From contig NZ_JAGQDF010000009.1 of NCBI RefSeq assembly GCF_018069875.1, forward strand, positions 1 through 64,000: a stretch of 64,000 nt of DNA, in the 5' to 3' direction. Under the pieces are notes generated by a model, which saw only the letters and a list, made by a program, of their open reading frames with translations, did no database searches and was not told the DNA's origin. Both the position numbers and the translations under genes were made by a program. The stretch is from Ideonella alba (lineage in GTDB: Bacteria > Pseudomonadota > Gammaproteobacteria > Burkholderiales > Burkholderiaceae_C). Positions 1 to 64,000 of the stretch are shown one piece after another (the first letter of the stretch is position 1; each line of letters begins with the position of its first letter).

Positions 1-735
1 CAGGCGCTGAAGGACAAGATCGTCGAGATCGCGCACGTCCGGCGGCGCTTTGGCTACCGGCGCGTGCACGACCTGCTACGGGGTGAGTTCCCGGGCGTCA
101 ACCACAAGCGGGTGTACCGGCTCTACAGCGCGGCCAACCTGGCGGTGCGCGAACGCAAGAAGGTCAAGCGACCGGCGATGGAGCGCACGCCGCTGAACAT
201 CGCCCAGCATATCAACGAGGTGTGGAGCATGGACTTCGTCAGCGACAGCCTGACCAACGGGCGGCGCATCAAGTGTCTGACCGTGGCCGATGACTTCAGC
301 CACGAGTGCGTGGTAATCGCGGTGGACTACGGCATCAGCGGCCTGTACGTGACGCGGCTGCTGGATCAAGCAGCGCGCTTCAGGGGCTATCCGGCCGCCG
401 TCAGAACCGACAACGGCCCGGAGTTCACCAGCCGCGCCTTCATCGCCTGGACCCAGGAGCACCACATCCGGCACATCCTGATCGAGCCCGGCTGGCCCAT
501 GCAGAACGGCTACATCGAGAGCTTCAACGGCAAGTTCCGCGACGAGTGCTTGAACGAGCACTGGTTTCAGACCCTGCACCAGGCAAGAACCGAGATCGCC
601 AACTGGCAGCGCGACTACAACGAGGTAAGGCCCCATAGCAGCATAGGGCGGACACCACCAGCGCGCTTCGCCGAGCAGCGTCGCCGGCATGCAGGCGACG
701 CTGCTCGGCACCTGACTCCCACGGAAATCCATTAA
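1..735 (+). CDS. IS3-family transposase OrfB (DDE integrase core), 5' end outside window
   Basis: This is the catalytic half of an IS3-family transposase. The reading frame is open from base 1, so the start lies before the window. It has the rve integrase fold with a typical DDE triad: an Asp in WSMDFVSD, an Asp in TDNGPEF, and a Glu in NGYIESFNGKFRDE. It also carries the RPHSSIGRTPPARF block that ends many IS3 OrfB proteins. In intact IS3 elements the enzyme is made as an OrfAB fusion by programmed frameshifting; the OrfA side is not visible here. The stop is followed about 50 bases later by what looks like the right terminal repeat. Nothing in the visible part looks broken. Family call is firm; the exact group within IS3 is not. 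Confidence 0.93.
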   Translation, partial: QALKDKIVEIAHVRRRFGYRRVHDLLRGEFPGVNHKRVYRLYSAANLAVRERKKVKRPAMERTPLNIAQHINEVWSMDFVSDSLTNGRRIKCLTVADDFSHECVVIAVDYGISGLYVTRLLDQAARFRGYPAAVRTDNGPEFTSRAFIAWTQEHHIRHILIEPGWPMQNGYIESFNGKFRDECLNEHWFQTLHQARTEIANWQRDYNEVRPHSSIGRTPPARFAEQRRRHAGDAARHLTPTEIH

Positions 736-789
736 CCTTCAACCCAGGACCCCTACCGAATCACTGGTACGGCCGTAGGGGGCAGGTCA
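1..789 (+). mobile_element. Right part of an IS3-family insertion sequence
   Basis: The element runs in from the left edge and contains the transposase gene. Reading back from about 789, the complement begins TGACCTGCCCCCTACGG, a plausible right inverted repeat that starts with TG and is GC rich as in many IS3 members. The left repeat is outside the window, so the end is an estimate to within a few bases. Group II intron-like sequence starts directly after it, suggesting the IS landed in or beside the intron. Confidence 0.6.
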
Positions 790-1790
790 GAGCGACCGGA
801 CGAACGTCATCCCATCCGGGGTGTCCGGTACGTACTGAGAAGATGAGCGAAAGCAAACAGTCCGACGACGCATCGTTATGCCCAAAGCGCTGTCAAAACT
901 GAGGTGGACCATTTGCTTCAGGACGAGTCGGGGCGATACCTGCCTACGGACCCGATGGCAGCCGGTGTATAGGCGGCATGATCTCAGTACAGGCTTCGGT
1001 ACGGAACGTGAGAACCTCTCTCCAGATGCCAAGGGAAATGACAAGTGGCAAACACCACGAGGAAGAACACCGATGCTGGTGCAGAGGGGCGGAGCCTCCC
1101 GTAGTAGCGATGAGGCCTCTGTAATGGGGGCGGAGCGAAGGGGCGGCGTCATCCTTCCGACGAAGATCGCCAACCTCCGGGGATGAGCGACGTGACCTCG
1201 GCGAAAACTTACGGCATAGCGAAGCGCACGGTATGGGAGGCATACCAGCAGGTCAAGGCTAACTGCGGTGCCGCAGGTGTTGACGATGTAACCCTCGCCG
1301 ACTTCGGGCGGCACCTGCCCAAGAATCTGTACAAGCTGTGGAACCGGATGTCGTCGGGAGCGTACTTCCCGCCTCCGGTCAAGCAGGTTGAGACTCCCAA
1401 GGCATCCGGCGGCACGTGCAAGCTGGGCGTGCCTACGGTCTCCGATCGTGTAGCGCAAACCGTCGTCAAGCCTCTCATCGAACCAGCGTTGAATTCGATC
1501 TTCAATCCAGACCAATACGGGTACCGGCTGGGAAGATCGGCCAGGCAAGCCGTGGCGATCACTCGTGAGCGCTGTTGGCGATATGACTGGGTGGTGGAGT
1601 TTGATATCAAGGCAGCCTTCGATCAGATCGATCATGCGCTGCTGATGAAGGCGGTGCACACCCACATCAAGGAAGACTGGATTCTTCTGTACAACGAGTG
1701 GTGACTGGGATAGGCGTCGCCGATGGGTGCGCTCAGCAACCGGCCTGAAGCCCGGTTCGCATGCGAAAACGCCCATCAAAGTTGACATAA
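790..1790 (+). mobile_element. Group II intron remnant (5' ribozyme domains plus start of its ORF)
   Basis: Sequence from about 790 to 1182 has no protein-coding character. It resembles the ribozyme part of bacterial group II introns, for example GGTACGGAACGTGAGAACC near 1000 and the purine-rich stretch ending GGGGCGGAGCGAAGGGGCG before the ORF. The intron-encoded reverse transcriptase begins at 1183 but stops after 173 codons, and no continuation is found in any frame. A hairpin-like AACCGG/CCGGTT at about 1738-1761 could be what is left of the 3' domains, but I cannot recognise a proper domain V. The copy looks internally deleted and immobile. Both ends are approximate. Confidence 0.6.
1183..1704 (+). 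pseudogene. Truncated group II intron reverse transcriptase (LtrA-like)
   Basis: Only the N-terminal 173 residues of a group II intron maturase/reverse transcriptase are present; full proteins are about 420-600 residues. Visible landmarks are the RT-0/RT-1 region (VPTVSDRVAQTVVKPLIEP), the QYGYRLGRSARQAV block, and RT-2/RT-3 ending in VEFDIKAAFDQIDHALLMKA. The YADD catalytic motif, the thumb/X maturase domain and any endonuclease domain are missing. The frame ends at LYNEW and a stop where intact proteins continue. The product cannot be an active reverse transcriptase. Gene decay after a deletion is the simplest reading. Confidence 0.85.
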
Positions 1791-1914
1791 TTAAGACTGC
1801 CGCGCACCAGTCTGTAGGAGCAAAGTTCTAACGTCGCCTGCTTTACCGCGCTTGTACCAGATGCGTAGGTCGACGAACTCCCCGGCCGAATCGACGCTTC
1901 GCCGCGCTGTGACC

Positions 1915-3159
1915 TCAGCAGGACCTCTCGCAGATCATTGGCTGCGGCACACCAGTTACTTGCGTGCCCGGCGGACTTGCGCGAAGTTCGTCCACTCGGT
2001 CAGCCCATGTCTGCAGCATGATGCGCCGCTCAGCCTGATAGGCATGTCGGTTGTAAGCCGCACGCACTCGGTTGCCAGGGGCATGGGCCAGACAGTGTTC
2101 AATAACGTCGACGTTCGCGCCGGCCGCATTGAAATTCGTGCTGAAGGTCGCTCGCATGCCGTGCGGTGTACCGTCGCCGCTGAAGCCCAGTCGCTCCATG
2201 AGGGCGTTGAGACTTCGATCGGCCATCGGCCGATTGGGATCGCGTCGATTGGGGAACAGGTAGACACTGCCAACCGGGACGAGTTCGCGCAATTCGTTGA
2301 GCAGTTCCAAGCACTGTCGCGACAGTGGAACCCAGTGTGCGCGGCCAGCCTTCATCCGGTTGGCGGGGATCTCCCATTCTGCGGCTTTCAGGTCAATCTC
2401 GCTCCACTTGCCTCCGATGACTTCGGCTTTGCGACAGGCCGTCAACACGACCAGCAGCATCGCGATCCGGGTCTGCTCGTGGATCGTGTCGATGGCGTCC
2501 AGCTTGCGCAGGAACTCACCGAGCAAGGCGGGCGACAGGGCAGGGTGATTCCCCTGGTTTCTCTTGCGGAGCACGCGAACCGGCGGCACTGGGTTGTCGG
2601 CGATCAGCCCGGAATCGATGGCGTACTCGAAGATGCCCCATAGGTAGTTGCGCAGATTCCGTGCGACCTCGGGCGCCCGCGCCTCAACCTCTTTCAGCGC
2701 AGTGGTCAGTTCGAGGCGCGTGATCCTGGAGATCGGCCGATCCTTGAAGCGGGGTGTCAGGTCCTTCTCGATCTCCCTGTTGCGCTGAAGGACCGTCGCC
2801 GACCGAAGGTCAGCACCCGTCGCGGCATTCCAGTCGGCACACACCGCGCCAAAGCTGCCTTTGACACGGTGCAGTTCTGCCTGGGCACGGCGCTCGCGGT
2901 CATCGCGTTGCGCTTGGACGGGGTGAACGCCCTTTGCGACCAGCTTGCGAGACTCTGCGTGGGCGTGCCGCGCGTCGGCGAGCGTGACCTCGGGGAACGC
3001 GCCAAGCGCCTGCAGACCTTCGACGCCGTCCAGTCTGAACTTGTAGCGCCAGAGCTTCGAGCCGTTGGGCTGGACGAGAACGAACAGCCCACCTGTGTCG
3101 GCCAGCTTGTAGGCACGTTCCGACGGCTTGGCCGACTTGATCTGAAGGGTTGTCAGCAT
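1915..3159 (-). CDS. P4-type tyrosine recombinase / genomic-island integrase
   Basis: Site-specific integrase of 414 residues with the N-terminal DUF4102 arm-binding domain typical of P4-like island integrases (LTTLQIKSAKPSERAYKLAD), then a SAM-like core-binding domain and the catalytic domain. The active-site residues are visible: Arg243 in TACRKAEV, His333 and Arg336 in HGMR, His359 in LAHA, and the nucleophile Tyr369 in AYNR. The frame stays open further upstream, but residue numbering and domain fit favour the ATG at 3159; the extra sequence has GWGYGWGYG, read from non-coding repeats. Base composition is visibly lower in GC than the genes to the right. Such genes usually sit at the end of their island beside the attachment site, so the island probably extends leftwards. 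Confidence 0.92.
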   Translation of the reverse strand: MLTTLQIKSAKPSERAYKLADTGGLFVLVQPNGSKLWRYKFRLDGVEGLQALGAFPEVTLADARHAHAESRKLVAKGVHPVQAQRDDRERRAQAELHRVKGSFGAVCADWNAATGADLRSATVLQRNREIEKDLTPRFKDRPISRITRLELTTALKEVEARAPEVARNLRNYLWGIFEYAIDSGLIADNPVPPVRVLRKRNQGNHPALSPALLGEFLRKLDAIDTIHEQTRIAMLLVVLTACRKAEVIGGKWSEIDLKAAEWEIPANRMKAGRAHWVPLSRQCLELLNELRELVPVGSVYLFPNRRDPNRPMADRSLNALMERLGFSGDGTPHGMRATFSTNFNAAGANVDVIEHCLAHAPGNRVRAAYNRHAYQAERRIMLQTWADRVDELRASPPGTQVTGVPQPMICERSC

Positions 3160-3197
3160 GGGGGTATCGATCGATCCGTACCCCCAACCATACCCCC
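3160..3197. repeat. GGGGGTA/TACCCCC repeat cluster upstream of the integrase
   Basis: GGGGGTA at 3160-3166 faces TACCCCC at 3179-3185, and a second TACCCCC follows at 3191-3197, 12 bases after the first. The cluster lies immediately upstream of the integrase start. The inverted and direct copies would suit integrase arm-type binding sites or an operator controlling the integrase. That role is inferred from position and symmetry only. Confidence 0.45.
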
Positions 3198-3422
3198 AGC
3201 CGATCGAGATCTCAAGAAATCGGTCGGAACTTCTCGAGACAAGGTGTGACGCTAAGTTGTTGTCACGTATAGGGCAATCAGGACAAGCTGGGACATCCTG
3301 GAATCGCTCGGGACCCTCATGCACAGTTCAGGTGGCGAGTTTCACGGCGGTGGTCTTGGGTGACGATGCGCCGATTGTCGACGCTGTCGGGCCTGCTGAT
3401 GGTGGCCGGTCAGGCGTCGTGC

Positions 3423-4868
3423 TCAAGCCGCAGGGGATCCGGGTTCCGCGGCCCTGGTTGAGCCGCGCCGCGCCAGCTCGGCCTGCACCTGTGCGGCGCG
3501 CTGCTCGTCCAGGTCGTAGTCGCGCATCACCCACAGGGCCAGCAGCGTGCCCAGGATCGGCACGCCCGAGTAGAACAGCCGCAGGCCATCCACCGCCCCC
3601 GCGGCCTGTGCCGGTGCGCCAGGCGTGAAGCCCACCAGGCTCATGATCGCACCGCTGAGCAGACCGGCGATCGCGAAGCCGAACTTCACCATCCACCAGT
3701 AGATCGCGCCGAAGATGCCCTCTCGGCGCTTGCCGGTGGCCAGTTCGTCCAGGTCGCAGACATCGGCCGTCATCGACATCATCAGCGTGAACAGCCCACC
3801 GATGCCGAACGAGAAGAAGGGCAGCGCGATGATGAACAGGGAGGGCCGGCCCGGCACCATCAGGAACCACAGCAGCACGTAGCCGATGACCGAGATGCCC
3901 TGCGACAGCATGAAGGCGTTCTTCTTGCCCATCCTGCGCGACATCCAGGCCACGGTGGGAATCACCGCGAAGGTGGTGATCAGCGCGCCGATGCTGCCGA
4001 ACAGCGTGGGCCAGATGCCGGCCGCCGCGGTGTCGCCACCGAACAGGTGGTAGACGACGATGAAGAACGAGAACGCCGCCACCGTGTTGAAGGCGTTGAA
4101 GATCAGGAAGGTGGCGAAACACAGCTTGCGAAACGGCGGTGACCCGAAGGCCTCCTTGAAACCGTTCAGGATCTCGCGCACGCCGCCTTGAAGGTTGCGC
4201 CAGGTCAGCGGTACCAGGTGCGTGTCGTCCACGCTGGAGCGCAGCGGAATGAACAGCGCCGGCACCATCGCCAGCAGCATGCAGATGCCGCCCACCCACC
4301 AGGCCAGGTGGCGGGTGGCCGCATCGGCGTTGTCGAACCAATTGCGGTCGTACATCACCACCCAGAACCACGGGGCGATCACCCAGGCCCATTGGCCAAT
4401 CCACTGCGCCACCGCCATGATGCTGGTGCGCTCATGGAAGTCGTCGCTCATCTCGTAGCCGATGGCCACATAGGGAATGCTGAACAGCGTCAACCCGGCG
4501 TAGAACACCAGCGACCAGAACAGGAAGTAGATGAAGTTGCGGGTGATGCTGTCGTCGCGGTAGAGCTGCCACATCGCGATGAACGAGATGCCCATCACGA
4601 TCGCGCCCAGGAAGACGTAGTGATGACGCCGGCCCCAGCGCGAGCGCGTGTTGTCGGAGATGAAGCCCATCACCGGATCGATCACCGAGTCGAAGATCCG
4701 TGGCACGAAGAACAGGATGCCCCACATCCAGCTGGGAAATCCCATGTCCTGCACCAGCACCACCATGAAGATGCCCAGCGCAGCGGGGAACATCTGGTTG
4801 GCCAGCATGCCCAGGCCGAAGGCGACCTTGTTGCGGAAGGGAACGCGGTGCGGTGGGGTGGCGGACAT
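3423..4868 (-). CDS. GPH-family sugar:cation symporter (MFS, MelB-like)
   Basis: Inner-membrane transporter of 481 residues with about 12 hydrophobic segments. It matches the glycoside-pentoside-hexuronide:cation symporter family by its start (VAFGLGMLANQMFPAALG) and by the loop after helix 2 (DPVMGFISDNTRSRWGRRHHY), where an Asp-rich motif meets GRR. I chose the ATG at 4868 rather than 4901 because the homologous part begins soon after it. It is the last gene of a run on this strand (porin, GH17, small ORF, transporter). The likely job is uptake of gluco-oligosaccharides released outside the cell by the glucanases, to be split by the cytoplasmic GH1 enzyme. The exact substrate is inferred from neighbours. 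Confidence 0.88.
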   Translation of the reverse strand: MSATPPHRVPFRNKVAFGLGMLANQMFPAALGIFMVVLVQDMGFPSWMWGILFFVPRIFDSVIDPVMGFISDNTRSRWGRRHHYVFLGAIVMGISFIAMWQLYRDDSITRNFIYFLFWSLVFYAGLTLFSIPYVAIGYEMSDDFHERTSIMAVAQWIGQWAWVIAPWFWVVMYDRNWFDNADAATRHLAWWVGGICMLLAMVPALFIPLRSSVDDTHLVPLTWRNLQGGVREILNGFKEAFGSPPFRKLCFATFLIFNAFNTVAAFSFFIVVYHLFGGDTAAAGIWPTLFGSIGALITTFAVIPTVAWMSRRMGKKNAFMLSQGISVIGYVLLWFLMVPGRPSLFIIALPFFSFGIGGLFTLMMSMTADVCDLDELATGKRREGIFGAIYWWMVKFGFAIAGLLSGAIMSLVGFTPGAPAQAAGAVDGLRLFYSGVPILGTLLALWVMRDYDLDEQRAAQVQAELARRGSTRAAEPGSPAA

Positions 4869-4878
4869 GGGCAACAGA

Positions 4879-5118
4879 CTATCGGGCGCGGGCGCGCCCA
4901 CATTTGGCCAGCGCAGGCAAGGGGAACCCGGCCGGGTGGATCAGCCCATCAATGGCCAGTTCGACGTTGCGGCTGGTCATGTGCACGCGGCACGGCTTGT
5001 CGCCATGACCCTCGGCGGGCTGAAAGCCGGCGCGCGGCGCGGCCTGCGGCGACCGCCGCAGCGCCTGGCCGTCGTCGCGGGCACGGAGCACCCTCTGAAG
5101 CGCAGCGCCCGGGGTCAT
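4879..5118 (-). CDS. Possible small coupled ORF (79 aa), unknown
   Basis: An open frame starts at an ATG (complement of 5116-5118) that overlaps the stop of the GH17 gene in an ATGA junction and ends 10 bases before the transporter start. It fills an otherwise unexplained 250-base gap inside the operon. The second half reads like a protein (VHMTSRNVELAIDGLIHPAG), but the first half is Arg/Ala rich as in many spurious high-GC frames. I recognise no family, signal peptide or membrane segment. The start coupling is the main argument for it. Confidence 0.3.
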   Translation of the reverse strand: MTPGAALQRVLRARDDGQALRRSPQAAPRAGFQPAEGHGDKPCRVHMTSRNVELAIDGLIHPAGFPLPALAKCGRARAR

Positions 5119-6878
5119 CAACGCGACCAATGCAGGTCGTCGATGTGCAGCGTCGGCAGGCCGGTGTAGTCCAGCGGCTTGCCGGTGAAGCTGAAGCGGT
5201 CGGCGACGATGAAGCGGAAGTTCACGTAGCGCAGGTCCAGCTTCGGATTCACGGCCAGGAAGGCGCTGACCGGGATCGAGACCTGGCACCAGCTGCCGTT
5301 GTTGCAGTAGCCGTAGTCGCCGGGGGCCACCTGCAGGAAGGCTTCCTGGATGTCACGGTCCTCGGTGTCGGTGGTGATGCCCACCTCGATCTTGCCGGGG
5401 TAGCCATCGCTGCGCACCTGGAAGTTCAGCCGGCCATTGGCAAAGCTGGACAGGTTCTCCAGCACGCCTGCACCCGAGTAGCGGAACAGGCCCCAGCCGT
5501 AGTTCAGCGGATTGGGCGTGATCTCCAGGGATACGCCGCCGTCGGTCGAGGCCGGGCCGGTGGCGGACTCGCGGTAGCCGGTGAAGGCGAACGGGTCCCA
5601 GCGCAGGCCGGTGGCAAAGGTGTCGTCGGCGGTGGCGGTGTCGGCGAACAGCGTGTAGCGCGCGGTGCTCACGGCCGGCGCCAGTGTGGGCGGTACCCAC
5701 TTCGTGGCATCGGCATCGGTGTAGCTGCCGGCCTCGCAGGCCCAAGTCACGCCGCAGGTGCCCAGCGCCTGGACCGCATAGCGGGCCTGGCGTTGCGCAT
5801 TGAACAGGCCCCAGCCGTCGTCCCCCTGCTTCCAGGGCTCATCAAAGGCCTGGAAGACGAAGATCGCCTTCGGGCCCTGCGCGTCCTGCCGACCCTGCTG
5901 CACCCAGGTCTGCAGCGCGTCGAGGTAGAGCTTCTGGTTCACCGGGTGGGCGCGGAAGGCCAGGTTGGGGCCGCCGCCGGTGTCCACCGCGGCCCAGCCG
6001 GTTTCGCCGATCAGCATCGGCAGGCTGCCCAGGTTGAGCTTGACCAGGCCCTGGCGAGCGCGTTCGAACTGCGACCTGGCTTCGGTGATCGTCGCGTCGA
6101 TCATGGCCTGGGCGCGCTCGGCCTCAGGCACCGATTTCTGGCGCCAGTCGTAGGCCGTGGGGTTGTAGTAGGTGTCGAGGAAGGGGTAGACGTGCACCGC
6201 GGCAAAGTCCACCACCTCGGCGATGGCCTTGGGCACCGAAGCCCAGAACAGGAAGTTGTCGTCGGTGGTGACCGGCTGGGTGATCGCGTCGCGCACATGC
6301 TTGAGGTAGCGGGCCATGTCGGCCACCGCGATCTTGTGGGCCGACCACTCCACCATGGTCTCGTTGCCCACGCTCACCGCCACCACGGTGTCGGGGAAGT
6401 CCTTGGCCAGCGCGATGCAGGCGTCCAGCTCGGCCAGGTTGTCGGCCTCGGCGGCATCACCGGTGACCGGATTGGGGTAGGCGCCCAGGTAGACCTTCAG
6501 GTCCAGCGCGTTGTCGCGGATCACCTCCAGCACGGTGCGGGCGAAGGCGCGGCTGCTGAACAGGCGGATCGTGCCGATGCCGGTGGCCTGGACCAGTCGC
6601 AGGTCTTCCAGCACATGGGCCGGTGTGATCACCTCGTTGGCCAGGTCGTCGGCATTGGCCGCGGTGCGGTAGGGCGAGTAGTTGACCGCGGCGCGCGTCA
6701 TCAGGCTGCTGGGCAGCACACGCCGCTCGCTGGTCTGCGAGACGGCCTGCTCGGTGTAGCCGCCGCTGCTGCCACCGCCGCAGCCGGCCAGTGCGAGCAC
6801 ACTGCCCGCCAGGACGAGCGCGGCCACAGCCGTCCAGCGGGCCAGTCGCCGAGGATCAGGGGTGAGTCGAGGATGCAT
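5118..6878 (-). CDS. GH17 beta-1,3-glucanase lipoprotein
   Basis: A 586-residue exported glycoside hydrolase. Residues 1-33 form a lipoprotein signal with lipobox LAGC (Cys33), so the enzyme should be anchored in a membrane. Residues about 60-390 are a family 17 TIM barrel: the acid/base is Glu173 in SVGNETM and the nucleophile Glu292 in LIGETGW, both intact. Family 17 enzymes cut beta-1,3-glucans such as laminarin. The last 180 residues form a second, beta-rich region ending in LPTLHIDDLHWSR that resembles carbohydrate-binding jelly-roll modules, but I cannot name the family. It follows the porin gene by 8 bases and should share its LacI-controlled promoter. Whether it acts as an exo-, endo- or transglycosidase is not readable here. 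Confidence 0.9.
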   Translation of the reverse strand: MHPRLTPDPRRLARWTAVAALVLAGSVLALAGCGGGSSGGYTEQAVSQTSERRVLPSSLMTRAAVNYSPYRTAANADDLANEVITPAHVLEDLRLVQATGIGTIRLFSSRAFARTVLEVIRDNALDLKVYLGAYPNPVTGDAAEADNLAELDACIALAKDFPDTVVAVSVGNETMVEWSAHKIAVADMARYLKHVRDAITQPVTTDDNFLFWASVPKAIAEVVDFAAVHVYPFLDTYYNPTAYDWRQKSVPEAERAQAMIDATITEARSQFERARQGLVKLNLGSLPMLIGETGWAAVDTGGGPNLAFRAHPVNQKLYLDALQTWVQQGRQDAQGPKAIFVFQAFDEPWKQGDDGWGLFNAQRQARYAVQALGTCGVTWACEAGSYTDADATKWVPPTLAPAVSTARYTLFADTATADDTFATGLRWDPFAFTGYRESATGPASTDGGVSLEITPNPLNYGWGLFRYSGAGVLENLSSFANGRLNFQVRSDGYPGKIEVGITTDTEDRDIQEAFLQVAPGDYGYCNNGSWCQVSIPVSAFLAVNPKLDLRYVNFRFIVADRFSFTGKPLDYTGLPTLHIDDLHWSR

Positions 6879-6886
6879 GACAGGCC

Positions 6887-8263
6887 TCAGAACGTGAAGT
6901 TGACGCCGACGGCAACCGAGTTGCCGCGCGTGGCGACGCGCGAATCGATGCGGGTGAAGGCGTCGTTGGCGGGCATCGACAGTGGCGCCAGCCCCTTGCG
7001 CCCGTACTGGTAGGCGCTGGCCGAGGCGTACAGGTTGATGTGCTCGTTGACCGTGTAGCCGACACTGGCGCTGGCCACGCTCAGCGTGTTGCTCTGGCCG
7101 CGCTCACTGGGGTTCTTGGTGCTGGCCCGGCCCAGGTAGACCAGGCCGGCACCCAGCGTGAGCTGGTCGTCCCAGCGGTAGCGCACGCCCAGCATGCCGT
7201 CGGTCGAGCGCGCCGCGTAGCCCGGATTGGGCACGCCGTTGGCGTCGACACCGCCCCAGTCGACGTTGAACATGTTGTTCCAGCGGCCCAGCGCGCCGGG
7301 CGTGGTCTGCACCGCATAGGCGCCGCTCCAGCGGTTGAAGCGCACGCCGCCCGACAGCTCCAGCTGCGGGTTCAGCAGGTGGCGCACCATCAGCATGGCC
7401 ATGCCCTGGCTGGAGCCGCCCAGCAGCGGGTCGTCGGCCGGGAAGGGCGTCAGGCCACCGAAGGGCGCCTTGCCCCAGGCCACCGGCTCGCCGTTCTTGG
7501 CCGACTGCACGATCACATCGACCAGCAGGTCGCGGCCGATGTACTTGGCGTACAGCTCCAGGAAGGACGGCCGGTTGCGTGTCCAGCCGGACTTGCCGAA
7601 GTCGTAGGTGGCCTCCAGCAGCACATCGCCGCCGAACATCTCGACCGGGCGCGACATGTAGCGCACGGCGCGGCTCAACAGGCCATAGGCAGCGCCGCTG
7701 TCGCTCCAGGCCGTGGAGGAGCCCACGCCGCCGCCCCAGAAGTCCGAGCCGATCGCCTTGAAGGCATAGGGGTAGTCGGGCACGCTCCAGCCGCGGGTGG
7801 TCATCGCGCCGATCGTCAGGCGGCCCCAGTCCTCGTGGGCCACGCCCAGGTTGCGCTCATAGAGCCAGCCGTCCAGGTCCACCTTGCCGTCGCGCCAGCG
7901 CTGGCTCAGCAGGCCGAAGACCTCGAAGCCACCGCCCACGCGCTGCTTGTAGCCCAGGTAGGGTTGGAACAGCGTGACGTGATCGGCGCGCGTGCCAAAC
8001 GGTTTGCCGAAGGCCAGGTCGTCGGCCCAGACGCGCTGCCGGTTCTCGCCCAGTTCGCGCTGGCAGTCCTCGCAGACATTGGTGGTACTGGTCGCTTCAG
8101 CCTTGGCAAAGCCGGTGAGGCTGAACGGTCCCAGTTCCACGGCGACGCTGGGTACCGTGGCCAGCGTGGCGCCCAGGGCCAGCAGCGCGTGGCGGGCGCG
8201 TCGGCGCCCCTGCGAGCGTGGCAGGCGCTGCAGGAGCGGGAGGAGGCGGTTCGGTGGCGGCAT
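6887..8263 (-). CDS. Outer-membrane porin of the beta-glucan locus
   Basis: A 458-residue protein with a long basic N-terminus (RRRARH) and a hydrophobic stretch ending near VPSVAVE, consistent with a signal peptide. The rest alternates hydrophobic and polar residues as in beta-barrels and ends in GVNFTF, with the terminal Phe needed for outer-membrane assembly. Repeated strands rich in Gly, Tyr and Arg and length fit a 16-18-stranded porin. A CEDC pair lies just after the signal. It heads the leftward operon (porin, GH17, GPH transporter), and a LacI-type operator lies 83 bases upstream, so it likely admits oligoglucosides to the periplasm. It could be a carbohydrate-selective or general porin; family assignment is loose. 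Confidence 0.75.
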   Translation of the reverse strand: MPPPNRLLPLLQRLPRSQGRRRARHALLALGATLATVPSVAVELGPFSLTGFAKAEATSTTNVCEDCQRELGENRQRVWADDLAFGKPFGTRADHVTLFQPYLGYKQRVGGGFEVFGLLSQRWRDGKVDLDGWLYERNLGVAHEDWGRLTIGAMTTRGWSVPDYPYAFKAIGSDFWGGGVGSSTAWSDSGAAYGLLSRAVRYMSRPVEMFGGDVLLEATYDFGKSGWTRNRPSFLELYAKYIGRDLLVDVIVQSAKNGEPVAWGKAPFGGLTPFPADDPLLGGSSQGMAMLMVRHLLNPQLELSGGVRFNRWSGAYAVQTTPGALGRWNNMFNVDWGGVDANGVPNPGYAARSTDGMLGVRYRWDDQLTLGAGLVYLGRASTKNPSERGQSNTLSVASASVGYTVNEHINLYASASAYQYGRKGLAPLSMPANDAFTRIDSRVATRGNSVAVGVNFTF

Positions 8264-8345
8264 GGAGGCCCTCGGGACGACGGTGCAGAGGTGGGCGCAG
8301 CCAGGCTGGGCAGATCGGCGACAGGGCCGGAATCGGGCTCGAGGC

Positions 8346-8359
8346 TGAAAGCGCTTTCA
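8346..8359. promoter_or_regulatory. LacI-family operator 1 (porin operon)
   Basis: Perfect 14-bp palindrome TGAAAGCGCTTTCA, extended to 16 bp by flanking C and G. It has the central CG and half-site AAAGCG common to LacI/GalR operators. It lies 83 bases upstream of the porin start. Two further identical copies occur in the window, all next to genes of the glucan locus. Confidence 0.85.
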
Positions 8360-8405
8360 GACGATAGGCCCGATACCCTCACGAGTCAACGGATCGGCCA
8401 CCCGT

Positions 8406-8444
8406 GTTTTCCCGCAACCTCGGATCGACGATATCCGGGAAAAC
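8406..8444. promoter_or_regulatory. Dyad GTTTTCCCG / CGGGAAAAC in the divergent promoter region
   Basis: Nine-base arms at 8406-8414 and 8436-8444 are exact reverse complements with a 21-base spacer, placed midway between the two LacI operators. The spacing of about three helical turns would suit a dimeric activator or a weak RNA hairpin. No regulator is assigned. Confidence 0.4.
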
Positions 8445-8456
8445 GACAGATAGTGC

Positions 8457-8470
8457 TGAAAGCGCTTTCA
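8457..8470. promoter_or_regulatory. LacI-family operator 2 (GH81 gene)
   Basis: Second exact copy of TGAAAGCGCTTTCA, 46 bases upstream of the GH81 start and 111 bases from operator 1. This is a position where a repressor would overlap the promoter or transcript start. Two sites this close could also be bridged by one tetramer or by looping, but that is inference. Confidence 0.85.
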
Positions 8471-8515
8471 TACACAATCCTCCCACTGCCCAGTCCGGGC
8501 GTTCGAGACCTCGCC

Positions 8516-10807
8516 ATGAGCCTCACCCGCCGCGATCTCCTGGCCCTGATGCCCGCGCTGGGCGCCGGTTGGGGCACCGTCCACACCGCCGCCTGGGCAC
8601 AGGCAGACTCGGTGGCGCTCGGTGCCGGGCGGGTCAGCCTGAGCCCGCGCGGCAACGCCCCGGTGCCGCGCGCCCCGCACCGCACCGAGGCGATGGCGCG
8701 CCGCGCCGCGCCCACCAACCAGTGGTACTCGACGCTGATCTTCAGCGACAAGCCCGAGGCGCTGCATGCGCTGCCGCTGACCGCCAAACCCACCGCCGCC
8801 GGGCTGGAGGTGTCGCTGCCGAAGAAGGCGGTGGTGCCGACCGAGCGCCGCGATGTCGAGATCCACTACGCCCACCACGACGCGCTGCTGATCGCGCCGA
8901 CGGCCTTCGAGCCCGGCCGGGCCCTGCTGGCCGGCGCCAGCGACTGGGCGGTGGATATCGCGATGGGCCGAGGCGCCGACCGCTTCGACGCCACCGTGGC
9001 CCATGGCAGCCCCTACGTCTGGCTGCGCATCGGCCGCGGCGACCTGCGGGTGCGCCTGAAGTCGCCGGCCGAGCGCCTGTCCTCGGCCGACCCACGGGCG
9101 CTGCTGCTGCGGGTGGCCGGCACGCCCTACGCGCTGTACGGCCCGACCGGCGTGCAGTGGGAGCAGGCCGCGCCGACCGAATGGATCGCCCGCCTGCCGG
9201 CCGGCCCGGGCTATCTGGTCGCCGCGGCCCTGCCCGACGACAGTGCCGCCACCCAGGCCCTGCTGCTCAGACATGCCTATGCGGCGGTCACCGACACCCG
9301 GGTCAGTTGGAGCGTTGACCGCGCCAGCGGCCGGGTCGAGACCGTCTTCACCGCCACCACCCAAGCGCTCGAGGGCAGCGAGACCATGCCGCTGCTAGGT
9401 CTGTACCCGCACCACTGGCACGGCAACGCCAGCGTCGAGGGCCGCCTTGGCCCGACCTACGCCACGCTGCGCGGCCCGATGAAGCTGCTGGCCGACAAGC
9501 GCTTCACCACCACCAGCCGCTACACCGGCTTCGTGCCCTACTGGCCTGCGGTGCCCGACAGCAGCCCGCGCGTGGGCGACCTGCGCGAGGCCCTCAAGGC
9601 CGATGTGCGCAACGCCCACCGCATGCTGCAACAGGGCGGTGAGGGGCCGTACTGGCAGGGCAAGGGCTTGCTGCGCCTGGTCAAGATGCTCGATGTCTGC
9701 GAGCAGCAGGGCGACCGCGAGGGCGCCGAGCGCCTGCTGGGCCTGCTGAAGAAGCGCGTCGAGGAGTGGTTCTCAGGCACCGACCGTCGGCGCTTCTTCC
9801 ATTGGGACCAGGCCATGGGCACGGTGGTGGGCTACCCCGAGGAGTACTTCGCGGTGGTGCAGATGAACGACCACCATTTCCACTACGGCTACTGGATCCG
9901 CGCGATCGCGGAGATCGGGCTGCGTGACCCCGATTGGGCGGCCCGCGGTCGCTGGGGCGACATGGTCGATCTGCTGGTCAAGGACATTGCCACCACCGAG
10001 CGCGGGCGCGCCGACTTTCCCTTCCTGCGCACCTTCGACCCCTACGAGGGCCACAGCTGGGCCTCGGGCATCGGCCTGGGCGAGTGGGGCAACAACCAGG
10101 AGTCGTCCAGCGAGGCGCTGAACGCCTGGACCGGCCTGATCCTGTGGGGCGAGGTGACCGGCGACGCGGCCTTGCGTGACCTGGGCACATGGATGCTGGT
10201 CACCGAGACCGAGGCGGTGCGCCACTACTGGTTCGACCTGCACCGCATTGTTTTCGCGCCCGAGTACCGCAACGCCGACGTCAGCATGGTCTTCGGCGGC
10301 AAGTACGCGCACAACACCTGGTGGATCGACGAGCCGCGGCAGATCACCGGCATCAACCTGCTGCCGATCACCACCGTTTCCACCTACTTCGCCAGCCACC
10401 CCGACTACATCCGGCGCAACCTGGCGTCGCTGAAGGACGAGCAGAAGATCTGGGCCGAGCGCGGCAAGCGCTTCGATCCGCCCGACATCTGGCAGGACAT
10501 CTTCGCCAAGTACGGTGCACTGGCCGATCCCGAGGCCGCGCTGGCCGGCTGGGACCGCTGGGGCGCCGTCGAGGCCGGCGACAGCCGCAGCCACACGCTG
10601 CACTTCCTGCTCAGCCTGGTGGCGATGGGCGCGCCCGACACCAGCATCACCGCCGACACCACGCTCTACCAGGTCTTCCGCCGCCCCGATGGGCAGCGCA
10701 CCTACCTGGCCTTCAATGCCGGTCGCCAGCCGCTGCGTGTGCGCTTCTCGGACGGCCGGCAACTGGAGGTGCCCCCCGGCCGACTGGCCCGCGCCGACGG
10801 CGCCTGA
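8516..10807 (+). CDS. GH81 endo-beta-1,3-glucanase, Tat-exported
   Basis: A 763-residue glycoside hydrolase of family 81, which cleaves internal beta-1,3-glucan bonds by inversion. The N-terminus MSLTRRDLLALM is a twin-arginine signal followed by a hydrophobic stretch and TAAWAQA, so the folded enzyme is probably exported by Tat. Family landmarks are NDHHFHYGYW, then DPYEGHSWASG (Asp508, His513) and NNQESSSEALNAW, with the conserved Glu pair at 529 and 533. The frame is open far upstream, but the signal peptide and the operator position fix the ATG at 8516. It is transcribed away from the porin operon and followed by a binding lipoprotein. All expected catalytic motifs are present. Confidence 0.93.
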   Translation: MSLTRRDLLALMPALGAGWGTVHTAAWAQADSVALGAGRVSLSPRGNAPVPRAPHRTEAMARRAAPTNQWYSTLIFSDKPEALHALPLTAKPTAAGLEVSLPKKAVVPTERRDVEIHYAHHDALLIAPTAFEPGRALLAGASDWAVDIAMGRGADRFDATVAHGSPYVWLRIGRGDLRVRLKSPAERLSSADPRALLLRVAGTPYALYGPTGVQWEQAAPTEWIARLPAGPGYLVAAALPDDSAATQALLLRHAYAAVTDTRVSWSVDRASGRVETVFTATTQALEGSETMPLLGLYPHHWHGNASVEGRLGPTYATLRGPMKLLADKRFTTTSRYTGFVPYWPAVPDSSPRVGDLREALKADVRNAHRMLQQGGEGPYWQGKGLLRLVKMLDVCEQQGDREGAERLLGLLKKRVEEWFSGTDRRRFFHWDQAMGTVVGYPEEYFAVVQMNDHHFHYGYWIRAIAEIGLRDPDWAARGRWGDMVDLLVKDIATTERGRADFPFLRTFDPYEGHSWASGIGLGEWGNNQESSSEALNAWTGLILWGEVTGDAALRDLGTWMLVTETEAVRHYWFDLHRIVFAPEYRNADVSMVFGGKYAHNTWWIDEPRQITGINLLPITTVSTYFASHPDYIRRNLASLKDEQKIWAERGKRFDPPDIWQDIFAKYGALADPEAALAGWDRWGAVEAGDSRSHTLHFLLSLVAMGAPDTSITADTTLYQVFRRPDGQRTYLAFNAGRQPLRVRFSDGRQLEVPPGRLARADGA

Positions 10808-10863
10808 CCGCCCTGCGCATCCCCCCGATGGCCTTCACCGCACCGACACCCAGGATCACCGCC

Positions 10864-13047
10864 ATGACGACCCGTCGCCCGCGCCAGACCCTCGCCGCCA
10901 CGGCGGCCGTCGCGCTGATGTTCACCCTGGCCGCCTGCGGTGGCGGCAACGACAGTGCGGCTCCGCAGACCGGCGGCAACGAGGTCACGGCGACCGCGCC
11001 CGTGGTGACGATCAGCAACAACATCAGCGACGAGACGGCCACCGGCGACATCACCTTCACCTTCACGTTCAATGTGGACGTCGGCACCAGCTTCACCGCC
11101 GACGACATCACGGTCAGCGGCGGCACCAAGGGGGCCTTCACCCGTCTCTCCGGAACCAGCGCCACGCTGGTGGTGACGCCCGCGCCGGACACCACGGGCA
11201 CGGTCGAGGTTACCGTGGTCGCCGCGGGCGTCACGGACGCCGTGGGCACCGCCAACGTCGAGACCTCGGCCAGCAAGCCCTTCTACACCGTGGCGCGCAC
11301 CTCGCTGGTCAGCTTCGACGAGGCCACCGCGCCCACACTGGTCGGCTTTGGCGGCGCCGAGGATGCCAGCGTGGTGGCGGACCCCACCAACGCCGCGAAC
11401 AAGGTGGCCCGGGTGGTCAAGAGCGCCACCGCCGAGGTGTGGGCGGGCACCACGTTGGTGATGTGCCCCGGCGACGCGATCGCCCGGCTGCCGTTCGCTG
11501 CCGGCAAGACCCAGCTGTCGGCACGCGTGTGGTCGCCGGTGGCCGGCATCCCGGTGCGCCTGAAGGTGGAGAACTCGGCCAACAGCGCGCAAACGGTGGA
11601 AACCGAGGCCATGGTTTCGGTGGCCGCGGGCTGGCAGACCCTGGTGTTCGATTTCGCCAGACCGGTGTCGGGCACGCCGGCGCTGAACACCGCCCACACC
11701 TACGACAAGGCGTCGATCTTCTTCGACTTCGGCACCCCCGGCGCCACGTCCGGCGCACGCACCTACTACCTCGACGACCTGAGCTTCGTGGGCAGCCGCT
11801 TCAGCGCCACCTGCGCCGGCGCTGCGGCCAGCCAGACCATCACGATGGACGAAGCCAGCGCGCCCACGCTGACCGGCTTCGGCGGCGCCGAGGACGCCAC
11901 CATCGCGGCCGATCCCGCCAACGCCGCCAACAAGGTGGCACGCATCGTCAAGAGCGCCACCGCCGAACTGTGGGCCGGCACGACCATTTCCATCGCGGCT
12001 GGCAGCACCATCCCGCGCATCGGCTTCGCTGCGGGCAAGACCACGATCACCGCGCGCGTCTGGTCACCGGTGGCGGGCATCCCGGTGCGCATGAAGGTGG
12101 AGGACTCGACAAACGCTGCGAAGTCGGTGGAGACCGAGGCCACGGTGAGCACCGCCTCGGGCTGGCAGACCCTGAGCTTCAACTTCGCCAACGCGGTGGC
12201 CGGCACGGCCGCCCTGGACCTGGCCGCCAGCTACGACCGCCTGTCGGTGTTCTTCGACTTCGGCACACCGGGCGCGTCAGTGGGTGCGGCGCGCACCTAC
12301 TACATCGAGGACATCGTCTACCCGCTGCCAAGCGGCGGCAGCACGTCGGCGCTGGTCTTTGCCAGCGGCTTCGGGTCGGGCAACCGCACCGTCGAGGGCG
12401 GCGAGTTCGGTGGCTTCAGCGGCAGCAACCTGGACGGCTTCACCTGCAACGGCGACCCGGCCAACTGCGGCAGCGGTGGCGAGTTCACGCCCACCAAGAC
12501 GGCCGCCGAGAGCTACTTCTTCTACTACCACCAGACCGCCACGCCGGCCACCGACCTGTTCATGGGCGTCTATGTGCAGGCGCCCGGCCTCACCGGTGGT
12601 TTCGTCAATGGCGTGGACACGCCTGGCGTGCAGGTGGGCGCGCAGACCCAGCTGAAGTTCAAGCTGGGGGTGAACGCCGAGTGGTTCAGCGCCCCGAACC
12701 ACAACGTCATGATCGTCGCCGACCTGGGCAAGCGCTTCACCGCGGGCGCCAACACCGATTGCCGGCTGCAGTTGCGCCGCGTGGTCACCGCCGCCGCCGC
12801 CGTGGCCACCGACTATGCGCTGCCATGGAGCTCCTTCGCGCTGTCGCAGGACTGCGGGGGCGCCGCCAGCAGTGTGGCCGACGCGCTGGCCAAGTCACCG
12901 GTGTCGCAGCTGTCGTTCCAGGGGGTGGGTGGGGGCATCGCGCTGTCCGACGGCACACTCACCAGCGGCGCCAACCTGTCGGTGGCCAACGGCTCGGGCG
13001 TCTACCCGACCACCGTGGTGCTGGTGGGCGGCATCACGATCGAGTAG
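10864..13047 (+). CDS. Multidomain lipoprotein with Ig-like domain and duplicated glucan-binding-like modules
   Basis: A 727-residue predicted lipoprotein (signal peptide, lipobox LAAC with Cys25). After a Gly/Asn linker come a bacterial Ig-like domain (about 42-140), two tandem homologous modules (about 148-310 and 326-483; roughly four in five residues match in their first 45 positions, e.g. GFGGAEDA and NAANKVAR), and a C-terminal beta-rich domain (about 490-727) with several Cys residues. No catalytic motif is visible. The modules look like jelly-roll carbohydrate-binding domains, and position right after GH81 suggests a surface glucan-binding protein, comparable in role to SusE/F-type proteins although unrelated in sequence as far as I can see. 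The start is set by the signal peptide; function is inferred. Confidence 0.75.
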   Translation: MTTRRPRQTLAATAAVALMFTLAACGGGNDSAAPQTGGNEVTATAPVVTISNNISDETATGDITFTFTFNVDVGTSFTADDITVSGGTKGAFTRLSGTSATLVVTPAPDTTGTVEVTVVAAGVTDAVGTANVETSASKPFYTVARTSLVSFDEATAPTLVGFGGAEDASVVADPTNAANKVARVVKSATAEVWAGTTLVMCPGDAIARLPFAAGKTQLSARVWSPVAGIPVRLKVENSANSAQTVETEAMVSVAAGWQTLVFDFARPVSGTPALNTAHTYDKASIFFDFGTPGATSGARTYYLDDLSFVGSRFSATCAGAAASQTITMDEASAPTLTGFGGAEDATIAADPANAANKVARIVKSATAELWAGTTISIAAGSTIPRIGFAAGKTTITARVWSPVAGIPVRMKVEDSTNAAKSVETEATVSTASGWQTLSFNFANAVAGTAALDLAASYDRLSVFFDFGTPGASVGAARTYYIEDIVYPLPSGGSTSALVFASGFGSGNRTVEGGEFGGFSGSNLDGFTCNGDPANCGSGGEFTPTKTAAESYFFYYHQTATPATDLFMGVYVQAPGLTGGFVNGVDTPGVQVGAQTQLKFKLGVNAEWFSAPNHNVMIVADLGKRFTAGANTDCRLQLRRVVTAAAAVATDYALPWSSFALSQDCGGAASSVADALAKSPVSQLSFQGVGGGIALSDGTLTSGANLSVANGSGVYPTTVVLVGGITIE

Positions 13048-13172
13048 AGGCCCGCGGGCCGAAGGTCGGCGTGGGTCGCTTGGCGGACTGCCACAATGCA
13101 GTCAGCCCCGGCCAGCCGCGTCGATCTGCCATGAAGGCGGCGCGCCCGGCCATCCGTGCTGGATCGCGCCTG

Positions 13173-14240
13173 ATGAGCAGCAAGCCCTCTCCCCGCCGTG
13201 CACGGGGCTCCTCAACCCCCGCCACCGATGGCGGTGCCGCTGGCGTGGTGACCCTGGAGATGGTCGCGCACACGGCAGGTGTGTCGCCCAGCACGGTCTC
13301 GCGCATCCTCAACGGCACCGCCCGGGTCAGCCAGGCCAAGCAGCAGGCGGTGGACGCCGCGATCCAGTCGCTGGGCTTTCGGCCCAACCCTGTGGCTCGG
13401 GGCCTGGCCGGTGGGCGCACGCTGAGCATCGGCGTGCTGACGCAGACGATCAGCAGCCCCTTCTATGGCGAGGCCTTGCATGCCATCGAGGACCGGCTGG
13501 ACGAGGCCGGCTACATCCCGATCTTTGTCAGCGGCCATTGGCAGGAGGTCGAGGAGCGCAAGGCGCTGGAGGCGCTGATCGCCCGCCGCGTCGACGGGCT
13601 GATCGTGCTGGCCGGGCGCCTGTCCAGCCGCGCGCTGCAGGCCGGCGCCGGCCACCTGCCACTGGTGGTGGTGGGCCGCACCATGGAAGGCCCGCGCGTG
13701 CATGGCCTGACCCTTGACAACCGGGCTGGCGCGGCCATGGCCACGCAGCACCTGATCGATTGCGGCCACCGCCGCATCGCCCACATCGCTGGCGAACCCG
13801 ACCATGCCGATGCCCACGAACGGCTGGCCGGCTACCGCGATGCGCTGGACCGCGCCGGCCTGCCGTTCGACCCGGCGCTGGTGACCCCGGGTGACTACAC
13901 CGAGGCGGGCGGCCTGCTGGCGGTGAACCGCCTCCTCGACGCCCAGCGGCCTTTCACCGCGATCTTCGCCGCCAATGACCAGACTGCGATCGGCGCGGCA
14001 TTGGGCCTGTACCGGCGCCATGTGCGGGTGCCCGACGACGTCTCGCTGGTGGGCTTCGACGATCTGGCGCCGGCGCGCTTCGCCATCCCGCCGCTGACCA
14101 CGGTGCGCCAGCCCGTCTACGAGATGGGCTTCCAGGCCGCGGGCGCGATGATGGCCCTCTTGCGCGGCGAGCCTGCGCAGGTGGCCTTGCCGCCGCTGCA
14201 ACTGGTGCCGCGCGAGTCGGTGCGCCGCCTGCAGCGCTGA
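13173..14240 (+). CDS. LacI-family transcriptional regulator of the glucan locus
   Basis: DNA-binding regulator of 355 residues. A LacI helix-turn-helix with hinge lies near the N-terminus (VTLEMVAHTAGVSPSTVSRI), followed by a periplasmic-binding-protein-like effector domain with the usual SIGVLTQTISSPFYGE start and VSLVGFDDLAPARF near the end. The ATG at 13173 is preferred because it puts the HTH nearer the start, as is usual; an in-frame ATG at 13131 would add 14 residues. Three exact LacI-type palindromes in this locus are the obvious targets. No copy is seen in its own upstream region, so autoregulation is not supported. The effector is probably a gluco-oligosaccharide or glucose derivative. 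Confidence 0.9.
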   Translation: MSSKPSPRRARGSSTPATDGGAAGVVTLEMVAHTAGVSPSTVSRILNGTARVSQAKQQAVDAAIQSLGFRPNPVARGLAGGRTLSIGVLTQTISSPFYGEALHAIEDRLDEAGYIPIFVSGHWQEVEERKALEALIARRVDGLIVLAGRLSSRALQAGAGHLPLVVVGRTMEGPRVHGLTLDNRAGAAMATQHLIDCGHRRIAHIAGEPDHADAHERLAGYRDALDRAGLPFDPALVTPGDYTEAGGLLAVNRLLDAQRPFTAIFAANDQTAIGAALGLYRRHVRVPDDVSLVGFDDLAPARFAIPPLTTVRQPVYEMGFQAAGAMMALLRGEPAQVALPPLQLVPRESVRRLQR

Positions 14241-14329
14241 TCCCCTCGCGCGGTCCACGCCGAACCGTGGGGTTCGGGGTTTTCCTGCAGCCTGTTGCGG
14301 CCCCCCTCCACGCAGAATCTCTGGCAAAA

Positions 14330-14343
14330 TGAAAGCGCTTTCA
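14330..14343. promoter_or_regulatory. LacI-family operator 3 (GH1 gene)
   Basis: Third exact TGAAAGCGCTTTCA, 51 bases upstream of the GH1 start and downstream of the regulator gene. It shows that the beta-glucosidase has its own controlled promoter rather than depending on read-through from lacI. Confidence 0.85.
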
Positions 14344-14393
14344 GTTTCGAATCCGATCGGGCCTGATGAAGGCCGACCACGCTGACCGCCACC

Positions 14394-15749
14394 ATGTCCC
14401 GGACCCTCACCGAGCTCCCATCCTTTCCCCCCGACTTCGTCTGGGGCGTGGCCACCAGCGCCTTCCAGATCGAAGGCGCCGCCCATGAAGCTGGCAAGGG
14501 CGAGTCCATCTGGGACCGCTTCTGCCGCCAGCCCGGCGCGATTGCCGACGGCTCGAACGGCGACATCGCCTGCGACCACATCAAGCGCGTGGACGAGGAC
14601 CTGGACCTGATCGCGCGGCTGGGGGTCGACGCCTACCGTTTTTCAGTCAGCTGGCCGCGCGTGCAGCCCGACGGCCGCGGTGCCTTCAACGAGGCCGGCC
14701 TGGCCTTCTACGACCGCTTGGTCGACGGCCTGCTGGCCCGCGGCCTGCGCCCCTACCTGACGCTGAACCACTGGGACCTGCCTCAGGCGCTGCAGGACGG
14801 CGGCGGCTGGGCGGTGCGCGACACCGTGCACCGCTTCGTCGACTACGCCCGCGCGGTGAATGCCCGGCTGGGTGACCGTCTGGCCGCCGTCACCACCCAC
14901 AACGAGCCCTGGGTGATGGCGGTGCTGGGCCATGAGAGCGGGATCTTCGCGCCCGGCATCCGCCATCGTGGCACCGCGATGCAGGTCGCGCACCATCTGC
15001 TGCTGAGCCATGGCCTGGCGCTGCAGGCGCTGCGTGCCGACGGCTGCCGCAGCCGCCTGGGCATCGTGCTGAACCTGTCACCGATCGGCCCGGCCACCGA
15101 CAGCCCCGAGGACCGCGCCGCCGCCTGGCTGGAGGATGGCCGCCTGGTGCGCTGGTACATGGATCCGCTGCTGCTGGGGCGCTATCCCGAGGACGTCTGG
15201 CAGCACCTGGGGGCCGACGCGCCGCGCATCGAGCCCGGCGATCTGGCCGCGATCGCCACGCCGATGGACTACCTGGGCATCAACTACTACACCCGCGGCG
15301 TGGTCAGCGCCAGTGGCGGCTGGAGCGCGCAGTCCAGTGGCCTGCCGCTCACCGACATGGGCTGGGAAGTCGTGCCCGAGGGCCTGACCGAACTGCTGCT
15401 GCGCCTGCACCGTGACTGGGACCTGCCGCCGGTCTACGTGATGGAGAACGGCGCGGCCTTCCGTGACGAACTGGTCGACGGCCAGGTCATGGACACCGAA
15501 CGTCGCGACTACATCGCCCGCCACATCGCCGCCACCCACCAGGCCCTGGCCGCCGGCGTGCCGATGGCTGGCTACATGGTCTGGAGCCTGATGGACAACT
15601 TCGAGTGGGCCTCGGGTTACGCCAAGCGCTTCGGCATCGTCCACGTCGATTACGCCACGCTGGCCCGCACGCCCAAGCAGAGCTACCACTGGTACCGCCA
15701 CTTCCTGCAGTCCCAGCGTGCGCAGCGTCAGCAGCCTCAGGCCGCCTGA
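14394..15749 (+). CDS. GH1 beta-glucosidase
   Basis: A 451-residue family 1 glycoside hydrolase with no signal peptide, so cytoplasmic. The N-terminus (FPPDFVWGVATSAFQIEGAA) is the family signature. The acid/base is Glu171 in THNEPW and the nucleophile Glu351 in YVMENGAAF; the aglycone-end signature WSLMDNFEWASGYAKRFG is also intact. It would hydrolyse imported beta-linked oligoglucosides such as laminaribiose to glucose, the last step after GH81 and GH17 outside the cell. The linkage preference cannot be read from sequence. It has its own operator and is followed by the GH16 remnant 14 bases later. Confidence 0.94.
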   Translation: MSRTLTELPSFPPDFVWGVATSAFQIEGAAHEAGKGESIWDRFCRQPGAIADGSNGDIACDHIKRVDEDLDLIARLGVDAYRFSVSWPRVQPDGRGAFNEAGLAFYDRLVDGLLARGLRPYLTLNHWDLPQALQDGGGWAVRDTVHRFVDYARAVNARLGDRLAAVTTHNEPWVMAVLGHESGIFAPGIRHRGTAMQVAHHLLLSHGLALQALRADGCRSRLGIVLNLSPIGPATDSPEDRAAAWLEDGRLVRWYMDPLLLGRYPEDVWQHLGADAPRIEPGDLAAIATPMDYLGINYYTRGVVSASGGWSAQSSGLPLTDMGWEVVPEGLTELLLRLHRDWDLPPVYVMENGAAFRDELVDGQVMDTERRDYIARHIAATHQALAAGVPMAGYMVWSLMDNFEWASGYAKRFGIVHVDYATLARTPKQSYHWYRHFLQSQRAQRQQPQAA

Positions 15750-15763
15750 CACCCGAGGCGACG

Positions 15764-16575
15764 ATGGAGCCGCCCACGACCAAGATCTGGACCCTGGTCT
15801 GGCACGACGAGTTTGACGGCGACACGTTCGACCGCAGCAAGTGGGACTTCGATCTGGGCAATGGCTTCTACGACGATCGGGTACACGGCTGGGTGCCGGG
15901 CTGGGGCAACGATGAGTTGCCGTACTACACGTCGGAGCCCGAGAACGTGCAGGTGCGTGACAGCAGCGTGTTCATTCGCGCGGTCCAGGCGCCGCTGCAC
16001 GGCTGTGGCTACACCTCGGCACGGCTGAAGACCCAGGCACGCGACGGCCGGGTGCTGTTCGCCAAGCGCGATGGCCGCGTCGAGTTCCGTGCCCGCATGC
16101 GCTGGGGCAAGGGCCTGTGGCCCGCCTTGTGGATGCTGCCAGCCGATGACCACTAGGGCGGCTGGGCCGCCAGCGGCGAGATCGACCTGATGGAGATCGT
16201 CGGCGAGCAGCCGCACGAGGTGCTCAACAGCCTGCATGTCGGTTCGGCCTTACCGCGCCGCTCGCTCGCCACACCACTCATCGCCTGCCTGCCGACTCCA
16301 GCGTGGCCGGTTGGCACACCTACGCCGTGGAGTGGGAGCCGGGCGAGATCCGCTTCGTTGTGGACGAGGTGCAGACCTGCAGCTACCGCCACTGGTGGAG
16401 CTGCAGCTGGCGCGAGGCAGGGCAGGGCGTGGAGGCGCGCGCCGAGGCCGATCTGAACCCCTGGCCGGCGCCCTTCGACCAGCCCTTCTACCTGCTGATG
16501 AACGTTGCGGTGGGCGGCAACGTCCCTGGCCACCCCGACCAGCACACACGGATGCGCGGCCGAAGTTCGGCTGAC
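15764..16575 (+). pseudogene. Broken GH16 laminarinase (in-frame TAG plus frameshift)
   Basis: The sequence encodes a family 16 beta-1,3-glucanase: LVWHDEFDGDTFDRSKWDF at the start, the catalytic block SGEIDLMEIVGE (nucleophile and acid/base Glu present), and HTYAVEWEPGEIRFVVD later. It is interrupted twice. A TAG at 16154-16156 replaces a Tyr that family members have in DDHYGGWAASGE. A frameshift lies between about 16240 and 16262, after NSLHVGSA and before HRLPADSSVAGW, moving the rest into another frame. The final strand is also lost before the folA stop. There is no signal peptide at the ATG. The upstream half still reads as clean coding sequence, so decay looks recent. Confidence 0.88.
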
Positions 16576-16606
16576 GGGCCGAGCCAGGGCCCGCCGCTGG
16601 CGAGCC

Positions 16607-17122
16607 TCAGCGCCGTCGCCGGTAGGTGACGAAGCTGATGTCGAAGTTGTTGGGCGCGGCGGCGTGGCGGGTGTCGCGGGCCACCTCGGTGAAGTCGGTG
16701 GTCGGCCAGTCGGGGAAGAAGGCGTCGGCGTCCGGCACGTCCAGCGCCAGCTCGGTCAGCAGCAACTCATCGGCCAGCGGCAGTGCCTGGACGTACAGCT
16801 CGGCGCCACCGATCACGAACACCCGCGGCACGCCGGCGCAGCGCGCCAGCGCCTCGGGCACGCTGCCCACGACCTCGGCGCCGGGACAGACCAGGCCGGT
16901 CTGACGGCTCAGCACCAGGTTGCGCCGTCCAGGCAGCGGACGAAAACGCTCGGGCAGTGATTCCCAGGTGCGCCGGCCCATCAGCACCGGCGCGCCCTGG
17001 GTGCTGCGGCGGAAGTGGGCCAGGTCCTCCGGCAGGTGCCAGGGCAGCTGGTTGGCGCGGCCGATCGCGCGGCCACGGGCCAGCGCGGCGATCAGGACCA
17101 GGTCGGGGCGGGTGTCGCTCAT
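16607..17122 (-). CDS. folA: Dihydrofolate reductase
   Basis: A 171-residue DHFR that reduces dihydrofolate to tetrahydrofolate with NADPH. The substrate-binding segment IGRANQLPWHLPEDL contains the catalytic acid (Asp33, matching Asp27 of the E. coli enzyme); MGRRTWESLP and VIGGAELY are the NADPH-contact motifs. It ends the thyA operon: its ATG overlaps the stop of the EamA transporter gene by 4 bases. Pairing with thyA is common because thymidylate synthase oxidises the methylene-THF that DHFR restores. Length is normal for bacterial chromosomal enzymes. Confidence 0.95.
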   Translation of the reverse strand: MSDTRPDLVLIAALARGRAIGRANQLPWHLPEDLAHFRRSTQGAPVLMGRRTWESLPERFRPLPGRRNLVLSRQTGLVCPGAEVVGSVPEALARCAGVPRVFVIGGAELYVQALPLADELLLTELALDVPDADAFFPDWPTTDFTEVARDTRHAAAPNNFDISFVTYRRRR

Positions 17123-18006
17123 GGGGCCGATTGTCGGCGCGGCAGCAGCGCGCTGGCGATGGCCAGCACGATGGCCAGTGCCGCCACCAGGTCCAGCGGC
17201 CGCGGCCATTCGCCGACGATCGCGGTGGCCGCCGCGGTGCCCACCAGCGGCACGGCCATGATCGAGAAGGCGCTGGCCGAGGGCGGCAGCGTGCGCGCCA
17301 TGCCGAACCAGATCACCTGGGCCACGCCATAGTTGAGCAGCACGCCATAGAGCAGCGACCACCACAGGCCGGTGCTCCAGGCCGCCGGGCTGGGCGTGGC
17401 CTCCAGCAGTGGCGCCACGCACCAGAAGAAGGCCGAACCCAGCGCCATCATCCACACCGTCACCGCCTCGGTGGGCATGGGACAGGTGGTGCGGCGCATC
17501 AGCACCGTGCCGGCCGCCCAGCTGAAGGCGGCGGCCTGCATCCACAGCACGCCTTCGGGCCGACCAGCCAGATGGGCCAGTTCCTGCCAGGACAGCAGCA
17601 GCACCGCGGCCAGTGCGGCGACGGCCGACAGCAGCACCCGGCCGCTGGGCCGCTCGTGGGCCAGCACCAGCGTGATCAGCACCGTCCACACCGGCATCGT
17701 GAAGCCCAGGATCGCGGCGCGCCCTGATGCCAGCGCCTGCAGGCCGGTGATCGAGCAGAAGTGCCAGGCCAAGATGTTGGGCAGCGCCAGCAGTGCCACC
17801 TGTCGCCACTCGGTGCGCGGCCAGCGCATATCGACGCCGCGCCAGAAGCGGTAGTACAGGTACAGCGTGAGCGCGCCGCCGGTCATCGTGATGGCACGGA
17901 AGTACAGCGGCGACAGCTCGCGCAGGCTGAACTTCATCATCGGCCAGTTGACGCCCCACATCAGCGTGAGGGCCACCAGCACCGCGATCTGGCGCGGCTG
18001 CAGCAT
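17119..18006 (-). CDS. EamA/DMT-family membrane transporter
   Basis: A 295-residue protein with about ten hydrophobic helices arranged as two EamA repeats, the drug/metabolite transporter fold. The first helix carries LTLMWGVNWPMMKFS, a typical EamA opening, and the second repeat starts near AAAFSWAAGTVL. It lies between thyA and folA with ATGA overlaps at both ends (18004-18006 with thyA, 17119-17122 with folA), so the three are translationally coupled. Family members export amino acids, nucleobases or other metabolites; nothing in this sequence fixes the substrate. A role linked to folate or thymidine is only a guess from the neighbours. Confidence 0.85.
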   Translation of the reverse strand: MLQPRQIAVLVALTLMWGVNWPMMKFSLRELSPLYFRAITMTGGALTLYLYYRFWRGVDMRWPRTEWRQVALLALPNILAWHFCSITGLQALASGRAAILGFTMPVWTVLITLVLAHERPSGRVLLSAVAALAAVLLLSWQELAHLAGRPEGVLWMQAAAFSWAAGTVLMRRTTCPMPTEAVTVWMMALGSAFFWCVAPLLEATPSPAAWSTGLWWSLLYGVLLNYGVAQVIWFGMARTLPPSASAFSIMAVPLVGTAAATAIVGEWPRPLDLVAALAIVLAIASALLPRRQSAP

Positions 18007-18845
18007 CAGACCGCGACGTCGGCCTTGATGGCCGGATGGTGCTGGTACTCCAGCACCTCGAAGTCCTCGTACTGGTAATCAAAGATCGAGTCAGGGCGGC
18101 GCCTGATGTTCAGCACCGGGTAGGGGAAGGGCGTGCGCGCCAGCTGCGTGCGCACCTGCTCGAAGTGGTTGGTGTAGAGGTGGCAGTCGCCGCCGGTCCA
18201 GATGAAATCGCCCACGTCCAGGTCGCACTGCTGGGCCAGCATGTGGGTCAGCAGCGCGTAGCTGGCGATGTTGAAGGGCACGCCCAGGAAGATGTCGGCG
18301 CTGCGCTGGTAGAGCTGGCAGCTGAGCTTGCCGCGGCCACCCGGCGTGGTGGCCGGCGCCACGTAGAACTGGAAGAAGGCATGGCAGGGCATCAGCGCCA
18401 TCTTGTCCAGGTCGGCCACGTTCCAGGCGCTGACGATGATGCGGCGGCTGTCGGGGTTGCTCCTGAGCTGCTGCACCACCTGCGCGATCTGGTCGATGTG
18501 GCCACCGTCCGGCGTGGGCCAGTTGCGCCACTGCACGCCATAGACCGGCCCCAGCTCGCCGTCCTCGCGCGCCCACTCGTCCCAGATCGTGCAGCCACGC
18601 TCCTGCAGCCACTTGACATTGCTGTCGCCGCGCAGGAACCACAGCAGCTCGACGATGATCGCCTTCAGGAAGACCTTCTTGGTGGTCACCAGCGGGAAGC
18701 CTTCGGAGAGGTCGAAGCGCATCTGGTGACCGAACACGCTGCGCGTGCCGGTGCCGGTGCGGTCGCCCTTGGCCACGCCGTGTTCCCAGACATGGCGCAT
18801 GAAATCTTCGTACTGCGAGCGGACAGGGCGGGCGGCGGAACTCAT
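18006..18845 (-). CDS. thyA: Thymidylate synthase
   Basis: A 279-residue ThyA-type enzyme that methylates dUMP to dTMP using methylene-tetrahydrofolate. The catalytic Cys154 sits in [13 protein letters not shown], the phosphate-binding Arg pair in [12 protein letters not shown], and the folate site in [16 protein letters not shown]. The N-terminal [13 protein letters not shown] is also canonical. It is first in the thyA-eamA-folA operon and is divergent from the acyltransferase gene 49 bases away. Slightly longer than the 264-residue E. coli enzyme, with the extra length at the N-terminus and a central insertion. Confidence 0.96.
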
Positions 18846-18894
18846 GGGGCCGGATTATCCCGCGGCCGGGGTGTCACACTCGGCGCTGGCCGCC

Positions 18895-20013
18895 ATGACC
18901 TCGCCGCACCGCCTGCATTTCCTCGATGACCTGCGCCTGCTGGCGCTGGGTGCGCTGCTGCTCTACCACGTGGGCATGGCCTATGTGCCCTGGCCCTGGC
19001 ATGTGAAGGGCGGTGTCACCAGCGCCGCGCTGGCGCCCTGGATGCTGGCGCTCAACCCGTGGCGGATGAGCCTGTTGTTCGCCATCTCCGGTGCGGTCAC
19101 CAGCCTGACGATCGCTGGTGCGCCCCCGGGATGGCTGCGCGCCCGGATGACGCGCCTGGGTGCACCACTGCTGCTGGGCGTGCTGCTGATCGTGCCGCCG
19201 CAGGCCTGGTGGCAGGTGCGTGAGCAGTTCGGCTACACCGGCGACTTCCTCGACTTCATGGGCCTGTACCTGCGCGGCTACCACGGCTTCTGTGATGCAG
19301 CCGGGCACTGCCTGGTGCTGCCCACCTGGAACCACCTGTGGTTCCTGCCCTACCTGATGGTCTACACGGGGCTGCTGTGGGCCACGCTGCGGCGCTGGCC
19401 CAGGGCGCTGGATGAGGCCGGGGCCTGGCTGGCCACGCGCCTGGGCGCATGGAGCCTGCTGTGGGCGCCCTGGCTGCTGCTGGCCGCCGGCCGGCTGGCC
19501 TTGCGGCCCTGGTTTGACGTCACCCACGACCTGATCCACGACCCGCTGGCCCATGCGCAGTACGTCCCGGCGTTCCTGGCCGGCGCCGTCTGGGCGCGCA
19601 CGCCAGGCGCCTGGGCGGCGATCGCGCGCCTGCGGCACCTGGCGCTGGCGTTGGCGGTGACGGCATTCGCGGCATCGCAGCTGCTGGGTGAGCCCGCGCC
19701 GGCGGCACTGGTCCGGGCCGGCTTCGCATTGCAGCAGTGGTGCGGCGTGCTGGCCGCGCTGGGATTCGGCCAGCGCTGGCTGGGCGCCATCAGCACCCGG
19801 TGGCCTGGGCTGGCGGCGCGGGTGTTCCCGGTCTATGTGCTGCACCAGACGCTGCTGATCGGCGCGGTGGTGACGCTCAAGCCGCTGGGGCTGGCGCCGC
19901 TGGCCGAAGCGGGCGCGGTGCTGGGGATCACCGTGGGCGGCTCGTGGGTGCTGGCCGCCACCGCCACGCGCTGGCGCGCCGTGTCGCCCTGGCTGGGCGG
20001 TGCGACGCGCTGA
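18895..20013 (+). CDS. Acyltransferase-3-type integral membrane protein
   Basis: A 372-residue polytopic membrane protein of the acyltransferase 3 (OafA/NodX-like) family. The N-terminal LHFLDDLRLLALGALLLYHVG matches the family start in which an Arg and a helix-1 His are conserved, and WNHLWFLPYLMVY is a typical central motif. The C-terminal FPVYVLHQTLLI is also characteristic. Members move acyl groups onto sugars or other surface molecules; the target is unknown here. The ATG at 18895 is the first that gives the normal family N-terminus. It ends flush with the convergent ABC exporter gene, sharing the bases TGATCA across the two stops. Confidence 0.85.
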   Translation: MTSPHRLHFLDDLRLLALGALLLYHVGMAYVPWPWHVKGGVTSAALAPWMLALNPWRMSLLFAISGAVTSLTIAGAPPGWLRARMTRLGAPLLLGVLLIVPPQAWWQVREQFGYTGDFLDFMGLYLRGYHGFCDAAGHCLVLPTWNHLWFLPYLMVYTGLLWATLRRWPRALDEAGAWLATRLGAWSLLWAPWLLLAAGRLALRPWFDVTHDLIHDPLAHAQYVPAFLAGAVWARTPGAWAAIARLRHLALALAVTAFAASQLLGEPAPAALVRAGFALQQWCGVLAALGFGQRWLGAISTRWPGLAARVFPVYVLHQTLLIGAVVTLKPLGLAPLAEAGAVLGITVGGSWVLAATATRWRAVSPWLGGATR

Positions 20014-21798
20014 TCAGCCGGGCTGGAACTGCATCGCCGCCAACCGGGCGTACAGGCCGCCGCGCGCCACCAGTTCGGCGTGCGTGCCCTGCTCGACGAT
20101 GCGGCCGTGTTCCAGCACGACGATGCGGTCGGCGCGCTGCACCGTGGCCAGGCGGTGGGCAATGACCAGCGTGGTGCGGTCCTGCATGGCCGATTCCAGC
20201 GCCGCCTGCACCATGCGCTCGCTCTCGGCGTCCAGCGCGCTGGTGGCCTCGTCCAGCAGCAGCAGCGGCGGGTTCTTCAGCATCGCCCGCGCGATCGACA
20301 GGCGCTGGCGCTGGCCGCCCGACAGGCGCACGCCGCGCTCGCCCAGGAAGCTGGCATAGCCCTCGGGCAGGGCCAGGATGAAGTCGTGCGCGAAGGCGGC
20401 TTTGGCGGCGGCGATCACCTCCTCGTCGGTGGCGTCGGGGCGACCGTAGCGGATGTTCTCCATCGCGCTGGCGCTGAAGATCACGCTGTCCTGCGGCACG
20501 ATGCCGATGCGCGCGCGCAGCGCGGCCAGGTCGGCGTGGCGCACATCGACGCCGTCCACCTGCACCGAACCCTCGGCCACATCGTAGAAGCGCAGCAGCA
20601 GCTGCAGCACGGTGCTCTTGCCGGCACCGCTGGGGCCGACCAGGGCCACGGTCTCACCCGGCTGCACGCTCAGGCTGACGTCGTCCAGCGCCGCCTGCTG
20701 CGGCCGCGACGGGTAGCGGAAACGCACGCCCTGCAACTGCAGCGACGAGCCGCCGCGCGTGGCCGGCAGGGACTGCGGCGCGGCAGGCGATTCGATCGGC
20801 GAGCGCGCGTGCAGCAGCTCCATCAGGCGCTCGGTGGCGCCGGCGGCGCGCAGCAGATCGCCCCAGACCTCGGAGAGCACCGCCACCGAGCTGACCAGCA
20901 GGATCACGTACAGCACGGTCTGGCCCAGGTGGCCGGCGGTGATCTCGCCATGCAGCACCGCCTGGGTGCCCTGGTACAGGCCCCAGAGCAGCGCGCCGAA
21001 GGTGGCAGTGATCAGGAAGGCCACCAGCAGCGAGCGCACGCGGGTGCGCTTGCGGGCGGTGTCGAAGGCGGCCTCGGTGGCCAGCGAGAAGCGCGCGGCC
21101 TCGCGCGGCTCGGCCACGTAGCTCTGCACCACCGGCATGGCGTTGAGCACCTCGGCGGCGATCGCGGAGGAATCGGCCACGCGGTCCTGGCTGGCGCGGC
21201 TGAGCTTGCGCACCCGGCGGCCGAAGGCCAGGGCCGGCAGCACCACCACCACCAGGATGCCCATCACCTGGAACATCACCCAGGGGTTGGTGACGATCAG
21301 CATCGCCAGCGCGCCGATGCCCATCACGGTGTTGCGCAGGCCCATGCTGAGGCTGGAGCCGACCACCGTCTGCACCAGGGTGGTGTCGGTGGTCAGGCGC
21401 GAGAGCACCTCACCGGTGGCGGTGGTCTCGAAGAACTCGGGGCTTTGCCGCAGCACGTGGGCGTAGACGGCATCGCGCAGATCGGCGGTGATGCGCTCGC
21501 CCAGCCAGGTCACCATGTAGAAGCGGCTGGCCGAGAACACGCCCAGCGCCGCACCCACGCCGAACAGCGCCAGGAAATGCTCGCGCAGCGCCATCACGCG
21601 CTGCCCCGGATCGGCCGCCACGATGCCCTGGTCGACCAGGGACTTCAGGGCCGCAGGCAGCAGCAGCGTGGACACCGCTGCCAGCACCAGGAACAGCAGC
21701 GCCAGCGCGATCTGCAGGCGGTAGGGACGGAGAAAGGGCAGCAGGCCGGACAGCGATTGGGGGCTGCTGCCGGTGGGACGGTCGGGACGGGTAGCCAT
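20014..21798 (-). CDS. MsbA-like ABC exporter (fused TMD and ATPase)
   Basis: A 594-residue half-transporter that should work as a homodimer. Residues about 15-320 form the six-helix type-1 exporter domain; the C-terminal ATPase has Walker A GPSGAGKST, signature LSGGQRQR, Walker B LLLLDEATSALD and the switch His in VIAHRLATV. MsbA-type proteins flip lipid A, lipids or drugs across the inner membrane. I start it at 21798 because the longer frame would extend into the divergent promoter region. It is transcribed away from the marR efflux operon. Substrate unknown; the acyltransferase next door hints at envelope lipid work but they converge rather than share an operon. Confidence 0.9.
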   Translation of the reverse strand: MATRPDRPTGSSPQSLSGLLPFLRPYRLQIALALLFLVLAAVSTLLLPAALKSLVDQGIVAADPGQRVMALREHFLALFGVGAALGVFSASRFYMVTWLGERITADLRDAVYAHVLRQSPEFFETTATGEVLSRLTTDTTLVQTVVGSSLSMGLRNTVMGIGALAMLIVTNPWVMFQVMGILVVVVLPALAFGRRVRKLSRASQDRVADSSAIAAEVLNAMPVVQSYVAEPREAARFSLATEAAFDTARKRTRVRSLLVAFLITATFGALLWGLYQGTQAVLHGEITAGHLGQTVLYVILLVSSVAVLSEVWGDLLRAAGATERLMELLHARSPIESPAAPQSLPATRGGSSLQLQGVRFRYPSRPQQAALDDVSLSVQPGETVALVGPSGAGKSTVLQLLLRFYDVAEGSVQVDGVDVRHADLAALRARIGIVPQDSVIFSASAMENIRYGRPDATDEEVIAAAKAAFAHDFILALPEGYASFLGERGVRLSGGQRQRLSIARAMLKNPPLLLLDEATSALDAESERMVQAALESAMQDRTTLVIAHRLATVQRADRIVVLEHGRIVEQGTHAELVARGGLYARLAAMQFQPG

Positions 21799-21875
21799 GC
21801 GTGCAGTGTAGGCAGCAGGTGGGGCCTGGATCGCACCCTCGTAAAAACCCTGCCAAAACGCTGGACTATTCAAAT

Positions 21876-21893
21876 AATGACCAAGCAATCATT
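21876..21893. promoter_or_regulatory. Dyad AATGA-N8-TCATT, candidate MarR operator
   Basis: AATGA (21876-21880) and TCATT (21889-21893) flank an 8-base spacer in an unusually AT-rich patch 25 bases before the marR start. Such an 18-bp dyad fits the usual size of MarR operators. It would control marR and the efflux operon, and perhaps the divergent ABC exporter gene. Confidence 0.55.
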
Positions 21894-21917
21894 GCATAGG
21901 CAACTAAACTGGCGGGC

Positions 21918-22430
21918 ATGGCAAAGAAAGAACCCGAGCCCGCTGGCTTCTACCAGCCGGGCCAGTACCGGCCGGACGAGAGCGTGGGCTACCTGATGCG
22001 CAAGGTCATCAGCTCCATCCTGGCGCAGGCCGATGCCCAGCTGGCCAGCTGTGACCTCACCTATGTGCAGTGGCTGCCGCTGTACAAGCTGGTGATGAAG
22101 GAAGGCCACACCGTGGCCGGCCTGGCGCGCGACCTGGAGATCGACCCGGGCGCGATGACCCGCTCTCTCGACCGCCTCGAGGCCAAGGGCCTGGTGCGTC
22201 GCGAGCGCTCCACCGAGGACCGTCGCGTCGTCAACCTGGTGCTCACCGACGAGGGCCGCAAGGTCGCGCGCCGCGTGCCCCAGGTGCTGGCCGACGTGCT
22301 CAATGGCCACCTGCGTGGGTTCAGCCACGACGAGTGGCGCACCCTGGTCGACCTGTTGACGCGCATGCTGGCCAACGGCGAGCGGCTGCGCCAGGGTGAT
22401 GCGCAACCCGACCCGAAGGATCCGGCATGA
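21918..22430 (+). CDS. MarR-family regulator of the efflux operon
   Basis: A 170-residue winged-helix repressor. The DNA-binding part reads HTVAGLARDLEIDPGAMTRS followed by LEAKGLVRRERSTEDRRVV, the MarR recognition helix and wing with the conserved DRR. It is the first gene of marR-OMF-emrA-emrB; its stop overlaps the next ATG (ATGA at 22427-22430). MarR proteins of such operons usually release DNA when they bind the aromatic compounds the pump expels. The AATGA/TCATT dyad just upstream is the likely autoregulatory site. Confidence 0.92.
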   Translation: MAKKEPEPAGFYQPGQYRPDESVGYLMRKVISSILAQADAQLASCDLTYVQWLPLYKLVMKEGHTVAGLARDLEIDPGAMTRSLDRLEAKGLVRRERSTEDRRVVNLVLTDEGRKVARRVPQVLADVLNGHLRGFSHDEWRTLVDLLTRMLANGERLRQGDAQPDPKDPA

Positions 22431-23860
22431 CGCCCCGCCCGACCCCATCCCCCCGCCGCATGGCCGCGCTGGCCCTGGCGGTCGCGCTGCTGGCCGGTTG
22501 CGCCACGCCTGGCGACCGTGCGCAGGCCGCGCGGCTCGACGATGGCCAGGCGCTGGCCTTGGCCGCACGCACCGAGGCACTGCCGGCCGCCGACTGGTGG
22601 CGCGTGCTGGGCGACGCCCAACTCGACACCCTGATCGAGCAGGCCCTGCGCGACCAACCCAGCCTGGCCGTGGCACGCGAGCGCGTGCGCCGCGCCCAGG
22701 CCCAGGCCGACGTCCTGCTGGCGGCCCACGGTCCGCAGGCCCAGCTGAGCGCCAGCCTGACGCGCCAGCGCTACTCGGAACATGGCCTGGTGCCCGCCCC
22801 GATCGCGGGCGATACCTGGAGCTCGGGCGAGCTGCAGGCCGCGCTGGCCTGGTCACCCGACCTGTTCGGCGCCCAGGCCGCCGAGCAGGCTGCGGCGCTG
22901 GGCCAGGCCCGTGCGGCCCGTGCCGAAGCCGCCGCCGCCGCCAACGGCCTGGCCACCCAGATCGCGCGCGGCCATGTGGCGCTGGCCCGTCTGCTGGCGC
23001 AGCGCGAGGTGCTGCAGGCCCAGACGGCCCAGCGTGAGCGCATCCGCCAGATCACCCAGCGCCGAGTAGCCGCCGGCCTGGACACCCGCGTCGAGCAGGT
23101 GCAGGCCGACGCCGCGCTGCCGGATCTGCGCGTGCAGCTCGAAGCGCTGGACGAGCAGACCACGCTGCTGCGTCGCCAGCTGGCGGTGCTCAGCGGCCAG
23201 GCGCCCGAGGCGCTGAGCGGCCTGTCGCCTCGCCTGGCGGACCTGCGCAGCCCCGCGCTGCCGTCCGCGCTGGGTGCCGACCTGCTGGGCCGCCGGCCCG
23301 ACCTGGTGGCGGCGCGCTGGCGCGTCGAGGCCAGTCTGGCCGATGTGCGCGCCGCCGAGGCCGCCTTCTACCCCAGCATCAACCTGGTGGCCTATGCGGG
23401 CCTGTCGGCGCTGGGTCTGGACCGCCTGTTCGACCTGGGCAGCCGCCAGCTGGGTGTGCAGCCGGCGCTGCGCCTGCCGCTGTTCGACGGCGGCCGACTG
23501 CGCGCCGCGCTGCAGGGGCGCGAGTCCGAGCGCAACGCCGCCATCGCGCAGTACAACGCCACGCTGCTGGACGCGGTGCGCGAGGCCGGCGATGCGCTGG
23601 CCTCCGAGCAATCGCTGCAGCGCCAGCGCGCCGAACAGGCGCGTGCCCTGGCCGCGGCCGAGCAGGCCCACAGCATCGCCGAAAAGCGCTACGCCGCCGG
23701 CCTGGGTAACCAGCTCACCGTGCTGGCCACCGAGACCGCCGTGCTGGCGCAGCGCCGCAACGCCGTGGACCTGCAGGCGCGCCAGCTCGACAACCGCCTC
23801 GCGCTGATCAAGGCGCTGGGCGGTGGCTGGATCGACGACACCGCGCTGGCCGCCCGCTGA
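22427..23860 (+). CDS. Outer-membrane efflux lipoprotein (NodT/OprM-type)
   Basis: A 477-residue TolC-class outer-membrane factor. The signal peptide ends in lipobox LAGC (Cys25), giving a lipid-anchored channel. It shows the family's two repeated coiled-coil/strand halves and motifs such as WWRVLGDAQLDTLIEQAL near the start and LLGRRPDLVAARWRVEA midway. It should form the trimeric exit duct for the EmrA/EmrB pump encoded next. Translationally coupled to marR. The long Ala/Gln-rich helices explain the low-complexity look. Confidence 0.93.
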   Translation: MTPRPTPSPRRMAALALAVALLAGCATPGDRAQAARLDDGQALALAARTEALPAADWWRVLGDAQLDTLIEQALRDQPSLAVARERVRRAQAQADVLLAAHGPQAQLSASLTRQRYSEHGLVPAPIAGDTWSSGELQAALAWSPDLFGAQAAEQAAALGQARAARAEAAAAANGLATQIARGHVALARLLAQREVLQAQTAQRERIRQITQRRVAAGLDTRVEQVQADAALPDLRVQLEALDEQTTLLRRQLAVLSGQAPEALSGLSPRLADLRSPALPSALGADLLGRRPDLVAARWRVEASLADVRAAEAAFYPSINLVAYAGLSALGLDRLFDLGSRQLGVQPALRLPLFDGGRLRAALQGRESERNAAIAQYNATLLDAVREAGDALASEQSLQRQRAEQARALAAAEQAHSIAEKRYAAGLGNQLTVLATETAVLAQRRNAVDLQARQLDNRLALIKALGGGWIDDTALAAR

Positions 23861-23891
23861 GCTGGCCGAGCCACACCGAAAGACGACACCG

Positions 23892-25112
23892 ATGAAAGCC
23901 CCCGCCTCTTCCGTTTCTCCGGCCGCAGCGCGCACCGCCCGCCAGCGCGGCCTGACCGCCATCGCCCTGGTCGTGCTGCTGGCCGGCGGCGCCTGGGCCG
24001 GCTGGCACTGGCTGCATGGCCGCCACCTGCAGAGCACCGACAACGCCTACGTCGGCGGCAACGTGGTGCAGATCACGCCGCAGGTCGGCGGCACCGTGGT
24101 CGCGCTGGGCGCCGATGACAACGACGCCGTGCGCGCCGGCCAGGTGCTGGTGGCGCTGGACCCGGCCGAGGCGCGGGTGGCCCTGGCCCAGGCCGAGGCC
24201 ACGCTGGCGCAGACCGTGCGCGAGGTGCGCGCGCTGTACGCCAACAACAGCACGCTGAAGGCGCAGATCGCGCTGCGCGAGGCCGACGTGGGCCGCGCCC
24301 AGGCCGACCTTGCACGCGCCGACGACGACGTCAAGCGCCGCGCCCCGCTGGTGGGCGAGGGCCTGGTCGGGCAGGAGGAGTTCAACCACGCCAAGGCGCA
24401 GCAGGCGGCCGCGCGCAGCGCGCTGGCGGCGGCGCAGTCGGCGGCCCAGGCGGCGCGCGACCAGCTGGCTGCCGGCCTGACGCAGACCGAAGGCACCAGC
24501 GTCGAGCAGCACCCCAACGTGCTGCGCGCCGCCGCCAGGGTGCGCGAGGCCCACCTGGCGTTGCAGCGCGTGGCGCTGGTCGCACCGATCGACGGCCACG
24601 TGGCCAAGCGTGCGGTGCAGCTGGGCCAGCGCGTTCAGGCCGGCACGCCGCTGCTGACGGTGGTGGCGATGAACCAGCTGTGGGTGGACGCCAACTTCAA
24701 GGAAGGCCAGCTGAAGGACCTGCGCATCGGTCAGCCGGCCGAGCTGACCGCCGACGTCTTTGGCGACCAGGTGGTCTTCCACGGCCGCATCGCCGGCCTG
24801 GGTGCCGGCACCGGCGCCGCCTTTGCGCTGCTGCCAGCGCAGAACGCCACCGGCAACTGGATCAAGGTGGTGCAGCGGGTGCCGGTGCGCATCGCGCTGG
24901 ACCCGCAGGAGCTGGCGGCGCATCCGCTGCGCGTGGGCCTGTCGATGGAGGTGAACGTGGACACCCGCGACCAGTCTGGCGCGCAGCTGGCCCAGGCGCC
25001 ACGCGCCGAACCCCTGGCCCGCACCGCGGTCTTCGAGGCCCAGCAGAAGGCCGCCGACAGCGATGTCGAGCGCATCATCGCCGCCGCGCTGGGCCGCGGC
25101 AAGGTCCACTGA
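23892..25112 (+). CDS. emrA: EmrA/HlyD-type membrane-fusion protein
   Basis: A 406-residue periplasmic adaptor. One N-terminal membrane helix (about 21-45), then STDNAYVGGNVVQITPQVGG, which is the lipoyl/beta-barrel entry typical of EmrA, a long coiled-coil hairpin, and the return barrel with VALVAPIDGHVAKRAVQLGQ. It links the inner-membrane EmrB to the outer-membrane factor. The ATG at 23892 is 31 bases after the preceding stop. Gene order (regulator, OMF, adaptor, pump) supports a complete tripartite system. Confidence 0.93.
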   Translation: MKAPASSVSPAAARTARQRGLTAIALVVLLAGGAWAGWHWLHGRHLQSTDNAYVGGNVVQITPQVGGTVVALGADDNDAVRAGQVLVALDPAEARVALAQAEATLAQTVREVRALYANNSTLKAQIALREADVGRAQADLARADDDVKRRAPLVGEGLVGQEEFNHAKAQQAAARSALAAAQSAAQAARDQLAAGLTQTEGTSVEQHPNVLRAAARVREAHLALQRVALVAPIDGHVAKRAVQLGQRVQAGTPLLTVVAMNQLWVDANFKEGQLKDLRIGQPAELTADVFGDQVVFHGRIAGLGAGTGAAFALLPAQNATGNWIKVVQRVPVRIALDPQELAAHPLRVGLSMEVNVDTRDQSGAQLAQAPRAEPLARTAVFEAQQKAADSDVERIIAAALGRGKVH

Positions 25113-25125
25113 GGGGCCGGGCACC

Positions 25126-26700
25126 ATGGCCGATGATGCCGCGCCGCAGGGCCTGCCGCCCCGGCCGCCGCCGCTGAGCGGCACACCGCTGCTGCTGGGC
25201 ACGCTGTCGCTGTCGCTGGCGACCTTCATGAACGTGCTCGATTCGTCGATCGCGAACGTCTCGCTGCCGGCGATCGCCGGCGACCTGGGCGTCAGCCCGG
25301 GACAGGGCACCTGGGTCATCACCAGCTTCGGCATCGCCAACGCGATCTCGGTGCCGCTGACCGGCTGGCTGGTGCAGCGCTTCGGCGCGGTGCGGCTGTT
25401 CGTGGCCACGGTGCTGCTGTTCGTGCTGGCCAGCTGGCTGTGCGGCTTCGCGCCGTCGCTGGAGTGGCTGGTGGCCTTCCGCGTGCTGCAGGGCCTGGTG
25501 GCCGGACCGATGATTCCGCTGTCGCAGACCCTGCTGATGGCCACCTACCCACCCCACAAGACCGGCCTGGCGCTGGCCCTGTGGGGCATGACCACGCTGG
25601 TGGCACCGGTGGTCGGGCCGCTGCTGGGTGGCTGGATCACCGACAACATCAGCTGGCCCTGGATCTTCTACATCAACGTGCCCGTGGGCCTGCTCGCCGC
25701 CGGCCTGACCTGGGCCATCTACCGCAAACGCGAGACCACGATCCGCAAGCTGCCGATCGACGCCGTGGGCCTGGGTCTGCTGGTGCTGTGGGTGGGCTCG
25801 CTGCAGCTGATGCTCGACAAGGGCAAGGAGCTGGACTGGTTCTCGTCGCCGCTGATCGTTGCCCTGGGTGTCACCGCGGTGGTGGGCCTGGCGGTGTTCA
25901 TCGTCTGGGAGCTCACCGCCGAGCACCCGGTGGTGGACCTGCGCTTCTTCCAGCGGCGCAATTTCGTGTTCGGCGCCGCCACCTTGTCGATCGCCTACGG
26001 CCTGTTCTTCGGCAATGTGGTGCTGATGCCGCTGTGGCTGCAGCAGTGGATGGGCTACACGGCCACCAGCGCCGGCTTTGCGCTGGCGCCGGTGGGACTG
26101 CTGGCGATCCTGCTGACACCGCTGGCCGGTCGCAAGGTCACGGTGTGGGATCCGCGCTGGATGGCCAGCGTGGCCTTCGTGATCTTTGCCGGTGTGCTGT
26201 GGGTGCGCTCGCAGTTCACCATCCAGACCGACCTGGTGCACATCATGGTGCCGACGCTGGTGCAGGGCGCGGCGATGGCGATGTTCTTCATTCCGCTGAC
26301 CACGCTGACGCTGGCCGGCGTGCCGCCCGAGCGCATCCCGGCCGCCGCCGGCCTGTCCAACTTCACCCGCATCACCGCGGGGGCGATGGGCACCTCGATC
26401 TCGACCACGCTGTGGGACGACCGCGCGGCCCTGCACCACGCCCACCTCAGCGAGGCGCTGGGCAGCGGGCAGGGCGGCGCGCTGGCCGGCACGCTGGCCA
26501 ACCTGCAGGCCGCCGGGCTGTCGCGCGAGCAGGCGCTGGCGCAGATCAATCGCCTGGTCGACCAGCAGGCCTACACCCGCGCGGCCGACGACATCTTCCT
26601 GGCCTCGTCGATGATCTTCCTGGCGCTGATCGCGCTGGTCTGGGTGGCGCGCCGGCCACCGCGCCAGGCGCCGCCGGCCGACGCCGCCGGCGCGCACTGA
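25126..26700 (+). CDS. emrB: EmrB-type DHA2 multidrug efflux pump
   Basis: A 524-residue MFS pump of the 14-helix DHA2 family. Helix 1 has FMNVLDSSIANVSLPAIAGDL and the next loop WVITSFGIANAISVPLTGWL, both family signatures; motif C is seen in APVVGPLLGGWITD. It exports hydrophobic drugs in exchange for protons through EmrA and the outer-membrane lipoprotein. The start at 25126 leaves 13 bases after emrA. The stop abuts the convergent RHH gene with no intergenic space. Confidence 0.93.
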   Translation: MADDAAPQGLPPRPPPLSGTPLLLGTLSLSLATFMNVLDSSIANVSLPAIAGDLGVSPGQGTWVITSFGIANAISVPLTGWLVQRFGAVRLFVATVLLFVLASWLCGFAPSLEWLVAFRVLQGLVAGPMIPLSQTLLMATYPPHKTGLALALWGMTTLVAPVVGPLLGGWITDNISWPWIFYINVPVGLLAAGLTWAIYRKRETTIRKLPIDAVGLGLLVLWVGSLQLMLDKGKELDWFSSPLIVALGVTAVVGLAVFIVWELTAEHPVVDLRFFQRRNFVFGAATLSIAYGLFFGNVVLMPLWLQQWMGYTATSAGFALAPVGLLAILLTPLAGRKVTVWDPRWMASVAFVIFAGVLWVRSQFTIQTDLVHIMVPTLVQGAAMAMFFIPLTTLTLAGVPPERIPAAAGLSNFTRITAGAMGTSISTTLWDDRAALHHAHLSEALGSGQGGALAGTLANLQAAGLSREQALAQINRLVDQQAYTRAADDIFLASSMIFLALIALVWVARRPPRQAPPADAAGAH

Positions 26701-26886
26701 TCAGGACCCGGGCGCGGGCCGGGGCGGCGGCGCCGGCTTGATGCCGCGCCGCGCCAGCGCCTCGCGCAGCAGGAACTCGATCTGCGCGTTGGCGCTGCGC
26801 AGTTCCTGCGCGGCCAGGCGCTCGATCTCGGCCCACAGCGCAGGGTCGATGCGCAGCGGATAGCTCTTCTTGCCGGGGCTGGCCAT
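26701..26886 (-). CDS. Arc-type ribbon-helix-helix DNA-binding protein (61 aa)
   Basis: A tiny protein whose whole length fits the ribbon-helix-helix fold: beta strand KKSYPLRIDP, helix A ALWAEIERLAAQEL, then RSANAQIEFLLREALARRG, which matches the Arc/MetJ-like second helix with its conserved Asn. The last 12 residues are Pro-rich. It is the fourth gene of the SPFH operon, coupled by ATGA to the gene before. Such proteins act as dimers on short palindromes; the perfect palindrome over this operon's promoter is the natural candidate target. The family also includes antitoxins, but no toxin is seen beside it. Confidence 0.8.
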   Translation of the reverse strand: MASPGKKSYPLRIDPALWAEIERLAAQELRSANAQIEFLLREALARRGIKPAPPPRPAPGS

Positions 26887-27158
26887 CAGTGCTTGCGCCG
26901 GTCACCCAGGCCGGGTGGATCTTCTGAAAACCAGCCCCAGGCGGCGTCGCGTGCGCCCCGGCGCAGCAGCGCCTGCGCCAGTGTGCCGGTCAGCCAGGCC
27001 AGCAGGGCCAGCGTGGCGAGCACGCACAGCGCCAGCAGCACGGCCGCCCCCATCAGGCGTGGCGTGCTCCAGGCGGGCAGCAGGTCGTGTCCGGCCATGA
27101 CAGCGACGCCGCACAGCGCCAGCACGGCCACGGACAGTTTGAGCATCAGCAGGTTCAT
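26886..27158 (-). CDS. Small membrane protein, unknown function (90 aa)
   Basis: A 90-residue protein with two to three hydrophobic stretches (about 3-22, 32-60) and a polar, Arg-rich C-terminus ending LGDRRKH. I do not recognise a family. A clear GGGAG ribosome-binding site precedes the ATG, and the stop overlaps the RHH gene start in ATGA, so it is a real member of the operon. Third of four genes; probably an inner-membrane partner of the SPFH protein. Confidence 0.7.
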   Translation of the reverse strand: MNLLMLKLSVAVLALCGVAVMAGHDLLPAWSTPRLMGAAVLLALCVLATLALLAWLTGTLAQALLRRGARDAAWGWFSEDPPGLGDRRKH

Positions 27159-27173
27159 GGCGACTCCCTTGGC

Positions 27174-27674
27174 TCAGCGCGTGCGACCAAAGCGCAGGTT
27201 CAACTCGACCACCCAGGCCAGCATGCCCAGGATCAGCGCGCCGTGCAGGGCCAGCATCAGGCCCTGCGGCAGGTGCGGTGGTTGCAGCTTCTGCGCCTGG
27301 ACGATCAGCAGGTGCAGGCCCAGCGGATAGGCGGCCAGCAGCGTCGCCATCACCTTGGCGCGCACCCCCATGGCCGCGAGCGTGTCAGCGCGGCGCTCGG
27401 GAGCCAGCCAGTAGGCCTTCTGGGGGATGCTCAGCCGCTGGCCCTCGCGCCCGGCCAGCAGGCCCATGCCGTAGCCCAGGGGCAGGGGCAGGCCCACGGC
27501 GAGCAGCGTCATCATCCACAGGTGCCGGTTGCGCTCACCGTAGCCGGTGGCTTCGCCCAGCGCGCCGAAACCCGTGGCGATCTGCGAGGGCAGCGCCAGG
27601 CCGGTCCCCCAGATCGCGGCGGCGGCTGCGGCCACCGTGGCCAGCAGCAGCGCATCGATCAGACGCGGGTTCAT
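27174..27674 (-). CDS. DUF1648-like membrane protein (166 aa)
   Basis: A 166-residue protein with about four membrane helices. The segment GTGLALPSQIATGFGALGEATGYG followed by a helix resembles the DUF1648 domain found in SdpI-type immunity proteins, where a motif of the form LPxxIPxHFNxxGxxD precedes a helix; the fit here is partial. The frame runs on upstream, but the ATG at 27674 lies just after the SPFH stop and starts a membrane helix. Second gene of the SPFH operon. SdpI-like proteins protect against membrane-active peptides, so an envelope-stress role is conceivable but unproven. Confidence 0.7.
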   Translation of the reverse strand: MNPRLIDALLLATVAAAAAAIWGTGLALPSQIATGFGALGEATGYGERNRHLWMMTLLAVGLPLPLGYGMGLLAGREGQRLSIPQKAYWLAPERRADTLAAMGVRAKVMATLLAAYPLGLHLLIVQAQKLQPPHLPQGLMLALHGALILGMLAWVVELNLRFGRTR

Positions 27675-27693
27675 GGCGGCTCTCCACCGGGGG

Positions 27694-28584
27694 TCAGTTG
27701 TAGAGCGTGCCGGTGTTGACGATCGGCTGCGTGTCCTTGTCCGAGCACAGCACGACCAGCAGGTTGCTGACCATCGCGGCCTTGCGCTCGTCGTCGAGCT
27801 GCACGATCTCGCGCTCGGACAGGCCCTTGAGCGCCGCCTCGACCATGCTGACCGCGCCATGCACGATCTTGGTCCGCGCGGCGATCACCGCCTCGGCCTG
27901 CTGGCGCCGCAGCATCGCCTGGGCGATCTCGGGCGCATAGGCCAGATGGGTCAGCTTGGCGTCCACCACGCGCACGCCGGCCGGCCCGAAGCGCTGCTGC
28001 AGTTCGGCCTGCAGCGCCTGCGCCACCTCGTCCAGGCTGCCGCGCAGCGTGGGCTCCTGGCCGGCGTCGGCGTCGACATCGCCGTCGTCATAGGCGTAGC
28101 GCGAGGCCAGGTGGCGCAGTGCGCTCTCGGCCTGCAAGGCGACGAAGCGCTCCACGTCATCCACCGAGAAACTGGCCTGCGCGGTGTCATGCACCTGCCA
28201 GACCACGGCCGCGGCGATCTCGACCGGGTTGCCGCGCTTGTCATTGACCTTCAGGGTGCTCATGTTGAGCGTGCGGGCGCGCAGCGACACGGTGCGCTTG
28301 AGCAGCAGCGGATTGCTCCAGCGCAGGCCTTCGCGGCGATCGGTGCCCTGGTACGCGCCGAACAGCATCAGCAGCGCGCCGGTGTTGGGCTGCAGCATGT
28401 ACAGACCCGAGGCCAGAAGGACCGCCAGTACCACCGACACCCCCATGACCAGAAACGACCCGCGGTCATCGGCCAGCTGGAAGACCTGCCAGGCCGCGGT
28501 GCCCGCGAGCCCCGCGATCAGCAGCACGATGGGGTAGCCACTGGTGGTGGTCGCCGAGCGTTCGACGTGCTCCGAGCGGTCCAT
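27694..28584 (-). CDS. SPFH/band 7 domain membrane protein
   Basis: A 296-residue stomatin/prohibitin-class protein. Two N-terminal membrane helices (about 20-38 and 45-66) precede the SPFH domain, with [17 protein letters not shown] at its start and [18 protein letters not shown] and [13 protein letters not shown] inside; a charged Ala/Glu-rich helix ([16 protein letters not shown]) follows. Proteins of this class form large oligomeric rings or microdomains in membranes and often control proteases or stress responses. It leads a four-gene operon with its own AT-rich promoter. A clear AGGAGA ribosome-binding site precedes the ATG at 28584. Confidence 0.88.
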
Positions 28585-28599
28585 GAAGGTCTCCTGGAT

Positions 28600-28623
28600 A
28601 TTATATCAAAGTGATATCACTTT
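28600..28623 (-). promoter_or_regulatory. Promoter of the SPFH operon with a perfect 16-bp palindrome
   Basis: On the minus strand TATAAT (complement of 28600-28605) lies 15 bases before the SPFH start, a consensus -10 box rare in this GC-rich window. Directly upstream, 28608-28623 is the perfect palindrome AAAGTGATATCACTTT, and GATAT recurs across the -10. A protein bound there would cover the -10/-35 spacer and block transcription. The operon's own RHH protein is the prime candidate. Confidence 0.65.
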
Positions 28624-28664
28624 AGGCCGGCTTTCAGCAGCCGTCAAGCCTCCTGGTTCGGCGC

Positions 28665-30806
28665 TCAGAGATTGCCGGCGAACAGTTTGCGGATGAACAG
28701 CTGCTTGAAGTCGGTGGCCTCGTCCAGGCCCAGGCGCTGCAGATAGGCGGGCGGGGCCTCGCGGTTCTCCCACAGCGCCTTGAGCGCCAGCCGCACCAGA
28801 TCCACCGGATGCTCGGTGGCCTTCTTCAGGCGCTTGAGGGCGCGCACGATGTGCAGCTCGTCGGCGGTCAGGTCGGTGCCGAAGGGGAAGTCGGGCAGGG
28901 CGCCGGCCTCGCTCCAGGGGTGGAGCCGGCTGTCGAGCGTGGCGGGCAGGTTGTGGCGGTGCGCCTCGGGCACCTGCCAGCCGGCCTCCAGCTTGCCGTG
29001 CGACTGCGCGGCACGGATCAGCTCGTCCTGGAAGCGCGAATCGGCGATGCAGATCAGGCGCTTGACCACGTCGCCATCGGACTGGCCGCGCAGGTCGGCC
29101 ACGCCGTACTCGGTGATGACGATGTCGCGCAGGTGGCGCGGGATGGTCGCGTGGCCATAGGACCAGACGATGCTGCTCTTCAGGCCGTCCCGGTGCTCGT
29201 GGGTGGCGCGCAGCATCAGGATCGAGCGTGCGTCGGGCAGCGCATGCGCCATCGCCACGAAGTTGTACTGGCCGCCCACGCCCGAGACCACCTGACCGCT
29301 CTCCAGGCCGTCGGACACCGCCGCGCCCAGCAGCGTCACCATCATCGTGGTGTTGATGAACGAGGCCTGGCGGCGCTGGGCGCGCTTCAACTCCATCTCG
29401 CCGCGGTGCTGGCCGTAGAGCTGGTTGATGAAGTCGATGCGCGTCATGTCGATCTTCGCCAGCCGGCTGCGCGGCAGGTGGCGCAGGCGCTCGTAGAAGT
29501 CGCCCGGGCCGAGGAAGAAGCCGCCGGTCATGAACACGCCATGCGCCAGCCGCGTGCCCAGCCAGGTCGAGCAGATCGCCTCGAAGGCGTCGCCATCGTC
29601 CAGGTCGTTGCGCAGGCGGGTGTCGCCGTCAACGAGCTCATGCCCTTCGCGCCGCAGGCCGGCCTTCAGGATGCCGAAGCGGCCCAGGAAGTCCAGGTCG
29701 CGCTGGCGCAGCGGCGAGTCGATGCGCCCGGCAGCCTGCAGCGCCCGCAGCGTGTCGGGGGTGACGGCCAGGTCGGGGATGCGGCCGGCGTTGATCAGCT
29801 CCTGCAGCACCGCGTCATCGAACACCTCGCGCCGCACGATGCCGGCTTCCATCAGCTGCAGGAAGCCGTTGACGAACATCTCCGAGCAGCCGTAGAGGCC
29901 CTGCTCGAAGCGGCCGGTCTCCCGGCCGTCCAGACCGTCGGGACACAGCGTGGTCAGGATGCGGCGGTAGTCGGCCCCCTGGCGCTCGCGCAGGATCAGC
30001 GCCTGGGCGATCGCATCGCCCAGCGAGCCGATGCCGATCTGCAGCGTGCCGCCATCGCGCACCAGGCTGGAGGCGTGCAGGCCGATCGCATAGTCGGCGG
30101 TGCTGACCTTGCCATTGGGCGGCGCGAACAGCTCGTGGGTGCCGCGTGGGTCGGTGACCACGATGTCGAAGAAGTCCGGCCCCACCTCGGCATGGTTGGG
30201 CATGAAGGGCATGCGCTGGTTGACCACGCCCACCTTCAGCAGCGGCAGGCCCTGGGCGGCGTAGCGCTCGGCGATCTCGAAGGTGAGGTCGGGGTTGCTG
30301 GACAGCGACAGCTGCCAGTGGGCGCCTTCGCCCTCGCTGGCCACCGCCTGGGCGATCACGTTCATGCCCTGCAGCGCCATGTCGCGGGCGACGAAGGTGT
30401 AGTTGGTGCTGATGTAGCCCTGCTGGGCAGCGGCGTTGCCCAGGTAGTCGCCGGTCTTCAGGAAGAACTCGCGCACCTCGATGTGGGCGGGCAGGGTGCC
30501 GGCGCGGCTGTCCTTCACGTAGTCCAGGTCGGGGTAGTCGGCGAACACGCGCTCGACCAGCGGCGCCAGGAAGTGCCGCTCCAGTTCGCTCTTGCCCACC
30601 GGTTTCTCCAGCGACAGCGCGGTGACGATGCGCAGCCGCCGCGTGTCCTGGGCCTTGAGCCGGCGGTAGAGCGCATTGACGAAGGGGTTGGGCTTGCCGA
30701 TGCCCAGCGGGATGCCCAGCACGATGTCGCCGCTCACCCGGTCCAGCACCGCGTCCACCGCGCGGTCCAGGTCATCCATCACGAGGGGGGCGGCGGTCGG
30801 GCTCAT
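28665..30806 (-). CDS. Acetyl-CoA hydrolase/transferase-family protein (713 aa)
   Basis: A CoA-transferase-fold protein with the C-terminal acetyl-CoA hydrolase/transferase domain, including SGVGGQYNFVAMAHAL and VITEYGVADLRGQSD, the best-conserved blocks of that family. Such enzymes move CoA between acyl groups through a glutamyl-CoA intermediate. At 713 residues it is longer than the usual 430-640; the extra length includes the C-terminal DELHIVRALKRLKKATEHP region. The ATG at 30806 gives a sensible N-terminus, while the frame upstream is low-complexity. The gene stands alone between the SPFH operon and a divergent GGDEF gene. The acyl substrate is unknown. Confidence 0.85.
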   Translation of the reverse strand: MSPTAAPLVMDDLDRAVDAVLDRVSGDIVLGIPLGIGKPNPFVNALYRRLKAQDTRRLRIVTALSLEKPVGKSELERHFLAPLVERVFADYPDLDYVKDSRAGTLPAHIEVREFFLKTGDYLGNAAAQQGYISTNYTFVARDMALQGMNVIAQAVASEGEGAHWQLSLSSNPDLTFEIAERYAAQGLPLLKVGVVNQRMPFMPNHAEVGPDFFDIVVTDPRGTHELFAPPNGKVSTADYAIGLHASSLVRDGGTLQIGIGSLGDAIAQALILRERQGADYRRILTTLCPDGLDGRETGRFEQGLYGCSEMFVNGFLQLMEAGIVRREVFDDAVLQELINAGRIPDLAVTPDTLRALQAAGRIDSPLRQRDLDFLGRFGILKAGLRREGHELVDGDTRLRNDLDDGDAFEAICSTWLGTRLAHGVFMTGGFFLGPGDFYERLRHLPRSRLAKIDMTRIDFINQLYGQHRGEMELKRAQRRQASFINTTMMVTLLGAAVSDGLESGQVVSGVGGQYNFVAMAHALPDARSILMLRATHEHRDGLKSSIVWSYGHATIPRHLRDIVITEYGVADLRGQSDGDVVKRLICIADSRFQDELIRAAQSHGKLEAGWQVPEAHRHNLPATLDSRLHPWSEAGALPDFPFGTDLTADELHIVRALKRLKKATEHPVDLVRLALKALWENREAPPAYLQRLGLDEATDFKQLFIRKLFAGNL

Positions 30807-30968
30807 GGTCTCCTTGTCTCGCGCCGGGTGGGCGCCTGGGGCGCAGTGTCGTGCACCGGCGCGGTGCGGGCCTTGACGCCGGGCAAGACCGGCGCCGGCG
30901 CGCCGGCCGTTGCCTTTGTCACGCGGGGGCGCGCCGAGATCGCCACAGCGCCACGGCTTTGTGATGCA

Positions 30969-31811
30969 ATGTCTGCCTCGTCCACGAACGACCGTCGCAT
31001 CTTGACCCGCTCGTCCACCGCCACCCCGCTGACACAACGCCTGGCCCTGGCGGCCATCCGCCTGGGCACCGGTGGGGCGTGGATCTTCGAGCTCAGCGTC
31101 GGCCTGGCCGTGGCGCTGGCGGTGGCCACGCTGCTGGTGCTGCTCGATGGCATGAGCTGGGGCACCGCGGTGCTGGCCGGTGTGCTGGCCCTGGTGCCGG
31201 CGCTGCTGGCCGGCGGGGTGGCCCTGCACCTGGCGCGGGCGCTGGCCGAATCACAGCAGCAGCGCGAGATGCTGATGCTTGACGAAGACCTCACCGGCGT
31301 TAGCTCGCGGCGCCAGTTCCTGCGCCTGGCCGAGCGCGAGTGGTCACGCTGCCGCCGCTACGGCGATGACGGCGCGCTGCTGCTGATCGACACCGACCAC
31401 CTCAAGCGCATCAACGACGGCCTGGGCCTGCGCTGCGGCGACGCCGTGCTGCTGGAGGTCACCCGCCGCGTCAACGCCACGCTGCGCCAGTCCGACCTGC
31501 TGGGCCGCTTCGGCGGCGCCGAGCTGGCGGTCTTCCTGCCCCACACCGACCCGCTGGGCGCACTGGACGCCGCCGAGCGCATCCGCCAGCAGGTGGCCGG
31601 CGCGGCCTTCCGCTGGGAGCAGTCGCACCTGGTGGTCACGGTCAGCGTGGGTGTGTCGGCGGTGCATGTCAACCAGGCCTCGCTGGACGCCCAGATCCAG
31701 GAAGCCGAGGCGGCACTGGAGCTGGCCAAGGACGCCGGCCGCAACTGCGTGCGCGCCGCCCCCATCATTCCGCGCCCCTCGGGCGAAACGGCGCCGGCCG
31801 CGCGCAGCTGA
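30969..31811 (+). CDS. GGDEF-domain protein with degenerate active site
   Basis: A 280-residue protein with two N-terminal membrane helices (about 37-60 and 64-92) and a C-terminal GGDEF domain (about 102-265). The metal-binding start is good (LLLIDTDHLKRINDGLGLRCGD), but the signature loop is GGAEL at 182-186 where active diguanylate cyclases have GG(D/E)EF. The product-binding I-site RxxD is intact (Arg173-Asp176), five residues before the loop. It may therefore bind cyclic di-GMP without making it. It is divergent from the CoA-transferase gene, with 162 bases between. No partner EAL domain nearby. Confidence 0.88.
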   Translation: MSASSTNDRRILTRSSTATPLTQRLALAAIRLGTGGAWIFELSVGLAVALAVATLLVLLDGMSWGTAVLAGVLALVPALLAGGVALHLARALAESQQQREMLMLDEDLTGVSSRRQFLRLAEREWSRCRRYGDDGALLLIDTDHLKRINDGLGLRCGDAVLLEVTRRVNATLRQSDLLGRFGGAELAVFLPHTDPLGALDAAERIRQQVAGAAFRWEQSHLVVTVSVGVSAVHVNQASLDAQIQEAEAALELAKDAGRNCVRAAPIIPRPSGETAPAARS

Positions 31812-31823
31812 GGGCCGCGCCGA

Positions 31824-32594
31824 TCAGGCCGGCACGCGGTAGGTCTGCGGGCCGACCAGGTCGATGCCGCAGGCCAGCGTGCGCACCCAGGCGATGAACT
31901 CCTTGACTGCCGGGCCGGCCAGCGGCGCGCCGTGCTGCGGCACGATCATGTCGATCGCCATCGGCTCGACCATGTCGGCCCATAGGCGCAGCACCTTGTT
32001 CGACACCATGTAGCGGCGGTGGAAGGCCTCCATGCGCGGCAGCAGCGGCGCCAACGCGGTGGCCGGCTGCTTGGCGTCCTGGCCGCCGCCCAGCGACACA
32101 CCCAGGTCACCCGAGAAAAGAATCCTGCTGATCGGGTCGTAGAACTGGAAGTTGCCTTCGGCGTGCAGGAAGTGCGCCGGCAGCGCGACCAGTTCGCTGT
32201 TGCCAATGGGAATGCGCATGCCGCTGTCCGGAATGCCCACCACGCGGCCGGCGGTCTTGCCCGGCTTGCAGAAGTGCGGCACGAAGCGCTCCCAGATGGT
32301 GGAGACGTAGATCTTGGCCTGCGTGGACGTGGTCCAGCGGTCCAGCGAACCGATGATGTCCGGGTCGGCGTGCGAGGCCACGATCGCCGACAGCTTGTGC
32401 GGCGGAAAGTGCTGCGTCATCGTCAGGTACAGCTCGCTGTAGGCGAGGTTGCCGCCCGGGTCGATGATCGCGCCGGTGTCGTCGTTGACGACCAGGAACT
32501 GGTTGGACTGCACCGCCTCCGCCGCATGGTCATCGGCCAGGTCGGTGAACATGAGGCACTTGTGGCTGCCGTGTTGGTAGAGGGTGACGGGCAT
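31824..32594 (-). CDS. Metallo-beta-lactamase-fold di-iron protein (FDP/ODP-like)
   Basis: A 256-residue beta-lactamase-fold protein resembling the di-iron domain of flavodiiron proteins but lacking a flavodoxin domain. Ligand motifs are ASHADPDIIGS (His-x-Asp-x-Asp-like), the later LPAHFLHAEGNFQFYD (His), LFSGDLGVS (Asp) and VPQHGAP (His). Stand-alone versions are called oxygen-binding di-iron proteins and are thought to sense or reduce O2. The canonical motif is HxExD, so SHADPD is a variation. No rubredoxin or chemotaxis gene is adjacent. Its stop lies 13 bases from the convergent GGDEF gene. Confidence 0.78.
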   Translation of the reverse strand: MPVTLYQHGSHKCLMFTDLADDHAAEAVQSNQFLVVNDDTGAIIDPGGNLAYSELYLTMTQHFPPHKLSAIVASHADPDIIGSLDRWTTSTQAKIYVSTIWERFVPHFCKPGKTAGRVVGIPDSGMRIPIGNSELVALPAHFLHAEGNFQFYDPISRILFSGDLGVSLGGGQDAKQPATALAPLLPRMEAFHRRYMVSNKVLRLWADMVEPMAIDMIVPQHGAPLAGPAVKEFIAWVRTLACGIDLVGPQTYRVPA

Positions 32595-32636
32595 GCGGCA
32601 CTGTAGCCGTTGAAGCCGCCTTGCACTTGATCTTGG

Positions 32637-33578
32637 TTAAGGCGAAATCGCTTGCAGCGCGGCCTGGCACAGCGCTGGCGCGTCCAGCTGGTCGATCGGC
32701 AGCGCTTGCCGCACCATGCCCCGCAGCCAGGTCAGCTGCCGCTTGGCCAGCTGGCGGGTCGCGGTCGCGCCCCGGGTGGCCACGTCGGTGCGCAGCGCCG
32801 CGCCCGCCAGACCGGCGTCCAGCGCCTCCCAGGCCTGGCGGTAGCCGACGCAGCGCATCGAGGCCAGGCCCGGGTGCAGGTCGCCGCGCGCGCGCAGCGC
32901 CTGCACCTCGTCCAGCAGCCCGGCGTCCAGCATCTGGGCAAAGCGCTGGCCGATGCGGGCATGCAGCCAGGCGCGGTCCACGGGCTCCAGCGAGATCAGC
33001 TGGTGGGTCAGTCCGCGGGAGCGCGGGCCGGTGTGGAAGGCCGACAGCGGCCGGCCGCTCTGGCGCCACACCTCCAGCGCGCGCTGGATGCGCTGGGCAT
33101 CGGTGGCGTGCAGGCGCGCGGCGGTGACCGGGTCGACCTGGGCCAGCTCGGCGTGCAGGGCCGGCCAGCCGCGCTCGGCCGCCTCGGCGTCCAGCGCGGC
33201 GCGGATCGCCGGGTCGCTGGCCGGGATCTCGTCCAGGCCGTCGATCAGCGCCTTGAAGTACAGCATCGTGCCGCCCACCAGCAGCGGCAGGCGGCCCCGG
33301 TCGCGGATCTCGGTGATCAGCTGGGTGGCGTCCTGCACGAAGCGGGCGGCTGAATAGGCCCCGGTGGGCTCGATCAGGTCGATCAGGTGGTGCGGCACCG
33401 CGGCGCGCTCGGCCGTGCTGGGCTTGGCGGTGCCGATGTCCATGCCGCGGTAGACCAGGGCCGAGTCGACGCTGACCACCTCTAGCGGCAGCCGCTCGGC
33501 CAGCGCCAGCGCCAGCGCGGTCTTGCCCGACGCGGTCGGCCCGGCCAGGCCGACCCAGTCAATGGCCGGGTTCACCAT
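32637..33578 (-). CDS. miaA: tRNA dimethylallyltransferase
   Basis: A 313-residue MiaA, which adds the dimethylallyl group to A37 of tRNAs reading UNN codons. The P-loop [16 protein letters not shown], the [16 protein letters not shown] segment with the catalytic Asp, and GYRQAWEAL and [13 protein letters not shown] near the end are all characteristic. It overlaps the end of the upstream Bcr-type MFS gene by 20 bases. Its position near mutL on the same strand recalls the mutL-miaA neighbourhood of many proteobacteria. Confidence 0.96.
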
Positions 33579-34797
33579 GCCGGCGCACCAGCGTCCAGGC
33601 GATCAGCGCGGTCACCGCCGCCGGCACCGCCACGCCCCAGCCCAGCATCGCCAGCGAGCCGTCCAACGCGCGGCCCAGCCACAGGCCCATGCCGAAGGCC
33701 ACCAGCGCCAGGATGAAGCCGGCCAGCGCCGAGGCCGTGCCCGCGGCGCGCGGGAAGGGCGCCACCGCACCCACCTGGCCGCAGGGCTGGTGAAAGCCAT
33801 GGCCCCAGCTGTACAGCCACTGCGCGCCGATCACCAGCGGCACCGAGCGCACATCGGCCAGGCCCAGCGCCAGCATCGACAGCCCGCCGGCCAGTGTGAA
33901 GAAGCCGCCCACCCAGGCCGCACCGGCCAGACCGCGCCGGGGCAGCAGGCGCCGGCAGTGGAAGGTGCCGGCGATGTAGGCCAGCGAGCAGGTGGCCAGC
34001 GTCACGCCGTACTGCGCGGTGCTCATGCCCAGCGTGCCGATGTAGACGAAGGAGGTGCCGGCCAGCAGCACGTACAGCCCGGCATAGGTGCTGGCCACCA
34101 GCAGCGCCCAGGCGCGAAAGCCCGGGTGCGCGGCGATCTCGGCCAGGCGGCGCAGCAGCGGGCCGGGCGCGGTGGCCTGCGGGTCGCGGCGCGGCGCGGT
34201 CTCGGGCAGCTTCAGCACCACGAAGACCAGGATCGCCGCGCTGCACAGCGACAGCGCCGTCATCGAGCTGCGCCAGCCGCCCCAGGCGGCCAGCAGCCCG
34301 CCCACGGTGGGCGAGGCAAAGGCGATCACCCCCAGGCCCGACAGGCCCTGGCTCATGACCGTGGCGCCCTGGTGCGGCTCGAACAGGTCGCGCACCATCG
34401 CCCGCGCACAGACCACCGAGGCCGCCAGCCCCACGCCCTGCACCGCGCGCAGCGCGATGAACACGACGATGTCGCCGGCCAGCGCCGCACCGGCGGCGCC
34501 GGCCGCATGCAGGGCCAGGCCGCCCAGCAGCACCGGCCGGCGGCCGAAGCGGTCGGACAGTGGACCCATCACCAGCTGGCCGGCGCCAAAGGCCAGCAGC
34601 AGCGCGGCCATCGTCATCTGCACCCGCTCCATCGGCGCGTCCAGGCCGGCCTTGAGCAGCGGCAGCGCCGGCAGGTAGAGGTCGGTGGTGATCGGCTGCA
34701 GGCCCAGCAGCAGGGCCAGCGCCAGCACCACCACCTGCGGCGGCAGCGCGCGGGCGGCGGCGTTCAGCGGGACGGCCGCCACCTCAGAAGCGTTCAT
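33559..34797 (-). CDS. Bcr/CflA-type MFS drug exporter
   Basis: A 412-residue 12-helix MFS protein of the Bcr/CflA subfamily. [14 protein letters not shown] in helix 1 and [17 protein letters not shown] in the loop after helix 2 are the standard signatures; [23 protein letters not shown] is the helix-4 motif. It exports drugs or metabolites by proton antiport. The ATG at 34797 overlaps the end of the pseudouridine synthase gene by 14 bases, and the 3' end overlaps miaA, which makes these genes one coupled operon. Confidence 0.9.
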
Positions 34798-36127
34798 CGT
34801 CACGCAGGTAGCGCCACTCACCCACCGGCAGCTTGCCCAGCACCACCGAGCCGATGCGTACCCGTTTGAGCGCCAGCACCTTCAGCCCGACCAGCTCGCA
34901 CATGCGGCGGATCTGGCGCTTGCGGCCCTCGCGCAGCACGAAGCGCAGCTGGTCTTCGTTGGCCCAGCTGACCTTGGCGGGCTTGAGCTTCACGCCGTCG
35001 AGCTCCAGGCCATGGTTCAGGCGCTGCAGGTCGGCCTCGGGCAGCTGTTCGCCGCGGGTGTATTCCACCCGCACCAGGTACTCCTTCTCGACGGTCGAGT
35101 CGTCGCCGATCAGGTGCTTGGCGATGCGGCCGTCCTGGGTCAGCACCAGCAGGCCGGTGGAGTCGATGTCCAGCCGACCGGCCGGCGCCAGGCCGCGCGC
35201 ATGACCCGGATGGAAGGGCTTGCGCGCCGGGTCGTCGGCCCAGTGGTTGGCCGGCGTGACCAGCACGCTGGCGGGCTCATAACCGTCCTCGGCCTGGCCG
35301 GACACATAGCCGATCGGCTTGTGCAGCAGGATCGTCACCCGTTTGGCCTGCTGGGTGCGGGCGGCGGGGTCGATCTCGATCGCGGCGTCGGGCGCCACGC
35401 GCTGGCCCAGCGTGGCCATCTGGCCGCCCACCTTCACCCAGCCGGCCTCGATCCACTCGTCGGCCTCGCGGCGCGAGGCCAGGCCGCGCTCGGCCAGGAC
35501 CTTAGACAGGCGCTCGCCGGCGCCCTCGGGCGCCAGGCGAGGCGGCACCACGCGCTCACCGGCCGCCGGGTCGCGGCGCGGGCGGTCGGTGCGCGGGCGA
35601 AACTCGTCGCGCCCCTCGGGCCATCCCTCTGGCCGCGCCTCGCGCGGCGGGCGCGGGTTGGGCGGGCGGCCCGGGCGGTCGCCGCGCTCGGCGCGGGGGT
35701 CGCGTTCCTCGCGGCGTGGGCCGCGGGGTTCGGCCCGGGCGCCTTCGCGACCTTCAGGCCGTGGGCCCTCGCGCCGTTCAGCCCTCGGGCCATCACGTCG
35801 TTCAGGGCGGGGGCCATCACGCCACTCCGGGCGCGGGCCGTCGCGCCGATCCCCCTGCGGTGGGCCGCGGCGGTCGTCGCGGGGCGCGGTGTTCCGGTCA
35901 TTGCGGCGCTCATCTCGGCGATCGTCGCGGCGGGGCGGGCGGCCATCGTGGTGCGGCGGGCGGCGATCGTCACCGCGCGGTCCCCCCTCGCTGCGGGGCG
36001 CGTAGCTGACCTTGACGGCCGGGTCGACCACCACCGTGGGCTCGGTCGGGGCGGGTGTGTCGGGCGTGGCGGCCGGGCTGGCTGCGGCGCGGCGCGGCTT
36101 GCGCTGGATGTCGCGTTCGGAACGCAT
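34784..36127 (-). CDS. RluF-type 23S rRNA pseudouridine synthase with long charged N-terminal tail
   Basis: A 447-residue protein in two parts. Residues about 205-447 are an S4 domain ([21 protein letters not shown]) plus an RsuA/RluF-family synthase with the catalytic Asp in [17 protein letters not shown] and the end [31 protein letters not shown]. It resembles RluF, which modifies 23S rRNA near position 2604. The first 200 residues are almost entirely Arg, Asp, Pro and Gly and must be disordered; they include five 8-residue repeats. Tails of this sort occur in some proteobacterial RluB/RluF homologues and may aid RNA binding. First gene before the MFS/miaA pair. Confidence 0.9.
35726..35845. 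repeat. Five imperfect 24-bp tandem repeats inside the pseudouridine synthase gene
   Basis: Residues 95-134 of the protein read as five 8-residue units of the type RDGPRPER, giving 24-bp DNA repeats in tandem. Such repeats can gain or lose units by slippage without changing frame, so the tail length may vary between strains. Confidence 0.75.
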
Positions 36128-36177
36128 CGGGAACCTTCGTCGGGGCGGGGCCGCGGCGGGCCCAATCGCGTATTGTC

Positions 36178-38013
36178 TCAGCGACCGCGCAGAAACAGGG
36201 CGTCGAGCTCTTTCATCGACACCTGGCGCCAGGTCGGGCGGCCGTGGTTGCACTGGTCGGCCCGCTCGGTGGCCTCCATCTGGCGCAGCAGGGCGTTCAT
36301 CTCCTCCAGCGTCAGCCGGCGGTTGGCGCGCACCGCGCCGTGGCAGGCCATGGTGGCCAGCAGCTCGTCGCGGGCGCGGGTGAGCAGGTGGCCGGCATCC
36401 GCCTCGGCCAGCTCGGTCAACTCGCGCAGCACCGAACGCGCCAGCTCCACCGGGTCGGCGTCGGGCAGGGCCGCCGGACGGCTGCGCACCGCCAGCCGGC
36501 CCGGGCCCAGCGCGGACAGGTCCAGGCCCAGCGCCTGCAGTTCGTCGGCGCGGGCTTCGGCGGTGGCCACCTCGGTGGGCGTGGCGGCGAAGGTGGCCGG
36601 GATCAGCAGCGGTTGGGCGGCCAGCGCCGCCTGGTCGGCCGCGGCCTTCAGGCGTTCGTAGACGATGCGCTCGTGCGCCGCGTGCATGTCGACCACCACC
36701 AGGCCCTGGGCGTTCTCGGCCAGGATGTAGACGCCGGCCAGCTGGCCCAGCGCGCGGCCCAGCGGCCAGTCGTGTTCAGGGGTTGGCGCGGGCACCGACG
36801 CGCTGGGTTCAGCGGCCAGCAGCCGCGTCGCGCCGGTCTCGACCGGCAGCGGGGCCCGCGGCTCGGGGGCGTAAAGCGCGCCCAGATCGGCCAGCGAGAG
36901 GCGCGATTGATGGGCGGTGGGTGGCAGGCCGGCGAAGCGAAAGCCGCTGCCGGCCACCGGGGTCTCGGGCAGGGTGATCGGCGCGGGCGCGGCCACGATC
37001 GGCGCCGCACCGCCCGGCGCGGCCAGCGCCTGGGTCACCGCGCGCCGCACCGCGGCGTAGACCTCGCCCGAATCGCGAAAGCGCACCTCGATCTTGGTCG
37101 GGTGCACGTTGACGTCCACCCGCGTGGGGTCGATGTCGATGAACAGCACATAGACCGGCTGGCGCTGGCCATGCAGCACGTCTTCATAGGCGCTGCGCAG
37201 CGCATGCTGGACCAGCTTGTCGCGCACGAAGCGGCCGTTGACATAGCAGAACTGCTGGTCGGCGCGGGCGCGGGCGGCCTCGGGCAGGCCGACGCGGCCG
37301 ATCAGGCGCATCGGGCCGGCCTGCACGTCCAGCGCGCGGCTCTGGGCCAGGAAGTCCTCGCCCAGGATGTCGGCAAAGCGCTGCTCGTGGCTGCCGCGCT
37401 TCCACTGCTCGACCAGCTTGCCCTCGTGCCACACCGCGAAGCCCACGTCGGGCCGGGCCAGCGCGTGGCGGCGCACGGCTTCCACCGCGTGGGCCAGCTC
37501 GGTGGCTTCGCTCTTCAGGAACTTGCGCCGCGCCGGCGTGCTGAAGAACAGCTCGCGCACCTCGATGCTGGTGCCCTGGGCGCGCGCCGCCGGCGCCAGC
37601 TCGCCGCTGCGGGCGTCCAGACGCTGGGCGTGGGCGGCGTCGGCGGGGCGGCTGACGATGGCGGTCTCGGAGACCGAGGCGATGGCCGCCAGCGCCTCAC
37701 CCCGGAACCCCATCGTCGACACGCCTTCCAGCTCTTCCAGCGTGCGGATCTTGCTGGTGGCATGACGGCGCAGCGCCAGCGGCAGCTCCTCGGGCGGAAT
37801 GCCGCAGCCGTCGTCCTCCACCACGATGGCGCGGATGCCGCCCGCCACCAGGCGCACCGTGACCTGCGTGGCACCGGCGTCCAGCGCGTTGTCCACCAGC
37901 TCGCGCACCACCGAGGCCGGTCGCTCCACCACCTCGCCGGCGGCGATCTGGCTGACGAGCTCGTCGGGCAGTTCGCGGATCGGGCGGCGGGGCGGGGCGG
38001 CGGTCTCGGTCAT
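36178..38013 (-). CDS. mutL: DNA mismatch repair protein MutL
   Basis: A 611-residue MutL. The N-terminal GHKL ATPase has [26 protein letters not shown], and [22 protein letters not shown] and [14 protein letters not shown] close that half. A variable linker (about 340-420) follows. The C-terminal dimerisation domain keeps an endonuclease-like motif [12 protein letters not shown] (canonical DQHAxxExxxxE) and CNHGRPTW, so it may belong to the nicking MutL class. The ATG at 38013 precedes the conserved start; the open frame upstream runs into the neighbouring gene. Transcribed after a binding-protein gene, 22 bases apart. Confidence 0.96.
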
Positions 38014-38035
38014 CGCCGGATTGTAGAAAGCCGAC

Positions 38036-39166
38036 TCAGCGCAGGAACTTCCCCTGGGCATTGACCTGCACCAGCTCGACGAAGCGCGAGCCGGTGGCGT
38101 CATCGCTGAAGTCCAGGTCCAGCCCGCCGACGCGGCCCTTGAAGCCGCGCATCACCGTGTGCAGGCCGGCGCGGGTGGGCTCCTTGCCGCAGCGGCGCAA
38201 CGCCTCCAGCAGCACCAGGGCGTTCAGGTAGCCCTCGTAGCTGGTGTAGCTCACAGGGGTCTTGGCGGCGTCGCACAGCTGCTGGAACTGGCGCGCGGTG
38301 GGGTCGGCGCCGCTCCAGGGGTAGGGCACGGTCTGGCAGATCGCCAGCCCGCGCAGCCGCGCGCCCAGCGTGGCCGCGACCTTTTCGCCGGCCACGGTGG
38401 ACATGCCGTAGAAGCTGGGGCTGCGGCCCTTGGCCCACAGACCCTCCATCAGCTGGGCCACCGGCGGGCCCGAGAGGAACATCACCACCGCCTGGGGATC
38501 CAGCCTGGCCAGGGTGTCCACCGCCTGGGCCAGCTGGCTGCCGTCATTGCCCACGGCGACCGCCCCCAGCAGGTCCTTGCCGCTGCGCTTCTTCAGCGCC
38601 TGCTGGACCAGGGCCAGCACTTCGGTGCCGCCCGGGTTGTCCAGATGGGCCACCGCCAGGCGCTCGACGCCCAGCGTGCTCAGGTGCTGCACCAGCTTCT
38701 CGGCCTCACGGCCGTAGCCGGCGCGGATGAAGTAGGCCGCCCCGCGCGCCTTCTGGCGCACGCTGTCGGCCACCGCGAAGTTGCCCACCAGGGGCACGCC
38801 GGTGTCGCGCAGCAGCGGGGTGACCGCGGCGATCGTGCCAGAGCCGACGCCGCCGAAGAAGGCGAACACCCCCGGGTCCTGCAGCAGGGTGCGGTAGTTG
38901 CGCTGGGCCAGGTCGGGCTTGAGTTCGTCGTCCAGCGAGACCAGCCGGACCTGCCGGCCACCGATGCCGCCGCGCGCATTGGCATCGGCCAGGGCCAGCG
39001 CGGCGCCGGCATTGAACATCTGCAGCGACAGCCCCAGCGGGCCGCTGAGCACGGCGCTCTGGCCGATCAGGATCTCGCGCTCGCTGACACCCGGCTCGGC
39101 CGCCCGGCTCCAGGCGGGCCAGGCCGCCGCCAACGCGGCCAGGGCCGCCTCCCGTCGTCGCCACAT
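38036..39166 (-). CDS. Branched-chain amino-acid-type ABC substrate-binding protein (orphan)
   Basis: A 376-residue periplasmic binding protein of the Leu/Ile/Val (type I) class. It has a signal peptide (MWRRREAALAALAAAWPAWSRAAEP) and the family start ILIGQSAVLSGPLG, with FAFFGGVGSGTIAAVTPLL and YTSYEGYLNALVLLEAL further on. No permease or ATPase genes lie nearby, so it either serves a transporter encoded elsewhere or acts as a ligand sensor, as many orphan binding proteins of this class in betaproteobacteria appear to. Ligand unknown. Confidence 0.88.
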   Translation of the reverse strand: MWRRREAALAALAAAWPAWSRAAEPGVSEREILIGQSAVLSGPLGLSLQMFNAGAALALADANARGGIGGRQVRLVSLDDELKPDLAQRNYRTLLQDPGVFAFFGGVGSGTIAAVTPLLRDTGVPLVGNFAVADSVRQKARGAAYFIRAGYGREAEKLVQHLSTLGVERLAVAHLDNPGGTEVLALVQQALKKRSGKDLLGAVAVGNDGSQLAQAVDTLARLDPQAVVMFLSGPPVAQLMEGLWAKGRSPSFYGMSTVAGEKVAATLGARLRGLAICQTVPYPWSGADPTARQFQQLCDAAKTPVSYTSYEGYLNALVLLEALRRCGKEPTRAGLHTVMRGFKGRVGGLDLDFSDDATGSRFVELVQVNAQGKFLR

Positions 39167-39284
39167 GCGTGGGTGTTCCTTGGTGAATCAGCGCCGGACA
39201 GACGGCGCGTTGGGTCCAGTGTCGGTAACGCCTGCCGGCTTGGGCATCAGGGTTGCCACGGAGCCGCTGGCGATAATGCGGCGG

Positions 39285-39923
39285 ATGGATCTGCTTGCCC
39301 TGCTGGTCGACTTCGTGCTGCATGTCGACGTTCACCTTGCCCAGTTCGTCACCCAGTACGGCGCCTGGGTCTACGCCCTGCTGTTCCTGATCATCTTCGT
39401 CGAGACCGGCGTGGTGGTGATGCCCTTCCTGCCGGGCGATTCGCTGCTGTTCGTGGTGGGCGCGCTGTGTGGCGCCGGCCTGATGCAGTACCAGTTGGCG
39501 GTGCCGTTGATGCTGGTGGCGGCCGTGGCCGGCAACCAGAGCAACTACACGATCGGCCGGGCGCTGGGCCCCAAGGTCTTCCAGTGGGAGAACTCGCGCT
39601 TCTTCAACCGCCGCGCCTTCGACCAGGCGCACGCCTTCTACGAGCGCTATGGCGGCATCACCATCGTCATCGCCCGCTTCATGCCGTTCCTGCGCACCTT
39701 CGCGCCCTTCGTGGCCGGGGTGGCGCAGATGACCCGCAGCCGCTTCACCTTCTTCGACGTCACCGGCGGCACGCTGTGGGTGGTGGGCGTGACCAGCGCC
39801 GGCTACTTCTTCGGCCACCTGCCCTGGGTGAAGGAGAACCTGGACAAGATCATCTGGGCGATGATCTTCATCCCCGGCGGCCTGGCCCTGCTGGGCGCCT
39901 GGCGGGCCCGCCGCAAGGCGTGA
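39285..39923 (+). CDS. DedA-family membrane protein
   Basis: A 212-residue DedA/VTT-domain protein. The signatures are clear: FVETGVVVMPFLPGDSLLF, the conserved FYERYGGITIVIARFMPFLRT with its Arg and Pro, and GTLWVVGVTSAGYFFG. DedA proteins recycle undecaprenyl phosphate or other lipid carriers across the inner membrane. The ATG at 39285 gives the usual short start; another in-frame ATG lies 9 bases earlier. Divergent from the binding-protein gene. It closes the housekeeping section before the C1 island. Confidence 0.93.
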   Translation: MDLLALLVDFVLHVDVHLAQFVTQYGAWVYALLFLIIFVETGVVVMPFLPGDSLLFVVGALCGAGLMQYQLAVPLMLVAAVAGNQSNYTIGRALGPKVFQWENSRFFNRRAFDQAHAFYERYGGITIVIARFMPFLRTFAPFVAGVAQMTRSRFTFFDVTGGTLWVVGVTSAGYFFGHLPWVKENLDKIIWAMIFIPGGLALLGAWRARRKA

Positions 39924-40065
39924 CAGATTGTCCCCGCCGCGGGTCAGGCGGGCGGCCGCGGGGCGGGGTGGCCGACGGGCCCGCGGGCGGCCTGCCGCCG
40001 GGCGTGGATGGCCACCGCGGGACATCCCTGAGCGCATGGGAACACCCTTTGCTTACCGTCTGTGC

Positions 40066-41178
40066 ATGACCGCGTCCGCCGACCCCGCCACGCCCCGCCT
40101 CGTCAGCGTCGACGCACCTGGGCGCCTGCACCTGGGCTTTCTGGATCCGTCCGCCTCGCTGGGGCGTCGTTTCGGCAGCCTGGGCCTGGTGCTGGACGAC
40201 TGGGTCACCCGGGTGGAGCTGCGCGCTGCGCCGGGCGCCACCGACCTCTTCACCGCCGACACCCCCGAGGCCCGCGCCGAACTGCCCCGCGCCGAGGCCC
40301 ATCTGGCAGCACTGAAGTTGCGCACCGGCCAGCCCGCGCCGCTGCACCTGCATCTGGCCCGGGTGCTGCCGGCGCATGCTGGCCTGGGCTCGGGCACCCA
40401 GCTGGCGCTGGCGGTGGGGCGGGCCTTCGCCCGCTGGCACCAGCTGAGCCTGTCCACCGCCACGCTGGCCCATGGCCTGGGCCGGGGCCTGCGCTCGGGC
40501 ATCGGCATCGGCGGCTTCGACCAGGGCGGTCTGCTGCTGGACGGCGGGCCGGGCGCCGATGGTCAGCCGGCGCCCGTGCTGGCGCGGGTGGCGCTGCCGC
40601 CGAACTGGCGGGTGCTGTTGGCCATCGAGCCTGGCGCGCGCGGCCTGTCAGGGGCCGAAGAACGCGCCGCGCTGGCCCGGCTGGCGCCGCTGCCGGCCGC
40701 GGCCGCGGCCGAGATCTGTCACCAGACGCTGATGCGTGTGCTGCCCGGCGCCACCCAGGGGGATTTCCTGGCCTTTGCGATGGGCGTGGGCCGGATCCAG
40801 CAGATCGTCGGCGACCACTTCGCGCCGGCGCAGGACGGCGAGGCCTACACCCGACCCGCGATCGGCCGCCTGATGCGCTGGCTCGAGGCGCATGCCCCGG
40901 CCTTCACCAGCGAGCCGGTGGGGGTGGGCCAGAGCTCCTGGGGCCCCACGTCCTTCGCCTTCGTCAGCCGGCCCGAGCATGGCCAGGCCTTGATCGCCGC
41001 GGCCCGCGCGGCGGGTGCGCTGGCCCAGGGCCTGCAGCTGGTGATGGTGCGTCCGCGCGACCATGGCGCCCTGGTCAGCGACAGCGCTGACACCGCCCAC
41101 CGTGCACCCAGCCGACCCAGCGCCGAGAGCCTGTGGCGCTGGCAACAGACCGAGCAGGCGCCCTGGCGCCTGCACTGA
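40066..41178 (+). CDS. mptG: Beta-ribofuranosylaminobenzene 5'-phosphate synthase (H4MPT biosynthesis)
   Basis: A 370-residue GHMP-kinase-superfamily protein with the glycine-rich motif LPAHAGLGSGTQLALAVG and a start VSVDAPGRLHLGFLDPSA. It matches beta-RFAP synthase, which joins p-aminobenzoate to phosphoribosyl pyrophosphate with loss of CO2, the first committed step of the arylamine side of tetrahydromethanopterin. The pABA itself could come from the pabBC fusion at the other end of the island. The ATG at 40066 is followed soon by homologous sequence; one 30 bases upstream is possible. First gene of the rightward mptG-mtdB-mch-fae run. Confidence 0.92.
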   Translation: MTASADPATPRLVSVDAPGRLHLGFLDPSASLGRRFGSLGLVLDDWVTRVELRAAPGATDLFTADTPEARAELPRAEAHLAALKLRTGQPAPLHLHLARVLPAHAGLGSGTQLALAVGRAFARWHQLSLSTATLAHGLGRGLRSGIGIGGFDQGGLLLDGGPGADGQPAPVLARVALPPNWRVLLAIEPGARGLSGAEERAALARLAPLPAAAAAEICHQTLMRVLPGATQGDFLAFAMGVGRIQQIVGDHFAPAQDGEAYTRPAIGRLMRWLEAHAPAFTSEPVGVGQSSWGPTSFAFVSRPEHGQALIAAARAAGALAQGLQLVMVRPRDHGALVSDSADTAHRAPSRPSAESLWRWQQTEQAPWRLH

Positions 41179-41223
41179 CCGCTTTCAACGACTGTCGCGG
41201 CGCTCCCACGCGCCCCTTGAGCC

Positions 41224-42126
41224 ATGGAACGTCCCTACATCCTGCACATGTTCACCCCGGGCCGCCAGATGAGCCCCTTCGATGTCAACATGGCCGCTGA
41301 TGCCGGCTACCAGGTGCTGGCGCCCTACACCGATGTCACGCTCGACGCGGTGCGCGGTCTGACCCAGGACGCAATCTTCTCGCGCAGCCCCAAGGGCCTG
41401 GCGCGCACCGCCATCTTCATCGGCGGCCGCGACGCGGTGCTGGCGGCCGACATGCTGGAGCGGGCGCAGCAGGCGATGGTGCCGCCGTTCACGGTCTCGC
41501 TGATGGCCGATCCCAGCGGCTCGTACACCACCGCCGCGGCGATGGTGGCGGCGGTCGAGGCCGAACTGGTCGCGATGGGTGCGGGCGGCCTGACGGGCCA
41601 GCGCGTGGTGGTGCTGGGCGGCACCGGCCCGGTCGGCCGCATTGCCGGCGTGATGGCGGCCATGGCGGGCGCCAACGTGGCGCTGTCCAGCCGCAACGGC
41701 ATCGACGTCGCCGAAGAGGCGGCGCAGCAGACCGGCCAGCGCTTCGGCGTCACGCTGCATGGCATCTCGGGGGGTGACCGCGACGCGGTGCGCCGCTCGA
41801 TCGCCGACGCCGATGTCATCCTGGCCACGGCCGCTGCGGGCGTGCAGGTGGTCTCGGCCGAGGACCTGACGGCGGCCACGCGGCTGAAGGTGGCCGCCGA
41901 CGTCAACGCCGTGCCGCCTGAAGGCATCGCCGGGGTGGGCGTGATGGACAAGGGCACGCCGGTGCCCGGCACCCAGGCCCGCGGCCTGGGCGCACTGGCG
42001 ATCGGCAACGTCAAGTACCAGACCCAGCAGCGCCTGCTGCGCTCGATGAACGAATCCGCCGAGCCGGTCGTGCTGGGCTTCGCCGAGGCCTTCGAGGCCG
42101 CGCGGGCCCTGCTGCGCCAGGCATGA
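41224..42126 (+). CDS. mtdB: Methylene-H4MPT dehydrogenase
   Basis: A 300-residue NAD(P)-dependent enzyme oxidising methylene-H4MPT to methenyl-H4MPT. The start ILHMFTPGRQMSPFDVNMA and the Rossmann loop VVVLGGTGPVGRIAGVMAA are typical of the MtdA/MtdB family. I call MtdB rather than MtdA because mch, fae and H4MPT synthesis genes surround it. It acts between Fae and Mch in formaldehyde oxidation. Its stop overlaps the ATP-grasp gene start (42123-42126). All length and motif features are normal. Confidence 0.94.
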   Translation: MERPYILHMFTPGRQMSPFDVNMAADAGYQVLAPYTDVTLDAVRGLTQDAIFSRSPKGLARTAIFIGGRDAVLAADMLERAQQAMVPPFTVSLMADPSGSYTTAAAMVAAVEAELVAMGAGGLTGQRVVVLGGTGPVGRIAGVMAAMAGANVALSSRNGIDVAEEAAQQTGQRFGVTLHGISGGDRDAVRRSIADADVILATAAAGVQVVSAEDLTAATRLKVAADVNAVPPEGIAGVGVMDKGTPVPGTQARGLGALAIGNVKYQTQQRLLRSMNESAEPVVLGFAEAFEAARALLRQA

Positions 42127-43292
42127 CGGTGCACGGTCCGCTGGCGCTGGCGGGCCTGTCGGTCCGGGCGGCGGCGCAGGCGGCCCGGCGCGACGGCCTG
42201 CGCGTGCTGGCGCTGGACCTGTTCGGTGACGCCGACACCTGCGAGGCGGCCGAGGCCTGGCGCCCGCTGGGCGACCCGGCGCGGCCGCAGATCGACGGCG
42301 AGCGCCTGCTGGCGCTGCTGGCGCGGTGCCGCGACGAGCTGGCCGGCTGGTGGCCCGGCAGCGGCTTCGAGGACCGCGCCGACCTGCTGGAGGCCGGCAG
42401 CGCGCTGTGCCCGCTGCTGGGCACGCCGGCCCAGGGCTGGCGCCGGCTGGCCGATCCACGGGCCTTCTTCGAACGCCTGGACGCCTGGGGCATCGCCCAC
42501 CCGGAGGTGGTGTTCCAGCGGCCCGTGCCGGCGCTGGGCTGGCTGCGCAAGCGCGGCGGCAGCCGCGGCGGCGAGCATGTGCAGCCGGCCGATGTGACGG
42601 CGGCCGAACCGGCCGACACGGCTGCGGCCGAACCGGCCGACGGCCCCTGGTACTGGCAGCGCTGGCAGGACGGCGCGACGATGTCGATGACCCTGCTGTG
42701 CGCCGCGCCCGGCCGCGCCTGTGTGCTGGGCCTGAACCGCCAGTGGCACCAGCCGCAGGCGGGCCAGCCCTTTGCCTATGGCGGCGTGCTGGGACCGGTG
42801 GGCCTGCCTGGCCGCGCGAGCAGCCTGTTGCAGGGCGTGGCCGAGCGCCTGGCCGCGGCCTTCGAGCTGCGCGGCGTGGTGGGGGTCGATTTCATCTGGC
42901 ACGAGGACAGCGCCTGGGTCCTGGAGGTCAACCCCCGCTGGCCAGCCAGTGCCGGCCTGTATGCGCCCCAGGGCGGCCTGGTGCGGGCTCACCTGCAGGC
43001 CTGCCTGCATGGCCGCCTGCCGGCGCCGGCCCAGGTGGCGGCCTGGCAGCCGCCGCGCCTGCGCGGGCTGCAACTGCTGCGTCTGGCGCATGACGCCCAG
43101 CTTGACGCCGCCACGGTGGCGCGGTGGGCGCGCCAGCCGGATGTCCATGACCGCCCGTCGGCCGCGATGCGCTTGCCGGCCGGCGCCCCTGTGTGTACCG
43201 TCAGTGCCGAGGCCGACGACGAAGCGGCGCTGCGCCGCCAACTTGACGCCCGCTGCGCCGCACTGGCCTCGACCCTGGAGACCCCCGCATGA
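42123..43292 (+). CDS. ATP-grasp protein of the H4MPT gene cluster, reaction unknown
   Basis: A 389-residue protein with an ATP-grasp-like core: FELRGVVGVDFIWHEDSAWVLEVNPRWPAS holds the metal-binding Asp/Glu/Asn set seen in carboxylate-amine ligases. It sits between mtdB and mch with ATGA overlaps at both sides, as a gene of this type does in other H4MPT-using methylotrophs, where it is thought to act in cofactor synthesis. It likely ligates an amino acid or other amine to a pterin or furan precursor, but the substrate is unknown. An Ala/Glu/Pro-rich insertion (about 160-175) contains a short direct repeat and looks like a flexible loop. Confidence 0.85.
   Translation: MTVHGPLALAGLSVRAAAQAARRDGLRVLALDLFGDADTCEAAEAWRPLGDPARPQIDGERLLALLARCRDELAGWWPGSGFEDRADLLEAGSALCPLLGTPAQGWRRLADPRAFFERLDAWGIAHPEVVFQRPVPALGWLRKRGGSRGGEHVQPADVTAAEPADTAAAEPADGPWYWQRWQDGATMSMTLLCAAPGRACVLGLNRQWHQPQAGQPFAYGGVLGPVGLPGRASSLLQGVAERLAAAFELRGVVGVDFIWHEDSAWVLEVNPRWPASAGLYAPQGGLVRAHLQACLHGRLPAPAQVAAWQPPRLRGLQLLRLAHDAQLDAATVARWARQPDVHDRPSAAMRLPAGAPVCTVSAEADDEAALRRQLDARCAALASTLETPA
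42600..42641. repeat. 18-bp direct repeat inside the ATP-grasp gene
   Basis: GCGGCCGAACCGGCCGAC occurs at 42600-42617 and again at 42624-42641, a 24-base period. It encodes AAEPAD twice in a linker. Being a multiple of three, unit changes would keep the frame. Confidence 0.8.
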
Positions 43293-44287
43293 GTTCCACG
43301 ACCAGCCACCGCGCCTGGCCCAGCCCCAACGACCTGGCCGTGCCCCTGGTGGCCCAGCTGCTGCAGGACGCCGAGCGCCTGGGCGTGTGCTGGACCCGCG
43401 ACGAGCGCGGTACCTGCATCGTGGACGCCGGCATCGACGCCCCGGGCAGCATCGCCGCGGGCCTGCTCATCGGTCGCATCTGCATGGGCGGCCTGGGCGA
43501 GGTCTCGCTGGTCACCGACGGCCGCCACGGCTGGGCCAACTGGCTGCAGGTCAGCAGCCCGCAGCCCGTGCTGGCCTGCCTGGGCAGCCAGTACGCCGGC
43601 TGGAGCCTGGCCGCCAGCAAGGAGGAGACTGGCGGCAAGAAGTTCTTCGCCCTGGGATCCGGCCCGGCACGGGCGCTGGCAGCCAAGGAGAAGCTGTTCG
43701 ACGAGCTGGCCTGGCGCGACGCCGCAGGCAGCGGCGTGCTGGTGCTGGAGGTCGATCGCGCGCCGCCGCGGGTGGTGATCGACAAGGTGCTGCGCGACAC
43801 CGGCCTGGCGCCCGAGGCGCTGACCATCGTGCTCACCCCCACCAGCAGCCGCGCCGGCACCACCCAGGTGGTGGCCCGGGTGCTGGAGGTGGCGCTGCAC
43901 AAGGCGCATGAGCTGGGGATTGCGCTGGACGACATCGTCGACGGCACCGCCAGTGCGCCGCTGCCGTCGCCCACCGCCGACGGTGCGCAGGCCATGGGCC
44001 GCACCAACGACGCCATCCTCTACGGTGGCCTGGTCACGCTGTCGGTCAACGGCGAGGTCGAGGCGGCGCGGTCGCTGGCCCAGCGCCTGCCCTCGGGCAC
44101 CTCGCGCGACTACGGCAAACCCTTCGCCGACATCTTCTCGGCCGCCGGCTACGACTTCTACAAGATCGATCCGGCGCTGTTCGCTCCGGCCGCGGTGGTG
44201 GTGCAGCACCTGCCCAGTGGCCGCAGCTTCGAGGCCGGTCGGCTGGACATGCCGGTGCTGCTGCAGGGCTGGCGCGAGGCGGCCTGA
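43289..44287 (+). CDS. mch: Methenyl-H4MPT cyclohydrolase
   Basis: A 332-residue Mch that hydrolyses methenyl-H4MPT to formyl-H4MPT. Recognisable blocks are IAAGLLIGRICMGGLGEVSL, SPQPVLACLGSQYAGWSL, GSGPARALAAKEKLF and NDAILYGGLVTLSV. It overlaps the ATP-grasp gene by 4 bases and is followed after 2 bases by a RimK-like gene. It forms the middle step between MtdB and the Fhc complex. Length is normal and no key region is missing. Confidence 0.96.
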   Translation: MSSTTSHRAWPSPNDLAVPLVAQLLQDAERLGVCWTRDERGTCIVDAGIDAPGSIAAGLLIGRICMGGLGEVSLVTDGRHGWANWLQVSSPQPVLACLGSQYAGWSLAASKEETGGKKFFALGSGPARALAAKEKLFDELAWRDAAGSGVLVLEVDRAPPRVVIDKVLRDTGLAPEALTIVLTPTSSRAGTTQVVARVLEVALHKAHELGIALDDIVDGTASAPLPSPTADGAQAMGRTNDAILYGGLVTLSVNGEVEAARSLAQRLPSGTSRDYGKPFADIFSAAGYDFYKIDPALFAPAAVVVQHLPSGRSFEAGRLDMPVLLQGWREAA

Positions 44288-44289
44288 GC

Positions 44290-45219
44290 ATGACGATGCG
44301 CGTGGCGATCATGACCGACGAGGTCGGCTGGCACACCCGCCAGCTGCAGGCGGCGCTGCGCGCACGCGGCGCCCAGGGCCGCTGCCTGGACCTGGCCGAC
44401 TGCGGCATCGACACCAGCGCCACGCACCACGGCCTGCGCCTGCCTGGCTTCGAGCGCGCGCTGCCCGAGGCGGTGATCGTGCGCGGCATCGCTGGCGGCA
44501 GCTTCGAGCAGGTCACACAGCGCCTGGGCGTGCTGCACGTGCTGCGTGAGCTGGGTGTGCCGGTCTACAACGATGCCCGTGCGATCGAGCGCACCGTGGA
44601 CAAGGCGATGACCACGCTGCTGCTGCACGCCGCCGGCCTGCCCACACCGCCCACCTGGACCTCGGAGAGCGAGGCCGTGGCGCGCCGCATCGTCGCCCGC
44701 GAGGCCGCGGCCGGCCACGCGCTGGTGCTCAAGCCGCTGTTCGGCTCGCAGGGGCGGGGTCTGGTGCGGGTGGGCCAGGTCGAGGGGAGCTTCGAGCCAC
44801 TGCCCAGCCTGGCCGGGCCGCCCTTCAACGGCCTGGCCTACCTGCAGCGCTGGGTGCCACCGCTGTCCGAGCCGGGTTTCGACTGGCGCGTGCTGGTGAT
44901 CGGTGGCCAGGCCCGCGCGGCCATGCAGCGCGTCAGCGGCCACTGGATCCACAACATCAAGCAGGGCGCGCGGCCGGTGGCGGCGGCGCTGACGCCCGAG
45001 CTGGCCGATCTGGCCGAGCGCGCCTCGGCGGCGCTGGGACTGGACTATGCCGGAGTCGACATCCTGCCCACCCGGGACGGTCTGACCGTGCTGGAGGTCA
45101 ACGGCATCGCCGCCTGGCAGGGTTTGCAGCGGGTGACCGGCTTCTCCATCGCCCAGGCGCTGGTGGACGACCTGCTGGCGCGACGCTGCGCCGATCGCAG
45201 CGCCGCGCGGCGCGCATGA
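44290..45219 (+). CDS. RimK-like ATP-grasp ligase of the H4MPT cluster
   Basis: A 309-residue ATP-grasp enzyme of the RimK/MptN type. Motifs in order: ERTVDKAMTTLLLHAAGLPTP, the ATP-binding LVLKPLFGSQGRGLVRV, DWRVLVIGGQARAAMQRVSG, and the metal site YAGVDILP, LEVNGIAAWQGLQ. In archaea MptN adds a glutamyl residue to tetrahydrosarcinapterin precursors; here a glutamate ligase for dephospho-H4MPT or for the polyglutamylated methanofuran is plausible. The starting ATG is 2 bases after the mch stop, so the two are co-translated. Exact substrate not established. Confidence 0.85.
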   Translation: MTMRVAIMTDEVGWHTRQLQAALRARGAQGRCLDLADCGIDTSATHHGLRLPGFERALPEAVIVRGIAGGSFEQVTQRLGVLHVLRELGVPVYNDARAIERTVDKAMTTLLLHAAGLPTPPTWTSESEAVARRIVAREAAAGHALVLKPLFGSQGRGLVRVGQVEGSFEPLPSLAGPPFNGLAYLQRWVPPLSEPGFDWRVLVIGGQARAAMQRVSGHWIHNIKQGARPVAAALTPELADLAERASAALGLDYAGVDILPTRDGLTVLEVNGIAAWQGLQRVTGFSIAQALVDDLLARRCADRSAARRA

Positions 45220-45268
45220 GTCCCCTCCCGCCCCGCCAGCGGGCGCCTGCCGCAGGCCGGGGCGGGCC

Positions 45269-46150
45269 ATGAGCGCCCGCATCGAGGCCGCCTGGCGCCG
45301 CGCCTGCGCCTGGGACGTGGCCGCCCGCAAGCCCGGCAACGTCAGCCATGCCAGCGACGGCCACCGCATGACGGCCGCGCAGTTCCTGGACAGCGCCGAC
45401 GCCGCGGCCGCCGCGCTGGCCCGCCCGGGCGGGTCGGTGGGCGAGGGCATCGAGGCGGCGGTCGACGCCACCTGGGCGCGGGTGGGCTGCAACACCAACC
45501 TGGGCATCGTGCTGCTGTGCGTGCCGCTGGCCCAGGCCTGGCGGCGCCTGCCCGCCGGTGCGGCCGATCACACCGCGCTGCGCCTGGCGCTGGGCGCAGT
45601 GCTGGCCGGGCTGACGCCGCAGGACAGCGCCGCGGCCTACCGCGCCATCCGCCGGGCCAATCCGGGCGGTCTGGGCCATGCCGACGACGAGGACGTGCAC
45701 CAGGAACCCACGCTGGACCTGCGCGCCGCGATGAGCCTGGCCGCTGACCGCGACCGCATTGCCCGCCAGTACCGCGACGGCTTTGCCGAACTGTTCAGCC
45801 TGGGCCTGGACGCGCTGGGCGAGGCCGACCTGGGCGTGGGTGCGCCGCAGGGTCCGCGCGAAGACGCCGCCGCCGAGGCGGTGCAGCGCGTCTTCCTGGC
45901 CTGGCTGGCCTCGGCGCCCGATGCACATATTGTCCGCAAGCACGGTGCGGCGGTGGCACAGTGTGTCATGAACGATGCCAGTCGGTGGCTGCAGCGCCCC
46001 GCCGCCGGGCGCAGTCTGGACGCCGATCCGGGCTGGCGCGCCTGGGATGAGCAGCTGAAACAGCAGGGCATCAACCCCGGCACCAGCGCCGATCTCACCG
46101 TGGCCACGCTGTTCCTGCACGGTCTGATCGACCGCCGCGGGGCACCCTAG
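45269..46150 (+). CDS. CitG/MdcB-like triphosphoribosyl-dephospho-CoA synthase homologue
   Basis: A 293-residue protein of the CitG family, which in citrate and malonate lyases attaches ribose-triphosphate to dephospho-CoA. Family motifs are WDVAARKPGNVSHASDG, VGCNTNLGIVLLCVPLA and NPGTSADLTVATLFLHGL. No lyase genes exist here. Instead it lies between the RimK-like ligase and fae, the position of an uncharacterised CitG-like gene in other methylotroph H4MPT clusters. A transfer of a phosphoribosyl-type group during H4MPT assembly is a reasonable guess. Function should be considered unknown. Confidence 0.85.
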   Translation: MSARIEAAWRRACAWDVAARKPGNVSHASDGHRMTAAQFLDSADAAAAALARPGGSVGEGIEAAVDATWARVGCNTNLGIVLLCVPLAQAWRRLPAGAADHTALRLALGAVLAGLTPQDSAAAYRAIRRANPGGLGHADDEDVHQEPTLDLRAAMSLAADRDRIARQYRDGFAELFSLGLDALGEADLGVGAPQGPREDAAAEAVQRVFLAWLASAPDAHIVRKHGAAVAQCVMNDASRWLQRPAAGRSLDADPGWRAWDEQLKQQGINPGTSADLTVATLFLHGLIDRRGAP

Positions 46151-46183
46151 GGATAGCCCGGGGCGCCCGGCGCCCCGACGTGG

Positions 46184-46202
46184 CATGGAACGTGATTCCA
46201 TG
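46184..46202. promoter_or_regulatory. Dyad CATGGAA-N5-TTCCATG upstream of fae
   Basis: Perfect 7-base arms (46184-46190 and 46196-46202) around CGTGA, 65 bases before the fae start, in the only sizeable gap of this operon. A GC-rich hairpin GGGGCGCCCGGCGCCCC lies just before it and may damp read-through from the CitG-like gene. Together they suggest that fae has its own regulated promoter. No regulator is assigned. Confidence 0.5.
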
Positions 46203-46267
46203 TTGACCAGCGCCGGCGGATGAGCCCCGGCGTCGTCAACACAGGAACAGCACAGGAGACTGACAAT

Positions 46268-46777
46268 ATGGCCAAGATCGATCGCATGCTGGTGGGCGAA
46301 TCGCTCGTGGGCGATGGCAATGAGGTGGCTCACATCGACCTCATCATCGGCCCGCGTGGCAGCGCCGCTGAAACCGCGTTCGCGAACTGCCTGACCAACA
46401 ACAAGGACGGTTTCACCTCGCTGCTGGCGGTGGTGGCCCCGAACCTGCTGTGCAAGCCGGCAACCGTGATGTTCAACAAGGTCACCATCAAGGGCGCCAA
46501 GCAGGCCGTCCAGATGTTCGGCCCGGCCCAGCGTGGCGTCGCCATGGCGGTGGCCGACTGCGTCGAGGATGGCACCATCCCCGCCGACGAAGCCGACAAC
46601 CTGTTCATCTCGGTCGGCGTCTTCATCCACTGGCTGGCCGAAGACGACAAGAAGATCCAGGACTACAACTACGCTGCGGTCAAGGAGTCGATCAAGCGCG
46701 CCGTCGCCGGCACGCCGACCGCCGCGGAAGTGGTGGCCAAGAAGGGTGGCGCGTCGCACCCGTTCGCCGCCAACTGA
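46268..46777 (+). CDS. fae: Formaldehyde-activating enzyme
   Basis: A 169-residue Fae that condenses formaldehyde with H4MPT to methylene-H4MPT. The catalytic His is present (His22 in [15 protein letters not shown], matching His17 of the Methylobacterium enzyme), and [19 protein letters not shown] and [14 protein letters not shown] follow as expected. The ATG at 46268 has an AGGAGA ribosome-binding site; the ORF is open 16 codons further up, but without such a site. Last gene of its run, followed by a strong terminator. Fae is usually very abundant, which suits the good ribosome-binding site and separate promoter signals. Confidence 0.97.
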
Positions 46778-46872
46778 CCTGCTTGAGGCCGCCGCCTGTC
46801 TGGCAGGCGCGGCCCGCGTTGCGAGCACGCAAGGGGGCCTTGCGAGCGCCCGGGGGTCATCCGGGTTGCATG

Positions 46873-46903
46873 ACCGGTCAGCACCGCTGACCGGTTCTTT
46901 TTT
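46873..46903 (+). terminator. Intrinsic terminator after fae
   Basis: ACCGGTCAGC and GCTGACCGGT form a perfect 10-bp stem with a 3-base loop, followed by TTCTTTTTT. It ends the mptG-to-fae transcript. Confidence 0.92.
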
Positions 46904-46928
46904 GCGCCCTGCGCGCTCCTTGCCGATG

Positions 46929-46956
46929 AAAAAGGGCCCCGCATCTGCAGGGCCCC
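46929..46956 (-). terminator. Intrinsic terminator after folB (minus strand)
   Basis: Read on the minus strand, GGGGCCC, a short spacer and GGGGCCC form a GC stem followed by TTTTT, 22 bases past the folB stop. It faces the fae terminator, so the two convergent transcripts are insulated from each other. Confidence 0.75.
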
Positions 46957-46977
46957 GGAGGCGTCAGGGCGAGCCGT

Positions 46978-47460
46978 TCAGGACTTGGCCGGCACCATGC
47001 CCGAGCCGATCCAGCGCAGCACCTGGGCGCTGCGGCCACCGGCGGCGCGCGACGAGGCGGCACCGGCGCGGCGCTCGATCTGCACGCCCACCGCATCGAG
47101 GTCCTCGAACTTGTTCGGCTTCACCACCTTGACCCGCACCCACTGGGCACCGAAATCGTGGATCAGCATCTGCGCAATCTGCTCCGCCAGTGCTTCGAGC
47201 AGCGTGACACCATGGTGAAGCATCAGGCCGTGCAGGCGTTCACGCACCACGCTGTAGTCGATGGTGTCGGCGATGCGGTCGCTGTCGCAGGCGTCGGCGT
47301 GCGGCACGCCGGCGTGCAGGTCGATCACCAGCGGCTGCGGGCGATGCAGTTCGTTGTCGTGGATGCCGATCACGGTCTGCACGCGCAGGCCTTCGATGAA
47401 GATCAGGTCCAGGGCCTGGGGTTCGGCGGTGCCGTGGGCTTGGGGCAGGGCGGCAAGCAT
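46978..47460 (-). CDS. folB: Dihydroneopterin aldolase-like protein (FolB)
   Basis: A 160-residue FolB-type aldolase, which converts dihydroneopterin to hydroxymethyl-dihydropterin, a step shared by folate and methanopterin synthesis. FIEGLRVQTVIGIHDNELHRPQPLVIDL is the family start with the conserved Glu, DTIDYSVVRERLH the middle, and VKVVKPNKFEDLDAVGVQIER carries the catalytic Lys. It is about 40 residues longer than usual, with a tail ending SGMVPAKS. Lying inside the H4MPT island, it probably serves that pathway rather than folate. Transcribed alone, towards fae. Confidence 0.88.
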   Translation of the reverse strand: MLAALPQAHGTAEPQALDLIFIEGLRVQTVIGIHDNELHRPQPLVIDLHAGVPHADACDSDRIADTIDYSVVRERLHGLMLHHGVTLLEALAEQIAQMLIHDFGAQWVRVKVVKPNKFEDLDAVGVQIERRAGAASSRAAGGRSAQVLRWIGSGMVPAKS

Positions 47461-47684
47461 GTCGGGGGATGTCTCCGGTCGGGTTCCTGGTTCCAGGGTT
47501 CGGCGGTGTCGAGGCAAGTTCCAAGCCACCGGCGGCACCGGCGTTTATCGGCTGGCCGGGCCTTGATTTCAGTCCATCAACATCGGGGGTTTCACCGGCG
47601 TGGTCGTTACTGCGGTAGCGCCACAATCCGGAATGGCGCCCAAACTGTCGGGAGCCCGTCCTCGTGAAACAGGGAGATTTTCCC

Positions 47685-49694
47685 ATGAGCCTCGTCCTGC
47701 CTCGTTCCGACGGCCACGCCGACCATGTGTTCGATGTGGTGCGCAGCGGCCAGCACGACGACCCGAACGACATCGTCGCGCGCTCCTGGAGCCGCTGCCT
47801 CAACGAATACCGCCTGCACCCCGACCGGCCGCGCGAGCTGCCGGTGCTGCCGGCCAAGACGCTGGAAGAGCGCCTGTCGCGCATGGCCGACGTCATCGAC
47901 TGCGCGCGCTACGAGATGACCTCGCTGTACCAGCAGCTCTCCGACGGCGAGACCGCGGTGGTGCTGACCGACACCGAGGGCGTGATCCTGCACATGGTGA
48001 CCTCGGCCGATTTCGCCTCGCAGGTGGAGCCGATGGGCCTGCGCGTGGGCGCCATCTGGAGCGAGAACACCGCCGGCACCAACGGCATGGGCACCTGCCT
48101 GGCCTCGGGCGCACCGGTGTCGGTGCGCCGCGAAGACCACTTCTTCACCGCCTTCACCGGTCTGACCTGCTCGGCCGTGCCGGTCTATGACCCGGCGGGC
48201 GAACTGTGCGCGGTGCTGGACGTCTCCAGCCGCAGCTCGATGATGCAGCAGCACCTGCTGGTGCTGCTGGGCATGACCGCGCGGATGATCGAGAACCGGC
48301 TGATCGACCGGCGCTTTCGCAGCGCCCACCCGGTGCACTTCCACAGCCGGCCCGAATTCGTCTACACCCTGCACGAAGGCCGCCTGGCGGTGTCCGAGGA
48401 CGGCCGCATCCTGGCTGCCAACCGCAGTGCGCTGTTCCAGCTGGGCATGACCTCGGTGGCCGAGATCCGCGCGCGCCGCGTGGAGGACCTGTTCCAGTCC
48501 AGCCTGGACGACATGGTGCAGCGCAGCGTGTCCTCGTCCTTCCACCCGATCGTCACCTACCGCGCCAATGCGGCGCACCGCTTCTTCGCGGTGGCCCGCC
48601 GCCCGGCCGAGGATGCCCGTGCGGGCGGGGCGATGACGGTGATGCCCGCACCCACGCCCGGTGCACGACCGGCCGCCGCGGCCCGTGCCGCGCTGCCGCG
48701 CCCGGGCAGCGGCGGGGTGTCCACCTTTGCTGATCCGCGCCTGGCCCAGCAGCTGGGCACGGCGCGCCGCGTGATCGGCCGCCAGACGCCCATCCTGCTG
48801 TGCGGCGAGACCGGCTCCGGCAAGGAGGTCTTCGCCCGCGCCGTGCACGAGGCCAGCCCGCACAGCGGCGGCGCCTTCGTGGCCATCAATTGCGCCAGCC
48901 TGCCCGAGAGCCTGATCGAGGCCGAGCTGTTCGGCTACCGCGCCGGCGCCTTCACCGGCGCGCAGCGCACCGGTCGGCGCGGCAAGATCCTGCAGGCCGA
49001 CGGGGGCACGCTGTTCCTGGACGAGATCGGCGACATGCCGCTGGACCTGCAGGCGCGGCTGCTGCGGGTGCTGGAGGAGCGCCAGGTCACGCCGCTGGGC
49101 ACCGAGGAGGTCCACGACGTCAATTTCCAGCTGATCAGCGCCAGCCACCGCAACCTGCTGGCCCTGGTCGATGAAGGCCTGTTCCGCGAGGACCTGTACT
49201 ACCGCCTGGCCGGCGTCGAGCTGGACCTGCCGCCGCTGCGCGAGCGCAGCGACAAGCGCGAGCTGATCCGCAACCTGCTGCAGACCGAGGGCGGCACCGA
49301 ATGCAGCCTCAGCCCCGAGGCCGAGCGTCTGCTGCTGAACCATCCCTGGCCCGGCAATGTGCGCCAGCTGCGCCATGTGCTGCGCTCGGCGGTGGCGCTG
49401 GCCGACGCCCAGCAGATCGGCGTCGAGCACCTGCCCAGCCTGCGCTCCCAGCGCGGTGCGCCGCCCGCGGACACCGTGGTGCAACCCGCGGTGCCGGTCG
49501 TGCCCGCCGAAGAGCCGGCCGACGAGCTGCCCCGCCTCAACCCGATCCAGGCCAACGAACGCCAGGTGCTGCTGCAGCTGCTGGAGCATCATCGCTGGAA
49601 CGTCAGCAACGTCGCCAAGGCGCTTGATGTCAGCCGCAACACCCTCTACCGCAAGCTCCACAAGCTCCACATCCGGATCTCCCATCCCGGCTGA
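47685..49694 (+). CDS. AcoR-like sigma-54-dependent transcription activator
   Basis: A 669-residue activator. An N-terminal sensory GAF region has [20 protein letters not shown] and a PAS-like part includes [20 protein letters not shown]; the AAA+ domain has Walker A GETGSGKE, the sigma-54 contact loop GAFTGA, and Walker [12 protein letters not shown]; a Fis-type HTH ends it ([20 protein letters not shown]). AGGGAG 8 bases before the ATG at 47685 fixes the start over an in-frame one at 47664. AcoR relatives respond to small alcohols or ketones, so this is a candidate regulator for methanol or C1 genes. I found no convincing -24/-12 promoter nearby. Confidence 0.9.
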
Positions 49695-50307
49695 GGGCCG
49701 CGAGCGCATCGACGCCGTCGACGAGGCGGCCGGCCTGGAGGACGCGCCCAGGCGCTCGCGCTTTGCCTGGTGCGTGACCGGCTCGGGCCATTTCCTGGAA
49801 GAGTCGATGGCGCTGGCCGCGCGGCTGCCGCAGTGCGACCTGTTCCTGTCGGCCGCGGCCGAAGAGGTACTGCCCATCTACGGCTACCACCTGGACGCGC
49901 TGCGCCAGCGCCACAAGCTGTTCCGCGACAAGACCGCCAGCGCGGTGCCGGTGGGCGCGCTCTACACCGACGTCTACCACACGGTGATCGTCGCCCCGGC
50001 CACCAGCAACACCGTGGCCAAGTGCGCCTACGGCTTCAGCGACACGCTGCCCACCAACATGTTCGCCCAGGCCGGCAAGCTGGGCATTCCCGGCATCGTG
50101 TTTGCTTGCGATACCGAGCCGGTGGTGGTCACCAAGGCGCCCCATGATTGGGTCATGCTGCGGCCGCGGCGCGTCGAGCTGGAGAATGTCGAGCGCCTGC
50201 GCGGCATCGACCATGCGCAGGTGGTCTGCTCGCCCGATGAACTGGAACAGGCCCTGACCCGGCGACTGGCTGAACTGCACCTCGCGTGGAACACATCGTC
50301 TTCCTGA
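49627..50307 (+). CDS. dmrB: DmrB/AfpA-type flavoprotein, dihydromethanopterin reductase candidate
   Basis: A flavodoxin-like flavoprotein of the archaeoflavoprotein/DmrB group. The core starts at [15 protein letters not shown] and continues with [32 protein letters not shown], the FMN- and Ser/Thr-rich block of this family. DmrB proteins reduce dihydromethanopterin to its tetrahydro form, the last step of H4MPT synthesis. The start is a problem: the first in-frame ATG is 49627, inside the regulator gene by 68 bases, giving 226 residues with a 45-residue tail that does not look conserved. A GTG within VTGSG would cut the fold. Overlaps the next gene by 22 bases. Confidence 0.8.
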
Positions 50308-51689
50308 CCGGCCACCTGGCCGAGGCCTCGCTGCAGCGGGTGCTGCAGTCCTTGAACAGCACCGCGGGCGAGGCGCCCTTCACCTGGGAAACGCGTGACG
50401 TGGGCGTGCAGGTGGCGGCGCTGATGACCGCCGACATGATCCGCCGCCGTGTGCCCGCGCCGCTGCCCGGCGCCGACCGCATCCTGGTGCCAGGCCGCTG
50501 CCGCGGCGATGTCGAGGGCTTGTCGGCCCACTTCGGCGTGCCGGTGCAGCGCGGCCCCGATGAGTTGAAGGACCTGCCGCAGCACTTCAAGCGAGCGGCC
50601 CAGGCGGTGGATCTGTCGAAGCACCGCACCCGCATCTTTGCCGAGATCACCGACGCGCCGCGCCTGAGCGTGGCCGAGATCGTCGAGCGCGCCCGCGCCC
50701 TGGTGGCCGACGGCGCCGACGTGATCGACCTGGGCGGCCTGCCGGCCACGCCTTTCGGGCACCTGGCCGAGTCGGTGCAGGCGCTGAAGGCCGAGGGCTG
50801 GCAGGTCAGTGTCGACAGCCAGGACACCGACGAGCTGCTCACCGGCGGCCGCGCCGGTGCCGACTACCTGCTGAGCCTGAAGGCCGACACCCTGTGGGTG
50901 GCCGACGAAGTGGCGTCCACGCCCATCCTGATCCCCCGCGAGCCGGCCGACGAGGCCAGCCTGGACGCCGCGATCGCCGGCATGCGCGCGCGCGGCCGGC
51001 CCTTCCTGGCCGACCCCATCCTCGACCCCATCCCCTACGGCTTCACTGCGTCCATCGTGCGCTACCACGCGCTGCGCCAGCGCCACCCGGAGGTGGCCAT
51101 CATGATGGGCACCGGCAACCTGAGCGAGCTCACCGAGGCCGACACCAGCGGTATGCACGCGCTGCTGCTGGGCATCTGCGCCGAGCTGGACGTGGCCGCG
51201 GTGCTGACCACCCAGGTCAGCCTGCATGCGCGACGCGCGGTGCGCGAGGTGGATGCCGCTCGGCGCATCATGCACGCCGCCGCCACGCTGCCGGCGCTGC
51301 CCAAGGGCCTGAGCCCGCTGCTGGCCACGGTGCACGAGCGCCACCCCTGGCCCGACACCCCCGAAGAGATCGCCGCCACGGCGGCCCAGGTGCGCGACCC
51401 GAACTTCCGCATCCAGGTCAGCCAGCGCGGCCTGCACGTCTACAACCGCGACGGCCTGCGCGAGTCCACCGAGGCCTTCGCGCTGTGGCCGCAGCTGGGT
51501 CTGCAAGGCGATGGCGGCCATGCCTTCTACATGGGCGTGGAGCTGGCCCGCGCCGAGATCGCCTTCCAGCTGGGCAAGCGCTATGTGCAGGACCGGCCGC
51601 TGGACTGGGGCGTGGCCTGGCAGCCCACGATCGACAATGAGCAATGCGCCCCTGGCCCGACCCGGGTGAAGCGCGACACCGATGCCTGA
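50286..51689 (+). CDS. DUF6513 / dihydropteroate-synthase-like protein of H4MPT synthesis
   Basis: A 467-residue protein. The N-terminal third ([20 protein letters not shown]) is the DUF6513-type domain, and the rest resembles dihydropteroate synthase (DGADVIDLGGLPATPF, PFLADPILDPIPYGFTASIVRY, MMGTGNLSELTEADTSGMHA). This architecture is found in methanogens and H4MPT methylotrophs and is proposed to join the hydroxymethylpterin to the ribofuranosyl-aminobenzene product of MptG, taking the place of FolP. Overlaps dmrB upstream and the DUF447 gene downstream by a few bases. Reaction assigned by analogy. Confidence 0.86.
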   Translation: MEHIVFLTGHLAEASLQRVLQSLNSTAGEAPFTWETRDVGVQVAALMTADMIRRRVPAPLPGADRILVPGRCRGDVEGLSAHFGVPVQRGPDELKDLPQHFKRAAQAVDLSKHRTRIFAEITDAPRLSVAEIVERARALVADGADVIDLGGLPATPFGHLAESVQALKAEGWQVSVDSQDTDELLTGGRAGADYLLSLKADTLWVADEVASTPILIPREPADEASLDAAIAGMRARGRPFLADPILDPIPYGFTASIVRYHALRQRHPEVAIMMGTGNLSELTEADTSGMHALLLGICAELDVAAVLTTQVSLHARRAVREVDAARRIMHAAATLPALPKGLSPLLATVHERHPWPDTPEEIAATAAQVRDPNFRIQVSQRGLHVYNRDGLRESTEAFALWPQLGLQGDGGHAFYMGVELARAEIAFQLGKRYVQDRPLDWGVAWQPTIDNEQCAPGPTRVKRDTDA

Positions 51690-52257
51690 ACTGATCTACG
51701 AGTGCGTCGTCAGCACCACCGACGCCACCGGCCGCCCGCACCTCGCGCCCATGGGCGTGCGCTACCGCGCCGATGACCGCGTGCTGCTGATGCCCTTCAA
51801 GCCCTCCACCACGCTGGACAACATCCTTGCCACCGGCGTGGCCGGCCTGAACGTGCTGACCGACACGCGCGTCTTTGCCGGCTGCGTCACCGGCCGGCGC
51901 GAATGGCCGCTGCTGCCGATGCAGCGCCTTGGCGGCCTGCGCCTGAGCGCGGCGCTGCGCCACCAGGAGCTGCAGCTCGAGTCGGTCAGCGACGACCCGC
52001 AGCGCCCCGTGCTGACTCTGCACGCGGTCCACAGCGTGGACCACGCGCCTTTCCTGGGCCTGAACCGCGCGCAGGCGGCGGTGCTGGAAGGCGCGGTGCT
52101 GGTCAGCCGCCTGCACCTGCTGCCGGCCGACAAGATCGACACCGAGATGGCCTACCTGCAGATCGCGATCGACAAGACCGCTGCGCCGGCCGAGCTGGAG
52201 GCCTGGGGCTGGTTGCGTGAGGCGATTGCCGCGCACCGCGCCGGGAGCCTGGCATGA
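51682..52257 (+). CDS. DUF447-family protein of the H4MPT cluster
   Basis: A 191-residue protein of the DUF447 family, shared by methanogens and H4MPT-using bacteria. Its N-terminus (LIYECVVSTTDATGRPHLAPMGV) resembles the split-barrel flavin-binding fold of pyridoxamine oxidase-like proteins, so an FMN-dependent step is possible. It overlaps both neighbours (8 bases with the DUF6513 gene, 4 with mfnB). The function is not known; its constant company suggests a role in making methanopterin or methanofuran. Confidence 0.82.
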   Translation: MPELIYECVVSTTDATGRPHLAPMGVRYRADDRVLLMPFKPSTTLDNILATGVAGLNVLTDTRVFAGCVTGRREWPLLPMQRLGGLRLSAALRHQELQLESVSDDPQRPVLTLHAVHSVDHAPFLGLNRAQAAVLEGAVLVSRLHLLPADKIDTEMAYLQIAIDKTAAPAELEAWGWLREAIAAHRAGSLA

Positions 52258-52955
52258 CCCGGGTGCTGGTCAGCGTGCGCGATGCCGTCGAGGCGCAGGT
52301 GGCCGCTGCCGCCGGCGTGCCCTTCATCGACCTGAAGGAGCCCTCGCGCGGTGCGCTGGGCGGGCTGGACCCGGCGGTGATCGCGCGCATCGTGGCCCAG
52401 CTGCGCACCTGTGCGCCCCAGGCGGTGGTCAGCGCCACGATCGGCGACTGGCCCGCCGAGGCGGCTGACGAGGTGGCAGCCCGTTGCCGCGCCGTGGCCG
52501 CCACCGGCGTGGACCACGTCAAGGCCGGCGTGGTGCCGGGTGGGGCGGCGCTGGCGCTGCTGCGCCAGCTCGATGCGCTGCGCCGCACCGAGGGCCTGCC
52601 GATCGTGCCGGTGCTGGTGGCCGACGATGGCGTGCCCTGGGCGCTGGTGGACGCGGCGCTGGCCGCCGGCTTCGAGCTGCTGATGCTGGACACCGTGGAC
52701 AAGCGCGGCGGCAGCCTGCTGCAGCGCTGCGCGCCGGCCGATCTGCAGCGCTTTGTCGCTGCCAGCCGGGCGGTGCGCGCGCGTCCTGGCCTGGCCGGCG
52801 CACTGCGCGCCGAGGACTGGCCGCAGCTGGCGGCACTGGCGCCGGATTTCGCCGGTTTCCGCTCGGCGGTGTGCGCCGGCGACCGCGCCGGCACGCTCAG
52901 CGCCGAGCGCCTGTCGGCACTGCTTCGGATGTCCGCTGGGGCCGCTCAGGCCTGA
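52254..52955 (+). CDS. mfnB: (5-formylfuran-3-yl)methyl phosphate synthase (methanofuran)
   Basis: A 233-residue TIM-barrel protein matching MfnB (DUF556), which builds the furan ring of methanofuran from two glyceraldehyde 3-phosphates. The active-site segments are FIDLKEPSRGALGG (Lys28, Asp26) and MLDTVDKRGG (Lys150), corresponding to the two catalytic lysines reported for the methanogen enzyme. It is the last gene of the regulator-dmrB-DUF6513-DUF447 run and its end overlaps the convergent mfnE gene by 10 bases. The identity is strong; the bacterial methanofuran analogue may differ in its side chain. Confidence 0.88.
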   Translation: MTRVLVSVRDAVEAQVAAAAGVPFIDLKEPSRGALGGLDPAVIARIVAQLRTCAPQAVVSATIGDWPAEAADEVAARCRAVAATGVDHVKAGVVPGGAALALLRQLDALRRTEGLPIVPVLVADDGVPWALVDAALAAGFELLMLDTVDKRGGSLLQRCAPADLQRFVAASRAVRARPGLAGALRAEDWPQLAALAPDFAGFRSAVCAGDRAGTLSAERLSALLRMSAGAAQA

Positions 52956-53527
52956 CCCAGCAGCAACCCGCGCGCCTCGGGCCACTGGCCCACGTTGAGC
53001 ACATCGATCGGGAAGGCCACCGGCCCGAGCCGGTCCATGAAGCCCTCGTCGATCACCTCGCGGCGGTGCAGGCTGTCCAGGTCCTCGCCGTCGATGTCGC
53101 AGCTCTTGACCAGCAGCAGGCGCTCGGCATTCAGGCGCAGCGCCAGGTCCAGCGCGATGCTGTCGCCGGTCACGGCCCAGTTGGTGTTCGCGTCAGGCAC
53201 CTGGCGCACCAGCTCCAGTGGCGACCACACCACGGTGCGCGCCTGACGCAGCGTGCGCACGATGTCGGCCTCGCGCTCCACCAGTTGCAGCGCGGGCTGC
53301 AGGCCGCACATCAGCCAGGCGTTCTGGGCCATCGCCAGCACCGCCATGTTGTGCGCCGGCAGGTCGTCGAACTGCCAATGCGCCTGCAGCCGGCGCACTT
53401 CCTCGGCCAGGCCACCGCCACCGGGCACGATGATGACCCGGCCGCCCCCCAGCAGCGCCAGGCCATCCAGCCAGTCGCGCAGGCCGGCGCTTGCGTTGAG
53501 ACTGCCTCCGAGCTTGACCACCCACAT
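52946..53527 (-). CDS. mfnE: Amino-acid-kinase-fold protein, MfnE-like furan phosphate kinase
   Basis: A 193-residue amino acid kinase-fold protein. VVKLGGSL at the very start and VIIVPGGGGLAEEVRRL are the phosphate-binding loops; VTGDSIALDLALRLNAERLLLVKSCDIDG is the typical mid block. In methanogens MfnE phosphorylates aminomethylfuran-methyl phosphate to its diphosphate, and with mfnB, mfnF and mfnD alongside that role is likely here. The frame is open upstream in the mfnF shadow, but the kinase motif sits at residues 3-10 from the ATG at 53527, which fixes the start. Third gene of the leftward mfnD-mfnF-mfnE run. Confidence 0.85.
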   Translation of the reverse strand: MWVVKLGGSLNASAGLRDWLDGLALLGGGRVIIVPGGGGLAEEVRRLQAHWQFDDLPAHNMAVLAMAQNAWLMCGLQPALQLVEREADIVRTLRQARTVVWSPLELVRQVPDANTNWAVTGDSIALDLALRLNAERLLLVKSCDIDGEDLDSLHRREVIDEGFMDRLGPVAFPIDVLNVGQWPEARGLLLGQA

Positions 53528-53538
53528 GGTGCTTCTCC

Positions 53539-54600
53539 TCAGGCGCCGGCCAGCAGGGCGGCCACGGCCACGCTGGGCGCGCAGACCGTGGCCCAGCCGG
53601 CCAGCGGCCCGGCCCGCGCCACGTCGCGCCCGTGATCGATCAGCGCGATGCCCACCGCGGCGTCGCCATACACCCGTCGCATCAGCGCGGCGGCCAGGAA
53701 GGCGCCGGCACCTGCCACCACCACGCGCTCGGGGCGCTGTGGCTGGACCTGTTGCCAGGCCTCGGCCAGACGGTTCAACTGGGCCTCGCGCCACTGGCGG
53801 GCCAGCTGCCGCCACTCCTCGGCGGTGGCGTCGCGCCGGTCGCAGCCCACCATGCGGGCCAGCCGCGCCTGGCTGCCGGCCTCGTCCTTCGGGCCGTTGT
53901 CGGCGCTGGGCTGCTGGTCGTGTGCGGGGTCGAGTTCGCCGGTCAGGCGGTAGACATCGGCGGTGGTGGCGAACCATTCGTTCATCACGCCCAGGCGCTG
54001 GCCCTGCAGCTGCACATGCGCGGCCAGCGCGCACAGCGGCGTGCGAACCACGCCCTGGTAGACCAGTTCGCCACTCGCCAGGCGGTCGCGGTCGCTGCGG
54101 CTGCGGGTGTCCGGGCGGCCATCGGCCAGGCGGATGATGTCGGTGGTGGTGCTGCCGATGTCCAGCAGCACGCCGTGGCCGATGATGGCCGCCGCGTGCT
54201 GCGCCGTGGCCAGCCAGTTGGCCGAGGCCACGCGCTGCCACTGCGCCGCGGCCTGCGCGCTGTCCAGCCACAGCACGGCCGGCCCGGGCGCCAGCCGGGG
54301 CCCCGCATAGACCTGCACCGGCGCGTCCAGGCCGGCGCACATCGCAGCGGCCAGCCGGGCCACGCCATCGGCGCGGTCGTCGAACAGATCGGTCATCTCG
54401 GCGGTCATCGTCAGCGCGTGGCGCGCCCGCTGCAGGTCGGGCCAGCGCGCCCGGGCCAGCGCCATGGCGGCCTCCAACTGCGGCAGGCCCTGCCACACCG
54501 GGCAGGGCCACTGCGCCACATCCTGCACCTGGGCGTCGGCCCAGCGGCAGGCCTTGAGGTGGGCGCCACCCAGGTCCCAGCCGATCACCAGCTCAGACAT
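53539..54600 (-). CDS. mfnF: H4MPT-linked C1 pathway protein, MfnF-like (hydantoinase-A fold)
   Basis: A 353-residue actin/hydantoinase-fold protein. VIGWDLGGAHLKACRW at the start and GHGVLLDIGSTTTDIIRLADG midway are the two nucleotide-binding loops; VVVAGAGAFLAAALMRRVYG closes it. Homologues are annotated as H4MPT-linked C1 transfer pathway proteins; in methanogens MfnF couples the furan diphosphate to tyramine-glutamate in methanofuran synthesis. The ATG at 54600 overlaps the end of mfnD by 8 bases. mfnE follows after 11 bases. Confidence 0.86.
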   Translation of the reverse strand: MSELVIGWDLGGAHLKACRWADAQVQDVAQWPCPVWQGLPQLEAAMALARARWPDLQRARHALTMTAEMTDLFDDRADGVARLAAAMCAGLDAPVQVYAGPRLAPGPAVLWLDSAQAAAQWQRVASANWLATAQHAAAIIGHGVLLDIGSTTTDIIRLADGRPDTRSRSDRDRLASGELVYQGVVRTPLCALAAHVQLQGQRLGVMNEWFATTADVYRLTGELDPAHDQQPSADNGPKDEAGSQARLARMVGCDRRDATAEEWRQLARQWREAQLNRLAEAWQQVQPQRPERVVVAGAGAFLAAALMRRVYGDAAVGIALIDHGRDVARAGPLAGWATVCAPSVAVAALLAGA

Positions 54601-55549
54601 GGGCCTGCTCCGGCAGGGCGGGCGACCACCACGGCGCCAGCAGCTCGGCCGCCAGCGGCCGGCCCAGCCGCTCGGCCAGGCCGATGAAGGCACAGGTCAG
54701 GCGCGCATTGACCTCGACGCACACCGGGCCCAGCTGCGGATGCCAGACCAGGTCCACGCCCACGTAGCCGCGCAGGCCGGGAATGGCCGCCCACACCGAT
54801 TGCGCCACCGCCTCCAGCCGGCGCCAGCGCGGGTCGCCCGGCGCCACCGCGGCCGCCTCGACACCCAGGAAGCGCAGTTCGCCGTCGTCGGGCGTGTGCA
54901 ACTGCTGGCGATTCACGGCCAGCAGCCGGCAGCCGTCGGGCCGGCAGGCCATGGACAGGCTCAGCGGCTCGCCGGTGATCCAGGGCTGGCACAGCACGGC
55001 TTCGCCGCGGGCGCGCCGCGCCGCCAGCATGCGCAGTGCCTGGGCCTTGCCGGACAGCCGCCAGCAGCCCTCGGCCCCTGCGCCCTGTTCGGGCTTGACG
55101 ACCCAGTGCGCGGGCTGCACCTCGGCGCCGATGTTGTCCGGCGTGCGCAGCCCGGCGCCGGCCAGCGCGGCCAGTGTGCGCGGCTTGTGGCTGCTCACCT
55201 CCAGCGCTGCGGCGCTGCTGCCCACCCAGCGCTGCGCGCCCACCAGGCGCTTGCAGCGCAGCAGCCAGTTGTCGGACTCAGGGGCGATCACCCAGACCAG
55301 CTCGTGCGTCACCGCCAGGCGCCGCACGAAGGCCTCGGCCGCCTCGCCGGCATGCGCCCGCACCCCGCGGCCCTGATGGGCCGGGGCGGCGGGGCTGTCG
55401 GCCACGCTCAGCGTCAGGCCGGGCAGATCAGCCAGGGCCCGCGCCAGCGCGTCGCGCATGGCCACGCCCTGGTCCAGCAGGCGCGACTCGGCCGGGCCCA
55501 GCGGCAGCGCGCCGGCGCTGAGCAGTTCGTACACCACAATGCGGGTCAT
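54593..55549 (-). CDS. mfnD: ATP-grasp ligase, MfnD-like (tyramine-glutamate ligase candidate)
   Basis: A 318-residue ATP-grasp protein. Visible motifs: WVVKPEQGAGAEGCWRL (ATP-binding loop), LCQPWITGEPLSLSM, and YVGVDLVWH with VCVEVNARLTCAFIGLAERLG (metal ligands Asp, Glu, Asn). In methanogens MfnD joins tyramine to glutamate for methanofuran; the methylotroph cofactor has a polyglutamate chain, so this or the RimK-like protein may extend it. First gene of the mfnD-mfnF-mfnE operon. Only 21 bases separate its start from the divergent HisA-like gene, so its promoter must lie inside that gene. Confidence 0.83.
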   Translation of the reverse strand: MTRIVVYELLSAGALPLGPAESRLLDQGVAMRDALARALADLPGLTLSVADSPAAPAHQGRGVRAHAGEAAEAFVRRLAVTHELVWVIAPESDNWLLRCKRLVGAQRWVGSSAAALEVSSHKPRTLAALAGAGLRTPDNIGAEVQPAHWVVKPEQGAGAEGCWRLSGKAQALRMLAARRARGEAVLCQPWITGEPLSLSMACRPDGCRLLAVNRQQLHTPDDGELRFLGVEAAAVAPGDPRWRRLEAVAQSVWAAIPGLRGYVGVDLVWHPQLGPVCVEVNARLTCAFIGLAERLGRPLAAELLAPWWSPALPEQAHV

Positions 55550-55570
55550 GCCGACCCCTCAGCGACGACC

Positions 55571-56314
55571 ATGGAACTGATCCCGGTGCTGGACCTGCGT
55601 GCGGGCCAGGTGGTGCATGCCCGGCGGGGCGAGCGGGGGCGGTACGCGCCGATCGAGTCGGCGCTGTGCCCGGGCGCCGATCCGCTGGCCCTGGCGCAGG
55701 CGCTGGTGGACCTGACGGGGACCCGCACGCTGTACCTGGCCGACCTGGACGGCGTGCTGGACGGCCGCCCGCAGGCCGCGCTGCTGCGCCGTCTGGTGCA
55801 GGCCTGGCCGCAGTTGCGGTGGTGGATCGATGCCGGCTGGCAGCGCCGCGAGGACGCCTGGCGCCTGCGCGACGCGCTGGGGTCGGCGGGCGACGCCGTG
55901 GTGCCGGTGTACGGCACCGAGAGCCTGGCCGACCGCGCGGCACTGGAGGCGCTGCAGGATGACCCGCGCGCCGTGCTGTCGCTGGACCGCCGGGCGTCCC
56001 GCCCAATGGACCCCGCCGGCCTGTGGGACTGCCCGCAGCTGTGGCTGCCCACCACCATCGTCATGACGCTGGAGCGGGTGGGCAGCGGTGCCGGGCCTGA
56101 CCTGCAGACCTTGCCGGCGCTGCGCCGCCAGGCGCCGCAGGTGACACGCTGGGTGGGCTCCGGCGGCGTGCGCCACCCGGCCGACCTGGCGGCCGGCGCT
56201 GCGGCCGGGGCCGACGCCTGGCTGGTGGCCAGCGCCTTGCACACCGGCGGCTGGCCGGCAGGGCGGGTGTCGGGAAAGGAGCAGGCAACGGGCACGGCGG
56301 GGCGGCATTCATGA
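55571..56314 (+). CDS. HisA-like TIM-barrel protein of the H4MPT/methanofuran cluster
   Basis: A 247-residue protein related to HisA, the ProFAR isomerase of histidine synthesis. It keeps Asp8 (IPVLDLRAGQVVHA) and Asp139 (VLSLDRRAS), matching the two catalytic aspartates of HisA, and the phosphate loop GSGGVRHPADL. The loop after strand 1 (RRGERGRYAPIES) differs from true HisA. No his genes are near. The position between methanofuran genes and fhc, and similar genes in other C1 clusters, argue for a cofactor step, perhaps an Amadori-type isomerisation of a ribosyl intermediate. Reaction unknown. Confidence 0.8.
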   Translation: MELIPVLDLRAGQVVHARRGERGRYAPIESALCPGADPLALAQALVDLTGTRTLYLADLDGVLDGRPQAALLRRLVQAWPQLRWWIDAGWQRREDAWRLRDALGSAGDAVVPVYGTESLADRAALEALQDDPRAVLSLDRRASRPMDPAGLWDCPQLWLPTTIVMTLERVGSGAGPDLQTLPALRRQAPQVTRWVGSGGVRHPADLAAGAAAGADAWLVASALHTGGWPAGRVSGKEQATGTAGRHS

Positions 56315-56501
56315 ATCGTGCCACGGTGCCGACCCGCCCCGCCCGCCCCGGGCCGATCACGAAACGGAACAGTGTGTGCCGGCCTTGGGCCCGGGCATGC
56401 GCCGGTGCGCGAGCGCTGTCGGCCCCGGACGCCGGGGCCTCGCCCGAGCGCGCCATCGGTGACCACGCCGGCCGGCGCCTGCCCGGGGCGCAGGTGGCAC
56501 G

Positions 56502-57701
56502 GTGATTGCGGTGCACGGGGCCATGCCTTCCCTTGAAACGGCCATGCCCTCGGCGGCATGGACCTGTCCCTTCTGCCCCCTGATGTGCGAGGCCGAGCCC
56601 GGCACTTCGCTCGCCTGTCCCCGACTGGACGCCCGCAGCGCCGCGCTGCCCGTGGTGACGCCCCTGCCTGATGATGTGCTGGACCAGCGCCTGGTCCAGG
56701 CTGTGGCCTGGCTGCGGGCCAGCCGCCAGCCGGTGTTCGGCGGCCTGGGCACCGACGTGGCCGGCGCCCGGGCGCTGCAGGCCCTGGCCGACCCATGCGG
56801 CGCGGTGGTCGACGGTGGCGTGGCCATGGCCCAGCCGCTGCGCGCGCAGCAGGACCGCGGCAGCTTCAGCGTCACGCTGGCCGAGGCCCGCGAACGCGCC
56901 GACCTGATCGTGCTGGTGGGCTCCTGGCCGATGCAGCGCGCACCGCGGCTGCGCGAGCGCCTGAGCGGCGGGCCCTTCGGCGAGCCCGCCTGGGTGGCGC
57001 TGGGCGCACCCCAGGCCGGGGCCGTAGATGGCATCGAGCGCATCGAGGCGCCCGACCTGTTCCGGGCGCTGAGCACCCTGGCGGCGCTGCTGGACCAGCG
57101 CCGCCTGCCCGCTGGCGTGCCGCAGGCCTGGCGCACCCTGGCCACTCGCCTGGCCGCCGCACGCTACGCCGTGCTGGTGTTCGAACCGGGGCCGCTGGGC
57201 CCTCAGGCCGGGCTGCTGATCGAGCGCATCAACACCCTGGTCACGCTGCTCAACCGCCAAGGCCGCGCCGCGTCCTTGTCCATCGGCGCCGGTCAGGGCC
57301 TGGGCACGGTGCAGCAGGTGCTGGCCTGGCGCACCGGCCTGCCGCTGCAAAGCCGCCGCGGGCCGCTGGGCCGCGAGCATGACCCGCTGACCCTGGACGG
57401 CCTGCGCCAGGTCCACGAGGGCAGCGCCGACCTGCTGCTGTGGGTGTCGGCCTATGGCGAGGCCATGCCGCCTTCGCGCCCCGGGTTGCGACGCATCGTG
57501 CTGGGCGCCGCCGACCAGGTCCATTTGTCTTTGCAGCCAGACACCCTTTTCTTCCCGGTGGGCACGCCGGGACTGGACCATGGCGGCCACCTGCACCGCA
57601 CCGACGGCGTGGTGGTGCTGCCCCTGTTCGCGTCGCGTCGCAGCGCGGCCCCTGCGGTGGCGACGGTGCTGACCGCCTTGCTGGAGAGGCTGATGTCATG
57701 A
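56502..57701 (+). CDS. fhcB: Fhc complex subunit B (formylmethanofuran dehydrogenase B homologue)
   Basis: A 399-residue relative of the molybdopterin-type subunit of formylmethanofuran dehydrogenase. The N-terminus WTCPFCPLMCEAE keeps a Cys cluster, and HLHRTDGVVVLPLF near the end matches FmdB homologues. Bacterial FhcB is known to lack a working redox cofactor site and is structural within the formyltransferase/hydrolase complex. It starts with GTG at 56502; an ATG at 56523 would also serve. A 187-base upstream gap should carry the fhc promoter. Its stop overlaps the fhcA start (ATGA). Confidence 0.9.
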   Translation: MIAVHGAMPSLETAMPSAAWTCPFCPLMCEAEPGTSLACPRLDARSAALPVVTPLPDDVLDQRLVQAVAWLRASRQPVFGGLGTDVAGARALQALADPCGAVVDGGVAMAQPLRAQQDRGSFSVTLAEARERADLIVLVGSWPMQRAPRLRERLSGGPFGEPAWVALGAPQAGAVDGIERIEAPDLFRALSTLAALLDQRRLPAGVPQAWRTLATRLAAARYAVLVFEPGPLGPQAGLLIERINTLVTLLNRQGRAASLSIGAGQGLGTVQQVLAWRTGLPLQSRRGPLGREHDPLTLDGLRQVHEGSADLLLWVSAYGEAMPPSRPGLRRIVLGAADQVHLSLQPDTLFFPVGTPGLDHGGHLHRTDGVVVLPLFASRRSAAPAVATVLTALLERLMS

Positions 57702-59377
57702 GCCGCCTGACCTGCCTGCGCGGCGGCCTGGTCGTCGACCCCACCCAGAGCGGTGGCCCCACCGTGCGTGACCTCTTCTTCCGTGATGGCCGCATCGTCA
57801 CCCCGGCGCCCGGCGAGCCGGCCGACGAGGTGATCGATTGCGCGGGCCGCACCGTGATGGCCGGCGGCGTGGACCTGCACAGCCACATTGGCGGCGGCAA
57901 GGTCAACCTTGCGCGGATGCTGCTGCCCGAGTTGCAGCGCGACGGCGCCAACCCGCTGCGCTGCACGCCGCACGAATCCGACCCCTGCAGCCTGGTCACG
58001 CCGGGCACGCTGGCCACCGGGCTGCGCTATGCGCAGATGGGCTACACCGCGGCCTTCGAGCCGGCGATGCTGCCCGCCAACGCGCGCCACGCCCACCTCG
58101 AGATGGGCGACACCCCCATCCTGGACCACGGCGCCTACGTGATGCTGGGCAGCGACGAGCTGCTGCTGCGCTGGATGCATGCCGGCGTGCCGTTTGAGCA
58201 GATCCGCGACTACGTGGGCTGGACCATCCACGCCAGCAAGGCGCTGGGCGTGAAGGTGGTCAACCCGGGCGGCATTTCGGCCTTCAAGTTCAATCAGCGC
58301 AAGCTGGACGTGGACGAGGCCCATGTCCACTGGGGTGTGACGCCGCGCCAGATCGTGCACACGCTGGCGCGCGCGCTGCGCGAGCTGCAGGTGCCGCACC
58401 CGCTGCACATCCACGGCAGCAACCTGGGCGTGGCGGGCAACATCGCATCCACGCTGGAGACCATCGCGGCGCTGGAAGGCCTGCCCGCGCACCTCACCCA
58501 CGTGCAGTTCCACGCCTATGGCACCGAGGGCCCGAAGAAGTTCTCGTCGGCCGCACTGCAACTGGCCGAGGCGGTCAACGCCAACCCCCACATCTCGATC
58601 GATGTGGGCCAGATCATCTTCGGCCATACGGTCACCGCCAGCGGCGACACCATGCGCCAGCACGCCAACGCCGGCCTGGCCAACCCGCGCAAGTGGATCG
58701 GCGCCGACATCGAGTGCGACGCCGGCTGCGGCGTGGTGCCGTTCCGCTACCGCGAGCAGAGCTTCGTCAATGCGCTGCAGTGGGTGATCGGCCTGGAGCT
58801 GTTCCTGCAGGTCAAGGACCCGTGGCGTGTGGTGCTGACCACCGACCACCCCAACGGCGGCCCCTTCACCAGCTACCCGCACCTGATCCGCCTGCTGATG
58901 GACCGCTCGTTCCGGCTGGAGCAACTGGCCAGACTGCATCCCGAGGTGGCGGCGAACTGCGCGCTGAAGGACATGACGCGCGAGCTGACGCTGGAGGAGA
59001 TCGCCATCATGACCCGCGCCGGCCCCGCGCGCCTGCTGGGCCTGGCCGATCGCGGCCACCTGCGCCCCGGCGCGGCGGCCGACATCGCCGTGTACCGCCA
59101 GGACGGCGACGCCGAGCAGCAGTTCACCGACCCGCCGCTGGTCTTCAAGGACGGCCTGCTGGTGGCCCGCGCCGGCCAGATCGTGGCGCAGCCGGTGGGC
59201 GCCACGCACATCGTCGAGCCCGTGTACGACACCAGCATCGACAAGCGCATCCGCGCCGAGGCGCAGGCCCACGGCGGCACGCCGCCGCAGCCGATCAGCC
59301 ACGACGAGCTGTGCAGCTGCTGCCGTGGCGGCCGCATCCTGCCGGTGGAATGCCTGGCGGCGGAGGAGGGCGCATGA
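57698..59377 (+). CDS. fhcA: Fhc complex subunit A (formyl hydrolase subunit)
   Basis: A 559-residue amidohydrolase-fold protein. GGVDLHSHIGGGKVNLARM gives the first metal ligands, with HIHGSNLGVAGNIAS, THVQFHAYGTEGPKKF and VLTTDHPNGGPFTSYPHL following as in FmdA/FhcA. It hydrolyses formyl-methanofuran to free formate in the bacterial complex. Coupled to fhcB upstream and fhcD downstream by ATGA overlaps. A Cys-rich tail (ELCSCCRGGRILP) lies near the C-terminus. Length is normal for the family. Confidence 0.95.
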   Translation: MSRLTCLRGGLVVDPTQSGGPTVRDLFFRDGRIVTPAPGEPADEVIDCAGRTVMAGGVDLHSHIGGGKVNLARMLLPELQRDGANPLRCTPHESDPCSLVTPGTLATGLRYAQMGYTAAFEPAMLPANARHAHLEMGDTPILDHGAYVMLGSDELLLRWMHAGVPFEQIRDYVGWTIHASKALGVKVVNPGGISAFKFNQRKLDVDEAHVHWGVTPRQIVHTLARALRELQVPHPLHIHGSNLGVAGNIASTLETIAALEGLPAHLTHVQFHAYGTEGPKKFSSAALQLAEAVNANPHISIDVGQIIFGHTVTASGDTMRQHANAGLANPRKWIGADIECDAGCGVVPFRYREQSFVNALQWVIGLELFLQVKDPWRVVLTTDHPNGGPFTSYPHLIRLLMDRSFRLEQLARLHPEVAANCALKDMTRELTLEEIAIMTRAGPARLLGLADRGHLRPGAAADIAVYRQDGDAEQQFTDPPLVFKDGLLVARAGQIVAQPVGATHIVEPVYDTSIDKRIRAEAQAHGGTPPQPISHDELCSCCRGGRILPVECLAAEEGA

Positions 59378-60285
59378 CGGTCGTGATCAACGGCACCGTC
59401 ATCGACGACGGTTTTGCCGAAGCCTTCCCGATGAAGGCCACCCGCATCGTCATCACCGCGCACAACGCCACCTGGGCGCGCCACGCCGCGGTGGCCGCCA
59501 GCGGCTTTGCCACCAGCGTGATCGCCTGCGGCTGCGAGGCCGGCATCGAGCGCGAGCTGGGCCCCGATGAGACCCCCGACGGCCGGCCCGGTGTGGCCGT
59601 GCTGCTGTTCGCCATGAGCGGCAAGGAGCTGGTCAAGCAGCTCGAGCGCCGCGTGGGCCAATGCGTGCTGACCTGTCCCACCACCGCGGTCTACGCCGGC
59701 ATCGACGATGGTGAGGCGGTGGCTCTGGGCAAGAACCTGCGCTTCTTCGGCGACGGCTGGCAGATCGGCAAGCTGATCGGCGGCAAGCGCTACTGGCGCG
59801 TGCCGGTGATGGACGGCGAATTCGTCGCCGAGGAGACGACCGCGGTGGTCAAGGGCGTGGGCGGCGGCAACCTGTTGCTGCTGGCGCGCGACACCGCCAG
59901 TGCCCTGGCGGCGGCCGAGGCCGCCGTGGACGCGATGCGCGCGGTACCCGACGTCATCATGCCCTTCCCCGGCGGCGTGGTGCGCTCGGGTTCCAAGGTG
60001 GGCAGCAAGTACCCGGCGCTGGGCGCCTCCACCAACGACGCCTTCTGCCCCGCGCTGACCGGCCTGGCCCGCAAGACCGACCTGGACGAGCGCGTGGGCA
60101 GCGTGATGGAGATCGTCATCGACGGCCTGAGCGAGGCCGCGGTGGGCCAGGCCATGCGCGTGGGCATGGGCGCCGCCACCGCGCTGGGCGAACCGGGCGG
60201 CCTGCTGCGCATTGCCGCGGGCAACTACGGCGGCAAGCTGGGCCCGTTCCACTTTCACCTGCACAAGCTGCTTCCCGAAGCATGA
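59374..60285 (+). CDS. fhcD: Formylmethanofuran:H4MPT formyltransferase (FhcD/Ftr)
   Basis: A 303-residue Ftr homologue that transfers the formyl group from formyl-H4MPT to methanofuran. The start VINGTVIDDGFAEAFPMKATR, GKRYWRVPVMDGEF and IMPFPGGVVRSGSKVGSKYP are diagnostic. It feeds FhcA within the same complex. Overlaps fhcA and fhcC by four bases each. No missing region is seen. Confidence 0.96.
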   Translation: MTVVINGTVIDDGFAEAFPMKATRIVITAHNATWARHAAVAASGFATSVIACGCEAGIERELGPDETPDGRPGVAVLLFAMSGKELVKQLERRVGQCVLTCPTTAVYAGIDDGEAVALGKNLRFFGDGWQIGKLIGGKRYWRVPVMDGEFVAEETTAVVKGVGGGNLLLLARDTASALAAAEAAVDAMRAVPDVIMPFPGGVVRSGSKVGSKYPALGASTNDAFCPALTGLARKTDLDERVGSVMEIVIDGLSEAAVGQAMRVGMGAATALGEPGGLLRIAAGNYGGKLGPFHFHLHKLLPEA

Positions 60286-61100
60286 ACCGCTGGCACCTGC
60301 ACCTGCGACACGCGCCCGAGGCGAGGCTGGACCTGCGCAGCATCGGTTCGCACCTGCGCCTGGCGCCTGACGCCGACACCCTGGCCGCGCTGCCGCTGGC
60401 CTGCGGCCGCGATCTGCTGCCGATGGGCACGCTGTTCGACATCGCCCCGCTGAGCGAGGGCGACGCCGACCTGCGCCTGTCGGGCGATCTGTCGCGCGCC
60501 GACCGCATCGGCTGGCAGTGGAGCGAGGGCACGCTGGAGGTGATCGGCGACGCCGGCCACCACCTGGGCACTGCGATGAGCGGCGGCACGGTGCGCGTCA
60601 GCGGCGATGCGGGCGACGGCGCCGGCATCGAGATGCGCGGCGGCGAGTTGCGCATCGGCGGCAACGCCGGGGACTACCTGGCCAGCACGCTGCCCGGCAG
60701 CATGGACGGCATGCGCGGCGGCCTGATCGTGGTGGACGGCTCGGTGGGCGCGCGCTGCGCCGACCGCATGCGCCGCGGTACCGTCGTCGTGCGCGGCGAC
60801 GCGGGCGATTTCCTGGGTTCGCGCCTGGTGGCCGGCACCGTGCTGCTGGGCGGCCGCTGCGGCGCCCACCCGGCCTGGGGCATGCGCCGCGGCACGCTGC
60901 TGCTGGCCGGCCCGGCCCCGGCCGACCTGGGCGATGGCTTCGTGCCCGACCACGCCGACCATGGCGTCTTCCTGGCGCTGCTGACGCGCGACCTGGCTCG
61001 CCACGGCGGTGTGGCCGCGGCCCTGGCCGGGCGGCCGGCGCGCTTCCTGCGCGGCGACCTGGCGGTCGACGGGCGCGGCGAAGTGCTGCTCTTCGCCTGA
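60282..61100 (+). CDS. fhcC: Fhc complex subunit C
   Basis: A 272-residue beta-helix protein related to FmdC and to the C-terminal domain of glutamate synthase. It consists of repeats of the type GDAGHHLGTAMSGGTVRVSG and GNAGDYLASTLPGS, a Gly-rich right-handed helix. It is a scaffold of the formyltransferase/hydrolase complex. Fourth gene of fhcBADC order B-A-D-C, coupled to fhcD; fae2 follows after 45 bases, with a CTTTCGGAGTT-type ribosome-binding region. Confidence 0.94.
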   Translation: MNRWHLHLRHAPEARLDLRSIGSHLRLAPDADTLAALPLACGRDLLPMGTLFDIAPLSEGDADLRLSGDLSRADRIGWQWSEGTLEVIGDAGHHLGTAMSGGTVRVSGDAGDGAGIEMRGGELRIGGNAGDYLASTLPGSMDGMRGGLIVVDGSVGARCADRMRRGTVVVRGDAGDFLGSRLVAGTVLLGGRCGAHPAWGMRRGTLLLAGPAPADLGDGFVPDHADHGVFLALLTRDLARHGGVAAALAGRPARFLRGDLAVDGRGEVLLFA

Positions 61101-61145
61101 TACCCTTCCGCCATTCCTGTTGTTTCACTCTTTCGGAGTTGTCCG

Positions 61146-61679
61146 ATGACCCAGCCCTACACCTTCCATGCGGGCGAAGCCACCGTGCTGGCCGCCGACG
61201 GCCAGTTCACCGACGCCATGCCCGAGATCCTGATCGGCCGCGTCGACGGCCCGGTCGGCCAGGCCTTTGCCAACATGATGGCCCAGACCAAGGGCCACAC
61301 CGCGATGTTCGCGATCCGCGCCTGCAACCAGCTGGTGCGCCCGGCCACGATCACCGTGCCCAAGGTCACGCTCAAGGACATGGCCAACATCGACCTCTTC
61401 GGCGGCGTGGTGCAAAGCGCCACCGCCGACGCGGTGATCGACTGCGTGATCGAGGGCATCATCCCCAAGGACGTGGCCAACGACCTGTGCATCATCAGCC
61501 TGGTGTGGATCGACCCGCGCTGCGCCACCCACGCCGAGCTGGACAAGAAGGACATGTACCGCACCAACTACGAGGCGACCAAGCTGGCCATCAAGCGTGC
61601 GCTGAACAACGAGCCCTCGATCGACGAGCTGATCGCCAACCGCCACACGATCAAGCACGACATGGATGACTGGAGCTGA
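61146..61679 (+). CDS. fae2: Fae homologue (Fae2) lacking the catalytic histidine
   Basis: A 177-residue homologue of formaldehyde-activating enzyme. It aligns through VRPATITVPKVTLKDM and NYEATKLAIKRAL with the Fae encoded at 46268, but the segment that holds the catalytic His in Fae (VAHIDLIIG) reads AMPEILIGRVDG, with Met25 in the His position. It probably does not catalyse the Fae reaction and might bind formaldehyde adducts or the pterin instead. Its place directly after fhcC and its overlap with the pabBC gene tie it to the C1 island. Homologues (Fae2/Fae3) are known in methylotrophs without a firm role. Confidence 0.9.
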   Translation: MTQPYTFHAGEATVLAADGQFTDAMPEILIGRVDGPVGQAFANMMAQTKGHTAMFAIRACNQLVRPATITVPKVTLKDMANIDLFGGVVQSATADAVIDCVIEGIIPKDVANDLCIISLVWIDPRCATHAELDKKDMYRTNYEATKLAIKRALNNEPSIDELIANRHTIKHDMDDWS

Positions 61680-63582
61680 TCCAGACACCTCCGCCGTCGT
61701 CGCGCTGCTGGACGACGGCACGCCCGGCGATACCAGCCGCCACGGCAGCCGCCTGTACAGCGGCTTCTCGCACGAGCGCCGCTGCACCGACCCGGCCACG
61801 CTGGACGCCTGCTGGGCCGCCGTGGCCGCCGACCAGGCCCGCGGCCTGCACGCCGTGCTGCTGGCCGACTACGAATGGGGCGCCAAGCTCCAGCGCGCGG
61901 GCGGCCCGGTGCCCGAGCACGCCGCGCTGCGCGTGCTGCTGTTCACCCAGCTGACCCCCCTGGACGAGGCCGGCGTGCAGGCCTGGCTGCAGGCCCAGGA
62001 CGGCGGCGCCCAGCCGCCCACGCCCGCAGGCGCGATGGACCTGCAGCCCAGCGTGGACCAGGCCGCCTTCACCGACGCAATCGACGCCGTTCAGGCCGCG
62101 ATCCGCGACGGCGAGACCTACCAGGTCAACTACACCTACCGCCTGAGTGGCCGCGCGCACGGCCACCCGGCCGCGCTGTACCGCCGCTTGCGCGCGCGCC
62201 AGTCGGTCAGCTTCGGCGCGTACATCGTGCTGCCGCCGGACGACCGCCCGGACGCGCCCACCCACATCCTGTCGCGCTCGCCCGAGCTGTTCCTGCGCCT
62301 GGCGCAGGGCCTGGTGACCGCCCGCCCGATGAAGGGCACGGCCAGCCGGCTGCAGGTGCCCGAGAGTGACAGCGAAGCCGCCCGCCTGCTGCAGCAGGAC
62401 GTGAAGAACCGGGCCGAGAACCTGATGATCGTCGACCTGCTGCGCAATGACCTGGGCCGGATCGCCCAGGTGGGCAGCGTGCAGGTGCCCTCGCTGTTCG
62501 CGGTGGAGCCCTACGCCACCGTGTTCCAGATGACCAGCACCGTGCAGGCGCGGCTGCGTCCCGGCATCGACATGCCGGCCCTGCTGCGTGCCACCTTCCC
62601 CTGCGGATCCATCACCGGCGCCCCCAAGCTGCACACGATGGACCTGATCCGCCGCTTCGAGAGCACGCCGCGCGGCCTGTACTGCGGTGCCATCGGCTGG
62701 GTGGACGCGCCACAGCCCGGCGCCGCCTACTCGTCGATCGGCGACTTCTGCCTGTCAGTCGCCATCCGCACCCTCACATTGCAGGCACCCGACGCGCAGG
62801 GCGCCCGCGCGCTGCGCCTGGGCGTGGGCGCCGGCATCGTGCAGGACAGCGTGGCCGCGGACGAGTTCGAGGAATGCCGATTGAAGGCCCGCTTCCTGAC
62901 CGCGCTGGACCCGGGCTTCGAACTCTTCGAGACCATGCTGGTGCCAGCCGGCGCGCAGCCGCTGGCCATCGCTGAGCGGGCCCGCCATCTGGCCCGCCTG
63001 CAGCGCAGCGCGCAGGCGCTGGGCTTTGTCCACGACCCCGTCGCCATGGAGCAGGCGCTGGACGCCGCACTGGCCGAGATCGCTGCCGCGGGGCAAGCCG
63101 CCCCCCTGGGCTGGCGCCTGCGCCTGGCATTGCGCTTCGATGGCCATCTGCACACGCGGCACGCACCGCTGACGCCGCTGGCGACGGACGGGCAGGGGCG
63201 TGTGGCGATCGGATGGGCCACGCAGCCACTGACGCCCAGCCCGCTGAGTGCCCACAAGACCACCCACCGCGCCCACTACGACGCGGCGGTGACCGAGGCC
63301 GAATCGCGCGGCCTGTTTGACCTGGTCTTCTGCACGCCGGACGGCCGGGTCATCGAAGGTGGCCGGTCCACGGTCTTCGCGTTGATCGATGGCGAATGGG
63401 TGACACCGCCGCTGGCGCAGGGCGCCCTGCCTGGCGTGTGGCGCGAGCAGGTGCTGGCTGCGGGCTTGGATGGGCTGCCGGCGCGAGAGGCCCCGATCCT
63501 GGCCCACGATCTGACCACCGCCAGGTCGGTCGTCCTCGGGAACGCATTGCGCGGATCGCTCCAGGCGCGTTGGCAGCCCTAG
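61666..63582 (+). CDS. pabB: Aminodeoxychorismate synthase/lyase fusion (PabB-PabC)
   Basis: A 638-residue fusion making p-aminobenzoate from chorismate. Residues about 100-395 are the PabB chorismate-binding domain (GETYQVNYTYRL, PMKGTASR with the active-site Lys, FPCGSITGAPK). Residues about 400-638 are a PabC-like class IV aminotransferase (FELFETMLV, KTTHRAHYD with the PLP Lys, EGGRSTVFAL). pABA is a precursor of both folate and H4MPT; placement at the end of the fhc operon, overlapping fae2 by 14 bases, suggests supply for H4MPT. The amidotransferase partner PabA is not in the window. Confidence 0.93.
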   Translation: MTGADPDTSAVVALLDDGTPGDTSRHGSRLYSGFSHERRCTDPATLDACWAAVAADQARGLHAVLLADYEWGAKLQRAGGPVPEHAALRVLLFTQLTPLDEAGVQAWLQAQDGGAQPPTPAGAMDLQPSVDQAAFTDAIDAVQAAIRDGETYQVNYTYRLSGRAHGHPAALYRRLRARQSVSFGAYIVLPPDDRPDAPTHILSRSPELFLRLAQGLVTARPMKGTASRLQVPESDSEAARLLQQDVKNRAENLMIVDLLRNDLGRIAQVGSVQVPSLFAVEPYATVFQMTSTVQARLRPGIDMPALLRATFPCGSITGAPKLHTMDLIRRFESTPRGLYCGAIGWVDAPQPGAAYSSIGDFCLSVAIRTLTLQAPDAQGARALRLGVGAGIVQDSVAADEFEECRLKARFLTALDPGFELFETMLVPAGAQPLAIAERARHLARLQRSAQALGFVHDPVAMEQALDAALAEIAAAGQAAPLGWRLRLALRFDGHLHTRHAPLTPLATDGQGRVAIGWATQPLTPSPLSAHKTTHRAHYDAAVTEAESRGLFDLVFCTPDGRVIEGGRSTVFALIDGEWVTPPLAQGALPGVWREQVLAAGLDGLPAREAPILAHDLTTARSVVLGNALRGSLQARWQP

Positions 63583-63900
63583 CCTGGGGCGTGGGCTGCC
63601 ATTGGCCGGGGCCATCGGCGCGCTGGGCGGTCGATCTCGCGCCAGGGCGCACGGCCCAGCTGCCAGCGCTTGTCACTGGAGAGGATCCCAGGCACAGTTG
63701 ACTGAGGAAGAGGCCTCTGCTGACGGTGAGCCAATGTTGCAGGCGTGCATGGTCAACGGGTGTGACAGCGAACCCTGGTGCTGCCCGCCAGACCATGGAT
63801 CTGACGACTCGACGGAGGCAGTCCGCATGGCGTCGCAGCAAAGCGGTCGCTCCCGTCCAAGTTGGCCACCAGATTCCTTCTCTTGACCTCAACCTCCCCC
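63583..63900. other. Intergenic stretch without recognisable gene
   Basis: No open frame here has convincing coding character. A minus-strand frame through 63892 contains a stretch (RRHADCLRRVVRSMVW) that might be a decayed gene, but I match it to nothing. No terminator with a T-run is seen after pabBC. Less GC rich than the C1 genes, which may mark the edge of the island. Confidence 0.4.
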
Positions 63901-64000
63901 ATGTCCACGGCTCCGTTCCTCCTCTTCAGCGCTGCGCTCCTCTTCCCCAGCTTTTCAACGGCGCAGCCTGCAGCGGGCTTTGCCCAAGCGCAGTTGTCGG
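63901..64000 (+). CDS. Possible start of an exported protein (cut by window end)
   Basis: The last 100 bases are an open frame from an ATG, beginning with a hydrophobic run (APFLLFSAALLFPSF) and then Ala/Gln-rich residues, as in a signal peptide with a cleavage site near AQA. There is no clear ribosome-binding site and no basic residue before the hydrophobic part. Too little is present to say what the protein is. Confidence 0.35.
   Translation, partial: MSTAPFLLFSAALLFPSFSTAQPAAGFAQAQLS

Follow-up and report, generated by a model that had tools for sequence, protein, structure and literature searches.

The product of orf7 in the one-carbon gene cluster of Ideonella alba is, with good support from sequence comparison, predicted to belong to a distinct CitG subfamily that is common to methylotrophic bacteria and archaea. 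The distribution of this subfamily among genomes gives equally good support to a role on the pterin cofactor H4MPT, the one-carbon carrier of methanogens and of the majority of methylotrophs. We propose, as a reasonably probable assignment, that Orf7 is an H4MPT alpha-ribosyltransferase, which would use CitG-like chemistry with a new acceptor, joining an alpha-ribosyl unit to the ribitol moiety of the H4MPT precursor. By analogy with relatives in which the function is known, the neighboring OrfY and Orf5 proteins would build the polyglutamate chain of methylofuran.

The window, i.e., the whole stretch of 64,000 nucleotides that was analysed (contig NZ_JAGQDF010000009.1, positions 1 to 64,000), contains the known bacterial H4MPT/methylofuran cluster (Table 1). 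The genes mtdB-orfY-mch-orf5-orf7-fae form a single tight run on the + strand, with successive intergenic gaps of -4, -4, 2, 49, and 69 bases. Coordinates and Pfam matches agree with the original prediction that ORFs for an ATP-grasp, a RimK-like, and a CitG-like protein alternate here with mtdB, mch, and fae. Its description of the first two as unassigned is superseded, since the order MtdB-OrfY-Mch-Orf5-Orf7 has been published, as have, in 2021, functions for OrfY and Orf5. The same order is found in Methyloversatilis, and plasmids of Azoarcus and Aquabacterium carry the same families in the same order, although fae and the sigma-54 gene are missing at the corresponding place in the Aquabacterium record. 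Methylosinus shares mch-orf5-orf7-fae, but orfY is reported to be absent there. In comparison with methylotroph clusters, mptG, a folB-like gene, a sigma-54 regulator gene, orf19-22, orf1, orf9, orf17, and fhc lie within the same 24 kb. Loci were read in 15 Pseudomonadota genomes with Mch, the window included: orf5 and orf7 are adjacent on the same strand in all 15, and in 12 an OrfY-type gene separates mtdB from mch. The mtdB/orfY/mch/orf5/orf7 arrangement is not due to chance. A scan of positions 39900-47700 gave no promoter-like sites and two terminator-like sites, which is no excess over shuffled sequences (2 vs. 1.5). The start of mptG was taken in the present analysis as the ATG at 40066. 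Within the fhc genes, fhcB falls below the cut-off (TIGR03129, 83.3 vs. 327.8 bits) and fhcC is named by gene order and blastp to relatives only. The orf17 gene was required for methylofuran in a relative (Hemmann et al. 2021).

Table 1. Genes of the H4MPT/methylofuran cluster in the window and the matches by which they are named
Gene	Product	Coordinates	Strand	Match or other basis
mptG	beta-RFAP synthase, first H4MPT side-chain step	40066..41178	+	TIGR00144 141.4 bits (cut-off 113.5)
mtdB	methylene-H4MPT dehydrogenase	41224..42126	+	PF09176 Mpt_N 124.7 bits; order as in Methyloversatilis
orfY (myfA)	ATP-grasp protein, 389 aa	42123..43292	+	PF02655 ATP-grasp_3 45.3 bits (cut-off 23.2); between mtdB and mch
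mch	methenyl-H4MPT cyclohydrolase	43289..44287	+	TIGR03120 351.2 bits (cut-off 228.8); PF02289 MCH 383.6 bits
orf5 (myfB)	RimK/MptN-like protein, 309 aa	44290..45219	+	PF08443 RimK 68.9 bits (cut-off 21); position after mch
orf7	CitG-like protein, 293 aa	45269..46150	+	PF01874 CitG 232.3 bits (cut-off 27)
fae	formaldehyde-activating enzyme	46220..46777	+	TIGR03126 247.8 bits; PF08714 Fae 232 bits
	AfpA/DmrX-type flavoprotein	49699..50307 (start provisional)	+	TIGR02700 89.9 bits, TIGR02699 82.6 bits (both below cut-off)
orf19	dihydropteroate-synthase-like protein (DUF6513)	50286..51689	+	TIGR00284 164.7 bits (below cut-off); PF20123 104.6 bits
orf20	DUF447 FMN-type split barrel	51682..52257	+	PF04289/PF20766
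orf22	MfnB-type protein, furan ring formation	52254..52955	+	PF04476 183.8 bits (cut-off 22.4)
orf21	MfnE-type kinase	52946..53533	-	NF040622 59.1 bits (below cut-off)
orf9	MfnF-type protein	53539..54612	-	TIGR03123 304.1 bits (cut-off 244.1); MfnF equivalog NF040623 below cut-off
orf1 (mfnD-type)	ATP-grasp protein, second MfnD-like paralogue	54593..55549	-	NF040722 MfnD E 2.5e-12 (below cut-off)
orf17	HisA-like protein	55571..56314	+	PF00977
fhcB-fhcA-fhcD-fhcC	formyltransferase/hydrolase complex	56502..61100	+	A (TIGR03121) and D (TIGR03119) above cut-off

The match of Orf7 to PF01874 spans positions 3-284 of 284. Orf7 shares its Pfam family, together with the core residues, with CitG and MdcB, the triphosphoribosyl-dephospho-CoA synthases, but it falls far short of the corresponding equivalogs (TIGR03125, 25.9 vs. 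272.3; TIGR03132, 23.6 vs. 282.35). The remark in the original prediction that no lyase is present is borne out genome-wide as far as the carrier protein is concerned: the CitD/MdcC-type carrier (PF06857) has no match in the I. alba genome, while it is present in 32 of the 45 genomes searched. The carrier gene and Mch were sought in those 45 of 299 Pseudomonadota genomes that have CitG or MptG. The 299 genomes hold 51 CitG copies: a CitD/MdcC-type carrier gene lies no more than 10 kb from 36 of them and mch from the other 15, which leaves none outside this partition. In a tree made by a quick method without bootstrap from 76 of the 127 aligned sequences, 16 carrier-linked rows fall on one side of a branch, and Orf7 and the archaeal copies on the other (SH-aLRT 100). 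Four of the 36 carrier-linked copies were left out of the sequence comparison.

Residues K21, N75, G79, D218, P270, A274, and D275 are 97-100% conserved in each of the three CitG groups, while N24, P86, D119, and N269 are marks of the subfamily formed by Orf7 and the archaeal proteins. K224 and N269 of Orf7 differ from the carrier-linked group, and position 16 is Asp in Orf7 where Glu has a frequency of 100%, 80%, and 99% in the three groups. The Orf7 model (pLDDT 91.3) superimposes on the A. fulgidus structure 3h9p over 222 residues (Z 23.3; 28% identity). This is the only solved relative of Orf7 found by sequence; it bears the name 'putative triphosphoribosyl-dephospho-CoA synthase' after its family, and the function is putative. 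Its closest relative found comes from an Archaeoglobus MAG (79% identical), in which a DUF447 gene adjoins the CitG gene. A Foldseek search with Orf7 returned no match under E 0.001, and 3h9p lay outside the best 50 rows; the further structural echoes, to DhaL/FakA (Z at most 3.8) and the ADP-ribosyl hydrolase ARH3 (Z at most 3.2), are below the noise level of the tool.

The CitG family tracks MptG rather than MfnB in a set of 127 archaeal genomes from one phylum, that of a Methanolobus genome; names such as 'Halobacteriota' for the phyla of the archaeal sets are our assumption. CitG was matched in 121 of these genomes and MptG in 123 (116 over the curated cut-off), with both in 120 and neither in 3. 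CitG and MptG agree in all 27 genomes that lack MfnB, 7 of which were identified by subtraction; 24 of the 27 keep the CitG family, and 22 of their 24 MptG matches exceed the cut-off. The exceptions all have MfnB: three genomes with MptG lack CitG (G431, G441, and G451), and one with CitG lacks MptG (G444). The 14 named control genomes include four archaea with both CitG and MptG; MptG is confined to these four, while CitG is found in E. coli in addition. Neither H. volcanii nor S. acidocaldarius, both with CitG and MptG, gives a match to MfnB, and in S. acidocaldarius a match to Mch is absent too. The association of the Orf7 family with MptG extends to genomes that lack furan synthesis. Of 49 genomes of the Orf7 subfamily, which were drawn from 50 of the 80 top-ranked loci among at least 489 confirmed, 45 have an MptG match of full or nearly full length; any match was found in 47 and one over the cut-off in 41, so that 4 carriers miss a full-length match. 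The other archaeal phylum, with 19 genomes and a Thermoproteota-titled MAG (G323) as reference, has two of five CitG carriers without an MptG match (G349 and G363) and seven CitG-less genomes with weak, partial MptG matches. In G363, CitG lies near orf5 and an mch that runs into the contig end. All these counts were taken genome by genome, with shared ancestry ignored. Three Pseudomonadota genomes with MptG but not CitG (G015, G027, and G159) were rejected as counter-examples, a match to Mch being absent from all three; in G015 and G159, blastp matched no other window gene in 19.5 kb around the MptG match, and G027 gives a weak, partial match, located on a contig of 3.1 kb.

Neighboring genes were counted among the best 80 of at least 489 confirmed loci, an archaea-rich sample ranked against an Archaeoglobus query. 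DUF447, which is also present in the window cluster as Orf20, is the commonest neighbor of archaeal CitG (46 of 70 loci), and AfpA-type (16), DHPS-like (9), and MptG-type (8) families are recurrent neighbors too; relatives of the AfpA/DmrX-type flavoprotein of the window are found near CitG in archaea as well. A DUF447 start lies at most 200 bases downstream of CitG in 34 of 68 loci, a count that is low because in several haloarchaeal loci the start codons were called too far upstream. The AlphaFold model of Orf20 is close to FMN-bound DUF447 structures. One paper calls DUF447 proteins 'likely' cannula-related. The gene directly upstream of archaeal CitG encodes a methanogenesis-marker-9/dihydrouridine-synthase-like protein in 24 of the 70 loci, making this protein a second possible redox partner, with DUF447 not the sole reductase candidate.

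The assignment of Orf7 to the pterin side rests on these genome profiles, phylogeny, and neighbors. Three readings of the protein other than ribosyl transfer to ribitol were weighed. That Orf7 is an ordinary CitG, making triphosphoribosyl-dephospho-CoA for an unrecognised carrier, accords with its PF01874 score well above the cut-off and with the public Azoarcus and Aquabacterium records, which are annotated so; the equivalog scores, the carrier-less genome, and the separate side of the tree make it very improbable, and it was set aside. A role in methylofuran synthesis, like that of MyfA and MyfB, is suggested by the constant place of orf7 right after orf5 and by the steps of methylofuran synthesis still to be explained (Orf17, branching). 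The bacterial gene does lie between furan and pterin genes, and position alone is not decisive. However, the CitG family persists in 24 of the 27 MfnB-less archaeal genomes, as well as in H. volcanii and S. acidocaldarius, and has DUF447, AfpA-type, and DHPS-like genes as archaeal neighbors; to our knowledge, moreover, methylofuran contains no ribose. This reading, which we consider quite improbable, was set aside on the MfnB-less genomes. Orf7 could also catalyse another pterin-side step, e.g., as a 5-phosphate hydrolase or transferase, in which case ribosyl transfer to ribitol would be lost as its function. Profiles and neighbors suit any step on that side, and the subfamily-specific residues have changed; on the other hand, Orf7 retains the CitG-family core residues, and we know of no pterin-side step other than formation of the alpha-ribosyl bond that matches CitG-family chemistry. 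We regard such an alternative step as unlikely.

The preferred reading, ribosyl transfer by Orf7, draws on the reaction of CitG, which links ribose to the hydroxyl of a sugar by an alpha-ribosyl bond, with ATP as the donor and release of adenine, after which CitX transfers the product to a carrier serine with loss of PPi. In the proposed pathway, MptG would make beta-RFA-P, the DHPS-like Orf19 would couple it to the pterin, and a reductase, for which the FMN-type Orf20/DUF447 is one candidate, would open the ribose to ribitol. Orf7 would then move ribosyl-5-phosphate or -triphosphate, from PRPP or ATP, to the 5-hydroxyl of the ribitol, giving the alpha-ribosidic bond, which is understood to be retained in dephospho-H4MPT. 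The CitX transfer would have its archaeal parallel in the phosphodiester formed later to alpha-hydroxyglutarate. The ribose donor in early cell-extract work was reportedly PRPP, not ATP, and the ATP donor of CitG may therefore not carry over to Orf7. The original prediction that the CitG-like protein may apply the same chemistry to a methanopterin precursor is well supported as regards the pathway, while the reaction is one that we infer. We speculate further, and only tentatively, that Orf7 and Orf20/DUF447 may supply two missing consecutive steps of the H4MPT side chain common to archaea and bacteria; our estimate for this pair was lowered slightly because of methanogenesis marker 9, the second redox-type neighbor of archaeal CitG.

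Taken in full, the original prediction would also make the ATP-grasp and RimK-like proteins H4MPT enzymes, with all three genes as new steps of that pathway. Older annotations do link Orf5 and OrfY to H4MPT, and the best NCBIfam model for Orf5 is the H4MPT:glutamate ligase MptN. However, Orf5 scores 188.8 against a cut-off of 350 with the MptN equivalog (NF040720), while exceeding that of the rimK_fam model (TIGR00768). In 2021, OrfY and Orf5 received the names MyfA and MyfB, and the glutamates were found to go onto methylofuran, not H4MPT (Hemmann et al. 2021). Full-length methylofuran was lost on deletion of orfY in Methylobacillus flagellatus and of orf5 in Methylorubrum extorquens, and MYFR-Glu0/Glu1 and MYFR-Glu2 accumulated in these deletion strains, as determined by LC-MS; M. 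extorquens, furthermore, has H4MPT without a hydroxyglutarate that could be extended. MyfA is accordingly the methylofuran second-glutamate ligase and MyfB the polyglutamate ligase in these relatives. The window proteins are their putative counterparts by position and family: OrfY is an ATP-grasp protein (PF02655) encoded between mtdB and mch, and Orf5 a RimK/MptN-like ATP-grasp protein encoded right after mch and ahead of orf7. OrfY has no direct match to the MfnD model and resembles the MfnD-like protein of the window (37% over 98 residues). Since the published deletions contradict it for two of the genes, the reading of all three as new H4MPT steps retains next to no probability and was dropped.

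Orf7 is unmentioned in the main text of the MyfA/MyfB paper (Hemmann et al. 2021), and we found no link of CitG with methanopterin, or of triphosphoribosyl-dephospho-CoA with tetrahydromethanopterin, in the openly licensed literature. A 2011 account describes the enzymes after RFAP synthase as largely unknown, with 'at least nine steps' and an 'estimated 7 unknown proteins'. If the proposal is correct, a named ribosylation gene would make this gap testable in laboratory strains already available, correct a database name, and join two cofactor pathways by one chemistry. On the more tentative reading in which Orf7 and Orf20/DUF447 supply consecutive steps, the Haloarchaea and Sulfolobus, with MptG and a CitG homologue, would produce pterins that bear the same tail of ribosyl-ribitol. 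The cofactor enzymes of citrate lyase and malonate decarboxylase and those of methanopterin would then be two branches of one family forming alpha-ribosyl bonds, and the archaeal hydroxyglutarate step would mirror that of CitX.

The host genome (5.5 Mb, 36 contigs, 99.8% complete) carries the window on contig C36. Based on profile matches, mptG, mtdB, an ATP-grasp gene (orfY), mch, a RimK-like gene (orf5), a CitG-like gene (orf7), and fae follow one another on the same strand, the spacing of consecutive genes from mtdB to fae being -4, -4, 2, 49, and 69 bases. The original prediction of three cofactor genes woven among mtdB, mch, and fae was confirmed in both gene order and families, and the cluster is already known. 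The genes 3' of fae encode a FolB-like protein, a sigma-54-dependent regulator, an AfpA/DmrX-type flavoprotein, a DHPS-like protein (DUF6513), and a DUF447 protein (Orf20), and then MfnB, MfnE-, MfnF-, and MfnD-type proteins, a HisA-like protein, FhcBADC, and a second Fae-like protein. The latter scores 142.6 bits against TIGR03126, versus 247.8 for the first copy. The number of terminator-like sites, one of which lies close to fae, is no greater than the shuffled expectation.

Coordinates of the cluster and associated features
Feature	Position	Strand	Remark
mptG to fae	40066-46777	all the same	seven genes
orf7 (CitG-like)	45269-46150	+
Hairpin and T run	46872-46896	+	about 100 bases past fae
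Sigma-54-dependent regulator	47664-49694		inside the C1 cluster
Orf20 (DUF447)	51682-52257	+
Second ATP-grasp protein	54593-55549	-	fits orf1
Second fae-like gene	61146-61679		divergent copy, after the fhc genes

The ATP-grasp and RimK-like genes had been called unassigned, which published deletions contradict. Methylofuran was lost on deletion of orfY in M. flagellatus or orf5 in M. extorquens, MYFR-Glu0 and MYFR-Glu1 accumulated in the orfY mutant and MYFR-Glu2 in the orf5 mutant, polyglutamate was formed in vitro by Orf5, and the proteins were renamed MyfA and MyfB, respectively (Hemmann et al. 2021, PMC8141765). Both are assigned to another cofactor, methylofuran, in roles shown by others; the term orf7 is absent from the main text of that paper. 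Consecutive locus tags in Methyloversatilis universalis correspond to MtdB, OrfY, Mch, Orf5, and Orf7 (PMC5023235), and the order mch-orf5-orf7-fae, without orfY, is reported for Methylosinus trichosporium (PMC3615186). Plasmids of Azoarcus sp. KH32C and Aquabacterium olei (loci L150 and L151) bear much of the cluster, and the succession of families matches that in the window, although fae does not follow orf7 in A. olei and the gene in the orf5 place is labelled "hypothetical protein" in Azoarcus. The sigma-54-dependent regulator has the same place in the Azoarcus plasmid but not in that of Aquabacterium. The second ATP-grasp protein fits the MfnD-like paralogue orf1, with a match to NF040722 (E value 2.5e-12) that is below the cut-off; orf1 has been equated with mfnD (PMC5020050). 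It is more MfnD-like than the first, which suggests that the organism makes methylofuran with tyramine.

Orf7 matches the Pfam CitG family with 232 bits, and falls below the equivalog cut-offs of both CitG (25.9 versus 272 bits) and MdcB (23.6 versus 282 bits). A profile search of the whole host genome gave no match to a CitD/MdcC-type carrier protein, in agreement, as far as the carrier is concerned, with the earlier remark that no lyase is present. These scores and the lack of a carrier match make it very unlikely that Orf7 is CitG proper. Among 299 Pseudomonadota genomes, 42 contain CitG (51 copies) and 18 are matched by MptG (17 above cut-off). Mch and the carrier were looked for in the 45 genomes that gave a CitG or MptG match, and were found in 15 and 32 (36 carrier copies), respectively. 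Measured between gene starts, all 51 CitG copies lie no more than 10 kb from either mch (15) or a carrier gene (36); the distance to mch is 1.7-2.1 kb in 14 cases and 9 kb in one. Every one of the 15 Mch-bearing genomes has both MptG and an mch-linked CitG, and three of the 18 MptG-positive genomes gave no match to Mch.

The subfamily could accompany either the pterin or the furan cofactor. In 14 named control genomes, CitG was found in E. coli, M. jannaschii, H. volcanii, S. acidocaldarius, and M. acetivorans, and MptG in exactly the four archaea of these. Mch was present in three of the four, with no match in Sulfolobus, and MfnB in the two methanogens only. A larger set comprised 127 genomes from the same phylum as a Methanolobus genome, which we take to be Halobacteriota. 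CitG was present in 121 and MptG in 123 (116 above cut-off): both in 120, CitG alone in one, MptG alone in three, and neither in three (Fisher p 2e-4, shared ancestry ignored). For MfnB, present in 100, the association with CitG gave p 0.11. CitG and MptG agree in all 27 MfnB-less genomes (24 both, 22 of these MptG matches being above cut-off, and three neither), and all four discordant genomes have MfnB. In one of the four (G451) MfnB is split across two contig ends, which points to a fragmented assembly; in another (G444) CitG adjoins DUF447. In a 19-genome archaeal phylum, three of the five genomes with CitG have full-length MptG, and the other 14 have neither at full length, seven of them giving weak partial MptG matches (full-length table, p 0.01). 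One of the two CitG-only exceptions has CitG near orf5 and an mch that runs into the contig end. Of the 49 genomes bearing the Orf7 subfamily, 45 have an MptG match of full or almost full length. Given this agreement, which includes the MfnB-less genomes, the family tracks the pterin cofactor, not the furan one.

Orf7 groups with archaeal proteins. The best 80 of 489 confirmed loci in the genome collection comprise 70 labelled archaeal, one unlabelled with an Altiarchaeota title, and nine bacterial (Planctomycetota, Acidobacteriota, Methylomirabilota, Chloroflexota, Gemmatimonadota, and Pseudomonadota). In a 76-row tree (quick method, midpoint root), a single branch (SH-aLRT 100) sets off 16 carrier-linked copies from 15 mch-linked and 45 others, and the bacterial proteins on the mch-linked side, 24 in all, fall into a single supported group (99) amid archaeal ones. 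Comparison of 32 carrier-linked, 15 mch-linked, and 80 other sequences revealed that K21, N75, G79, D218, P270, A274, and D275 are 97-100% conserved in all three groups. N24, P86, D119, and N269 are conserved at 99-100% in the mch-linked and other groups, whereas the carrier-linked group has L, L, a gap, and S, respectively. The AlphaFold model of Orf7 (mean pLDDT 91.3, 32 sequences) resembles the A. fulgidus structure 3h9p (Z 23.3, 2.6 A, 222 residues).

Among the 70 archaeal loci of the best 80, the commonest neighbor family is DUF447 (46 loci), which mostly overlaps the CitG end by four bases and is directly 3' in at least 34 of the 68 loci that extend far enough. A gene immediately 5' of CitG comes second, in 24 loci and always on the same strand; one member (L076:5397-6689) was identified as methanogenesis marker 9 carrying a dihydrouridine-synthase-like part, and DUF447 is also present in 22 of the 24. 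AfpA-type flavoproteins occur in 16 loci, another family in 10, DHPS-like proteins in 9, and MptG-type proteins in 8, some antisense ORF clusters of similar size having been set aside as shadows. In one MfnB-less genome (G374), CitG, DUF447, and AfpA-type genes are consecutive, and DHPS-like frames lie 0.9 kb beyond. CitG is paired with DUF447 in haloarchaeal loci L120, L131, L134, L138, and L140. Since H. volcanii has matches to MptG, CitG, and Mch and none to MfnB, haloarchaea may produce a pterin of the methanopterin type and no methanofuran.

The model of Orf20 (pLDDT 94.3) points to an FMN-type split barrel. Its closest likenesses are the DUF447 structures of Rhodopirellula (Z 25.0) and, both with FMN, of Methanosarcina (Z 21.6) and Archaeoglobus (Z 20.6); flavin reductases come next. 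We infer that Orf20 is a candidate ring-opening reductase of H4MPT synthesis. A rival candidate for a redox step in methanogens is the marker-9 protein, whose dihydrouridine-synthase-like gene may be part of H4MPT synthesis. The marker-9-type gene is found 5' of CitG mostly in methanogens and also in two haloarchaea.

Dephospho-H4MPT retains ribitol and the alpha-linked ribose, and a ribosyltransferase is therefore required. In the CitG reaction, ATP donates an alpha-linked ribosyl unit to a ribose hydroxyl. Older work with cell extracts had indicated PRPP as the ribose donor. The analysis itself establishes the presence of orf7, the partition of the CitG copies, the subfamily, the co-occurrence with MptG, and the fold; we infer the reaction of Orf7 and the order of steps: Orf7 would form a CitG-type alpha-ribosyl bond on the ribitol of an H4MPT precursor, with ATP or PRPP as donor. 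As described by Hemmann (2021, PMC8141765), dephospho-H4MPT is H4MPT without phosphate and hydroxyglutarate. The suggestion of CitG-like chemistry on a methanopterin precursor gains a pterin link from MptG co-occurrence and the subfamily, but its extension to the other two genes is not supported, these being methylofuran genes in relatives. No proposal of Orf7 as the H4MPT ribosylation enzyme was found in the openly licensed papers searched. Orf7 is a real gap in this known cluster and a good candidate enzyme for ribosylation in H4MPT synthesis.
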